Position numbers and translations under genes: made by a program. A stretch of 64,000 bases of DNA from Coffea arabica (lineage: Eukaryota; Streptophyta; Magnoliopsida; Gentianales; Rubiaceae), in assembly GCF_036785885.1 (NCBI RefSeq), contig NC_092320.1, forward strand, positions 14,509,557 through 14,573,556, read 5' to 3'. A model generated the notes under the pieces. That model searched no databases and was not told the origin of the DNA. It saw only the letters and a list, made by a program, of their open reading frames with translations. Below, piece after piece: positions 1 to 64,000 of the stretch; the first letter of the stretch is position 1, and each line of letters starts with the position of its first letter.

Positions 1-2284
1 TTGAGATCATTTTATGAGTGTACTCAAACTTTGAACTTTGTCATGATCTAGAGTTGGCCTGGGGAAATTACCAAGTTCTTATTGTGTGGTATTCAGGGAA
101 AGTCGAATGGATATTACAAGAAGAGCAGAGGTACTAGCATATGCTGAATTCTATACACTGGGGGGGGGGGGGGGGGTTGGTCAATTTTGTTTACTTTCAC
201 TGTTGCTAATAAACGTCTCATATATTATTGTTTTGATGAGTGATGCCAATTTTTGTAGGTCAAAGGAAACGAAGTAGGCAAGCTAAAAGTGCTCTAGACA
301 TGAATGCATTTTTGGACAGCATTTAGAGTAAGTTTAATTTACCTAAGAAGTGATAACCTACAATAGCAAATGAATTTTTTTTTAAAAAAAAAAACCTATA
401 TTTGCAAATAAGAAAGGAGTTCAATTTATGGAAGTTGCATCATCCTTATATATGTACACACACATATAAATGTAAATTAATAATGTGACCATCTTTCCTA
501 ATTAATAAAAATGCACCAATTTTCTTCTCTGAAATCCTTTCACTGCTAGGTGGAAGCAAAAAAGCACCTAACAAAAAAGCCATAAACGGATATAAGTTTC
601 CATCTCCTAAAACCTGTAATATTTAGAATAGTTTTCAGAGATATCGATGTCAAACAATTGATAGAATCTAAACTATTTACAATCTGCAAGTAATTATTAG
701 AACCTTAAGTGCTTCGAGGCTCAAATTACATCTTGCAATGCTCAATAAGGAGTATGTTTTTGCTGCAAAATTATTTACTTCTTCCTAACTTAAATTTGGC
801 AAACTCTTGAAGTCTACCTTAAGTCGCATGACAAATATGATGTTTGATTTGCTTGCACTTAAATGTGATTGGCTTCTTACACGCAATTGTACCTACAAGA
901 AAGTTCACTCGACTATCTATACACACCAAATAATGATTAGCTGTGTTTAGTAGGTATCTAAAATGTAAAATTTCATGGGAAACTGGCAACTAGCATATAA
1001 AGATCATCAACAATCTCAGAATATAACCGTGCTACTTTGCATATATTCGTGAAGCTATATACTAAATTAATAAAACTTTGACAATTCTGAGCATAATCTT
1101 GGTTAAGTTCTTGTTATACCTCTAGTTTCTTGACTCTGTAATTTCTCCAACAGAGATAGTTGTGTGGCAAAGAGCCCTTTTTTACAGACCCTTCTTTATT
1201 ATTATCCTTCTTTCTCCTCTTACTTCTTGTCCGAATGTTCTAGACTACAAGTAACAGTCGCTGTGGTATGATTGTCAATGGAGATTCTTTACAATTCATC
1301 GAATAATGATAAACAAACTACTCTTTATTGATTTTACTTGCATTATATATTCTTTTTTTTTTGGAGACGTAGATAGACCCCAAGAAAAATATTGAAACCA
1401 ATTAATAGTTTCCTTGGTGGATTATGGCCAAAAGGTTAACAGCAAGATTGAATTGCCCAACCAAGGATATGTATCTGTTTATGTATATTTATATACACAT
1501 ACATACACACTGTTGTTCCGCTAGAATAAAAAGAGCTAATACTACATAGGAATAATAAAACAATAATAATAATAAAGATATAAGAGTGCACAAATGCGGT
1601 GGTTTGAAGAACAGATATCTCGTTTTTGTTTTAAAATGATTCAATCGTCCGCCGAAAAATAAATTACGGTGTAGCAAGATGTCCAACTTATCATCTTAGG
1701 ATACAACAGTACAGTCACATTTGTTGTTATTCTCTTTAGCCTATATAACTAAGAGAGTATAGCTCTACTAATACCGAATCTTCTTGCTAAAATACGAGAT
1801 AGGAATATATAGAAAATATGTTATTTTTCTCTTGTTACTTATAGCTGTCAGACTTCAGTAGCATTGGTAGCCCATAAGTATTTTCTCTCTCGTAGTCCAC
1901 ACACATATACAAGTGATAATAGTTAGTCAAAAGCGTAAGTTATACTAGTAACAATATGCTCAATAATGTAGGAATTATAGGTATTTAAATTAGAGGCATA
2001 GGTTATAATTCTTTTATAATTGAAAATCTTTACTAATTGCTATCAATAATGTTGAATTCATGAGTATCAATCAAATATTCCCTCCCTTTTTTTATGACTG
2101 ACGTTTGAGAAATTTGCTCAGGTATACTTTTATTTGTCGTTTAATTATCCCCATACAGTATTAATTATTTTTTCACAATTTTACCCTTTTATCTCTCTTT
2201 TTCAATACAGGGTTTTTAATTACTATTCCTAATTTGGTAGGAGTTAGTTTGCATTATTTTTGGCCTAGTAAAACAGCACCATTT
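1..2284. other. Gene-free AT-rich intergenic DNA
   Basis: No reading frame here resembles a known protein and no RNA gene was recognised. It holds a run of 17 G at 160-176, short A and T runs (for example near 370-392) and several short TA-rich tracts. It ends at the target duplication of the copia element. Confidence 0.6.
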
Positions 2285-2289
2285 AGTAC

Positions 2290-2552
2290 TGTTATACCAG
2301 ATGCAGCGGAACAGAAGAACAAACAAGAATAGACAAGAACAACTTGGGGGAAATCAGATTGTATTAGGGTTGTAATTGGAATAGTTTACAGACTAAAATA
2401 ATGTGTATATATATACAACCAAACAGACTGGACCCAAAACAGGCCCAAAACAAGACCCAAAATAAAACAGACGCGGTAACTAATATATACCGTAAGCGAG
2501 ACCCCCGTACAGCTCAGCGGGGGTTGAAAATCTAATTCAAGGCATCTCAACA
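2290..2552 (-). repeat. 3' LTR of the copia element (full length)
   Basis: This LTR is 263 bp and begins and ends with the TG...CA type termini expected of LTRs. It keeps a central AT-rich block with a TATATATA core near 2407-2415 that is absent from the other LTR. It abuts the AGTAC duplication at 2285-2289. Confidence 0.9.
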
Positions 2553-2664
2553 ATCTCCACCTTGACTTGAATCTTCCCCGAAAAATGTAACAGACGCACT
2601 AATGAAGTGCCAGAAGTACTCAGAGAATTATCTCTAAGTACCATCAGAATGCCCATAAGGGCCA

Positions 2665-4584
2665 TCAGAAACTTAGGACATTTAGCAAATCCAAACAATG
2701 TTTGAATTTACTATGAGGGACCGGCTTGGTGAACATATCAACAGGATTGTCAGCAGTGCCAATTTTCTTCACCTTGATCCTTGTCTCAGATCTCAAGAAA
2801 TGATATCGGACATCAATGTGTTTAGTCCTCTCATGATGAACTTGATCCTTGGCTAAACATATTGCACTGAGACTATCACAATATATATTAGCCTGATCCT
2901 GATGTAGGCCAAGATCTCCAACCAGCCCCTTTAACCAAATTCCCTCTTTAGCAGCCTCCGTCAATGCCATATACTCTGCCTCAGTAGTGGACAGAGTCAC
3001 TGTAGGTTGTAGAGTTACTTTCCAACTAACTACAGAATGCCCAAGAGTGAAAACATAACCAGTCATCGACCTCCTACTATCAACATCTCCAGCATAATCA
3101 GAATCTGAATAGCCTGTAACCAAACACTCTGTATCACCTCCATAGATGAGACCAACATCAGATGTACCCCTCAAGTACCGAAAAATTCGCTTCACTGCCA
3201 GCCAGTGCTCCTTCCCAGGATTAGCCATAAATCTGCTAACAACACTGACTGCATGTGCCAGATCAGGTCTAGTGCAGACCATGGCATACATCAAACTACC
3301 CACTGCACTAGAATAGGGAACCTTAGCCATATACTCCATCTCAGCTTCTGACTGTGGTGCAAGTGTAACTGATAGTTGAGCATTCGTTGCACTCGGAGTA
3401 TTCAAGGGTTTTGCTGTAGACATGCCAAATCTGGATAGTACCTTCTCAATATAGCTCTTCTGTGATAAGAAAAGTTTTTTCTGACTTCTATCCCTGAAAA
3501 TCTCCATTCCTAAAATTTTCTGTGCTGCACCCAAGTCTTTCATCTCAAACTCTGCACTGAGAAGACTTTTCAACTTCTGTATATCAGCTTTATTCCTCGC
3601 AGCTATGAGCATATCATCTACATACAGAATCAAATAGATCATCGAACCATCTTCAAGTTTGTTGTGATATACACAACAATCATACTGACTTCTGTTGTAA
3701 CCTAGCTCAATCATGTAGCCGTCAATTTTTTTGTACCACTGCCTTGGGGACTGCTTTAATCCATACAAAGATTTCTTCAACTTGCATACATAATCTTCTT
3801 TTCCCCGAACATGAAATCTATCTGGCTGAGTCATATAAATCTCTTCATCTAACTCTCCATGTAGGAAAGCTGTCTTCACGTCTAGCTGCTCAAGTTCTAT
3901 GTCCTGATGTGCAACCATTGCTAGTAGCACCCTGATAGAAGTGTGTCTGACCATTGGTGAGAAAATCTCATTGTAGTCTACTCCTTCTCTTTGAGTGAAC
4001 CCTCTTGCAACAACACGTGCTTTATACTTGATGCCCTCAGCTGGAGAAATTCCTTCCTTCCTTTTAAAGACCCATTTGCAAGTCACAACCTTTCTCTCTG
4101 CTGGCCGTTTGACCAATTCCCAAGTGTCATTCTTGTGTAACGACTCCATTTCATCACCCATTGCAGCAAGCCATTGAGCTGACTCACTGCCTGAAATAGC
4201 TTCTCTATAAGTAGAGGGCTCAGGAGAATCCACCTCCTCAGCAACTTGAAATGCATAACCTACAAAATTCCGATACCTGCTGGGAGCTTGTACTCCCACT
4301 CTCCTTGCACGATCATAAGCAATACCATGCTGTTGAGTTTCTGATGCAGTATGGGATATAGGTGCCAACCTTTCTGCTGATGTAGGTTCTGGAGACTCTA
4401 CTTCTGCAGGAGGTTCAGTTTCACAGGATAGCTGTTGATAATCACTAAATTGCTGCTGTGATTCAAAACCATTTTGAATGATTTTTAGCTCTACCTGTTT
4501 ATCAACACCTGCACTTTCTTCATCACCTGTACTTTCTGCAACAACAACCTTCACAGAGGGGTTAAGTATAGAGTTTTCATCAAA
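2665..4584 (-). pseudogene. copia reverse transcriptase-RNase H part of the polyprotein
   Basis: This is the downstream half of the same polyprotein, in a different frame from the integrase part. The open frame has no convincing ATG at its start (the first usable codon at 4554 is GTG), which fits a continuation rather than a separate gene. It shows the copia RT entry region ([18 protein letters not shown]), the catalytic YVDD box (LILYVDDML), and the RNase H region with [18 protein letters not shown] and [11 protein letters not shown]. It ends normally close to the polypurine tract and 3' LTR. Apart from the frameshift no stop interrupts RT or RNase H, so decay is recent. Confidence 0.9.
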
Positions 4585-4586
4585 AA

Positions 4587-6665
4587 TTACACTTCTACTA
4601 AGTATAACTTTCCTTTCTGAGGGTGACCAGATTTATACCCTTTAACCCCATCTCCATATCCCAGAAACACTCCCTTTTTGGCCCTTAGTTCTAGTTTACC
4701 CTCACTGACATGATAATACGCAGTACAACCAAAAGTCTTCAAATTTGAGTAAGTAGGGGACATACCAGACCACACTTCATAAGGTATCTTGCAGTCTATA
4801 CCTGTATGAGGTGCACAATTGATCAAGAAGCAGGCCGTGCTCACTGCTTCCGCCCAGAACCTCCTTGGCAAACCAGCATTGAAGAGCATACACCGTGCTC
4901 TCTCTAGAAATGTCTGATTCATGCGTTCTGCTACACCATTTTGTTGTGGTGTGTGTCGAACTGTGTGATGCCGGGCAATTCCTTCATCTTTGCAGAACTC
5001 ATCGAACTCCTTTGAACAGAATTCCAGACCATTATCAATTCTCAGCCTTTTGATCTTCTTTCCAGTTTGATTCTCCACTAAGGCCTTCCACTGCTTGAAA
5101 TTCTTGAAAGCTTCACATTTTTCCTTCATAATGATTACCCAAGTCATCCTTGAATAATCATCAATCATGGATAAAAAATACCGACAGCCTCCCAAGGACT
5201 CAACTCGTGAAGGACCCCAACAGTCAGAATGGATGTAATCCAGTGTGCCTTTTGTCCTGTGAATTGCCTTCCCAAACTTTTTGCGATGTAATTTACCGAA
5301 AGTACAATGTTCACAGAATCCAAGATCAGTGACCTTGTGGCCTTCTAGAAGATCACGTTTAGACAAAATCTGCATCCCTCTTTCGCTCATATGACCAAGC
5401 CTGATGTGCCACAACTTGGTCATATCAGACCTGCGATCTTCAGAAGATGCAACAGTAGCAGCAGTAGAACCTGTTAGCGTAGAACCTTGTAAGATGTACA
5501 GGGTGCCATGCTTAACTCTTTTGAGAACCACTAATGAACCTTTACTGATGCACAACTCTCCACTTCCTCCGCTGAACCTGAAACCCTTACTGTCAAGAGT
5601 ACTAAGTGATATCAGATTCTTCGTCATTTTAGGGACATGCCTGACTTCGTTCAGTGTGGCAATTTTTCCAGTATGTGTCCTGATCTTAATCGAACCGATT
5701 CCAACAACCTTGCAGACAGCGCTATTAGTCATCACGACATTTCCGCCATCTATCTGCTCATATGTTGTAAACCATTCCCTATTTGAACATATGTGATAGG
5801 ACGCCCCAGAATCAAGAACCCACACATCAGAGTGATGTGTTGGTTCGTTTGCAATTAGGGCCAGGTCTTCTTCTGAATTTTCCGCTTCCTTTTCTGCAAC
5901 TGAAGCTGAAGCGTGTTGTTTTTCCTGCTGTTTCTTCTTCTTGGGACAATCAGATTTCCAATGACCCTTTTCCTTGCAATAGTTACAGACATCATCCGGC
6001 TTGGGACCTTTAGAGAACTGCTTCTTATTTCCGGACTTCTTTTTTCCCAATTTTCCTTTACCACTACTGACAACTAATCTAGCAACCTGATTATCTGTAA
6101 CATTACCAGCCGCCTTATGGCGCAACTCTCTACTATGCAGTGCTGATTTTACTTCTTCCAAAGTCACTGTATCTTTACCGCCAATAAAAGACTGAACAAA
6201 ATTCTCATACGATAACGGTAGAGACACTAACAGAATCAACGCGGCATCCTCATCCTCAATTTTAACATCAATATTACGCAATTCAAGAAGAATTGTATTT
6301 AATTGATCTAAATGTTCTCGAAGAGGAGTACCTTCTTGCATACGCAGACCGAACAGACGTTGCTTTAGGAGCAACTTGTTGGTTAAAGACTTCGTCATAT
6401 AGAGACTTTCAAGTTTAACCCACAAACCCGCAGCAGTTTCTTCACCGGCGACCTCAGTGATGACATCATCTGCCAGACACAACATGATTGTCGAGTGAGC
6501 CTTTTCCTCCAGACTCATCGACTCTTCATCAACGGAATCCGATTTCTTCTTTGTTAGCGGACTCCACAGGCTCTGCTGCTTTAACAGAGCCCGCATCTTG
6601 ATCTGCCATAAACTGAAACTATTTCTCCCGGTGAACTTGTCGATCTTGATGTTCAAAGCAGACAT
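4587..6665 (-). pseudogene. copia gag-protease-integrase part of the polyprotein
   Basis: Translation probably starts at the ATG at 6663-6665, because the open frame upstream of it lies in the primer site and LTR. In order, the frame has a copia Gag region, a CCHC zinc knuckle (CNYCKEKGHWKSDC), a protease site with DSGA, the integrase HHCC zinc domain (HIRLGH then CEHC), and the integrase core with the family's acidic residues (IDDYS, RIDNG, GVAERMN). The D-N-G motif reads RIDNGLEF where copia integrases normally have two glycines. The frame then meets a stop at 4587-4589, just after the [10 protein letters not shown] segment. A one-base deletion around 4628-4632 explains this, because the expected continuation is present in another frame. 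Confidence 0.9.
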
Positions 6666-6701
6666 GTTGTTGCGTGATCCGAGCCCTAGGACAAACCTAG
6701 A

Positions 6702-6713
6702 GCTCTGATACCA
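6702..6713 (-). other. Primer binding site for initiator tRNA-Met
   Basis: On the minus strand it reads TGGTATCAGAGC, the standard plant copia primer site, lying three bases inside the 5' LTR. Confidence 0.85.
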
Positions 6714-6716
6714 GTT

Positions 6717-6867
6717 TGTTATACCAGATGCAGCGGAACAGAAGAACAAACAAGAATAGACAAGAACAACTTGGGGGAAATCAGATTGTATTAGGGTTGT
6801 AACAAGAACAGCGAGACCCCCGTACAGCTCAGCGGGAGTTGAAGATCTAATTCAAGGCATCTCAACA
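6717..6867 (-). repeat. 5' LTR of the copia element, internally deleted
   Basis: Only 151 bp remain, against 263 bp in the other LTR. The first 86 bp (plus-strand order) are identical to the 3' LTR and the last 57 bp differ at two sites. The middle, including the only TATA-like block, is missing and is replaced by a short filler reading CAAGAACA. The same string occurs about 45 bp away inside the LTR. Since the 5' LTR carries the promoter of such elements, transcription of this copy is probably lost. Confidence 0.9.
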
Positions 6868-6872
6868 AGTAC

Positions 6873-7260
6873 TCTAGTGAGAGAAAACATGGGTAAATTG
6901 GATAATTAATGAGGGTACAAAAGGAAAGTAGTGTACAGATTTAAGCAATGAAAAATTTTTCTTAATTGGTGTGTAAAACCTTAAACGTCAGTTATAAAAA
7001 AAGAGAGGGAGTAGTAATAACTCTGACCATATTCTCTCCTTGTAACCTGTGCATTTAACTGAAAAATTGAATACCAACACACACACACACACACACACAG
7101 AGTAAAATACTGAAACCAGCTAGATGTTTAGGAAAAAGTTTCCTTAGTGGATGGATGATCTTTATCCATTTGAATCACATGCATTTAGATCTATTTACTA
7201 AACGGTTGCAATTGCCACTCGTAGTGAAACGGGTACGCATTTAAGGAGATCATCCTTATC
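6873..7260. other. Intergenic DNA upstream of the lipocalin locus
   Basis: No gene is seen. It contains a (CA)n microsatellite at about 7076-7099. It separates the copia element from the first lipocalin promoter by about 400 bp. Confidence 0.6.
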
Positions 7261-7357
7261 TTCCACGTCTCCACGCCATATATATATACTTGTTGAACCT
7301 TGCTTTGCTTTCTTCCTCAAGCTATACCCACAAGAAACAATTCCATTTCGTAACAAA
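7261..7357 (+). promoter_or_regulatory. Promoter and 5' UTR of lipocalin first exon A
   Basis: A TATATATATA box at about 7278-7287 lies 70-80 bp before the ATG at 7358. It is preceded by TTCCACGTCTCCA at 7261-7273. Nearly the same block, TTCCACGTCTCCA followed by a TATA box and a TGTT-AACCT string, recurs in front of exon B (8867-8902). The promoter was therefore duplicated together with the exon. Confidence 0.6.
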
Positions 7358-7774
7358 ATGTCTCCCTTTCTCTTAGCCCTTTTTTCACTCTTGATCTGCA
7401 AATCAATGGCATCCCATCAAGAAGTAGTAAGGGGCCTAAACGTGGAGAAGTACATGGGAAGATGGTATGAAATTGCTTCATTTCCTTCATTCTTCCAACC
7501 AAAAGGTGGTGTTGACACAAGGGCCACCTACACTTTGCGCCCTGATGGCAACATCAGTGTTCTGAATGAGGTCTGGGTTAATGGCCGAAGAAAATCCATT
7601 AGTGGCACTGCATATAAGGCCGATCCCAGAAGTGACGAAGCAAAATTGAAAGTCAGGTTCCGCATCCCTCCAGACCTTCCCTTCGTTCCTGTTGTTGGGG
7701 ATTATTGGGTTTTATACGTTGATGATGGTTACCAGAATGCTGTGGTTGGCCATCCTACTAGGAGATTTCTATGG
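7358..7774 (+). CDS. Temperature-induced lipocalin-like, first exon A (with hydrophobic leader)
   Basis: This exon encodes 139 residues of a plant lipocalin. It keeps the three structural signatures: GRWYEIASFPSF (strand A, GxW), GDYWVLYVDD (TDY region) and HPTRRFLW at the end. The exon stops in phase 0 at a GT donor (7775) in exactly the same place as exon B. Residues 1-16 add a hydrophobic stretch (FLLALFSLLI) not present in exon B or in ordinary plant TIL proteins, so the product could enter the secretory pathway. A second in-frame ATG at 7406 would give a leaderless protein that aligns with the usual start. No typical second exon follows within about 1 kb. A weak alternative at about 7863-7905 (ag then ATGCTGATATTAG, stop after 14 codons) or splicing to 10051 are possible. 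Reading through the donor gives a 184-residue frame with an unrelated tail. Confidence 0.8.
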
Positions 7775-8866
7775 GTATGTTTTTTTGCTCATCTATCTAT
7801 TCTCTGTACAATTGATCAATTCATGAAAATGGTGGTAACACATTTACTTACATTTTGTTTAGATGCTGATATTAGCGGGTTGTCCATACATGCATGCATG
7901 GCATTAATGTGAAAACCGGCGCTGCATAATACTGTATGTTGGGATGTGGTAGATAAGAATAAATGTAATCTTTTCTTTGTGTTATAAAAATCAATTGTAT
8001 TTCTTGGTCATACTTGTGACTTTCAAATTTCAAGTGCAATACTACGAATTTTGTTTGTTTGTTTGTTTGTTTGTACAAAATACTATTTTAATTGATCAGA
8101 AAAAAAAATGATAATATGAGATATCACCTAGACATATTCATTTTCCAACAATAAATGAAAATTATTTGTTTGTGTAAATTGTCTAATAAGCCAAAATTTA
8201 CAGAATTTTTGTTTGAAGTATGACAGCTTGAATATTTTTTTTACCAAACACATTTTACAATGGCCCATAAAGCAAAATATTCTCAAAATATTTTGCTTGC
8301 TTTTGAGGGATTGTCTTTATTTCTATTCCTCTATATTTATCTATAGTAGAGGTGTTCAATTTTTGACATGGTTAAGAGGTTTTTTTTTTTTTTTGGGCAA
8401 TTTGAATTGAAATGGAAAAACTTATTTAAATACAGGTAAGGACAATAAATGTGAATGAGTATTCCTATGCAGTAATTTTATTATGAAACTGAATCTTAAT
8501 AAATAAAATCTTCGAAAAGATGAGACTAAACCAAATGTTATCTTCTTCTCAAATCATTTCCAAAATCAGTTCATATACATATTTTTTTTTTCCGAATAAT
8601 TATACAGCCTTGATATGAATCATGAATAATTTCAAATCTTGAAAACAATTTGAAGAATTATTATAGGAGGGCAAACGGAATATCTCCATTTACCCCTGAA
8701 TGGAAAGAATCCAATTGTAGGAGAGTATTTGGGTCATTTGCTTAGTGTGAAATACTACTGCTATAAAACGCTAGTCGTATTTTCTTACGTATTAAAGACG
8801 TTCTAGAATGACCTGTAAAGCAATGGAAACAACCCGGAGCCTCTACAAATTCTATGGACCTTAAGT
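7775..8866. other. DNA between the two lipocalin first exons
   Basis: It contains a possible decayed second exon near 7863-7905, a poly(A)-signal-like AATAAATG near 7959, a (GTTT)n microsatellite at about 8052-8073, and otherwise AT-rich DNA. If exon A splices to 10051, all of this is intron. Confidence 0.45.
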
Positions 8867-9060
8867 TTCCACGTCTCCAAACTCTATATATACATGTTAA
8901 ACCTCTCCTCCTTTCTCTTAGATCCTCATCAAGCACTAGTATTAATCCAGAAAGCAGAAAAATCAAGTCCCATCTGGTAGTTTGGGCGCAAACCTTCATT
9001 ATCTACCTATCTATCTGCTTAGCCTCTATTTGATTCAAAATCTGCAAAAAAAAAAAAAAA
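8867..9060 (+). promoter_or_regulatory. Promoter and 5' UTR of lipocalin exon B
   Basis: A TATATATA box is at about 8885-8892, preceded by TTCCACGTCTCCA shared with the exon A promoter. A run of A of about 16 bases ends directly at the ATG at 9061. Confidence 0.6.
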
Positions 9061-10236
9061 ATGGCACCAAAGAAAGAGATGGAAGTGGTAAAAGGCCTGG
9101 ACGTGGAGAGGTATATGGGTAGATGGTATGAAATTGCTTCATTTCCCTCGTTCTTCCAACCAAAAAATGGGGTTGACACAAGGGCCACCTACACTTTGAA
9201 CTCTGATGGAACTATCCATGTTCTGAATGAAACCTGGTCTGATGGCAAAAGGGATTCCATTGAAGGCACTGCCTATAAGGCTGACGCCAAAAGTGATGAG
9301 GCAAAGCTCAAAGTCAAGTTCTATGTCCCCCCCTTCTTGCCCATCATTCCTGTTACTGGGGATTACTGGGTTTTGTATATTGATGATGATTACCAGTATG
9401 CCTTGATTGGCCAGCCTAGTAGGAAGTATCTTTGGGTACGTGTCTCTTTTTGATAACAGCATCATGCTTCTCTAGGTATAACTAAATCGTGTGACAATTG
9501 ATTGCTTTTCTGTGATGCTTGATTCTGAGAATCTGATACAAAAGGGAAAAATTTGCTAGCAAAATTTCGTGGGTTTAATGTGATTTTCTTACCTTAAGTT
9601 CTGGTCATACAAATAAGACTAGAATAACACATTTGAAACCAGGGAAGGAAGAAAGAAAGAAAGTACAGAAACAGAAATTATATCCTTCCATTGTCAATTA
9701 TAGTGATTAGCATTTTAGCAGAATGTGACTTATGGGATGTATTAGATGCCCATAAATGTCGTTTTGGGTTTATAAAAATATCAACTCCACCAAGGTTGGT
9801 TAATTTCGTTAATTAACCCAAATATAGATGGAGTAATTATGGATGTAAAATTTAAAATGATAATCATGCATGCAACCTTTAGATTACTTATTCGGATTCC
9901 TCATTGAAAATAGAAATGCTCTCAACTCAAAATTTCGAGCTCTCCTTATTTGGATCTTCTTTTTCTTTTCTGTCTTATGGAATATTCTTGAATTGAATCT
10001 TTGGCTTTTTACGAGCATAATTCAGAGGAGGTGGTGGTGTTGTTTAACAGATACTGAGCAGGAAAACCCACTTGGAGGATGAGATCTACAACCAGCTTGT
10101 TCAAAAGGCTGTTGAGGAAGGCTATGATGTTAGCAAGCTGCACAAGACACCACAGCATGACCCCCCTCCAGAGAGCGATGGAGCTTCCACCGATAACAAA
10201 GGGATTTGGTGGATCAAATCTTTATTTGGGAAGTAG
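9061..10236 (+). CDS. TIL: Temperature-induced lipocalin (two exons)
   Basis: Exons are 9061-9435 and 10051-10236, joined in phase 0 (CTTTGG/gtacgt, ttaacag/ATACTG), giving 186 residues, the usual length of plant TIL. The start MAPKKEMEVVKGLDVERYMG matches the family and has no signal peptide. The lipocalin signatures are GRWYEIASFP, GDYWVLYIDDD and QPSRKYLW. The short second exon supplies the C-terminal helix region (VEEGYDVSKLHKTPQ) and the conserved end KGIWWIKSLFGK. Plant TIL proteins bind the plasma membrane, and move to chloroplasts under salt, and protect against heat, cold, oxidative and light stress. A bound small lipid or pigment is assumed from the family. An AATAAA-type signal follows at about 10243 and another near 10307. 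Confidence 0.95.
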
Positions 10237-11721
10237 TTAGTAATAAACCCTTTTTTATCAAAATTGCAGCGTTAGTGCTGCAATCAGTAAAAGAAATAGT
10301 GGTGGTGTTGAATAAAAGGGCCTGAGAGTCCCATCTTTGGTAATGTAATTATTATTTCTGCCGTGTCCTTACTGTAATGTTTGAGAATAGCGTGGTTTGA
10401 TCTCTAATGCAATTTGAGTCTTTGCCTAAAATTTGTTTGTTGCTTTATCTTTGGGGTCAAGTTTCTCTGGATACCTCCACATCCAATGGGGCCTTTCAAT
10501 GTCAATGCTAGACTTGAGCGTTAAGGGATTATAGGAAGGTCCACTTGGAATTTGGGGATGAATCTTGATGCCCACATGTGAGGTCCATCTATTTTCTTGG
10601 AGCCCAGGAAAGTGTTGCGATTGATTTCTGATGCAACGGCTAAGTTTCGCGGAGGTTGCATGTCGGTGGAGATATGCCATGAGCTGGAACGATCTTAGCA
10701 GTATTGCCATCGTTATCCGACCAATTCGATAAATCCACGATCTAGGTTGGGTGGACAGAAATGCCAAGAAGAGAAAAGAATTTGAGGGAAGTTTGGGGGA
10801 CAGGGAGACGTGACTATTAAAGCTGTGATAAAGGAGGCTAAATCATTTGGACGCGGTCAAGTTTATCTCAAAACAGCCAACAAGAAGATTATAAACAGGT
10901 TAGTTGGATCCATCACCCTCCCCTGCTCTGCACCCCACCCTAGTATGGAATTAGCCCTTCTAAGAAGCGAGGGAACATTTTCAAGTGCTAGGCCGTTTGA
11001 ATATGGGGTTTCCGTTTGAATATGGGGTTTCGACAAGCTCTACTCTTGTCTCGAGAACAGCTGCTCAAGCAATCCACAAAAATGTTTTGTTCTCATGTAA
11101 TCAACAGAAATCTGGGCGTCAACTTAGCCTAACTGCTTGGCCCAGAAAACAAATGGTTGCCTCCTGGACCCGTGGGAAAAACTAATATACACTCAGAACT
11201 CTTTTTAAATAGAAAATTATTTAAGTTAAACCTCTAGGAACTACACAACATGACTTGTTAAGTTAGACTAGTCTGTAAAACTACAGTCCATCTCACTAGT
11301 AATTTTGCCCAATTGCTTGATAGCAATAGATAAGTTAGATTAGAGAACGTGCGCATTTCCATTTGTCATTAAAAGTTCGCTGATGATAGAACATCTTCAA
11401 CTAGGGACTCCTGCATCTATACTGAAATTCATGTATTAATAATAGACGGGGGGGGCAGCATTAGAAATAGTCGGTCATGAAAGAAACCCTGACTTGTAAT
11501 TGAGAAGACATCCTGTAATAAGAACGACGATAGTAGGCCTATAAGAATCCAAATCATTTCCTCTTCATCAACCATAAAACCAAGGAACAAAGGGGAAGCA
11601 CAAAAGGCATTCAATTTGACCACGACTGATGAATGATATAAACAACAATCAACTTCTTATATGTATAATATCAGACGCGCGTGAAATACATGGTTGAGCA
11701 GCCCCTTCATCTTCAGAAGAT
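10237..11721. other. Intergenic DNA between lipocalin and YKT6 genes
   Basis: After the lipocalin 3' UTR (to about 10380) the DNA has somewhat higher GC content up to about 11170 but no protein family was recognised. Open frames of 66-113 codons on either strand look random. A 17-20 bp direct duplication (GTTTGAATATGGGGTTTC) sits at about 10998-11031. YKT6 lies tail-to-tail with the lipocalin, and its 3' UTR should run leftwards from 11722. Confidence 0.5.
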
Positions 11722-14700
11722 TTACAACATCGTACAGCACTGATTAGTTTTCTTTGCCTGCTTGTAGAACATCTGTTTAGCAAAAGACAAATAAGCAAAA
11801 ACTTCAGTAATGAGAGAGAATTGATAAATGAATTAAAAGCTCGACCAATCAGAGCAGATATCCAAGACCTTTTCCAACTTAAAAATCAGCTTCTTACTTT
11901 CAAAAACCACGCGTCTGGAAATGCAAATACAATCCCATTTTAGGAAATGCGAGTACAAGCAGACAATCCCATACATCTCACAATTGCCCCATCACTTCTC
12001 AAACCAAGCAGACAGACTCGTCAAACAGAAGCTATATTGACTTCAAATGAAACACTACGTCAAACACAAATACCTCTTGGTTCAGCAATAAAATACCAAG
12101 AAAAGGCTAGTGGTTAACTGCATGCAGCTAAGCTTCCAGATACCAATTAGCCCTATGCTAAGTTACAAGACAAAACATGAAAGGGCACTAAAACACAAGA
12201 ATGAAGCTAATAACACCACTAGGGGAGCAGCCAAAACCACCTCCCAAAAGAAAAGAAAGAAAGAAACTGCAAAAGCTTTGAATCCCTACCAAATGCACAT
12301 GCACTGAGTAAGAGAACAAAATTTGTAACATGAAAAGAATTATGCATACATAGCCTAAGACATAGAGTTGCCAAATGTTCACTTGGAAAAGCTAATCATC
12401 TGAGAGATTTTTTGTTTCTGTAATTTGCACTATCATTTTAATTTTTTTGGCCCCAGATGGTGACCTGAGGGGGTTAATCCAGGCCCATTCAAACATGCAG
12501 CCAGCTTTTACATAAACTGAACTTGAGCTCTTTATCACGCACCTGTGAAGCTGCGCTCAGATCTGAGCTCTTCTCAACCAAACTATCCAGCTTCTCACCA
12601 CGTTCTAGGACACTGTCAATAGTTTTGTGCTGCATTAAATACAGAAAAGATATATTAGATTTTAACTGATAAAAAGAACAAAATAAAAGATCAAATTGAG
12701 ACACTAAAATAGAAGTATACGATATGAGTCACTACAATGATGTATGAACTTAAAGCGGCAAATCCACACACAATATTAACTAGTCAAAAAGCTCTTCCAA
12801 AATGAGTAGGCCTGCAAAAATAATGTCAAAAACTGATGCATCTTGTTAAAGAGGACAAACTAATTTATAGAGAAAACTTGCTAAATCAAGATTGTTACTG
12901 ACAAGGCAAAAGGTTTTTAAAGTCTTTGAACTAATGATGGGCCAGTTGAATCACAATAAAAAAGTAGGCTTGTAGCAACTTGAAAAATGAAATAGGCTTG
13001 TAGCAACTCAAAAACGGACCCATTCAATTTGTTTGTGATTAAGTTTCAAAGAAGCAAACCACCTAAAGAAATTGTGTGAACCACGGGTATAGATTATTAT
13101 AAGAAACTAAAACCTCTAAAAGCAGATATCAAAACACCAATCACAGCTATACAGTCACTTAATTAAGGGAAAATCGCCAAATCCTGAGTTGAAAAGCTCG
13201 CTGCAGAATTGCTTTTGGAACACATTTTTTCCATTGATGAAGGAACTTAATAAAACTAGTGACGACGGTTCAAGAAGCAAGATACATATAGATCTCATTA
13301 AACCTTCAACCTAAAAGAACCCAGTTTCTGGGTCCTCGTATGGAAGCTATCAGAGTCACAAACATGAAGCAGCATACACTAAAATAAAACAGCAGCAATT
13401 CTATCAACCTGCAGTTATCTACTTGGAACACTCTCGTCAATGATTAGAAGAACGGAAGGAAGTAGAAAGAAAATCGATGCATAGACATCTTTTGTCATTT
13501 TTCAATTGTTGATAAAGGCCAAATATGAAAATACTCCGAACAGATTAAATTGCAAGATCCACCAATTACATAATCTCAAAGGCCAATTTTGAGGTACAAT
13601 AACTCAATCAATTTATAGTTTCTCCACTATTAACAAAGTCAAACAAGTAATGGAAAAGAGAGATTTCCTATCTCTTAAACTACCTCGAACACATTATACT
13701 CATTGACAAACAATGCAAAGTTCATAATTCAGATCGAACCAAATAACTCTCATTGTAAACTTGTCTCGATTATAGCAGTATTAATAACTGTAGGAGGAGC
13801 AGAAAGAAAAAAAGGCGTAGAAGAATGGCTACTTCTTACATATACAAGTCCAAACATGTAAGGTAAAATTCAGATGTTAGAATGTGCATCATGCGATACA
13901 CCAAGCTATCTATAAAACAACCACTGAATATTGAAGTCCTTGACTTTTGACTCATGAACTTTAACTAGAAGCATCACTTAATAAGTCTACTCAGTCAACT
14001 AACATTTTAATCGCACACACACACACACACACAGTGTGACATGTATATGGAGTTAAAAAATTCAGCAACATTCACTAACCATTGACTTCTAGGATCTTGC
14101 TAAGATACAAACCAAGTTGAAAGGTGTATAGACCCATTAGGATAAAGTACTCACGAGGATAATTTTTGTCTCATCCAGCTCCCTCTGAATTTTCAACAAT
14201 TTGTCAGCCTCGGCAGGATCCTATAGAGTGGAATGGCAAAAGATCAGTGAAGGTAAAAAGAGAACAAAGCTTCAGCTCATTCCATCAGCAATTCTTTTTA
14301 TATATATATATATAACTTCTAAATTGTACAATGCAGTAGAATGGAAGTCCTAAAGACAACTTCCAAACAAAGTAGAACAGAGACATAATGCTTCATGTAC
14401 CTGGAATTTGGACAAAGCTCCATCAAGATAAGGCCATGATTGAGTGTTATCAGCTTGAGCCGCTCTCCATGCATCACCAAAATTTTTCTGATACTCATCC
14501 AAGACCTGACCAAGTCAAAGTCATCAACTTGTTATATCCAGAAATCCAAGCTGACCTCCATGTTAGTACAAGTTCCAGAACAGGAAAGCTAACCTGGTTT
14601 AGCAGTGAAAAGGAACTTCGGACAGGATAATGATCATCCATAAAACCCAGTGCGCATAAGCCATTTCGATTGTATGCATGCACCTTGTACTCTAGAGCAA

Positions 14701-15931
14701 CAAAAAAAAATTCAGCTTTAAGCAATTATACGATACCATCCAGTAATATGATCTCATGCATAAGGGGGATGAGTAAATAGATAAAAGATGATATGAGGGG
14801 TAGAACCAACTTAAAGAGATGATACACATAGAACAAGCATGAGTTAGTATAACTCGTTAAGCATTAATCTTACGGTGTAGACCTTAAGTCTAACTCATGG
14901 AAGAATTGCCCAAACAACAGCAATATATGTGGTTTACTTCTTCCTTTTCGATGCATCTAAGGTTGGTCACATCAAAGGATCTTTTGCAAGGCACTGAAAG
15001 AAAGGTCATACAATAGAGACTTAAAAAATTTAATACCCTACAAATCAACCAGCGTTGGTATAAAACTCAGTCTATCTTACAGTATTCAAAGGATATGTTT
15101 TGGTTTCAGCCTCCAAAATGAAGAAAACCTAGAACAGATCAAAATGTTGCAAAGTTTTGCCAAATGTGCCTGACTATCAAGAATCAATACAAGGGATTTT
15201 GCCTACTTTCCAGCTAAAATGGGAGAACTTGAATTTAATACTTCTTTCCAATGTGCCATCTAGGATCACCAACTCTCAGGGAAATGACAGATTTATCAAA
15301 ACAGACTATAAAATGCACAAGTCGTCATTTTTTCTTCCAGTCAAAAAGTAAATCTTTGACAGAAATATTCAATCAAAAAATGCCTAACAATTTCAGCTAA
15401 AAAACGTAAATTTTCATGTTCAAGGGCCTCGTCCCAGTTAAAATTCCATAACTCGCATAATCCTCACTTTCTTACTCTCATTTCTAATTCAGAAACAAAA
15501 ATACAAAATTCGTCAAATTAAGAAAGACACGTTAACTCATCAGATTATAATCCCTAACATAAAACTACAAAATTCCTACAATTACCTGTATTAGTTCCAA
15601 CAATCTTCCCTAATCTAAACCTAAATTCCCAAAAACCGAACGATATATTCTCCCCGCAAAATTAGTTCCCATATAAATCCGCATAATTTCAACAGATTGG
15701 ACTCCTGTTAGGATTAATATTAGGCTAATTCCTACCTTCGTGCTGGACGGATTGACGTTGGCCAGGAGGCGTCCGTTTGGCGACGGTCCGACCGACGAAG
15801 ACGATGAATTCTCTGACGCTGGATTTCTGGAAGAATCCGAAACTGCTGACGTCAGTTGCGTTGGCTAATATCACCGGATCCTTCGACTCGTCCGGTCCGA
15901 CCTTCAGCACCAACAGCGCCGTGATCTTCAT
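11722..15931 (-). CDS. YKT61: YKT6-type longin R-SNARE (six exons)
   Basis: Coding exons, in gene order, are 15736-15931, 14594-14691, 14401-14505, 14155-14220, 12543-12629 and 11722-11772. All have GT-AG borders and consistent phases and sum to 200 residues, the family size. The protein starts [13 protein letters not shown] (longin domain, about residues 1-130, including [20 protein letters not shown] and [20 protein letters not shown]). The R-SNARE motif spans about 138-195 ([37 protein letters not shown]). It ends NQCCTML: two adjacent cysteines for palmitoylation and prenylation in a CAAX-type box instead of a membrane anchor. YKT6 cycles between cytosol and Golgi, vacuolar or plasma membranes and drives membrane fusion. 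The 1.5-kb fourth intron and 0.8-kb fifth intron hold no recognisable genes. Confidence 0.95.
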
Positions 15932-16510
15932 CCTTCTTTCTCTCCCCGACCAAAAATAAATAAATAAAATTCTCTCTGCAAATAATATCAATTCTAGCTC
16001 AGTAATACAAATTTATCGGCAAAAGAAAAAATCCCAATTAATGAATAAACCTCCTTTTCTCCTCCCACCCTTCTCCGTTCTCTCGTCTAAATTCTTCGTC
16101 TGGAAGAAAATTGGAGTTTATATTCGTTTTTGCTGTGACTACTTTATTGTTATCTGTCTGTTAGAAATGTGTTAATTTAATTATAGTTGTAGGAGGCTGT
16201 AAACCGGAATTTAACTTGTTTTACAGCTGGTCCTTGGATCTCTGCCACGTCGGATTGAGTGGACTTTCAACCAGGTGTATAATGTTGACTGGGCTGATCA
16301 ATTGAATGACTTGTGGGGACAGTTCTATTTGACGGTTGCGATCTATTAAACGGTGAACGCGGGTGATGGCATTTGAGCATACATCCACGGCCGTGATGAG
16401 ATGAGAATAACCCCCAAATTGCAGTGATAGTGGGAATAGAATAACAGGATCCAGCCCACAGGCACCGATTTTTTTATTCCTCGTCCACTATCACCGGCAA
16501 TGGTGATAGC
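15932..16510. other. YKT6 5' flank and intergenic DNA
   Basis: The pyrimidine-rich stretch at about 16048-16110 is typical of a 5' UTR/core promoter for the minus-strand YKT6 gene. The remainder holds no gene. From about 16470 a repeat (ATTCCTCG...ATCACCGGCAATGGTGAT) begins that continues after the next element. Confidence 0.5.
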
Positions 16511-17568
16511 CACGATGTTTAAAAAATCGGATCGTTAATTGAACCGATGAAGTGAAAAGGTCGAGATTCAATCGATCGAATCGATTCAACTTTGATTCAA
16601 TAAATTTTTAAAAAAATAATTTATATAAATATATATATGTATAAAATAAAACATGTAATGGACTAATTTAATACTTTATATGATGAAAAGTTTACTATTT
16701 TTGAATAACTTAGATTTTTAAAAATAAATTATTTATTTTTGAATTATAAATTAAAACAAATAAATTTTATCTCAATTTCAATTATATCTATCAAAAAATC
16801 TTAAATCTAACCCAAAAATATCACAATATTTTGAAATTATATAAAATTCACGTCTATAAGAATTTAGACATTGTGAACTTAAATTTTAATTTACATTTTG
16901 GGATTTAGAGATTGCAATTTAAAAAAGAAAGTTTGGAATTCGAAAGAAGTCAAGAGAAACAAAAATAGAAATGCAAACTTGATAAGAAACAAAAAAATGA
17001 GATAAAAGTAAGTGGTTGTGGCATTAAATAATTTGGGTTAAAAAAAATTCTTTTTTAACTTTTTTAATTTAATGGACAAAAATGAAATTAAAAGATGTAA
17101 GAAAACATCAATAAATTAAAAATAAAGATGTTTGATTAAAAGGGAGTGACAAAAGAAAAGAGAATAGAGAAAGAGAGAGAGAGAGAAAGTTGAAGATTAA
17201 AAAGAAAGAATCATGAAAGAATGAGATTTTGTAAGAAAAAAGAAAAAAAGAAATATGAGTGTTTGTTTTATATAAATAAGTTATAAAAAAATTTAATAAG
17301 ATGTGATAGTGCAACAGTTACTATATTAGTCTTCTATTACAAAGGTCATGAATTTAAATCTTGAAAACTACATTTTGCAAAACGTTTTAAAAAAAAAAAA
17401 GAGGAAAACTCAAAATCTGAAAAATCGGTTCAATTTGGTTTCTACGATTTCACGATTGGACCGATTTTCTAGCATGATCAACCCTAACATAGAACCGGAC
17501 CGATGTCATGGCCGGTTTGTAGTTCAACCGGTTGAACCGACCGATCCGATCCGATTTTCAAAACATTG
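16511..17568. mobile_element. Non-autonomous inverted-repeat DNA element (hAT-like)
   Basis: Left end CACGATGTTTAAAAAATCGG and right end (read inward) CAATGTTTTGAAAATCGG are imperfect terminal inverted repeats that continue into matching CGGATCG blocks. The sequence GATAGC(C) occurs on both sides (16505-16511 and 17569-17575) as a target duplication of about 6-8 bp. The 1.06-kb interior is AT-rich and has no transposase. Superfamily assignment is an inference from the CA start and the duplication size. Confidence 0.6.
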
Positions 17569-18494
17569 GATAGCCTCCTAGGATTTGAATTGTCATTTTT
17601 GCAGAAAAATCTCTCGTTTGGATTGCTATTTTTTTTGAATTTTTTTTAAAAATATATTATAATGATTTGATACATATGAGATAAAAAAGTGAATAAAAAA
17701 TATGTTTATAAAAAGCGTAGAAATCTTTTGAGGAAAAATGACTTTCTTCCGTGAACACATTTTTGCATTCCTCGCTCGCTATGACCGATAACGGTAATTG
17801 TTTAGGATTTGAATTGTTATTTTTTGTAAAAAAAAATTTATACATTTTACTTTTTGTGAATACATTTGTTAATTATTTTTTTATTTTAGATACACAAAAT
17901 CGTTACAGTATATTTTTCGATAAAAACTTTTTGAAAATAGAAGCCACCAAAAAGTTTCAAAGTTGAGAAATTATCACATGATTCCCATAAAATCTGACAT
18001 GTATGTGAACAGTAGCTTAAATGCTTAATATTACATGTAATATAAGATTGTATAATTAATTTGTAATGAATTAAAAAGGTTATACACGGTTAAACTATTT
18101 GAACAGGCAACCCTTTTTGGTTCCCCTCCCACTAAACTATACCTCCATGTTTATTTTAAGTAGTTAAAAGCGCTTATGGAGCAGAGGTTTTAAGTTTTAC
18201 GGTGAATATCCTCAGTCTTGGTTGTCTTTCTAAGAAATTCTCTCGGAGAGTTCATGCATAATTGGGGAAATTCTTAAAGCAGTTCAAGTATATAACCAAC
18301 AAGAGTTTACCAATTTTTTTAACAAACCGATGGAAATTTTATATTGTTGATATTAGCCGAGTCAGAGTACGTACTTGTCTTTGTTTTTTTTTTTTTAACT
18401 ATTTGAGATTTTTTTTTTGAAGGAACTATTTCAGATTTTACTATCACATTGTAGTGATATCACTTAGTAATTATTAATAATATAGCTAAACGCA
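17569..18494. other. AT-rich intergenic DNA with old repeat remnants
   Basis: The block at 17575-17615 (AGGATTTGAATTGTCATTTTT) is repeated in diverged form at about 17810-17835. The CGTTTGGATTGCTATTTTTT string near 17616 resembles ends of common plant miniature elements. No gene is seen. Confidence 0.45.
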
Positions 18495-18672
18495 TCTAAC
18501 TATATAAAAGCGGGAGTTGAAGAATGAACAGTGCCATTTTGGTCGAGCGGTTATCACGTTATTTTCAGCAACTTTGATGGCTTTTGTATTTGTTGGTTTT
18601 GTCGGCTTTTCGGCAACTCCATTTGCATCAGTCCTTGGCAGTTCCTTATGCCATTAGAATTAGCCTTACTAG

Positions 18673-19615
18673 TAGGGGTGAGCATCGAATTCGAATTCGG
18701 TAATTCGGTAGGTTGAAATCGGTAATTTTCGATAAATGGTTCTGGAAATATTCGACCTAATTCGCATTCGAATTAGACACTACCGAATTCGAATTCAACC
18801 CGAATTCAATTCGGTAAACAAAAAAAATACCGAATCACCGAATTTCAGAAAACTGCAAGGGTCGCCAATATCTCTTCGTTCTCGTACTCACTCAGGCACA
18901 CCACACAAATTTCAGCCTCTTCACGCTCAGCCTGTTTTACACCAGGTATTGTATGATACCTTCTAGTCTTCAGATGTTGGGAGATGGTTTCTTCCAGCCA
19001 ATCATCTCCAAGGCCATTCGATTCTTCAACATCAGCATTCGAATCTTCATACAGATCAAACACCGTAGGCTCCGGCCCATGACTCAGTTCAACCAATGCA
19101 GTCTCTTCTTCTGGCTCAATCCTAATCCGCATGAAGATATTTGAAAACTGGTAATCAGATTCTTGAAACCAGCCACCAGTATTATTAGTGTTGTTCTCCT
19201 CGTACTCCCCAGCCGGAGAAAGAAGTACGAGGTTTGCTGGTTGACTGATGTGGTGATGATTATCAAAGCCAGTTGCTGCTTGCACATAATTCCCTTGCAT
19301 CAACATTGCAGTGTTGTATGGCAGAGGCCCAAGAGTGAAACAAGAGGCAGGTAAGCTCTCGGGGTACATAAATGGGCAGCGGAGAATGAGGGTACATCGT
19401 AATCTGATTGGGAAAGTAAATATTTTACCGTTTTACCGAATTCAATTCGAATTCGGTAAATCCGAATTCAAAAACCCCAAAACCAAATTCGACCCTAATT
19501 CGATTCTTACTAATTCGATACCACCGATTTACCGACCGAATTACCGAATTCGAATTACCAAATTGAAATCGATTTCGATCGGTAATTCGGTAATTACCGT
19601 AATTGCTCACCCCTA
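18673..19615. mobile_element. hAT-superfamily element carrying a RING-finger gene piece
   Basis: Termini read TAGGGGTGAGCA at the left and TGCTCACCCCTA-type inward on the right, the standard plant hAT ends. A perfect 8-bp target duplication CTTACTAG lies at 18665-18672 and 19616-19623. About 170 bp at each end consists of GAATTCGGTAATTC-like subterminal repeats. The centre (about 18850-19430) is not transposon sequence but a piece of a host gene for a RING-type ubiquitin ligase. There is no transposase, so it must have relied on one supplied elsewhere. Confidence 0.88.
18845..19369 (-). pseudogene. Captured RING-H2 E3 ubiquitin ligase fragment
   Basis: An uninterrupted 174-codon frame starts at the ATG at 19367-19369. 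It has an Asn/Asp/Glu-rich middle and an acidic segment typical of plant RING-H2 ligases, then the first part of a RING domain, EICVVCLSEYENEE followed by ATL. It leaves the gene there: the last residues and stop come from the hAT end, so the remaining Cys/His ligands and the E2-binding surface are missing. A ligase function is therefore not expected, though the frame could act as a competitor if expressed. The family call rests on the CxxC spacing and context. Confidence 0.7.
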
Positions 19616-19939
19616 CTTACTAGTCCTTCATTTTTCGCTAATGCCATTTCCAGTTTCTGCCTTACTCAGGAGACCGAAACCGAAAGACGCATGTTATAGT
19701 TGTGTGGTCTCTTTGTAATTTATTTGTTCTTTGTTTGCATCATTTTTGCCTATTGTGATCCGCAGAGACAGGCCATCTTAGCTATTCTCGAGTATTAGTT
19801 TAGCCTTAGGTTTGTCTTATTTTTCAGTTATGCCACTCCTTTTTTCCTTCGTTCAAGCTGCATGCTATAGTTGCTTGATTGTTTGGTAATTTTGTTGTCT
19901 TCTGACCCTATTTTTTGTTGACTCATTGTTCACTTTCGT

Positions 19940-20334
19940 TTTTTTTTTCTAACATTTTCTTACGAAAGTAAGAAGTCGTTTAACTAAGCGTAGTCCTCGA
20001 ACAATCTTCAAAAGCCGGCAACTTTTGAAGACGTCCGAGGCACTTAACTACCCAACCCAATACCCCCCCAGTACCGATGTGGGATAGAAACCCCGACAAG
20101 GGCAAGCCCAGTAGGGCAGCATTGAACACTAAAGAGCACCCTTACCAACCCCAGAAGACGCCCCATAAAGAGTTTCTTTCTAACATTTTCTTACGAAAGT
20201 AAGAAGTCGTTTAACTAAGCGTAGTCCTCGAACAATCTTCAAAAGCCGGCAACTTTTGAAGACGTCCGAGGCACTTAACTACCCAACCCAATACCCCCCA
20301 GTACCGATGTGGGATAGAAACCCCGACAAGGGCA
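19940..20334 (-). mobile_element. SINE-like retro-insertion, head-to-tail dimer with A tail
   Basis: Read on the minus strand it ends in about ten A residues (19940-19948), and a 16-bp direct repeat CATTGTTCACTTTCGT flanks it (19924-19939 and 20335-20350), as after target-primed reverse transcription. A 156-bp core is present twice (19949-20104 and 20180-20334) and the copies are nearly identical. They are separated by a 75-bp segment present once. Each core folds strongly (see the hairpin entries) and contains ATCCCACATCG on the minus strand. No known SINE family name can be given. Confidence 0.65.
19995..20040. other. Long hairpin in the SINE-like core
   Basis: Outer arms CCTCGAAC (19995-20002) and GTCCGAGG (20033-20040) pair with one G-U type position. 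Inner arms TCTTCAAAAG (20005-20014) and CTTTTGAAGA (20022-20031) pair perfectly over 10 bp around a 7-base loop. The same structure recurs in the second copy about 230 bp later. A smaller 7-bp hairpin with a GAAA loop (plus strand) is at 19957-19974. Confidence 0.75.
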
Positions 20335-22173
20335 CATTGTTCACTTTCGTGGATGCCTCACTTTTTGTTTTTACATGTTTCTTTGAAACCCGCCTCTTCT
20401 TCATTGGAAAATTGCCATTTTGACTTTGAGTAATCTACTGTTTTGTACTTTTGATTTGTTCAAGCCATTTGGAAACCGATCACAGAGATGAGAATTCCCA
20501 CATTTTCCATCCTCTTAATCACGATGCTTGTTAAATTTCTCCCATTTTTACTTTTATTCATGCTTATTTATATTCTTTTATTTTACTAAATATCGGATGC
20601 CTTTTTATATTCTTTGTTGCCTACATTCTTTACATCTAACTATACAATCAACATATTTATGTGATTTAATGTTATTATATACCTTTTTATTTAGGCTCTT
20701 TAAGTTGGAATGTTGAATTTAGTGATATTTTTTACTTTTTAAACAAAATTTAAACGTTAGTCTTGTATTTTTAGTAGAAAGTTAATTTTGTGGTTAGTTA
20801 TTTGCTTTTGAAGTATTCTGTAAATGCACAATGATTGAGGAAACAATTAATAAATTATTGTTGGCTTAACATGAAATAAAATTGTTAAGTGTTCTGTAAA
20901 GACACAATTATTGAGGAAATAATTAATAAATTATTATTGGCATTAGCAACTTTAAAAAATGAATTTTATTACTGTGACATGAAATAAAATTGTTTGCAAA
21001 AAAAAAAAATGAATGCATATATTGCAAAAAAATGAAATAAAATAGTGTTCTGTAAATTTGTTAAATGCAGTGGCTGTTTAGCATGTTCAGGAGTAGCTTT
21101 TGACTGCACGATTCCTAAAAATTGAACAGCAGAAAAAGAAAAAAAAAAAGAGAGAGAGAAGTCCAACATTATTATCATGAATAACCAAAATCGGTTAAGG
21201 TGTCAAGGGTTTGGACTAAAAATGGTTTCTAATCCTACTACTTTTTAAAACATACAATTATAAAGATATATTAGTCTATATATCCATATTTACTCTATAT
21301 AATTATTACAATTTTTTAATGCCTTTGTTTTTATTCTTATTCCTTTCATTCTATAAAAAAGAATAATTAGTTTGTTATTTACTAATAGCTTGGATATCTA
21401 ATAACAATTGCAGGATAACCGCTCGACAAAAAAACACTGTTTATAGGGCAACTTTCACGTTTATATTGTTAAATAGATATCCATATTTAATGTATATATA
21501 TAATTATTATAAAATTTTTAGCATATTCATTTTTCCTAATGGCTCAAAATTGCTCTAAATTGAAAAGCAATGTTGTATGCTATTTTTTATTATTCTTTCA
21601 GTCAAACATGCAACATTAATTAAATTGTTTCTTACATTAAAAAAATTAAAGTACTTTAAATTTCAAAAACAATGTATAATACATGGATCTTAATGTAGAT
21701 TAATGATCTAATATTAGTGAGCGGCATTTTACAAAAATATGAAAGAAAAATAATTGTTATGATTATATTGATTAAATGTTTTAATTTGTGCAAAAAAAAA
21801 AGGGAAATAGACCCATATTTATGGAACTTAGTGAGTAATAGAGATATACATAAATATAGATGGGTATCTTTATAATTACCTCACCCAGACCACATAATTT
21901 ATACAAATCATACCACACAAAATGTCGACACTACATTGTCTCAATTATAGTACTGTATTAACCATTATATTTCAAAATATCCTCCATACTTCACAAACTA
22001 TTAACACTATATTCACCCAACCAATTTACCGCACTATTATTTTATAATTCAAGTCAGACTTATAATAATTATATAACTCTCTGCAGTATAAGAAATATAT
22101 AACGACTAAAAATAAAGCAACTTAACACGGGAAATATTAGCACTCCTGCGCAACGCGCAGGCCGTCTCACTAG

Positions 22174-22643
22174 TTCTTTTTTAAATGAGAGAGATGAGAT
22201 GAATAAGGTAATATTCTGGGATATTTGCATTTATCATTTATCCGTAATTTAAAAATGAAGGTTGAAAAATCTCGAGTTTTCCTTTGATCTTGTAAGACTG
22301 TCTCTATAAGTTGACAAATGTTGTCTCTGACAACTCTTCATGGTTTAGTTAATCCTAGAGAATAGGTCTTATTACAAATTCAGATGTTTCACTTTCGACA
22401 GCAAACTCCACTGTTCTGTCACTTTGAGCTAGTAAGAACCCTTTCCCTTTTTATTTTATTTTATTTTATTTCGTGAATAAAAGCTAGCAAGGCTACAAAG
22501 TTTGTGTATCATCCCATCCCAAGATGCACTGGCACATATGACAAACTTGGGATTACAGAGTTAGGAGTTTAGTTACATTAAGATTAGCATGTTTTAATAT
22601 CACTCAAAGTTCTATATTTTGACGAAACAATTCATGCATGATG
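22174..22643. other. Intergenic DNA
   Basis: AT-rich, with a short (TTTTA)n stretch near 22450-22470. No gene seen. Confidence 0.5.
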
Positions 22644-22651
22644 CTTCGGAG

Positions 22652-23103
22652 GAGTATGGCTGCATACGATTCGAACCATCCATGTGCAGTTCAACTCAAA
22701 ACTCGACTCGAATTCGATGAACACCAAACTCAAGTCGAGTTCGAGCTGATTGAGTCAAGTTTGAGTTCAAACTTGAGTTTAAAAAATACTCAACTTATTA
22801 ATTTGCGAACCGATTCGATTATAAATATATATATATATATTATTTTTAAAATGAAATTACATATATATATATATATATATATATGTATCTAATATTTTAT
22901 TATTTATTAAGAAATTTTATTTTTTTAAAAAAATAAAATAGTTATTTTTTATTTTGTCAAGTTCAAATTCGAACTTAAGCTCGATTTGGCTTGAGTCCGA
23001 GTTTTACATTGAGACCTCGTCGAATTCGAGTTTGATATAATTAAATCAAGACTCAGTTTGATTAGACCAAAATTCGACTTGATTCGATTGGTTTGCAACT
23101 CTA
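22652..23103. mobile_element. Short non-autonomous inverted-repeat element (hAT-type MITE)
   Basis: An 8-bp duplication CTTCGGAG flanks it (22644-22651, 23104-23111). The imperfect terminal repeats contain TGCATACGATTCGAA on the left and TGCAAACCAATCGAA read inward on the right. Subterminal TCGAGTT/CTCAAG blocks are repeated on both sides around an (AT)n centre at about 22826-22884. No coding capacity. Confidence 0.65.
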
Positions 23104-23111
23104 CTTCGGAG

Positions 23112-24300
23112 TATGTATTCTAAGACTGGACAATAATGCTAGCTTAATGTACCAAAATGAATCCCGTCAATATGGTAAATCAAAAGAAGAAAGGGCTCGT
23201 GTTTAACCTTATTAAAGAAAACAAGACAATCACTCATCCATTATAGGATCAGTGAAGACACAGAGGTAGCTGCGAGGGAAGGTTGGGTTGTGCGATGCGA
23301 GAGAAAGGTTGGATTGGATGGCACGACGGGAGTAACTGTAAATAGTATATCCTGAGTTTCAACATCTCTTACTTACCAAAGAAATAAATAAACAAAGGTA
23401 GCTGGATTTCCAATCGCATTTGCATGTAAATATGATGATTCTCTCATCTACTATTAGCTTGTGATTTAACAGTCCTTATTGGCACGCAACTCTTTCTGCT
23501 TTGGTCAAGAACGGCAAAAGAAGTAACGCGGGTTGCAAGTAGACAGTTCTACGAAGGATTGACAAGACCATGTGGATTATGGGTCCTTACATTGAATTTT
23601 GTCCAATTCAATCCGGCTGATATAATTTTTACAACTTTTGGTGCATATATATAATTTATTTTAGTATAATCATGATTTTTACATCAATTTAATTATACGA
23701 GTTCAACAACTTCAAATTTACACCAAACATTTTGAAAATTTCATAAACAAAAGATCAGCTTGAGTGGCATCAGATCCCCAGTGTATGTTTATGCAGTAGA
23801 AAGTTCTATGCTTCATCCTACCAAATATTTACTGTAAAAACAAGAGGGAGAAGGAAATTGGCTGGCCGATACTTTTAAGAGATGAAATGATTCCACCAAC
23901 GTCCTTTGATATTAATGATGGATGTAAATTTTCTTTCTGCCAAGAAAACGATATGGATTTGGATTTGGTTACCGTCTGTAATGTATACTGAAAGATTAAA
24001 CAGCTCATTTTCATAAATGAAAATGACTTCACAGCCTACTACATACAAATGAGCTGGCATTTGATGCCACTATAGCTGAAGACAGGTATACTGTTGATGC
24101 TTCACTATTTGAAGCTAGACCTCCAATCCTCTGTATCCTCCAAAAATCCTCTGCAGCTTTTGTAAGAACAAACCTCAGTCCAGCTGACAAGAAATTGGCC
24201 ACCACTACTATTATCTAAAACTAAAGTATAACAATCTCGACTATCAAGTACTCTTTTCGGCTCAATTCTCACCCTCGAGAACTGAAAAGGACATATCTGT
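23112..24300. other. 5' flank of the carboxypeptidase gene
   Basis: No gene or repeat with clear ends was seen. The last few hundred bases should contain the promoter and 5' UTR of the gene starting at 24301; no clear TATA box could be assigned. Confidence 0.5.
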
Positions 24301-27300
24301 ATGGCTTCATCTTCATTCTTTTTGTGGCTACTTTTATTTGCTGTTGCATTAGCCGCAGTAGAGTCAATCCCTGTTTTTGTACCTGGGGCATACAAATCTT
24401 CCCTTCTGAAGAAACAAGTCAAGAGTGCAAAACCAGAGATACCATACGAAGCCCACTATTTCCCTCAGGTTCTTGACCACTTCACTTTCCGACCCAGGAG
24501 CTACAAAATCTTCTACCAGAAGTATCTTATGAACAGCCAGTACTGGCACGAAGGAGCACCCATCTTTGTTTATACGGGAAATGAAGGAGATATTGAATGG
24601 TTTGCAGCAAATACTGGTTTCATGCTGGATATTGCTCCAAAGTTTCGAGCTCTCCTCGTCTTCATTGAAGTATAATCTGCCTGCTGAATTCTCAAATTTT
24701 TTTTTTTTTTTTACGTTAATGATCCTGAAAGCTCTCTTTTTCTTCCGCTTTAAATTTACTCAAATTTGTGATGCATGATAAACAATCAAGAAGGAACCTC
24801 TATAAATAATACTGCATTTTCATGAATTTTGTTCTTCCAAATTTAGTTAAGTCATTATATCCTAATTTTTGTAACAGTAGTATCTGCTTAACTGTTCTCT
24901 ATTTGGATTGCCTTCATAGAGAAGAGGCTTAAGAAAAAAATTCTGATCAGGAAATTCTTATTGAAGAATGTGAACAATGGGATTTGTTTTTTACCATTTT
25001 CAGCATAGGTTTTATGGGGAATCTTTGCCCTTTCACAAGAAAGATCTCAACTCTGCAAAGACATTAGGGTACTTGAGTTCACAGCAAGCACTGGCTGATT
25101 ATGCAGTTCTGATAAGGAGTTTGAAGAGGAATCTGTCTTCAGAGGCATCTCCTGTTGTGGTCTTTGGCGGATCCTATGGAGGAAGTAAGTTAAAGATTTT
25201 CCTTCCTATTCCCTTTGAATATACATTATTGATGCTGTGTAACTGAATGAGACAGGCATGAGAATGGATCATTTTTGTCTACGCCTGCACGTGAATAAAT
25301 TGTTTGGACTTGAAAATATCAGTATTGCCACTTGCCAGTTGACTGGACCTTTTGCCAGCAGTCTTTGTGGCAATAATTTAATGACCATTGGGCATTCTTT
25401 GCGCAGAAATTTCGTGGCAATTATTGAAATTCTTGAGGATTGTGACCCGTAGAAACTGGATTTTTCCCTCAGTTTTCTGTCTGCAGTAGCAGATTTCTAA
25501 ATCTCTGGTATTCCACATTGCCAGAAAAAGAAAAAGAAGGGGGCTGATAGTATCAGACTAATGAATAACTACTCCTAATAATAGATGATTATCAAGTTAT
25601 TTTCAAAATTTTAACGTGATTCTTAACACTTGATTTCAGTGCTGGCTGCTTGGTTTAGACTTAAATACCCACACGTTGCTATTGGAGCTTTGGCATCTTC
25701 AGCCCCTATATTGCAGTTTGATGACATAACTCCTTGGTCTAGCTTCTATGATGCTGTTTCCCAGGATTTCAAGGTCTGTGGTTCATAGTAGAAATCAGAC
25801 CTCAACCTGATTAGGAAAAGCTAAATTTTCTCTCCTTTTCATCCATAATCTTCCAGCATATATGCAACTTTTAATCACCTGATCATAAGCATACAGGAGG
25901 CTAGCTTAAACTGCTATGAGGTTATAAAAGGTGCTTGGACAGAATTGGATGCTTTTGGAAAAAGAAAAGACGGACTGGAAAAGCTCAGCAAGATGTTCAG
26001 AGCTTGCAAGTAAGTTGTAAGAAATTAGGAAGGGATCACAGTTTGGATTGGATCATAATCATGACCTATAGGCAATAGTTAGTGAAATTGTCTGATATTT
26101 TCAGTCTTGATCATGGGGTTATGTAACATAAATTTTACTTATTGTTTTTAAAAACAATAAGCATTGATGTTTTAATTTGGACGCCAAATATAGGGACTTC
26201 TTCTTGGTTTCCTCCTCTCTTCTTTTCTCAACTTCCCCTGCTCCTCCTCCATTTTCCTCGCCAAAGTTCTCCACTGCTCTTCCCCCCCTCCATATCTAGC
26301 CAGCAAGTAATTTCTCCGCAAACAAGGTTACAGGCAGCCATTGAAAAAGCTCTCTCAATCCTATGGAGGAGCATTGATGACAATCATGCAAGGAAGTCCA
26401 ATAGCAATCATGGTAGCCTAGCCAAAATTCCCAAAGAATTGCTTAAAACACACGACCATAAAGTACACTATTCCCTTAAATTGCCCCTTGATCATGACTC
26501 TAATATTTTTGCAGCCAACTTTGCTAATCTAGTTCAATTTTCTGATTAAACCTCAGGAAGTTGAGTTCAGTAGATTATGCTCGGAACTGGTTATGGTCAG
26601 CTTTTACGTACACAGCAATGGTGAATTATCCGATGGAAGCTAATTTCATGAAGCACTTGCCTGCCTATCCTGTGGAGGAGGTGCAGTTTACATAGAAAAC
26701 GCGCTAATTGAAATTTGATCGTAAAGGGTTTTTCCAGTTTCTAACAATACGTATCTTGGTTTGGTTGTTGAAGATGTGCAAGATTATTGATGGACATTCC
26801 CCTAGAGCAACAAAGCTTAGCAGGGCTGTTGCAGCAGCAAGTTTGTATTACAACTACTCCAAGACAGAAAAATGCTTCAAGTTGGAAGACGAGGATAATG
26901 ATCATGGCCTCCAAGGCTGGAATTGGCAGGTAACAAGCTCGACTCATCGCACAGAAGAAGTAATATTAGTCCTCATGCATGCCAGACCAAATTTGTCAGC
27001 TTTAGTTAGCATGGTTTTCTATTGTTCTGTTTCAAAGAAGCTAAACTCGCCAGACAAAAGCTGTGCATGTGAAGGTTGGACCAGCTGTTACATGTGTTGG
27101 GTTGGAAAATGCTTAATGGAGTACTGACACAGGACTTTAAAAACTGGTTTTGCAAAGAAATGCATTACAATCTTCAAATTGCAACTGTGCTGCAACAGTG
27201 TAAAAATTGAATCAGTGAATTACACACTTCTGGATTCTGCTAAGTGAATGCTAGTTATTGATTTGAACTGACAGAATTTATCTTCAGGCATGTACAGAAA

Positions 27301-28198
27301 TGGTTATGCCAATGACATGCTCCAATGGAAGCATGTTTCCCCCATCTCCCTACAGCTACAAGGAGTTTGCCGATGATTGCAACAGACAATTTGGAGTATG
27401 GCCTCGGGAACATTGGATCACTACTGAATTCGGTGGCATGGTGAGTCATCACTAGATAATAACTTTGTCCCATTACTTAAGCAAGTGAATGATTGATGTT
27501 CTGTTAAAAAATTCTTGCTGCTGGTAAGAACTAAGAAATCTTCAAGTTTTTTTTTTTTTTTTTTTTTTACAAAAAAAAAAAAAAATTCGAGCATTTTCTC
27601 ACTCATCATGTTCTTGGTACAGAGGATTAACCTGGTGCTGAAAAGATTTGGCAGTAATATCATATTTTCCAATGGGATGCAAGATCCATGGAGCAGAGGC
27701 GGGTTAGTATCACTTGGTTTACTGCCCAGTGTCTGGAAATTTTATGAATTCTACATCCTGAGAATAATCAAATAGACAAAGCACCTTACTGTTTTTTTGT
27801 TCACGGTAAATTGATATTTTAAACTCTCAAATGTGTAAGACAAACTGTTCAACGACTCCTTTGCCATCTTGTTGTAAATATTAGTACAGAGGACATCTGC
27901 TGAATGCAATTTGATTGCGATTACTTTTTCAGTGTGCTGAAGAACATATCATCCAGCATTGTGGCATTAGTGACTGAGAAAGGTAAATCAGGAACCAGTT
28001 GCTTAAAGGGTTCTAACTTCTAGCCATGACCGATCACTTGACTGTTGCCTTTGTATCTTAAAATCAGGAGCACACCATGTTGATTTTAGGTCTGCAACAA
28101 ACAAAGATCCAGAGTGGCTCATCGACCAAAGGAGGCAAGAAGTGGAGATTATCCAAAAGTGGTTACAGGAGTATTATGCAGACAGCAAGCAAGACTAG
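24301..28198 (+). CDS. Lysosomal Pro-X carboxypeptidase-like serine protease, S28 family (ten exons)
   Basis: Exons: 24301-24669, 25004-25184, 25640-25773, 25897-26009, 26557-26680, 26774-26929, 27288-27440, 27623-27702, 27933-27982, 28068-28198. All borders are GT-AG and phases fit, giving 496 residues, the same size as the human enzyme. Residues 1-23 form a signal peptide ([17 protein letters not shown]). The nucleophile is Ser180 in GGSYGGM, with Asp431 in [11 protein letters not shown] and His456 in GAHHVDF. These align with Ser179, Asp430 and His455 of human PRCP. Other family blocks are [13 protein letters not shown] and [10 protein letters not shown]. The enzyme removes a residue following proline from peptide C-termini in the vacuole or apoplast; substrates in plants are unclear. 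Intron 4 contains an open frame of 135 codons without a recognised match. Intron 7 contains a T22-24/A15 tract. A copy of exons 7-8 lies at 34011. Confidence 0.95.
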
Positions 28199-28581
28199 AT
28201 ATAGAGTTCTGGGGATAAAGCAACGTAGTGTCATGTCTAAATTTTGGTTATTGGAAAGATGCACTTCATCCTAAAGATGTGTGGCTCAAAAGAAATACTC
28301 CAAAGGAGTGATTTGTTCGGCAGAAGGACCATACAACGTTAATTGGATGTTCTTGAATTAGAATGAGGCACCAGAATGAATTGAACCTTTTTTTTTTGGA
28401 ATGAATTCAACTTGTTTTTATAATTGTGAGGGTAGTAAGTCCTATCCAGTATCATTAATTGCTGGTGATTTGCCAATAGTAGAGAACAATTCATGCCCAA
28501 ATAAAGGCGATTTAAACGTGCCTCAAATCCGAGCTGTAAATTTTGAAAAGAAAATTTTAGTTTAAATGTTTATACGAATAG
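28199..28581. other. 3' UTR and flank of the carboxypeptidase gene
   Basis: Plausible 3' UTR to about 28450, then AT-rich DNA. No gene seen. Confidence 0.5.
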
Positions 28582-29184
28582 TTGAGGTCGAACTAATTTA
28601 GCATGACCACGTCTAAATCACAAATCAGACTCCACAATGGCAATTGTAGAAGCCCCTTAGTTTCTCGTACAAGATTATGTATTCGAATCTCATTGTCAAT
28701 ATTTAAATTTCGTTGTCGATACTGAAAATTGTATTAGTGGACAATTTGTAAGCACTTCTATAAGCGACCTATGATCCGAATACACGCTTAATTCGTGGTG
28801 ATAATCGAATCCAAACTTATTCAAACCTCTTTTGTATCAAAAAAAAAAAAAAAAGAAGAAAAGCACAAAGAGACATAGCCTACTTGAGGTTGAGCTAATT
28901 GAGCATGACCATATTTAGGTCACAAACCAGACTCCACAATGGCAATTGTAGAGGCCCTTTACTCCCTCATAAAAGATTATGTATTTGAATCTTACTGTCG
29001 ATATTTGAATTCTGCTATCGATGTGAAAACTATGTTGATGAATAATTTATAAGCACCCCTATAAGCGATCTATGATCTAGTACATGCCTGATTTGTGGTG
29101 ATAATCAAACCAAACTTATTCAAACCTTTTTTTTATTAAAAAAAAAAAAGAAGAAGAAAAGCACAAAGAGACACGGCCCACTTG
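28582..29184 (+). repeat. Tandem pair of about 301-bp SINE-like units
   Basis: Two direct copies (about 28582-28882 and 28883-29184) share the whole layout: GAGGTxGAxCTAATT, then ACTCCACAATGGCAATTGTAGA, then a GTATTCGAATCTC block resembling a Pol III B box, then CAAACTTATTCAAACC, an A-rich run and AAGCACAAAGAGACA. They are diverged by many substitutions. The A-rich ends and B-box-like block suggest a SINE inserted or duplicated in tandem. Confidence 0.6.
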
Positions 29185-30689
29185 TTAGTAGTTAATGATT
29201 TTAGCTTTAAAAGGAAATTAAGAATGTCTTTTGTTGTTTGGGAATGTATCAATTGTCATCCTAGGAAAAATCAACCTTTTAATCCCCTTTGTGGCTTTTT
29301 CAAGTTGTGGATCCTTGTGAGAATAGCACGGCAAACTATGCTTGTAACCATGACACGACCTACCAATACATGCACTGGTAGGCCTTAGAATCAAGGTCTC
29401 ATGCATTCTTGCAATCCTTCTCTTTTTCTGCCCCTACCACCACATGCAAGAAGAGAAATTTGCATTTACCACCTAATATCTTCATTTACGCTCATGGTAC
29501 AAGGCAAGAACAATTGTTAGGGGTAACCATTTTTCCAAATTTAGGATTGCACACATTTCTATTCTAAAGTTAATTTAACCATGTCATTGTATTTTAAGGA
29601 AAAAATTATGCTGCAAGCCTAAAATTTGGTAAATCACTTGTTTTGAATTGTACGAGGCTAATCCACTTCACTCCCTCCTTCTGTCACCTACGCTGCTAAG
29701 TGGGAATTCTTGACTTCTGTGTTCATTAGGGCCGATAAGACAGAAGGGATCATGCGAAGTTCCAACGAATCATGACACATAAAGGGAAAAACCCCAATTC
29801 TACATTTAGCTGGTCTTATTTTGGTCCCCTTGCTATTACTCAAGCTAATCTTGCAGCTTATCATATGAAAAGAAAGGATGTCGCTCAAGCTAATATGGTC
29901 GCTAATTATTTTAGGGGGGAGGGGGATCCAAAGCAGATACCCATTTTGACAATACCGTAATACCATCTCATATATGCATTAATTTAACAAATGCAGATAT
30001 TAAAACACTACCGTGTAAAAACATGACAAAATTTGGAACTCATTAAAAACTGTCGACGTTTAATTTTTTACATTTGCAGTAAAATCTGGAGGTAGAGAGT
30101 GAGTAGTAATGTACCCTTTTAGTTTGAAAATAGGTTGCTTTGCTTCTAATTTTTATTGATTCAGTTAGACACTTAAAACTCTCTTGTAATATAAATTAAA
30201 ATAAAAATATTGTAGATGTTGTGGGTTGACAAAAAAAATCAACTTACACACATCTTCTCCATGGATGCACCGGGCAATTGGTCAGCAATTGTACAGTCCA
30301 TTCAACAAAACAGTTAACCACACCTAACATACGAGTCTCTGGTGTTTTTATCCCTTCATCGTTTGTATTTCTCCATTCCTTCAAAATGTGGGAGCGAATC
30401 AAGTCACAGAATTGATAGGTGAGGGGACCAAAACTGCAATTTGCCCATAAGTAAAAGCAATCATTCATAACCAGAGAAAACCACCTTTGACTGAAGTTAA
30501 TGGAAAGTACACTAGCGTAACTAACTACTGCTCACAGCTATTAAATGGAGGTGTGCCAGAAAGGCAGCAGCCCCACTTCCCATTTCCACCTCAAAACCTC
30601 TAATCAAAACAAAGCAGTAGATCCAATATTCATAATCCTTCCCACTCAAATTACTTACTACTGCTCCTTTGCTATTGGCAATTAGGAAG
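29185..30689. other. Intergenic DNA
   Basis: No protein family or repeat with clear ends was seen. A purine-rich GGGGGGAGGGGG tract is at about 29914-29926. The last 150 bp may be the promoter of the DUF1068-like exon at 30690. Confidence 0.5.
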
Positions 30690-30885
30690 ATGTCAAGGCG
30701 ATCTGGGAACTGTGTAAGGTGCTGTTTGGTTGTATTTGCAGTGGTTTCAGCTCTCTGTGTATCTGGGCCTGCAATTTACTGGAAATTCAAGAAAAGTCTC
30801 AGCTTGAAAACTGCATCGTTGAATTCTTGCAGTCCTTGTATTTGTGATTGCGCCCCTCCTCTTTCCCTTCTCAAGATTGCTCCTG
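30690..30885 (+). pseudogene. First exon of a DUF1068-type plant protein, rest not found
   Basis: From the ATG at 30690 the exon reads MSRRSGNCVRCCLVVFAVVS, a hydrophobic anchor, then WKFKKSLSLK, a Cys-rich CSPCICDCAPP and LLKIAP, ending in phase 1 at a GT donor (30886). This is the N-terminal part of the small plant DUF1068 family of single-anchor proteins of unknown function. The rest of the family protein (the acidic, Lys/Glu-rich helical region) was searched for by eye on the plus strand to about 36000 and not found. The exon itself looks intact, so either the gene was cut by rearrangement or later exons are too diverged to see. Confidence 0.65.
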
Positions 30886-33800
30886 GTATGATATTTATTG
30901 GTCAAAGTTTCAAGCTTTGGAATAATTTTTCCTTCTTTTTTGGTCGTCACGCCTGCATGATTTCATGACCAAATTTGATATTTTGTGGATTTGAGCTAGT
31001 ATTTGTCACATTTTTTTAATATCTGAAGAACTGTGGAATTGGGACACCTTAGATCGCTTCTGATTTTCTTTTTGTCTTTATTCGGGATAGTCTTGTGTTT
31101 ATTCGAATTGAATGGAAATCTTGCATGTTTATCTGGGCTGAAAATTAGAGGGCTTTAAAATTTGTTCTAGATTTCTTAATGCCCGCAATATTTTTTGTGG
31201 GTTGAGATCGATATTTGCAAGAACAGTTTACCCTCGTTGAGCGTTCATAATGTAATGTCGGTGCAGTTCATGCCCATTGCAACCCCAACCCAACCCCTCC
31301 CCCCCCCCCCCCAAAAACCAAAACAAAAAAAAACAAAGCAAAACTTTTTTTTTGTTTTTGTGTTGGGGGGGGGGGGGTGTTGGGTGGTTGGTCGTGACGG
31401 TGTACTAGGCTTTTGCGTGGGAATCTAGGAGTTTGGTGCATGGTTTTTATATTGCCCTATACGATGTTTTCTGGCTGCTTCCAAGCAGTATCCATCTACA
31501 TTGGCAGAATGCAGATGCATGCATCCCTTCTCTGCTTGCGTTAGCAAAAAATCCACTCTCATTCTGGAATTGAGCAGCCTGACCATATCTTGCCTTATGC
31601 AATAGGGGAGATTCTTACTTAGGAGTCCCACCTAGATGGCTGCCATGTGCACCAAAAACGTGGGGACTCCTTAGTCCTTACTTTTGGTACCATAGTGGCA
31701 TAGCCCCATGCTTTTGGTACACATGCAACTATCTTGAGGAGTTACAATGCAGGGCCTTTACATGCAATAGTTAGTATGTAGTTGCATGGTTTATGCAGGA
31801 AGCAAACAGGTTTGTAAAATGGCATATTTATGTATCGTGACTCTGGAGCTCAAAACTATTATCCATCTCATGCAAATCCAGTTGCTAAGGTCATACTTTG
31901 AATGGAATGCACCCTTTTGTGTCTTGCTTTACGCTTTTTATTCCAGAGTATAAGATCAGTTTGGATTTGTGGGGTTTAGTATTTTTTTCAGCATTAGTTG
32001 CAGGTAAAGATCCTATTTTTCTGCATGAGAAATAGATTTTCTACATGGCTCGAGTGATTAGGGAAATAGATATAATTATGCTGCTTCTCTTTTGAAAAGA
32101 ATGCCGTGACATACTAGAGTTCTTTCTGTTTGTCTCTTTTTTTATTCAGGATAAAATCTTCATGTTTAAGCTTGATGGAGAATTGAATGTTTGTTGTTAG
32201 CTGTTGAAGGTGAGTGCCTTTTTTGTCCTGAGAGAAAAAAGAAAGAGAGAGGGGAACAAGGTGAGCAATTTTTTTTTGGGAAAATTGCAGAAACCTCCCC
32301 TGAGGTTTCTGACAGTAGCACTCACCTTCCCTCTAATTTAAGAAATTGCATTTACCCCCCTAATCTTAAGGAATCTGGTGCAGATTCTGTCCAAAGTAGA
32401 AAGAGTCCCATTAAAAAATTGTTTTAAGGAGGGAGATAAGAAATTTGTGCCAGATTTGCCGTTCATCTTGCTTGCCTAGTAGTATTAGCAAAGGAAGGAC
32501 AAATCCTATTATGGATCAATAGACTTCGGGGGGTATAAGTGCAAACCATTTCCAATACACTTGCAACCGCTTAAGCATCAGATAAATGCGACAACTAATA
32601 AATGGCAAAATGAGATCTGAACTTGCATGAGCTTATAAATAAGGTCTGATTTAGCAGTACACTACTACAACTGGTTTTTACCGGTAACACAGCTAGTTTT
32701 CTTGACTTTAGTTTGGTAGTTAGAGACTTAGAGGTGAAGTGTTGCAGCAAAAAACATGGCTTCTTCCAGCCACAGGAGAGAATCGTAGAAAGCTGTATAA
32801 CAGTGAAGATGTAACTAAGTTTCTTTGTTGAGGTACTTCATTAATGGGGCAGTTATATAATATATGAAATTTAGGAAAAAGAAGTCAGAGGAAGTCTGGT
32901 TTACAAAAGTTAGTTTGATGCTTGATTGACCAGCTCTAATACCATGAAGGAAAAATTGGAAGCCTCACTAAATCTCCCAAGATGATCTTGGGACCTTAGG
33001 TTGTGATGCAATAGATATTGAGCACATTCAGTCAATTACAGGAAAGTGATTCACCTGTTGCAATTGATTATCCATTCCCCTTGTGGGTTAGAGTTTAATC
33101 TACCAGAAAGTAAATTGGTCCAGTGTGGTAAACCAAATAAAATACAAGAAAACTTCTGAGTTTTGATGCCATGATTGTTGGTATCATAAATTTGATTATC
33201 CAAAGGTAAAGCCTACCTCAATTCTTGAAAGTGGTTGCAACGAGAAGCTTCCATTTATGTTTCCTTCATGGTGCACTTGCAGGTTAATCAAACCTTTTAT
33301 AAGCTTCTCCTTATTCTTGTCTGTTGCTCTCGCTTGATTTCGTTGAACGACTTGACTACTTTGAACTATAAGAAATTAAGGGATTTGTCTATTACATGCT
33401 TACATGGCTATCAGAGGTAGTTTTCTGTGCATTTTTAGTGGATGAGAGTTGTCATGGGTGTCTAAGCAACACAATAAGTGATCAAAACCAAATATGACTC
33501 CTCTCACTAGATTGGTGTTTCCTCCAGCTCTTTGCTTTCCAACTTATCTCCATATACTAATCGAGTATCAGGTATCTAAATGGAAAGGGCCAAGAAAATG
33601 TGACTCGGTAGATCCTGAGTTAAATGAGCATTTGTATTTCGTTGGCATTATCCTCCATTAACCTAAACTTCCTCTGCTGACTTTCATCTTGCCGTTTACC
33701 TTCAGCAGTCTCAGCCTGCTTTAATTTGGAGTGGTATATTTGTATTTGTGTGGAGAAGGGAGCTTGCCTGCTGAAACTCTTGATCAAAATTTCTGCTCAC

Positions 33801-34010
33801 AATACGATTCCAGTCAGATGCTTATCAATCAAAAAATTTAACCTTTTGCAGCATATTTTTGTTGCTGCCATCTCTTTGACCAGCTCATGCCAGGGTAGAG
33901 GTGGGCGTGTGAGTAAAGGTTGAGGGTTTGTTACAAATTAAGGCAATAGACAAAATACAATGCTAACCTACTGGAGCGTTCTTGTAGTTTGAAGTAACTC
34001 ATGAAAAACT
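30886..34010. other. Gene-free DNA after the DUF1068 exon
   Basis: Contains a large C-run/G-run inverted repeat at 31283-31392 and, at about 32280-32350, a block (AAACCTCCCCTGAGGTTTCTGA) resembling ends of a common plant inverted-repeat element also related to 35348. No further exon could be supported. Confidence 0.5.
31283..31392. repeat. Homopolymer inverted repeat (C14 ... G13)
   Basis: A run of 14 C at 31299-31312, followed by A-rich DNA, is mirrored by T-rich DNA and 13 G at 31365-31377. Flanking CCAACCCAACCC and TGTTGGGTGG extend the pairing, giving an imperfect stem of roughly 45-50 bp. Confidence 0.75.
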
Positions 34011-34394
34011 TACAGAAATGGTTATGCCAATGACATGCTCCAATGGAAGCATGTTTCCCCCATCTCCCTACAGCTACAAGGAGTTTGCCGATGATTGCAA
34101 CAGACAATTTGGAGTATGGCCTCGGGAACATTGGATCACTACTGAATTCGGTGGCATGGTGAGTCATCACTAGATAATAACTTTGTCCCATTACTTAAGC
34201 AAGTGAATGATTGATGTTCTGTTAAAAAATTCTTGCTGCTGGTAAGAACTAAGAAAAAAAAACGAGCATTTTCTCACTCATCATGTTCTTGGTACAGAGG
34301 ATTAACCTGGTGCTGAAAAGATTTGGCAGTAATATCATATTTTCCAATGGGATGCAAGATCCATGGAGCAGAGGCGGGTTCGTATCACTTGGTT
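34011..34394 (+). pseudogene. Second copy of carboxypeptidase exons 7-8 with intron
   Basis: This matches 27293-27719 base for base apart from two differences. The long T/A tract in the intron is about 43 bp shorter here. One substitution near the end turns the exon 8 donor GTTAGT into GTTCGT. The copy starts 5 bases inside exon 7 (TACAGAAATGG) and ends 17 bases after exon 8. It includes the Asp431 region but no Ser or His of the catalytic triad, so it cannot encode an enzyme. Because the intron is retained, it came by DNA copying and not through mRNA. Confidence 0.93.
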
Positions 34395-35347
34395 GAGAAC
34401 GAAGCTCCGATTGAGAGCACCAGAGCTCCGAAAGCGGTTGAGGCGGGTTTCATATAACCTGGACCTAATTTTCAATATAAATCAAACCACCTATCTAACT
34501 TGATTACAAACAAATTTTGGAGGTGTAATTGGTAGATCACTTGGTTAACTCAAAGTGAAATTTAATGAACCTATATTGTAATTGTAACATATAAAAGAAA
34601 GATTAATCCTTCCTATATTGTCATTATATACACTGATGGTTTTATGTACCTATCATATCATTTCAATTTAAATTTAAACACCAAATTCTGTATTTCAATA
34701 AACACTGATGGTTTTATTGTCGAAACTGTTGTTTTATTCACATTCTTTCTTTTTGAGCTATTCACAATCTTTCTACTTCATGCTTTTATCTTTTTTTCTT
34801 GCAGGTTGAGTGCAAAGTGATCTCTCTTGCCTCTGTCTATCTTTAATTTATCCGCTTGTTTAAATGAAATGATGGTGTTGCGAGTACTTCTCTGAAGCCA
34901 CGAGAGGTGGTTTTAGTGAATGTGCAATTTGCCCCTGGAGCAATGGTTCATTTAGTTTCGGAGGAAACTGACTCTCTAACTACTTTTGTTTCAGTATATA
35001 TCATTTGAGGTAGATAGATCCACCTGTATGGAGGCTGCAAGATTGGTAGTTTGGGAAGTGCTGCAGTTAATGTTGTCGAGTCTTTTGTGCTGTAAGAACT
35101 CTCCTCATGAACTGCGAGGACCAATGCCAATTTGTTTGATTAGTGATGCACAATTGCGCAATTGCAGCTGAAGACTTGAGACCTCACATACCAAATGGAT
35201 AATTAATTCGATGGTACCTAGTAGATCAATGTTCCAAGTTTACTTGGAAATTCATGTGCAATCAAAACTCTGAAGAAAAAGACAATCATGTTCATAAGTT
35301 TTCTAATTTATACCTTATCTTCGTTGTGTTTTTTATGCATTAGAAAA
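34395..35347. other. Intergenic DNA after the gene copy
   Basis: Directly after the copy, 34395-34450 is GC-richer and repeats the string GGTTGAGGCGGGTT found at the copy's end, perhaps repair filler. The remainder is AT-rich. A 60-codon frame near 35000 has no recognised match. Confidence 0.45.
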
Positions 35348-36392
35348 GGGATAATTGCACAAACCTCCCTTGATGTTTCTAAAATTTTCACTTAGCACCC
35401 TTTAATTTTTAAAAAAAAAAAATCATTTGTCTTCCCTATTTTTAACTTTTTGTAACATTGACAACCTATTACAAAACATAATATTTAAAAACTCAAATTT
35501 TGGATAGCGGAGATATTTTCATTCCTAATGTGCCCTTTGTTGTCTTACTTTTTTTAAAAAAAAAAAAAATTGAAAGCATGTAATAAAAAGCTAAAAATAA
35601 AACAAACGGTACAAATGTGTAAATTTTGATTGATACAGTATAATCTTAGATATTTTAATGTACCAAAAATTTATTTTAATAATATATTCAAAGTGTTTTC
35701 AAGTCAAAAAAGATTGTTCCTTTATTATAAAATGCTATTGGTTAATTTGAGGAGCTTTAAAATTTTTTAACAAAATTTCTAAATTCCTTGTCTAGAGTGA
35801 TGGCTTGTAAATCATAAAAAAGGCAAAATATTTATGTTCGCAAACGCATTTGAGGTTTTCTCAAAGATCGCAAATTATATGAAATTAAGGATTTAAGAAT
35901 TGTGTACAATTTTTTTTGAATTTTATAATTCTTTGACCAGATCAATGGCTTGAAAACTCGAATAAGATAAAATTCTTAACTATAAATTTAAAAACATATT
36001 TGAGGTGTTTTGAAGGTGAAAAATGCTATTATTTTCATTGTACAATTCTTAGGCAACTTTTGTGAATTTTCCAAATTACTTAGATTTTCAAATTTTTAGT
36101 AGATTTCTTGTGCAGACAAATGACGCAAAAATTATTAATAGGTCTTTCAACCTTGTTAACACTTTGCAATTCCTAATTAAAAAATCACATTGGCCAAGTG
36201 TTCAAAAGTTAAGAGATTAACTAGTTTTGTTATGTCAACAAAATGGTTCACAAGAGAAGGGCAAAACACTGAAATGAAATTATATTCTCTATCTACAATT
36301 GAGTGTTATGCAAATGAAGGCAAGTGATTTTTAAAGTTTAAAGGTGCTAAGTGAAATTATCACAAACTCAAGGGAAGTTTCTGAATTTATTC
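35348..36392. mobile_element. Non-autonomous element with about 55-bp inverted ends
   Basis: The left end GGGATAATTGCACAAACC continues to TTTCACTTAGCACC. The right end read inward is GGAATAAATTCAGAAACT, also continuing to TTTCACTTAGCACC. The interior is AT-rich without coding. No clean target duplication was found, so the superfamily is open (long inverted ends suggest Mutator-like). Confidence 0.55.
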
Positions 36393-36593
36393 CTGAAAAA
36401 AATTACGTCGGGGTAAGGTTAACCTTGCATTTGCGGAGACCAATAAGTACTGAGTTTAGTGAGATCTCAAGTTGCCTGAAGGATGGACTATCATTGGCAA
36501 TCGGCAAATGATGCAGTATGGCAGGGCAATTGGCTGACATGTTCAGAGCATTGCTGCGAAGTAAATTGAAACGAAGGGAAAACCTTATACGCA
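36393..36593. other. Unassigned spacer
   Basis: No gene or repeat recognised. Confidence 0.4.
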
Positions 36594-36711
36594 GGCAAGA
36601 AAGTCATTATCCGTATGAACAATATAATCCAAAAAAGAAAAATCAAAAAAGAGTTAATCCATTTTATTTTTTCTCCAGAAAAAATATTAACCTAAGAGAT
36701 TATTGTCAAGT

Positions 36712-36754
<43 letters not shown>

Positions 36755-37179
36755 TATTTTGGGGAAGATTTCTCTTGCAATACTTGTCTATCTAAGGAAG
36801 AGTCACGCATTCTTATATGTCCTGCTTCGCCATAGTAAAAAAAGTGATTGTTCATATCAACAATAGAATCTGAAAAAAATGAAAAAGAGTTAATTCTTTT
36901 TATATTTTTCTCCAAAAAAATATTAACCTAACATATTATTATCAAAGCCATGTCCTTGTGTGCGTGTGTATATATTTTTTTGGGAAGATGTTGCTTTTTT
37001 TTATGTTTCTCTTACAACACTTACCTATCTAAAGGAAGAGCCACGTGTTCTTATTTGTCCAGCTTCGGCCATAGCCAAGAAAGGGATTATCCATACATTA
37101 ATATAATCCAAAAAACAAAAAAAAAAAGTTAGTTTTTTTTTCCTTTTATTATCCAACCATGTCCTTGCCTTATATATAT

Positions 37180-37265
<86 letters not shown>

Positions 37266-37345
37266 CATTTTTCTGTTCCTCTTTACCACACTTGCCAATC
37301 TAAGAAAGAGCCACGTGTTCTTGTTTGTCTTCGACCAGAGCCAAG
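36594..37345 (+). repeat. Minisatellite, three units of about 245 bp with (AT)n cores
   Basis: Each unit has GATTATCCATA...AATATAATCCAAAAAA, then AATATTAACCTAA, CCATGTCCTTG-type sequence, a TA tract of variable length, TTTCTCTTxCAAxACTTGxCxATCTAA, GGAAGAGCCACGTGTTCTTAT and TTCGGCCATAG. Units start near 36594, 36830 and 37076. The embedded (AT)n runs are about 36 bp (36716-36751), almost absent, and about 95 bp (37168-37262). Confidence 0.75.
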
Positions 37346-37399
37346 AATGCTCAAAACCAAATTTAAAGCAGAAGAAGACGGAAGGAGCTTTAACTTTTA

Positions 37400-40300
37400 G
37401 GGTGCGTTTGGTTCAACAGAATTGGAATTGAATTGGAATTGGAATTCTATAGAATTAGAATTCCATGAATTGGAATTCCAAAACATTGAAATTCTTTTGT
37501 TTGGGAAATACATAGAATTGATACAGAATTCATTTAGAATTCCAAATTCTTTGTTTGGATCGGAGAAGAATTCATTAAAAATTAGAATTGTTTCCAACTA
37601 ACATTTCCTTACATAAAAAATTTCTTTTTTTTTACTATATAATAATTTTTTAACATTTAGCTAATTGTTACTAAAGCTTTAAGGAAAAAGCCAATTAGTG
37701 CCTTTAATAATTTATTTTTTCTTGCATTTAACTAATTGTTACTAAAGCTTTAAAGAAAAAAAAAACAAATAAGTTCCTTTTCTGCAAAAAAAAAAAAAAA
37801 TTCTTGTTTTTTTTAATTAAATTATATTAAATAAAAAATTGCTTCCATTCCCACTTTTCATGCTCCTAACCTTCCATTTCCGTTTCAGGCTGGATAAGAT
37901 ATTGTTTCCCCAATTTTATGATAGCACGTAGAACTATATTAAAGTATCGACTAACTGTCTCACATGATCTTATGAAATTAAAATTGACAGTGCGATTCTT
38001 AAAGTTATGAGCAAGAACATAGAGAAACATTGCAACTGCTTCTTCAACAGTAATATTTCTAGTATCCCTCAACCCACAATGCTCTCTTAAATTTGTACAT
38101 AAAATAGTAAAACAATGTTTATTGAGTCGAAATTGCTCTACACAAACTCTATTGTTTCCATAGTAAAGACGCCTTAGATATATTTCATGTGCTACTTTAA
38201 AGTCCAAATAAGGCTCCTTTACTATATGTTTCTCGTGCCACCAAACTACTAATGTGGCTACTGTTACCATATAATTTGCAACTACCACTTTTCTCTTTTT
38301 TGTTTTTTGCTCGTCTCCTTCCTTATCGATGTCAATATCCAAATTCTGCAATTCAAAATCACGACAACAATAAGAAAAGGTAAGTCAAAAGACCAAATTT
38401 TAAAAAGTGGGTCTGTGTTAAATTCTACATGGTCAATTGAAGCTAAAATGATAGCTAAATAAACCTCTGACATAATAATCTGCAATAATATTTTTGCCTT
38501 TCGTAAAATATTACATTTACAGCTTGTGAATACAACTATTGACAGAAACAAATATATTGGCTTATACACCTTTAATACTTTAGAGATCGCTTAGGAATTA
38601 GCTTTAGTATTACAATTTTGTAATTCATTAGTTTGTGCAAGTTGTTGGTAAACATAATTATTAGCTTCTGTGATTCATTGCTATGATCAGGTTAGTGTTT
38701 CGATTTGGTACTGCCCACTTTGCCTTGGAAAATAAGCTTGGGAAACTATTACACTCAATTCTGCGAGTTACAAAACAAAAGATTAATTATCTTCCCCTTG
38801 AAACTCCTCTATATGTGTGTGTGTGTGAGATAAAGATAGCTATTTACAATTTCCTAACTAGCAATGAATTGCAGGGAAGGCCCAACTGGATAACAAGCAC
38901 ACCAAAGCTTCTTAAAAAAAGCCAGAAACTTTGGTATTATTCCTGCCTATTTTGCTACAAATATGTCAGAGTAAGGCCAGATTGGGAGATTAATTGCACT
39001 TCCTACCAATAACGCATTCATGTTACACCACATTAAGAATACTGTGATAACCATAAGCTTTAAAATATGCTTAACAATTGATTATATAGAGAAACATACA
39101 CCAAAGAACTGCAGGACAACTGTTCTAATTAGTGTCAAAATTGAACCATTATTACCAGGCTCAATAGTTGAAATATGAAAGCTAGAGATAGAGCTATAAT
39201 TTTCACATCAAAAAACCTATTCACAGCATTCGAAGCACTTGAAAATAAATACCTTTATAAATACCACACATACAAGGAAGACTGGAGTGACGATCTTCAG
39301 CCTTTAAGCATGTCCAACTTCATGTCAGCCCGCAACTTTGCTATCAAGAAGAATGCACCGACCTCACTTTAATGCAGGACAAGGTTAAACAAGCCTTCCT
39401 GTAACATATTAGGAACAATCAAACACATTTAAATGTACGTTAAGAGAGAGTGTGTGTGAGAATTTATGACAGCATTAAATAGTCGAAAACACACATTCAT
39501 CACATTCCATGTCCATTGACGAGAAGTTAGCAGCCTTGAGACGATACATAAAAATTTTTCAGGCCCTGACCCGACAGCAAATTTTTCCTTTAAGAAAAGA
39601 AACAACAAGACAACAAGATAAAGTGCTCTATAAATTGAAGACAAGCAACCATTGTAAAGCACAAGTGCAGGCAAGCTTTAGCTAAACATGTCTCTGGCCT
39701 TTGTCAGGCAATACAGGAAGTTCAAACAAGGTTTAGAAAGCTTTTATTTTAAGCAATGAACAGATATGAATTATAAAACTTCACCCTAGAATTCTTCAAA
39801 TTATCTAAAAGACTCCTAGTAGGATGAATTGTTGCTGAGGTAAATGACTCTGTATGATTAATCATACAGAGGAGGCAGGGGAATAAACGTATATATTTTG
39901 AAAATTTTGTCAAATAAATTTGTTGCATATGACCTGCAGAGATTGAGCCCCAGAGATCCTGAACTGCCCTATTGTTCAAGATGGCGTCCCAAATAGCTTT
40001 CTGCGGGCAACAGGTTATAGAATTGGTTTCGTTATCAACCAAACCAAACCCCCCCTCTCTTCCCTTCCCTTCCCTTCTTGGCTAATCATAATTTTCATTT
40101 TTTTTAAGCAAAAAATAATTATGTGCTAGAAAGATGCTGGAAAGATTAAAAGATTATTCTGATAGTAGATTATTTTGATGCTGGAAAAATTAAGAAACAA
40201 CTCTTACCAACTTGGCTTGTTATTTCCTTAATATGATGGGTGTTTAGCTCGAACCACTGGTACTCTATTCGAGGTTGCCATGTGTTAGTACATCTTTAGG

Positions 40301-40874
40301 CTCAAAGTTCCGCACAGGCCATTTCGATTCGGGGCAATAGTAGCGGCAAAATCTCAGAGACCAAAAGGTGTTCCTCTGCTGTTGGAGGTTAACTTTGCGT
40401 TCGCATTATCCTTCTTGGGTGTCTCACAAGCCCTAAATGTGTCTGAAATTTGGGGTGGACGAGTGGCGAGAGTGGCGAAGGATGGAGGAAGTGGCCAGAG
40501 AAATGGAAGGCAGGGGGGAAGACGGTGGTGGGAAAGGTAAGATATTAGGGTTGCAGGTGGAAGTGATGGTGGAGAGTAGAGCACTAGCGGCTGAAGAAAA
40601 TGGTGAGTTGGATAGGTAAAAAGGGGTGCCAATATCCTTTGACCCGATTTTAATTTTTGACCCATACTAGATCCGCGTGTGAACCCATTTAGTTGTGGAA
40701 TCGGAATTAGAATTCTTTTGATCGAGTAAAGAATTCAATTCATAGAATTGGACTCCTATAGAATTCAGATTCAATTCTAATTATGTGAGGGAAGCAGAAT
40801 CCAAACAATGGAATTGGAATTAGGACCCCAATTCCAATTCTAAATCCTAATTTCATAGGGAACCAAACATACCC
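37400..40874. mobile_element. PIF/Harbinger element, deletion derivative
   Basis: Ends read GGGTGCGTTTGGTTC (left) and GGGTATGTTTGGTTC (right, read inward), with the 3-bp TTA target duplication (37397-37399, 40875-40877) diagnostic for the superfamily. Many AATTGGAATT-type subterminal repeats lie at both ends. A piece of the transposase is kept at 37866-38351. The rest of the 3.5 kb has no recognised coding, including no visible Myb-like second protein. Confidence 0.85.
37866..38351 (-). pseudogene. Harbinger transposase N-terminal fragment
   Basis: The 161-codon frame begins after a likely splice acceptor (TTGCAG at about 38346-38351) and has no ATG at its start. It contains the conserved N-terminal block of HARBI1-like nucleases: FRLNKHCFTILCTNLREH, CGLRDTRNITVEEAVAMFLY, and NRTVNFNFIRSCETVSRYFN. 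It stops at 37866 before any part of the DDE nuclease domain, so it cannot catalyse transposition. Confidence 0.8.
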
Positions 40875-41389
40875 TTAAGAACATTGGCTTGCATTGGAAA
40901 TAAAATGGCAGTTGCTTAGACGTTGGAACCAGAGCATGACCATTAGTACATTTTTAGTTGTTGGGAGAAATAGGCTTTAGCTTTTTTCCAAGGCTGCACT
41001 TGCACCAAATCATTTCAGACTTTTATTAAATTTAACACGCAGAAATTTAATCCCTCTTTCACTAAGTACTCCTGGAAGACAGCAACAAATCACCCAAGTT
41101 TTAAAATGTCAGCGATCGTAAAATTCTTCACGGTGACTTAGATAGCAAGTCAATAATGTTGCTACACGAGCCTAGTACGGAGTATATTACAATCCCCAGT
41201 ACGTAACGTAATTGTACAACATTAGCAACGATAGGTACAATACATATATAGTACATTGTTGTTTGGACTCCTATAGAGCAGGATATTAAAACCGAACAAC
41301 CCATACCGTCAGCAAACTAATCGAAGTGAAGTCAGCTCCATGAATTTCTGTCTATCTAATGTGATAATTGACCGCACCAGTAAAGTTCC
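40875..41389. other. 3' flank of ARP4
   Basis: Expected to hold the 3' UTR of the minus-strand ARP4 gene. No gene or repeat seen. Confidence 0.5.
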
Positions 41390-44300
41390 TTACGGGCATT
41401 TTCTTTGAACATAAGAAGCTCCATGTTCCTCGAACCTGTTAATCAAGAGACAAAAGACTTAATATGGGGAGAAAAAAGGAGAAAAGTTTGAGTATTGAGA
41501 GGTAGAGTGGATGCAAAAGCTTACTCAGATTTTGAAAACCACATTTGCTGAAAGGAACCAAGTGACGCCAATATACTCCCACCTATCCAAACACTGAATG
41601 CGACAAGTTAGTCAACGCTTGGTATGCTAACATGAATGCAAAGAAATATCCTCTTCAATCATAAAGCAGAAGCAATTTGGTCCAAACATGCAACTTCGGA
41701 GGAAGCACTGAGGCAAGGAATGCAGGAATGAAACAAAAGCATATCTGCCAGTTACCACCATGATTTACCCTCTCCATATGGCGAATTCCTAAGTGACACG
41801 TAACATCAATGCTGTAACCTAATGGCTTTTCTATTGAGCCACCTCCCAAAGAGATGCCGATTTATGTAAGAATTCACAATGTTCAACCAGAAAATTTGGT
41901 GCTTGAAGAAATGAAAATAACATGGGAAGGAAAGGACAACAGCAATCTACATCCACCCATCAACACAAGCAGAAGATAGAACACATTGATTTCCTTTTTT
42001 CATTTTTTTTAATTTTTTTCCCATCAAGCAAGTTAGTCTACCTGAATCTCCTTTCCGTTGCATTTCCACTTGCCAAAACTTTCACTCTAGCTGCTTGAGG
42101 AGATTCCTGCAAACGGTAGACCCAGACATAAGAAAAATCTCAAGCATTAACTAAAACCACTGGACAAACTTGAATTTTCACGTTGCAATAAGCTGTGTAT
42201 TCTCTCAACATTAAGCATTTGATATCAGAAATAACCAAATAGCCGCATGTCTGATCTTTCTTCCTTCCCTTTCTTTCATCTTTTCCTTCATCACACAACT
42301 TTGGGCTTCTGAGTTTCCTTTTTATTTTCCCTCTCCTCTTTTAGGGAGAGTACCAGAACAAGGACTTCTTTTTCTTTTAAATACAGAAATCTGACTGAAA
42401 AAAACCTACCTCTAGCAAATCTTTCTCCAGACGTTCCTTTAACTGTTGCATGGATGCAGTGCCACCAGCAAGCTGTGTAAGGTTGAAATCAAATCAGATA
42501 CTATATGATCCACTCTTCTAAGTACAAGATATGTTTCCTAAAGACAACACAAAAGGAAACTATGCAAATACGATGATCTGGGGGACAGAACAGAAACTTG
42601 AGTGGAAGGCATCATCTTTAAGAGTCATTGAGCTAAACAAGCTTAAAAAGAAGTTAGCAAAAGCTAAATATAACAGCAGGAATCCTTGATGTGCATCTGC
42701 ACTGGAAAAAGGACAAAAAATAATATCCTGCTACTATAGGAATATCATCAGAGTGAAAAAGTAGAAATTAAGTGAGATGTCTGAGTTTGTGGAGAGGGGC
42801 AAATTTATTGGGACACAGCCAATTTATGCATAAATACTATGAAGAGAATATATGGGAAGCTGGAAATCCAAGGAAAAAGGGGAACAGCTGCAACATGAAG
42901 CACTACATACAAGGTTTACCTCACTAAAATTGCAGAGATTTTAGCTAATCAACAGGGGAAAAAATAATTTACTGTCGACAGAAAAAAAAAAGTCTAGATA
43001 ACAGCCTTATACATTTTGGTGTAATTAAGGTACTTATTCACATTGAAGGGTTGAAAATTTACCAGTATACTGCTGAAGAGTTCTCTCCTAATATCCACAT
43101 CACACTTATTTATGCTCTCCAAGACCTGAAGAATTTTAGAAGGATATATTGTAAAAGTAAAAAGAGAATAATGGTAGCTAGATCCCCAGCTCATGGATAA
43201 AAGTGCAAAATGACAGGAATTACCATTTGTGGCAGGCCACGAACAGAAGAAGCAGTCTCGGCAAAATTCTCCATACCAGGAATAGTCTGACAGATTAGAT
43301 CATGTCAGTAAATGGAATTTCAAATCAAACCAAAAGCAATCAAGAGAATTCAAAATGCATCATATGTCAAAAAAACTCATCAGCATCATTTGTCAAAATC
43401 CATCATTTGTTTCTCTAGTTATTTGATAATTTGAACCAAGACAGTAGATTAGTTAATCTAAACTCATCAGTATAAAGGTCTCTAAAAGTAGCCCATGCAA
43501 TGAGGCATATGTTTAGGCAATTCCGGCCAGTGCTAAACAAGTCTAATATAGCAGCAAACCTCATCGCCTCTTGTCTTTATAAGCAAGATTTATTGGACAA
43601 TGAATGTCCCAACAAATGATGAGAAAGACCTCCTAAAGGCCAGAGCAGGAAACTGCCACAAGCCCTTACTTAATTCTTTGCTAGATGTGCATTTTCAGAC
43701 CATCTTCATTTTCCAATGGCAATTAATAAAGTCCTAAAAGCCTAGCCAAGAAAAGGATATCCATGTTGAGCCAAACAATTTGAGCTATGATTCTCCAACC
43801 GTGCATGGTTTACGAGATCTGCATACTTAAGAATATTCTAATGACGCTTAAATTTCAAAGCAGAGAAGAAAGGTAAAAGTTTAACCTGCATACGTTACGA
43901 CAAGCTCCACATGTTCTGAGAACATGAAAATAACTAAATCCAATTGGAAGAACTTTTAAGGCTGAAAAATATAAAATTACAAATCTAACTATAAGCTTCA
44001 ACTCTTAGGGCGGAGAATTGGTCAAACAAATTTATAATTTTTAACATGCATATCATTCAAGGATTAGATTATCTTAGTAAGCTCGTGCTGTGCAATATAT
44101 ATAAGTTCAGGATACTCTACTAATTTTATGTGATGTAGATACTTAAACTATTTGTCAAGTCAGTGAAAGACAAACATGATGAAAATCATAGGGGAGAAGG
44201 GAGAGTCGAGAGGTGAAGCATAATGCAAAGAAAAATACATTTTTTTCTTTCAATCTGGGATACATGTACGCTATACTTCCCCCTTGAGCAAAAGCACAAA

Positions 44301-47300
44301 AATCTCTTAATACTAAGCTCAAAATAATAGCACGTAAAAAAAAATACTCCAAAAGGCTTGCAGATTATGTAAACCTGAAGAGTCAAATTTGCACTCATGA
44401 TTATAAATGGAAAAGCGGCATAGGAAAAAGTTTCAAAACCACCTGAGCCAAGGATGGGTTGAAAAGAATATCAGGTGCCTTGAATCTGTCGGCTCCAATT
44501 TCTATTGTCCTGGATTAATAAACAATGAACTTAGATGAAAAGGAAGTGCCAGTAAGAAAATAGAAGTACAGAGAAAGCTATGAGATGCGGTAAGACCTAG
44601 ATTATCAATGGCCTTGTTATATATCACCCCAGGTAAATCATGAAAAAGTTAATGGAACAAGAACAACTCATTAAGATGTGTCACTTACAGATTCTAAAAA
44701 TGTCTGTATCCTGTAAAAAACTTTCAAGATAGAAACAAGGCTTTAATTACAAAACTTACTGTCCATCAGGAAGCTCATAAGATGTCATTGGTATGTTCGA
44801 GTATGAACTATCTGAAAAGAATAAAAGACCAAGATTATTTGTAAGTGTTTTTGTTATTGCACTACAATTAACATGATGAAACCACTATAAATAGGAGCAC
44901 ATCTTACATGATCAACTAATTATAATGCATTAGCAAGATTCCTGAACAAAGATAGGAAGGAAGTCGGCAGTGGGTCTGCCGGATTAAATAATAAAGCAAA
45001 AGATTATGGCATGTGCTAAAGAGAAGCATTAGGCTTTTTGTTGGATCATGACGACTTGTAATACAGGAATGTTTAAGTTTGCTCTATCCCTGCCAAATTT
45101 TCACAAGTGATATTATTGGTAGCTGCCCTTGTTCATGTAGACTTTCTAAGTGCTCAGACTTGGCTCTTACTGTGTCCAGGCTCTCCCCTGAAAAATAGTA
45201 TGTACACTTTCTATACTCTTCTATCCTAGGTTATATATATTCCCAATAATGAGTCAATAAATGCAAGATCAAATGAAGTTCAAACAATGCACCAAAGCAG
45301 TACTAACCATCATATGGAGTATCAGGAGCTCGACATACACATTCTTTGATATCACTAGCAATTACTCTCTGTTAAAAGAAAGTCACAATTAGTAGCAGAA
45401 GAAAAAAGGGTACAAGTACAGAATAAATGTAGATTTTGGTCAGTCAGTAACCTGGCAATAGAGTTTGTAACTCTCAGTTGTATTTGGAAAATCAAGATCT
45501 ACTGTCTGTATGACTCAATGAACAATCCATACAATGTAATAAGAACCACAAGCATAGTAATCAGTAAAATCAGTACAATATTAAGCCTTCAGAGAAAAGA
45601 AAGTAGAAAGTAATTACATTAGCTTCAGTTTACAACCTTGTTTAGTATTTACTTTAACAGCATTGCCTATGAAATACATGAGCTTGTAAAATAGTAAATA
45701 TCTGTAATCACTTGATTCCACACTGGAAATGTCAAAAATATAACCAGTAAGCTTTTCCATTGTTTAAGCTTTTAAGAAGACTTGCTATTTAACATCATAA
45801 GCGTAGGTTAAAGGTACAGCCACCGCATGCTTGCACTTCATACACCTGTTAAAACTAAAATAAAGGCCACATTTGTGGAGCTTTTTAGAGATAAAAATAA
45901 AGCAGATCGTTCACTGGAGACCAGATTAGCATTTTGCAAGGCTGTACAATGAAATAAAGACACTATAAGACAACATTTAGTATGGCTTGAGGTGGAGTTC
46001 ATTGTGATGATCACTTCAAAGAAAGGGGAAGAGAGAGCACGTAAAGCAACATTATTGTTAATTTTAGGTACAGACTATCAACTTATTTAGTTACCTACTG
46101 CAGAAGGTGGAAGGGGCTTGAAGAGATGGTTAGAAAGAGAAATTTCCAAACAATTTCTCCAGGACCAGAATAATGACTACAATTGTGGTAGTGATATACA
46201 AAAAAGAATGAATTCTTAAAATAGGGAGGTAAAATATTAAAAAACATTCATAATATAACAGGAAAAATCACCTGAAATTCTCCAGGCCGAATGTCCTTTC
46301 TTTTGAATGCGTAGCGAGGTTTTATCTGAAATGAAAATAGGAGAACCAAGAGATTGTACAAGGAAAGAATAGTCAGATAATCATGATCAGATATTTAAGA
46401 GCGTAAAGTATTATTCATTCAGTGAAAGAACTCACAGTAATGCCTTTGCTTTCCAAACTTTTCATCAAGCAATCAGTAAGGAATTCTCCGCCAATAGGAG
46501 ATGTTGCCACGGCCTATGCAAAAAAATAGAAACTTAGAAAATATCTCTAAAAGACGAAGAAAACTATAAACTGGGCTATCTTCACAAGAATTGGGAAGGT
46601 GTAAATTAGAAAGGAATACTCCATCCAAATAAATGCTCATATTAATTGTTTGCAATAGTCTAATGAATTTAGATATCCAGATGTGTACTTCATTCAGTAT
46701 AACCATTGAACATCCACTAGAAACAAATTGAAAGCAGACAAGCCTTGAGCAAACAGTGTAGGGAAGGCTTTACAGGTTTATTCAAACAGCAGAAACATAT
46801 GAATGTGTATGTCTTATGCCCACTAGCATGCAAGATATGCCCCTATTGCTACGTGAATCACAAAATTTCAATTCTTCAGACTTTGCCTACAAACAACCCC
46901 CCAAAAATGAACTTCAATTCTCCACTTTTTACTGACCAGTAGTTCTTTGACTACAATATATCTCATCTCAGAGCTCCACCTGTATTAATGCTATTTCACC
47001 TTTGGAACTCAGAAATCAAACCATGTACTGCAATAAGGCTTCAAGCATCAAAAAAACTAAATTTGTTGCAATACCATCAGGATCCTTCACATTTGCAATG
47101 GTTACCATGTGCATATCAATCAACAGTACAACTAGACAACGACCAAGTAAATTTCCAAATTGTGGTAGTTTTGAAGAAGATTTCTCAAATAGTGAGAGTT
47201 CTGAAGCAACGCATTCACTGAATGCGTCTTTTAAACAATGCATTCAATAAATGTATTCTTCCAGGGAAAAAATGCATAAACAAATAAAAGAGTGTATTAT

Positions 47301-50300
47301 GCGAATGCATCTTTTAAGGAAACAACACATTCACTAAGTATGTTTTTCACCCTTTGGGAAGAGGTTTGAAAAACACCACCTTTTGGGAATTAATTTTAAA
47401 ACATCACACCTTTTGGGAATTTCCGAGACAACAACTGGACAACAGAATATGAAACTCAGGACAAAAAGGTATTAGTCAATTAAAAATCCAAGTTGTTCCA
47501 CAAGAAGTAGCTCAAAAAAAAGCTACAAAAGACATGGATTAACACATTAACAAAATTAAAAGAGGATCACTGGAGTTGGATATACAATGATCTCACTACC
47601 AAAAACCTCCAACATAGTAAGGTCAAAGTCAGTGCTAGTATCCATCTGCAGTTTCTACATAGATCAACAGGAGTACCTTTTGAAGTACATATCCATCATG
47701 TACGGGAGCAACTGTAGTTGATCCTCCGCCACTGAATCAATTAGCACAACCAATAAGTGCCCATTTTAATCAAGGTCAAATAAGCATAAAATTTAATTGA
47801 TCGACAAGAAAAAATAAGACAAAAGGCAACTTCATTATGGTAGAAAACAAAATATGATCCAGCACAGTAGTAAAGAGAAAAGAAAACACAAGATCAAGGG
47901 ATTGTTCTTTTGTTTTCCGCAAAACACTCTAAGGACTACAAATGCATGAAAAAATTAAAGTAAGAAATTATTCCTCAGGAGTTTTACAGAGCTAGGATTG
48001 AATTGCATGCTGAAATTACCATGGGACTGTTTTTCTGGTATTTGTGCTTCCCCAGCAAACATTTAACAGAGAAAGTGAAGGTTCACATCTTATTCTTTTC
48101 AAGCAAACTCTGCATGACGCTTCTCAAAATGATCCTAAATACTAGACAAGAATGATTTATAGATCAAGAGGTTGTGCTTGTTGAAGACAATTTCTAACAA
48201 AACCACCTGAGATACCACTACTTGTCACACCAATATCTGATGTCTGCATCTTTTTACGAACTCCAGGAGTCATAGAAAAGGACGAGAATAAGGTGAAAGA
48301 AGTATGCATGCCAAAATATAGAAGCAACGTCTTGGAAATGGGTAAACAAATTTAACATGGAACATAGTAGGATAGTGCGGTTATAACACAAACTAGAATT
48401 TAAAATACTGCATTGAACGGACAGTAATAGTAGTTGGCATGCATAAGAAAACTCTTACCTATCAACAACTAAAGAGGTTGCACGTCCAGATGCAAAGGAC
48501 GTAAGAACCTGGCATTTGAAAATTGCAGTGAATAACTAGCAAAACACAGACAAAATGATTTTTTAAAAGCATATGAAGGGAAACCAGGCATTTGAAAATA
48601 GCAGCCAATAATTAGCAAAACATAGACAAATTTATTTCTTGGAAGTATATGAAGGGAAACACTGGCTGTAGCATACTTCATCACAGATTGACATAAATAG
48701 CTACAAGTGCTAGTTGGAAACTGAATAGAGGAACTCACTGCATTTTTAGCCAAGAACAATGCCGGAACCTGGTACTTTTCAAACATAATCTCTGCTGACC
48801 TGTCAGATGCCTAGTCAGTTTCTTTAGTGCCAGAGATTGGACATAACTTTTCCAAAAGCCAACTCATAGAAGTAACACAGGGACACCAAATAATCTAAAA
48901 TCACTTTTAAAAAAAAACACAAAACATAGTATTGCATACAAGAACATGGAAAAAGGAGAGCATTCTTGTTTAGAAGAGCATTCTACTTAGGTGCTACAAA
49001 CCCAAGAAGAAAAGCATTCTTGTTTAGACAGCCACATGGAATACCACCACCTCCTTTCTTATGTCTCTCAAAATTATGGGAAATGGAAGAAAAGTACTTA
49101 CATCTCAAATAACTGAAATCTCAAAAGAAGAGAGACAAAAATAACCAGAGCTTACCTTGCAAAGACAGACTTATCCACCCATAACCCCCAAAATTATATG
49201 AGAAAATTTTAACTTATAAATCAAGCATCACCCCTATATTAGAAAATTAGTAACACTAATCTTTTGGAGCAAGAAGCAAAAGGACCTTCCAGGTCATATG
49301 TATGAGAGATGTCATGCAAGTAATAAAACATATAGGCATATAAAGGACTAAAGAAGGATCCATTAAGGGATTCTGAATTTCTGATTATCATCTCACTTTT
49401 CTCTCTGCTGTTGAGAATTAGCACATGGCTCAGCAAGCAGCATGGGATGCTCCTTAGGATCAATCAAGAGGCATTCCCTACAAATGACAAAGCAAGTAAT
49501 AGTATGAATTATGAATTATAATATTCATTGAATGGTAGAGATGGCTGTACCATTCAAAAACAATGCGGAGATGCACAATTAAGGGAAAAAAGGAAAAACA
49601 CATTTTTCCACAAACAGTGCATGACAATGGAAAGGATGGGATGTATTTATCCATAGCTGAAGACAATACACCAGCACATAAAAGCTCCCCTTTTCTCCTG
49701 TCTTCTAGTAAATCTAAAAGAATTCTAGAATCGGAAAACAATTATTGCACAATTATTGCACTAAAGTGGTATCAGTCTGACACTCTGACGATGAGAAGAA
49801 GTACAAGATTAGTTACATATGTTATCTATGACCTGCAAGATGAGAACCAAACTATTAAAGATTTGAACAGAGCTGGATGCGTTGAAATTATTTAAGTTGA
49901 ATTGGCTATTACTCCCTGCCAACATGATATTCATGAATTTTCCCTATTGCTAAGGTCTGATCCATTTAGTAAGCAAACCATTGTTGCATCCCTTGTAACT
50001 ACTAAGCAGGTGATGCAGCACAGAGATTCCATATGCTTAGTATACAATTTGAACCAAAATGAATATGCAAATTTGATTACTTGAAGGCATGATCCCATAT
50101 GCTTTCAACAATTTCCCAATCAGCAACTATCCCATCCTTAATTGGAGATAGGACCTGAGAAAATAGAATATCACAAGCTCAATAAGAAAAGAGGTTGAAC
50201 GTGCAAGCCAAAACCTATCTAAAAGATGTTCTTCTGACTGACCTCCATGTGATCCCGGCGGAATCCCAAGGCTTGGGATCCTACGTATAACTTTCGCTTA

Positions 50301-51522
50301 GCCTTGGATTTAGAATCTGGAACAGATCCAGAATTCTTGTCTGGATTATCCGGCTCATCAACTTCCATTTGATCAATTGATCCAACAACCTTAAACAATA
50401 CAAATCTTATGTCAGCTGTTTACTGTGCATCCATTAGACGCCACATTCACCAGTATGTTTTAGAAGCATCAGTTATCCTGTATTTAATCTACATCAAGCT
50501 TCACATTCACGATAAAGAGAAGTCTTCATTAAGATTCTAGAACCAATGTAACAACCTGATAAATGATCAAATAGTTGATGCATCATTTTACCAAAACAAG
50601 ACCCTTATCCTTCAAAGACCCCTCGTGTAGCAATATGGTGAATATCAGAAAAGTGAAGTCCATAATTCTGCCATATGGGCGGCATTTAAAGCTTCAATCT
50701 TTAGCATAGATCCCCTTGCAATCTATAGCAAGTTGGCACTTCAATTTTCCTTCCATGCATAAAATCCATTTTATTCGACTGCCTTGTCAAAAAAAATTCT
50801 CCTTAAAGAGGCAAAAGAAAGTAAATTGAAGAAAAATTAGCACTATCCACAATGGCAAAAGTAAAACAACACAACAACTTAATCCCCCTGTATATGTTCA
50901 CAATCAACTTCTTAGGTTGGTCTGTCCTATAGTTAGTTCTTTTTTCTTAAACTGTAGGTTCAGTTCCTTGTAACCATGATTCCACGTTCCAACCTTTAAA
51001 ATCTCCCAGTGTAAGAAGTTCACATCTGACAAACGAGGACCAAAAGAAAAAGAAGAACGACGACTATCAAAATCAAACTTTAATGGTTAAATTGAGAAGA
51101 AACTCGAATGAGATTAACATAAATCAGGTGCAAAAGAAGGTAAAACAAAAAATTCAAACTTGGAGAAAAATTCAGCTCCAGAACAGTAAAATTCTAGCCA
51201 CATTGCAAAATCATGATAATAAATGCAGTAAATTCGCAAATATATTGAGCTGAAATAGACTACTAGCAATGGCTTACCGAAGGAAAGACGGCTTTGGGAG
51301 CATCTTCGCCAGCATAACCAGCTTTGCAAGTGTGTGAGCCTAAGTCCACCACTATAGCTGATACCTCATCTATTTTTTTTATACATAGCAGAGAAAAACG
51401 CACATAAATTAAACAAATTTAAACTGGTACATAGTGAAGTCTGTGCTAGCGAGTGCCTGAGCCTGTAAGTGTGTGTTCTACGTGAAAGAGAAAGATAGAA
51501 CGATACTACCTCCGCCGTACAT
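41390..51522 (-). CDS. ARP4: Actin-related protein 4, nuclear (20 exons)
   Basis: Exons in gene order: 51510-51522, 51278-51369, 50243-50389, 50081-50154, 49397-49477, 48739-48799, 48459-48508, 47677-47731, 46436-46513, 46272-46325, 45452-45505, 45308-45368, 44760-44811, 44443-44509, 43224-43286, 43063-43125, 42410-42472, 42042-42106, 41525-41593, 41390-41435. Every border is GT-AG and phases add up to 435 residues, close to the usual plant length. The start reads [20 protein letters not shown], with an acidic insert after VFPS ([12 protein letters not shown]). The actin-fold nucleotide blocks are [28 protein letters not shown] and [15 protein letters not shown], and the end is [18 protein letters not shown]4 is a shared subunit of the SWR1, INO80 and NuA4 chromatin complexes. 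The first coding exon is only 13 nucleotides. Confidence 0.96.
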
Positions 51523-51845
51523 GGTTGCAAGGCTAAATTGGGCGGAGTTCCGATTTGGTTGGGGAGTTTGGTCTTTGCTTTCTTTGTTTTCGGAGCTTCG
51601 TTCTATATATAGAAGACACACACACCTATGCACAGAATAAGATATAAATGGTAAACCACAATTAACATAAGAGCAATATCCAACAATTAACACACACACA
51701 GTTAACATAGTTATCAAACTTACATGTCCAATTGTCTAAACTATTCGTATTTGGGAACTGAAACTGTCACCAAAAGATCTAAAGGGGTTAATGGAGACAA
51801 TGAAACAACCGTTTAGCTAGAGTGGAGTTAATTCCCAAAGCCTTG
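51523..51845. other. 5' flank of ARP4
   Basis: Likely 5' UTR and promoter of the minus-strand ARP4 gene, with short (CA)n stretches near 51620 and 51690. It meets the kinase fragment on the other side. Confidence 0.5.
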
Positions 51846-52130
51846 TGCATTCCTTGAGGGTGTTAAGTATCTTCACGATAACTGGGTTTTGCACAGAGAT
51901 TTAAAGACATCAAATATGCTTTTAAATAATTGTGGTGAGTTGAAGATCTGTGACTTTGGATTAGCACGTCCTTTGAAACCATATACTAACTTGGTGGTTA
52001 CTTTGTGGTACAGGTGAGCGTAGTTTTATGCACTATTGTATTTTTTACTTGAGATAATTAAAATCTTTTATCTGGCTCAGCGAAGCAGCCTCTATTCAAT
52101 GGGAAAACAGAAGTTGATCAACTTGACAAG
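51846..52130 (+). pseudogene. CDKG-like (PITSLRE) kinase gene fragment
   Basis: Exon piece about 51846-52013 encodes [20 protein letters not shown] and continues through the DFG region ([16 protein letters not shown]) to LVVTLWYR at a GT donor. After a 67-bp intron, 52081-52130 encodes KQPLFNGKTEVDQLDK, again ending at GT. These are the catalytic loop, activation segment and a later C-lobe exon of plant G-type cyclin-dependent kinases. The APE block and WSxGCI region that belong between them are absent and the two pieces join out of frame, so this is a decayed or deleted copy. A hAT element begins 30 bp downstream. Confidence 0.75.
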
Positions 52131-52160
52131 GTTAACATTTTGAAAACTTTCATCTGTCAT

Positions 52161-54701
52161 TAGGGGTGAGCATTCGGTGCAAATGCGGTAAATCGGTGCG
52201 CTGAATTCGGTTTTTTCGGTTATTGCACCTATAGAAATCTAAACCGTTTTCAATTTCGAATTGGGCATTACCGAATTCATGCGGTACCCGATTTCAAATT
52301 CGAAAACGGTAATGAATTCGGTCTAACCGAATTCATCTATTATTTAAAAAAAAACCTGCAGCAAATTAAGAGAATATATAAACCAATCTTTATAGTTCAG
52401 CAACTACCAACCCCCGCAAGCCATTAGATGTTTCTCTTTTACACATTGCAGAAAATTCATATCCAGAATCCTAGGTACAACTTCTGGAGCCGTACTTTCA
52501 CTAGATGTGCACCAGAGATTGAGAATCTCCACGGACAAGGAGGTAAAATTTTCATTTTAGCAAGTTTTTTTCTTTATAATTTTTCTAACGGGTAAAAGGT
52601 GGAATTTTTCCCCAAGGCCTTAACTTTTAAAGGCTGCACAACTGGAGAGAGCTTCTTGTGTATAAAATACAAAGCTTATGTTATATCACACCTAATCTAA
52701 ACTACTACAACAGTTAGAGTTTGCAATTGGAAGCTCAGATTTCGTCCCCTTATCAATTCAGGATAACAAATTTCCTAGTCGATCTTGGCCCATTTTAATG
52801 CCAGAGACACAGAGCCAAAAACAGAGGAGCACTTACCTAAGTGAGCCAGAGATGAGCAGTGATGAACCAGCGATGAACTAGTGAGATCTTGGTGCTTCGT
52901 CTTCGACACTCGGCAGAGATGAACCAGCACGGCAGGACACAGCCAACAGGAGACGTAGAGCGCGGCGGACTGGCGGAGGCCGGAGAGGCAGAGAGCAGCT
53001 TCGATTTGGGAATTGGGACTTGGGACTTGGGAGTGTTAGTGCTGTGAAAGCCGTAGGTGACGGCAGTCACGGCACTATGCAATATTGCAAATTTGCAATG
53101 GTTGTTTTCTCACTTTTCAATTTTCATCAGCTGAAGATGAAATCGGACTTTTTCCAAATGAAGTGATTTTGTAATTTTTAATTTACAAATTAGGGCTCCT
53201 AAATTATAATACATTCATTATGCTCCTCAATGATTTAAAAATTATTACTAATTTGATCCCCAAATTTATTCATAATTGAACACATTATTTATGTTCAAAT
53301 CATTTTGTGGTTTAATTGGCATTTATTTGATCACTTATACCTAAAATCCTTGGTATATGATTTAAGAAACACATAAAAAGTTATTAATTTAAACTAATTT
53401 AGTTAGTAGTTACAATGAATTTATAATTTACAATGATTAATCATAAGTAATATTAGTTACAAACTTACAAATTACAATGAATCAATGATTAGTGATAAGT
53501 TACATTAGTTACAAACTTATAATTTATTTCAAATCAAAATAAAACTTAATTACTGGATTTGCAACTCACATGTATTCACTTACACTGCTTAGTTATTTTG
53601 TCTATACTTAAAACTTTAAGATTAGTAAATAGATAATATGAACTTTTAACTTATTTGATCACTTATACCTACAATCCTTAGTCTATGATTTAAGGAACAC
53701 ATAAAAAGTGATTAATTTAAACTATAATAAACCTTAGACCGTACAATGGTTAGTAATAATTCATGAATTTATAATTTACAATGATTAATAATAAGTAATA
53801 TTAGTTACAAACTTACAAATTACAATGATTAGTGATAAGTTATGTTAGTTACAAACTTTTAATTTATTTCAAATCAAAATTAAACTTATTTATTTACATA
53901 TGTTATTGTGAAAGTCAATACACTAATACATTGATTTGCAATTCATGTACATTCACTTACACTGCTTAGTTGTCTTATCTATATTTAAAGCCTTAAGATT
54001 TGTGAATATGTAATGTAAATTTAGAGTACACTAATACTTGCAAGTTATAGATTACGCATTCAAATATTCAATAATTCAAACATGAATGATGTATCAAATT
54101 ACCAATATCTAAATTCTAATTACTAATTATGTATATTGTTTAATATTTAGTATTATACATATATGTATTAATTATTATCTAATTCTAGTCATGTTACTCA
54201 TGTATAAAATAATAAGTATTATAGTTATCTTATATTGTAATGTATTACTATGCATTATTGTAGTCATATAACAATTAATAAATACCAAAATAATATAAAT
54301 ATATTGTACATCATTATATATTATTAGTATTATAAGTACATGATATGATAATAATACCATATAGTAATTATTATTAATAACATTTACCTATATAATATAA
54401 TAAAGTATTAGTAGTATATACTAATACTAAATAACATTTATCTATATATTATATAATTTTATATATCAATTTGGTATTCGAATGCTGTAATGCGGTACCC
54501 GATTTCAATTACCGAATTTTGAATTCGAAATCGGTTATTACCAAATTCATAATCTCATTACCTATTTTATACCATATTAGAATTCGGTGAATTCGGTATG
54601 CACCGAATTGGAACCGAATTACCAAATACCCGATTTCAAATTACCGAATTGAATTTGAAATCGGTTATGAATTCGGTACGAACCGGATCTGCTCACCCCT
54701 A
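52161..54701. mobile_element. hAT-superfamily element, no transposase
   Basis: Starts TAGGGGTGAGCATTCGG, ends GATCTGCTCACCCCTA, and is flanked by a perfect 8-bp duplication TCTGTCAT (52153-52160, 54702-54709). Subterminal GAATTCGG/ACCGAATTC repeats fill both ends. A GC-richer block at 52800-53100 with a possible splice donor on the minus strand (near 52838) resembles an untranslated first exon. The following 1.4 kb is AT-rich and without hAT dimerisation-domain coding, so it looks like an internal deletion derivative. Confidence 0.85.
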
Positions 54702-54709
54702 TCTGTCAT

Positions 54710-55596
54710 GTTACTGTAGATTTTTGTATGGATTTCTTCTGTCATGTTAATGAAGGCAGGACAGCTATTGATCTGATATTAGAAGGAGAAAAGGGAACTC
54801 TACACTTGTTTGCACCACCAAAAAACAAATAGAAGTTGAAGTTCAGATGGCTCATAGTAGTTCAGTAGCAAAATGGTACTTGAATTCATTTATAATCCTA
54901 AATTTCCAGACGAGTCATAATTCCAATCAGGTCAAGCGGAGTTAAACATATGACAGGCAAAATAACCACTTGATACTTTATTCATCAAGAATCAGCACAA
55001 CACATCAGAATGTATCATTTTAGGAATTCCAAAATAGGGCGTTGCGTGGATATATCAGCTTGGAAAAACCAACAATATGTTTATTCAGTAAGAATTGTGA
55101 GCCTAATTTAGACATTCTTTCATTTAGGAAAAGAAAATATATTTCAGTGATGTCATGATTCAAAAGCCCAGGTCTCATCAACAGCCTGTTAAGAAAAATC
55201 CTCCAAATGGTGCGAGATTTCATTTTTGTCATTAGATATAGTCTTATTAGGGCTCTTATCTCACCAGACACAAGACCTTATACAGTGAAGTGCAGCATAT
55301 AGTCCTATTCTCTGCACAATAAAGGAAAACTAAATGAGCAGAGTTGCAGAGAGTAACAGAATTTTCCAACATGTATCCCTCTATAAGGTTTAGCAACTTC
55401 ATTCTAGCTCCCTCAGCGGAATATTCTAGCTCGCTCTCAGGCAACAAATTCTCATTTCGAAAGAAATTCAGCATCCAAGGTATAAAAAGTTAAAATCCCC
55501 AAATTTAACTTCTACACATTTGGAAATTAGCAATTTAGTGGAAAATAAAAGAACTTTGTAAATCTGTTATGCAAGAATTGCTCTTCTTATCCTCAA
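54710..55596. other. Gene-free or unrecognised DNA
   Basis: A minus-strand open stretch at about 55256-55474 (containing LPESELEYSAEGARMKLLNL) could be an exon of an unknown gene, but no family was recognised and no partner exons were established. Confidence 0.35.
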
Positions 55597-55753
55597 TAGG
55601 GGTGTGCATTCGGTGCAAAATCGGTAATTCGGTGCAATGAATTCGGTTATTCGACTTATAGAAATCTAAACCGTTTTCAATTTCAAATTGCCCATAACCG
55701 AATTCATTCCGCAACCAATTTCAAATTCAAAAACGGTAATGAATTCGGTTAGT
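55597..55753 (+). mobile_element. Truncated left end of a hAT element
   Basis: Begins TAGGGGTGTGCATTCGGTGC and follows the first about 160 bp of the element at 52161 closely (including ATAGAAATCTAAACCGTTTTC), then stops without a matching right end in the neighbourhood. Confidence 0.7.
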
Positions 55754-56533
55754 ATCTTAGAAAAGAAAAGATTAATCAAACATTTGATAGAACACTTTCG
55801 AGTCTGCTCCATATGAACCACACAAAAGTGAAGTAAAATCTCTACCATATAAGGATGATATGCATCTCAATTGTGTCAAGGTCAAGATTTCCAGTATATT
55901 GTTCATAATGCCGACGAAATCAAGCAGTATATTTTCAAAATCCAGTGAAAATGCAACAAGATAACCTAGTAGTAGACAAAATTCTAATTCAACATAATGA
56001 TTTTCCGATTGCAGAGCTCAATAACAAGTATATCGACTTAAAGCTTGCAAAAAGAATTAATATTTCGAAGCACCGGTGACATATATATACAGGCATATTA
56101 AAGAAAACGGAAAAAATTTAAGCCTTACCTCAAGTGGAGTCCTATTGATGATTTCAGAGAGGCCGATTACGTTTTCTTGCGATGGAGCTGTCGGGAGGGA
56201 GGTGATGGGAGTAACGGTGGTGGAAGCTTAGACAAAAGTGACCACCAGGGTGGGTTTAGTGATAGCGAAGGGCTTTACCCTAAGGCGCCTGTTTCTGAAA
56301 ATGGATAATCTTTCATCTTCACACCTTGAACAAGTAAGGCTCTGACTCAATTTTCTGATTTATGCATTTTACGAATTTACTTTAGCCTAAACTCCATTGG
56401 AAATTTACCTAGAATTGTGTCTGCCACTAAGACATTTTAGTTCACCGTCCATCATGTTTTAATTAGTGTTGGGTATCAATATTTCATCTTGTTTTCAAAA
56501 ACATCACTGTAGCATTTTGAATCTGAAAAACAA
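55754..56533. other. Unrecognised DNA with a possible minus-strand first exon
   Basis: At about 56136-56270 a GC-richer block, on the minus strand, ends at a good donor (CTTGAG/GTAAGG). It could be a 5' exon of an unknown transcript running left. No protein family seen. Confidence 0.3.
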
Positions 56534-58182
56534 GTCCGTTTGGATTAGTTGTTTTTCAAAAACTATATGAAAAACTTTTTCTGTAGATTTTTTTGGATTA
56601 TTTTTAGAGGTATTTTTGAAACATATTTTTGAATATTTTTAGAATATTATAATTTTTATATTTTGATATAAATATACATTTATGCATTTATAATACATTT
56701 ATATTTACAAATGTATAAATGTATATTATTATAAATGTATAAATTATAAATGAATATTATATAAATGTATAAATTATAAATTATAATTTTTATATTTTTA
56801 TATAAATATGCATTTATGCATTTATAATACATTAATAGATATTTATAAATAAATATATTTATATATTCATATAAAAATATATAAATGTATTATATTATAT
56901 ATAATACATAATATAAATATATTTATAAATGTATAAGTGTATATTATTATAAATGTATAAATTATAAATGAATATTATAAATATATTATAAATTATAAGT
57001 ATATATTATTATAAATGTATAAATTATAAATGAATATTATAAATGTATAAATTAATATATTATAAATATATATTAATATTATGTAGAAATGTATTTATAT
57101 AATTAATATAAATGTATATATGTATTGATATTATGTATAAATGTAAAATTAATATTATGTATATTAATATAAATGTATAAATATATTATATTATATATAA
57201 TACATAATATAAATGTATATTTAAATCTATAAGTGTATATTATTAAAAATGTATAAATTATAAATGAATATTATATAAATGTATAAATTAATATATTATA
57301 AATATATTAATATTATGTAGAAATGTATTAATATAATTAATATAAATGTATACATGTATTAATATTATGTATAAATGTAAAATTAATATTATGTATATTA
57401 ATATAAATGTATAAATGTATTATAAATGTATTATATTATATATTATACATAATATAAATGTATATATAAATATACATAAATATTTATATATTATGTATAA
57501 ATTTACATTTATCTAAATGTATAATAGATTATATATTATGTTATATATAATTTATATAACATATAATATTTATGTAAATATATTATGAATATATAAAAAT
57601 ATATTATAAATAAAATAAAATATTTATAATATGTATGTATAAATATATAATATTAGAAATGTATAATATATATAATATACATTATTATTAATATAATTTA
57701 TGTATAATATACATAATTGAAATAGACATATTAATATATATTATAAAACAAAATTGAATAAATATATTTATAAATTTATATATAAATAAATGTATTTATA
57801 TAAATATATAATATTTATTTCAATTGATATAATATATATAATATTATACATAATTGAAATAAATATATTTATATTAATATAATATATATAATATACATAA
57901 TTGAAATATACATATTAAAATACATAATTGAAATATACATATTAAAATATATTGAAATATACATATTAAAATACATAATTAAAATATACAAATTGAAATA
58001 TACTTATTAAAATATACAAATTAAATATACATAATTGAAATATATTTGGAGTTGTTTTTGATATATTGTTTGGATATGGTGTTTTTGAAATTGTTTTTGA
58101 AATACACATTTACTGTAGAATTTGGAATGTGAAAAACAATTTTTCAAAAACAGGTGCAAAAACACTCAATCCAAACGGACCC
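56534..58182. mobile_element. Inverted-repeat element filled with hyper-AT tandem DNA
   Basis: The left end GTCCGTTTGGATTAG and the right end, read inward GTCCGTTTGGATTGAG, match, and both continue into GTTTTTxAAAA sequences with CTGTAGA. Between about 56640 and 58050 the DNA is almost only A and T, built from irregular repeats of ATAAATGTATA, AATTATAAATGAATATT and later CATAATTGAAATATA units. No coding. Confidence 0.6.
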
Positions 58183-59059
58183 ATTGTTTTCGATTAAACT
58201 TTGCACCTTTTGTAAAGACTTGGAATTATTCAAAGAAAAGAAATGATTTAGTTAATATTCATTCCTATTATCAAACCTCAGGCCATACTTAATTGTACCA
58301 AACTTTAGAAGCTATTCTGTAATTTACCCAAAGAAAACAGTAAACTTTGAAAACTAAAACCAATTCTACAATGTTCTCCTTCCTCCCATCAACTTCTATG
58401 ATTAATGACCCACCGCCGAGCTGTGATTCAATCATGAGCAGGACAAAGAAATTTAGTCATGTTTTAGGCGGTTTATCAAAGATGGTTTCTTCTTCTTCTT
58501 CTTCCATTTTTTTTTCCTTATCCATGCTTCTATTCTTCGTCAATCCTCCAGCTCTTTTTTTTTTCCCCTCAAAGTTACAATTCCAATAGTCATCATCATG
58601 AACAGTCAAATTAAAAGCCGTTAACCATGCGTAGCCAAATTTACAAGATTTTGTAGTCCGTGTGGTCTTATCTATGCTTTGAACTTGCTGATCGAATATG
58701 TTAGTAGTTCCACTACTTCGGTCAAACATCCTAGCCTCTCTCTTCTTTTCTTTTCAACATAAGTAGATAACATGCGAAGAGGTATGATGACCTGGAGGTT
58801 TTTGTCGTCCTCTCACGTGCCGCGCATGTGATTGAGAGCGTTGTTTTCTTCGCGCATCGCATCGCGCGCTTCTTCTCCTCTGCCGGTACCCATGTGCCTC
58901 CTGCTGCTTCGCATTAAAAACCTGTTTCTCAACCTGCTGCGTCGTCTGTCGCATTGATAGACTTGTTTCTCTATCTGGCAGTATCACATGCCCCTTCTTC
59001 CCAATGCATTCTCTCTCTCCTTCTTTTTTGGACAATGTTGCTCTGTTCTTACCCCTTGT
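58183..59059. other. Unrecognised DNA
   Basis: A minus-strand open stretch of 90 codons (58457-58729) with FGYAWLTAFNLTVHDDDYW, and a longer basic one (58754-59233), have no recognised family. The second looks like reverse-strand reading of pyrimidine-rich DNA. Confidence 0.35.
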
Positions 59060-59750
59060 ACATGAGCGTGTTGAGATAGCCGGTCCTCTTCTTACCAAGC
59101 AGGGAGTCTCGAGCCTCGTTCTCTCGCGTTCTCTGGGTTGCAGTGGTCCGGACGTTTGGTTCTCCTCCTCTTCTCCTCCGTTGTGAGTTTTCTTCTTCTT
59201 CCTTTTTTTTTTCTCCTTTCCGGTGAAGTACATCTTCGTTGTGAGCTTTCTGCCTGAAGGTGATGTTTTTGTCCTCTGTTCTTTGTTTCCCTTCTCGAGC
59301 CGCGCAAGGAGTATTGGTCCTCTGTTGCTCGGGTTCTCTTGGTTTCAGTTGTCCAGATCAGCTGCCATCCGGTCGGTGCTCCTCCTCCTTCTCCATCGTA
59401 AGTTTTCTTCTTCTTCCTTTCAGGCGAGGTGCGGTCTTCGCTGTGAGTTTTCCTTTGTAATTTTTAACCTGGGGACTGATGTTTTTTGTTCTTTTTTCCA
59501 TTGTTTCCCTTTTCGAGTGGCTCCTGTCTTGCTCTCGGGAGAGGTTCGTTCTTGCCAGCCGTTTGGTTCATCTCCTCCTCGTTCGTAGTAAGTCTTCACC
59601 TTCCTTTTCGCTGAGGACCATCCTTCGTTTTGCCTTTTCTCTGTATTTTAAGCCTAGAATTGCTATTTTCGTCCTTTGCTGCTTCCCTCCGAAGGAGGGT
59701 TACTGTTCACAAGCTTTTGGTCGTCCTCACGAGCCTCCCACGTGATATAG
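59060..59750 (+). repeat. Pyrimidine-rich tandem repeat, about 3.5 diverged units of 190-215 bp
   Basis: Successive units show CTCCTCCTTCTCC then GTAAGTTTTCTTCTTCTTCC, a GCGGTCTTCGCTGTGAG block, TGATGTTTTTTGTTCTT, TTGTTTCCCTTTTCGAG and GGTTCTCTTGGTTTCAG. Recognisable starts are at about 59183, 59398 and 59588. The origin (retroelement leader or promoter) is not known. Confidence 0.6.
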
Positions 59751-61663
59751 TATAAGGATTCTCTCTCCAAACTTTTCTCTTATCTCAATTCTTTACCGAT
59801 CCTTTCTCTTTTTCTATAGTTTCTGCTAGGATTTTTGTGCTCTCCCTCTGTTGGTCTGCTGCTCCTCTTTGTTCTCAAAAAAATTTTCTGATCTCTCTTT
59901 TCCTTCTCATTATCTTATCTCTTTCTCTTTCCTTTTATTTCCTTCTTTCCTTTCCATTATCTTATCTCTTTCTCTTTCCTTTTATTGATATTCATATTTG
60001 CTTCTATCTTTTTCTTTAATATGATCTCAAGCAGATCTGCATTTTTTTCATTAGAAATAGTTAATATAGAGATTAATGGTGAATAAAGCTCCATCGCCAT
60101 CTTAGTTGGCTATTCCTATACTCAACATTGGTAATTCTATGGTTTTACTTCCTTGTGTTTTTTCCTTTTTTTTTTAATTATTGTAACTGATTAAAACCTT
60201 TCTTTAGAATGAAAAATGTGTTGCAACTAAAGATGATTAAAGCCCCATGACTACAATCAGCAGCTAGCCATATCAAGCAACATGCTCTACCATCGGTAAT
60301 CCCTCCTTACTTCCTTTTTTCTTGAAAAAAAATTATATTATGGTGATATGCTCGAATTCTCCCTTTTTTTTGACATTAAGCGGCATAGAAACAATGCACT
60401 TACGGAGTAATAATTTTAAGAAGTAGAAAAATGGGTTGTTCGATGGAATTTTGAAAGAAATGTTACTGCCGATAATGCTCTGTTTGACGCTTGAATCAAC
60501 TATTGTGTATGACAAGAAAAAAAGGCTGATATTTTAGAGAGAACGATTTCCCACAAAGAAAAAATTAAATTAAAGTCTGCGCACTCAATTATTTCAAAAT
60601 TATTATTTATGTACAGTTCACCTCTTTTCTATTTCTTGTTCGATATTTGGTAATTTGAGTGGTGTTTGTGATTTTGTGGAGTCTTCGTTTAACATCCATC
60701 ACCTTGATTTGAAGGTGACCAAATTTCTTTGTTTGGTTTTGCTATTATAATTATTTGACCCCATTTGGCACAGATTATATTGTGTTTGCAATTCCTTATT
60801 CTGTATCTTAATTTTCCCAGGTGTTTTTTTGTTCTTTTCCTCCTGCACACATTGTGCTTGTGAGACGTTGGCTAGGTTTTACTTGAAAAGAATCTAAGAT
60901 TAGGCATTTATTATGACATGACAATAATGCTATACGTAGTTCACTTGCTTGGACCCTGACTTCAAGAAAGTTGGATGGTAAAGAACACCTATGTCAGGTG
61001 AAGTAATTCTCTAAAAAGCTTTTTATTTGATGTCAATCAAAATGGACTGTTATTTTCATGAATTGATTGAAGCACTTGCAATGTACTTTAATTTCTTTTT
61101 ACTAAGTTTGCACATGTTTAATTTCATTTTCTATTGAATCACATTAGATTAGATAGATAGTCAAATCTAATGTGTCGGTTGGCCTGTGGTGCTTGTTCCC
61201 TGTATTAAATTCTTTTTCTTTTTCTTTGAGTTCATTTTTTTATGTTCATTTGCTTTTCCTTTCTCACTTGATCTGAATGATTATGGTTTTGTGTGTTTTA
61301 AGTTTTATGCCAATTTTGTGTTTCTGAAATTCAAGAATTCTTGATTTATTGCTATATAAATGTGCCTTGTAGGCTAGCTGTATTGAGACTGTGGTAGATG
61401 GTGTCCAATTTGCTTGCAGATTTTGGTATTTGGCGTTAGTTTCTTGTGACCCTTTCTTTAATCTTTTTTCTTACTGATGTTTGAATCGTGCCTTGATTTT
61501 GTTTTTCCTTTTTTTTAAATCCAGTGAGATAAGTCTATGATTGTCTTAGAGAGTGCTTTTCAAGAGACATATTTTAACTTCCTCCCTATTAAGTGTTCAC
61601 TATGTGCAGGAGAATAACAGCACATGTGGGTGTTATTTACTTATAAGATTAATTACAAAATAT
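59751..61663. other. Gene-free T-rich intergenic DNA
   Basis: T/C-rich to about 60060 (TTTCCTTTTATTTCC-like repeats near 59910-59990), then AT-rich unique-looking DNA. No gene, RNA or clear mobile end was seen. Confidence 0.5.
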
Positions 61664-62621
61664 TGACCTTGGTCGATCAATCCTTGGTTTTGATGATTAA
61701 CAAACCAAAATGTAGATTTGGGCTAATGTTTTTATGTGAGTAATTTGTTAGAATAGATTCTTGTGGCATAAAAGAAGAAGCAAAAACAGGGCACTCATGT
61801 CGGACGCTATCGGACGTCCGAAAGGATGAAAAACATCAACAAGGTAACTCTGTCGGACGCTCGTGAGGAAGTATCGGATGTTCGGAAGGATCGGACGCAC
61901 GCCTCAGACGCACATCGATCGCATCGGACGTCCGAGAAATTTCGCAAAGATTTGATGACTCTCTGACAACGTTCGGACGCAGGGTTCGGACGTTCGACAG
62001 GTGGTTCGGACGTCCGACAGGCCAACGGCTAGTTTTGACAGCATTTAATATTTGACCGTTGGAGAGCCTTTTGGAGTCATTTCTCACCTTCTATAAAAAC
62101 CCCAAAGCACAAGAAGATAAGGGACTTTTGCCAACACAAAATACAAGCTTACAAGTGAGATTTTTGAGTAGAAAGATTCTTTGTTGGTTGTATAAGGGGT
62201 TGGGAAAGTTGGGTTGTGAGGTTGCTCAAGTGAAGGTTATTCTCTAGGAGGAGTAAAACCTTGGTGAAGGTGAACCTATCACTTGAAGTGGTAAAACCTT
62301 GGTGAAGGTTGCCTCATTTGTATAAAATAGTTCTTAATTAGGTGTGTGATCTTTCAAGTGTAGGTTGTTGAGGGTTAACTAGAATAGTTGTAAAACTCCT
62401 TGGCTCAACTAAAGTGTGTTTGGGGTGAGGAAGGAGTGAGCCTTCACTTGTACATCTTGGTTAGTATCGCCATCTATTGAAGAGGCTATTGGATTGATAT
62501 TTGGTTTGCATTTCTCATCTTTTCTCTTTAATTAAGTTTTCTTTATTGTGCTTAAATTTGATATATCTTTGTGCATCATTGTGATATTGTTTGTACTCAT
62601 TGGGTTGCTCCAGACCTTACA
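61664..62621 (+). repeat. 5' LTR of a second copia element
   Basis: The right edge is set by TTACA followed two bases later by a tRNA-Met primer site (62624-62634). The left edge near TGACCTTGGTCG is approximate, because the matching 3' LTR lies outside the window. A TATA box CTATAAAAAC is at 62091-62100, preceded by an array of CGGACGTCCG palindromes (61801-62016). Transcription would start near 62120-62130. Confidence 0.75.
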
Positions 62622-62623
62622 AT

Positions 62624-62634
62624 TGGTATCAGAG
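62624..62634 (+). other. Primer binding site of the second copia element
   Basis: Reads TGGTATCAGAG, complementary to initiator tRNA-Met. Confidence 0.8.
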
Positions 62635-62677
62635 ATTGGTCTCTTTTGATCAAGTTTAACCGCTTAGAGTAAAGATC

Positions 62678-63975
62678 ATGGCAACCATAAAAGTTTCTTT
62701 TTTAGAAGGGCAATCTATTGATAGACCACCTATGTTTAATGGTTCTCATTTTAGCATGTAAAAACAAAGAATGATGATTTTCTTACAATCCGTTTATATT
62801 GAATTATGGTATGTGGTAGAAGGTGGTTCTTATGAAGCTAGAATAGTTGACTCCACCACCAATTTGAGTAGATTAAAAACTAGACAAGAATTGAATGAAA
62901 AAGACAAGAGATACCTTTCTTTGAATGCCAAGATCATGTGTATATTGTACAATGCATTAGATGTAAATGAATCTAGTAGGATTAAAGGTTGTAAATCAGT
63001 TAAAGATATTTGGGATAAATTGTGTGTATTTCATGAAGGTAACCAAGATATTAAAGAACAAAAGAAATCTTTGCTTGTTTCTCAATATGAATTTTTCAAA
63101 ATGCATCCTCTTGAAAATGTTGATAAGATGTGTAATAGATTTTGTGACATTATTCAAGATCTTAAATTGCTTGGAAAAGAATATTCTTTGAGTGAGAAAA
63201 ATAGAAAGATTTTGAATGCCTTACCAAAAGAATGGGAAAATAAAATAAATGCTATAGAAGAGGCAAAGGATTTAAATTCTATGTCCATTGAATCTCTTGT
63301 GGATACCCTAACCTCTTATGAATTAAAACTGAAATTCAAAGTGCAAGAGGAAGAAAATGCAAGAATGTATAAGAGATGCATAGCTTTTAAAACATCTCAA
63401 GTGGGGGATAACCCATCCTTCATGGGTAATGAAATCATGGAAGTGGACAATGATATAACTCCTCACATCAAAAGTTTCAAGAAGATGTTCAACAAGAGAT
63501 GTTCAAGAGGAGATTGCAAAGTTACATTGGATGAATGCAATTCAAAAAGAGAAAAAGAAGAGTTGGCCCAAATGGCACTAATGGCCGTTGGAGAAGATGA
63601 GGTAAGTTCTTATCACTCTTCTTGTGATGAAGATAATGAAGATGATGATGTGAAAATTCTTATGATTAAAATGCATAAAAGTTTGAGAAAATCTTATGCT
63701 AAAAATAAAGATTTGAAAACAAAAATAAATGATTTGTTGGAAGAAAACTTCAAATTTTTTCAAGAAAACAAATGTTTGAGAATGGAAAATGATGATTTAA
63801 AAAATCAAAAAAATGTTTTGAAAAGAAAGTTGGAAGAGAAAACAAAGTTTTATGAAAAAATGTTGGAGGAACAGAATTTGTTGAAGAAAAAAATTAATGA
63901 CTTGAACGTGTTTCTCCAAACTGAAAAACAAAAGTTTTCTCAAACAAAAGAAAGCAAATCTTTCAAGGCATAAAT
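62678..63975 (+). pseudogene. copia Gag of the second element, broken
   Basis: The likely ATG is at 62678-62680 (MATIKVSFLEGQ). After 27 codons an in-frame TAA (62759-62761) falls where related Gag proteins have a tryptophan in the FSxWK motif. The frame then stays open for 400 codons from 62771. It carries the UBN2-type Gag region (WDKLCVFHEGNQDIKEQKKS, FCDIIQDLKLLGKE, LNALPKEWENKI, LVDTLTSYELKL), an acidic stretch and a coiled-coil-like Lys/Glu/Asn-rich tail. The CCHC zinc knuckle expected between these parts was not seen; only a loose CSRGDCKVTLDEC is present. A second stop ends the frame at 63971-63973. Pol lies beyond the window. Confidence 0.85.
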
Positions 63976-64000
63976 AAGTTTGCTATGATAAGAAGTAAGA

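Follow-up and report, generated by a model that had tools for sequence, protein, structure and literature searches.

According to two published accounts of UGT1, every first exon there has its own promoter and the downstream exons are common (PMC3325998; PMC9013439); thirteen variants are described in one of them (PMC9013439). In the literature, temperature-induced lipocalins (TILs) are described as stress proteins that associate with membranes and carry no targeting peptide (PMC2527315; PMC4441748). The membrane-targeting hydrophobic proline-rich (HPR) loop of TIL has the consensus hydrophobic-PP-hydrophobic2-P-hydrophobic2-P, and mutation is reported to have shown its dependence on the hydrophobic residues (PMC4441748). 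Tandem TIL pairs have been reported in Brassica (PMC12982346). A temperature-induced lipocalin, Q38JD4, is listed among tomato exosome proteins (PMC13303597); export in vesicles may, therefore, be open to a TIL, and an extracellular TIL need not imply a leader of the kind described below.

The TIL locus described here resembles UGT1A/UGT1 in its homologous tandem first exons, A and B, in the candidate promoter block before each of them and in what looks like a single constant 3′ part, a lone matching exon 2 with which the phases of both agree; its putative products would likewise differ at the N-terminus and be identical at the C-terminus. It differs in having two variants and one constant exon, and in coding for a plant lipocalin with an altered N-terminal targeting region, the splicing being deduced from DNA. 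The tandem duplication of TIL is shared with Brassica, where it is reported as gene pairs (PMC12982346). Compared with the TIL represented by PDB 8wb2, the locus has an extra first exon and an extra promoter block. The arrangement is known in kind, both as variable first exons of the UGT1 type and as TIL, and is new in a plant lipocalin among the literature matches listed. The titles and abstract openings of those matches contain no secreted TIL, TIL signal peptide or alternative first exons of TIL.

The same lipocalin domain is found, as judged by PDB matches, in bacterial Blc and animal ApoD. Both of these proteins are exported. Their relationship to TIL is stated in the literature (PMC2527315). 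Unlike an inherited export signal, the leader described here would have been regained secondarily from 5′ untranslated sequence.

Exons and promoter blocks

The locus lies on the plus strand of the window, which is the whole 64-kb stretch of DNA analysed. The intron-bearing TIL gene, the copia elements and the other gene families mark the window as probable plant DNA. First exon A (7358–7774) comprises 417 nt, or 139 codons, and first exon B (9061–9435) comprises 375 nt, or 125 codons, and has the standard TIL start. Both encode positions 1–111 of the Pfam family Lipocalin_2, with scores of 121 bits for A and 143 bits for B. Exon 2 (E2, 10051–10236; 186 nt, corresponding to 61 codons and a stop codon) encodes positions 112–146 (31 bits) and the C-terminal tail, so the domain characteristic of TIL is divided at an exact seam. 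The length of each exon is divisible by three. Exon A ends with TTTCTATGG/GTATGT (donor GG/GTATGT) and exon B with TATCTTTGG/GTACGT (donor GG/GTACGT); the sequence directly before E2 is TTTAACAG. The claim of the initial annotation that the two first exons stop in phase 0 at one and the same codon is borne out by the sequence and by the Pfam seam; the codon is that of a Trp and is followed in both cases by a GT donor. The intron of the standard gene (9436–10050) is 615 nt long, and a putative intron leading from A over exon B to E2 (7775–10050) would be 2276 nt long. The 3′ untranslated region (10242–10316) has AATAAA at 10242 and 10311.

When joined in silico, A and E2 give 200 residues and B and E2 give 186, which are the product lengths originally proposed; the splicing of both first exons to E2 is putative. 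The B product was compared with the solved TIL structure PDB 8wb2 (‘Temperature-induced lipocalin-1’, a plant protein as assumed from its name). The two agree at 107 of 118 residues in exon 1 and at 43 of 61 in exon 2 and, by this resemblance, the B product is a standard TIL. Exon A is identical to 8wb2 at 86 of 118 residues, with a 16-residue N-terminal extension and an Asp in the HPR loop. A single convincing second exon had been noted initially, and this was confirmed by tblastn searches of the whole 64 kb (E up to 3): the exon-1 query matched A and B, and the exon-2 query matched one place, 10051–10233, the only two further matches having E values of 1.3 and 1.6.

The alignment of exons A and B covers 354 bases with 79% identity. 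The 75 nucleotide differences rule out an assembly artefact in which one allele is represented twice, and had a tandem array collapsed, exon B should have been lost and not just the second exon of A.

The candidate core promoters of A (7253–7300) and B (8859–8904) are homologous. Both contain TTCCACGTCTCCA (7261–7273 in A and 8867–8879 in B) and a TATA box, read by eye at about 7279–7288 in A and about 8885–8892 in B. For the 80 nt surrounding the TATA boxes, none of 2000 shuffles matched the alignment score, confirming that a related promoter-like block precedes each first exon. The more distal 200 nt upstream are unlike (808 of 1000 shuffles reach the score), the introns have no detectable similarity (81 of 100 shuffles) and the block of blastn similarity spans 7261–7780 against 8867–9441. 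Neutral flanks and introns of such age have diverged past recognition, which hides how far the duplication first reached; the duplicate might have included exon 2 as well.

A weak heat-shock-element-like motif, TTCTAGAA, lies upstream of B (8801–8808, plus strand). The patterns TTCnnGAA and GAAnnTTC have no match in the region upstream of A (6901–7358) and four matches in 6901–10060, TTCTAGAA being one of these; its presence upstream of B alone is, therefore, likely a chance occurrence. If the motif were functional, the two forms could differ in their heat response.

The window also contains other features. A copia-type LTR retrotransposon with gag, integrase and RVT_2 ORFs occupies 2290–6868 on the minus strand; its two LTR copies share about 96% of the bases in their aligned parts, the copy nearest A is without about 110 nt and the LTR similarity ends about 390 nt upstream of the core promoter of A. 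A second copia gag ORF (62762–63973) lies at the right end of the window. The plus strand carries exons of a gene for a serine carboxypeptidase S28 (24286–25243) and an exon of a DUF1068 protein (30636–30965); the minus strand carries an exon (51278–51397) that covers the N-terminal portion of the Actin family (positions 2–32) and perhaps comes from an actin-related protein. Several frames of a long TA-rich tract (37028–37428) read as poly-Ile-Tyr. The whole window gave no matches in Rfam and tRNA scans.

Constraint on exon A and the need for an exon 2

The reading frame of exon A contains no stop codon and no frameshift. An open frame after 75 differences is expected in 5.8% of neutral cases and is, alone, weak evidence of function. 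Comparison of A with B gives a dN of 0.185 and a dS of 0.532 by the NG86 method, and 0.186 and 0.426, respectively, by LWL85. A rough hand estimate of dN/dS for the A branch alone is maybe near 0.6–0.7, and the case for constraint is, for this reason, built on neutral simulations and not on dN/dS. Despite the 75 nucleotide differences, A and B have the same residue at 86 of 118 positions, a level that none of 20,000 random placements of the differences matched.

With 8wb2 as the outgroup, 25 residue changes can be assigned to the A lineage and four to the B lineage, with three sites differing in all three proteins; the imbalance (two-sided binomial p of 1e-4) indicates faster evolution in A. 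The changes specific to A are conservative in kind. Five of the 25 have a negative BLOSUM62 score, and as few were seen in none of 5000 neutral simulations; 12 have a positive score, a number reached in 169 of the 5000. They avoid columns conserved among 80 bacterial relatives (the mean entropy was reached in 11 of 5000 simulations) and, at 22 of the 25 sites, the residue of A occurs among these relatives. Of 30 columns with a conservation of at least 80% among the bacterial sequences, A retains 27 and B retains 28. The GRW motif, a lipocalin signature, is present in A. Judged from these comparisons, exon A is not neutral debris and has been maintained by selection; its faster evolution also fits a copy that is weakening. 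Gene conversion between A and B was considered, as silent differences look sparse at about 7460–7567, and was rejected: permutations give no support for clustering (441 of 5000 in the best case; 8693 of 20,000 for the longest run).

An exon 2 is necessary for A. One of the 80 bacterial relatives was excluded because its alignment ends before the seam; all the remaining 79 carry at least 32 further residues (median 39), and in at least 74 of them the part after the seam starts with [IVLF]L[SATC]R, a lower bound counted from the eight commonest tetrapeptides. A would otherwise be missing a regular part of the domain, and E2 is the sole candidate for its exon 2 found within the window.

The main rival explanation is that A once belonged to a separate, tandem TIL gene whose own exon 2 was recently and cleanly deleted, and that what is left is a dead or dying 5′ fragment which makes no useful protein. 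The 25 changes in A against four in B would suit such a fragment, tandem TIL genes have the reported precedent in Brassica (PMC12982346) and the diverged flanks conceal how far the duplication originally reached. On the other hand, the donor and core promoter of A are retained together with its intact frame, and the simulations point to constraint across the branch. Searches for an exon-2 relic behind A were negative: shuffled sequences scored at least equally in 200 of 200 DNA alignments and 162 of 200 protein alignments, and a BLAST search of 7775–9000 yielded only two 9-nt matches at an E value of 4.5. The sensitivity of this search was measured with planted neutral relics, 100 trials each at 0.20, 0.27, 0.35 and 0.45 substitutions per site; blastn recovered 100, 99, 79 and 21 of them, and tblastn recovered 97, 74, 31 and 0, so the search may overlook relics whose age exceeds about 0.35 substitutions per site. 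A recent loss must, therefore, have been a clean deletion, and after an old loss, the relic of which would mostly escape detection, the constraint on A since then is unexplained unless another exon 2 was available. In view of this, the remnant explanation is considered unlikely, although it is the strongest competitor.

Splicing of exon A and the N-terminal leader

Each promoter would start its own transcript. Transcripts beginning upstream of 9061 would encode the standard 186-residue TIL. In transcripts beginning upstream of 7358, the cap-proximal donor at 7774 would be joined to the only matching acceptor, that of E2 at 10051, and exon B would be passed over; the product, of 200 residues, would have a diverged barrel and be longer by 16 residues at its N-terminus. 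As no in-frame acceptor lies upstream of exon B, this exon would be skipped as part of the intron. An in-frame fusion of A to B is ruled out by a stop codon at 9031 in the frame of B, since the sequence from there to the start codon contains no AG.

Other fates of the A transcript can be envisaged. Twelve YAG sites preceded by at least 60% pyrimidine are present in 7850–9060, all with tracts richer than that of the E2 acceptor (8 of 15), the best being the site at 8922 (15 of 15); six AATAAA or ATTAAA hexamers lie within 7775–10050. Any of these acceptors or hexamers could truncate A transcripts. Without splicing, the ORF of A extends to 7912, with an AATAAA at 7958. The strong site at 8922 and the retained ORF thus suggest a second rival, in which A is transcribed and yields a truncated or non-coding RNA, through intron retention to 7912 or the cryptic site at 8922, and perhaps interferes with the promoter of B. 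However, constraint at the amino-acid level would not be expected of such an RNA, and the 12 cryptic acceptors continue the frame of A by 29 codons at most; this explanation is regarded as improbable.

The initial proposal that a promoter and exon 1 were duplicated while E2 remained common is partly supported and agrees with the majority of the tests. The constraint on A, its donor and core promoter, the single exon 2 and the lack of a detectable relic favour E2 as a common exon, the poor pyrimidine tract of its acceptor and the faster evolution of A count against it, and the duplicated segment may have been longer than proposed.

Translation of A from 7358 adds a 16-codon leader, MSPFLLALFSLLICKS (7358–7405), a candidate signal peptide. 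The leader has its homologue in the 5′ untranslated region preceding exon B, where it aligns with 9002–9048, and is followed by a second in-frame ATG (7406–7408) that aligns with the start codon of B. The two regions have in common, with few mismatches, the stretches TCTCCCTTTCT, CTTAGCC and ATCTGCAAA, and then ATGGCA. The score of their local alignment was reached by 14 of 2000 shuffles; when anchored at the common ATG it was reached by none of 2000, with a narrow margin (the alignment scored 26.0, the best shuffle 25.5 and the shuffles on average 8.4).

The hydrophobic core of the leader comprises 11 residues with a mean Kyte–Doolittle value of 2.96, and is short for a membrane span. Of 5000 composition shuffles, 2194 contained stops; 132 of the 2806 that were stop-free (4.7%) equalled the leader in hydrophobicity, as did 32 of 1005 open ATGs in the window, that of A itself included. 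The hydrophobicity is mildly above what the C/T-rich composition leads one to expect. The hydrophobic leader reported initially does exist as an ORF, but its sequence is related to untranslated sequence of B and its hydrophobicity exceeds the expectation from composition by little. Small residues at −3 and −1 fit signal-peptide cleavage, and cleavage at SMA/SHQ appears plausible.

Within 7285–7420 the only ATGs are those at 7358, with A at −3, and 7406, where −3 is T and +4 is G. Given these contexts, use of the ATG at 7358, the first after the TATA block, is expected, and some leaky scanning is possible. It may also be that A is joined to E2 and its leader is not a signal peptide, the product being a cytosolic variant TIL made with a translated C/T-rich leader or from the start at 7406. 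This reading, which is compatible with a common exon 2 and not an alternative to it, draws on the homology of the leader to untranslated sequence, on the shuffles that match its hydrophobicity and on the correspondence of the second ATG, with its G at +4, to the start of B. The first position and A at −3 of the ATG at 7358 speak against it, as do the 11-residue hydrophobic run and the small residues that suit a signal peptide; the cytosolic variant is somewhat doubtful.

As to its origin, an upstream in-frame ATG probably captured pyrimidine-rich 5′ leader sequence, turning it into a leader that may serve as a signal peptide, if a short one. Since TILs are generally described as being without a targeting peptide (PMC2527315), the leader was more probably gained in A than lost from B. 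The initial statement that plant TIL is not normally known to be secreted agrees with the same literature (PMC2527315; PMC4441748). A secreted form of the A product is possible.

The barrel of A has changed as well. The HPR loop of B, PPFLPIIP (9328–9351), matches the consensus, whereas its equivalent in A, PPDLPFVP (7667–7690), keeps the four prolines and has Asp in place of Phe, so that it does not strictly match. The A-specific changes T65N and H67S create a new N-I-S site, and T72V removes an N-E-T site; the gain or loss of one N-X-S/T site is, in our judgement, unremarkable in a protein of this size. Together, the changes in the A protein are weakly suggestive of, and compatible with, another compartment.

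A putative two-variant TIL gene

The most likely reading of the locus, in which we place moderate confidence, is a gene with two tandem variant first exons of the UGT1 type and one common exon 2. The secretion of the A product is plausible but less well supported than this arrangement. A fuller proposal is correspondingly more tentative, possible but held below even confidence: a miniature UGT1-type locus in which a signal peptide derived from the 5′ untranslated region would yield a secreted TIL with a diverged barrel and the common exon 2, its membrane-anchoring loop weakened by Asp, an N-X-S site gained and an N-X-T site lost.

Annotation pipelines could call an exon such as A a fragment or overlook it. 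If the two-variant reading is true, a second N-terminus under selection would direct a TIL to another compartment with the use of the same exon 2, and the locus would show how a candidate signal peptide can arise out of 5′ untranslated sequence, an event that could be dated in relatives.
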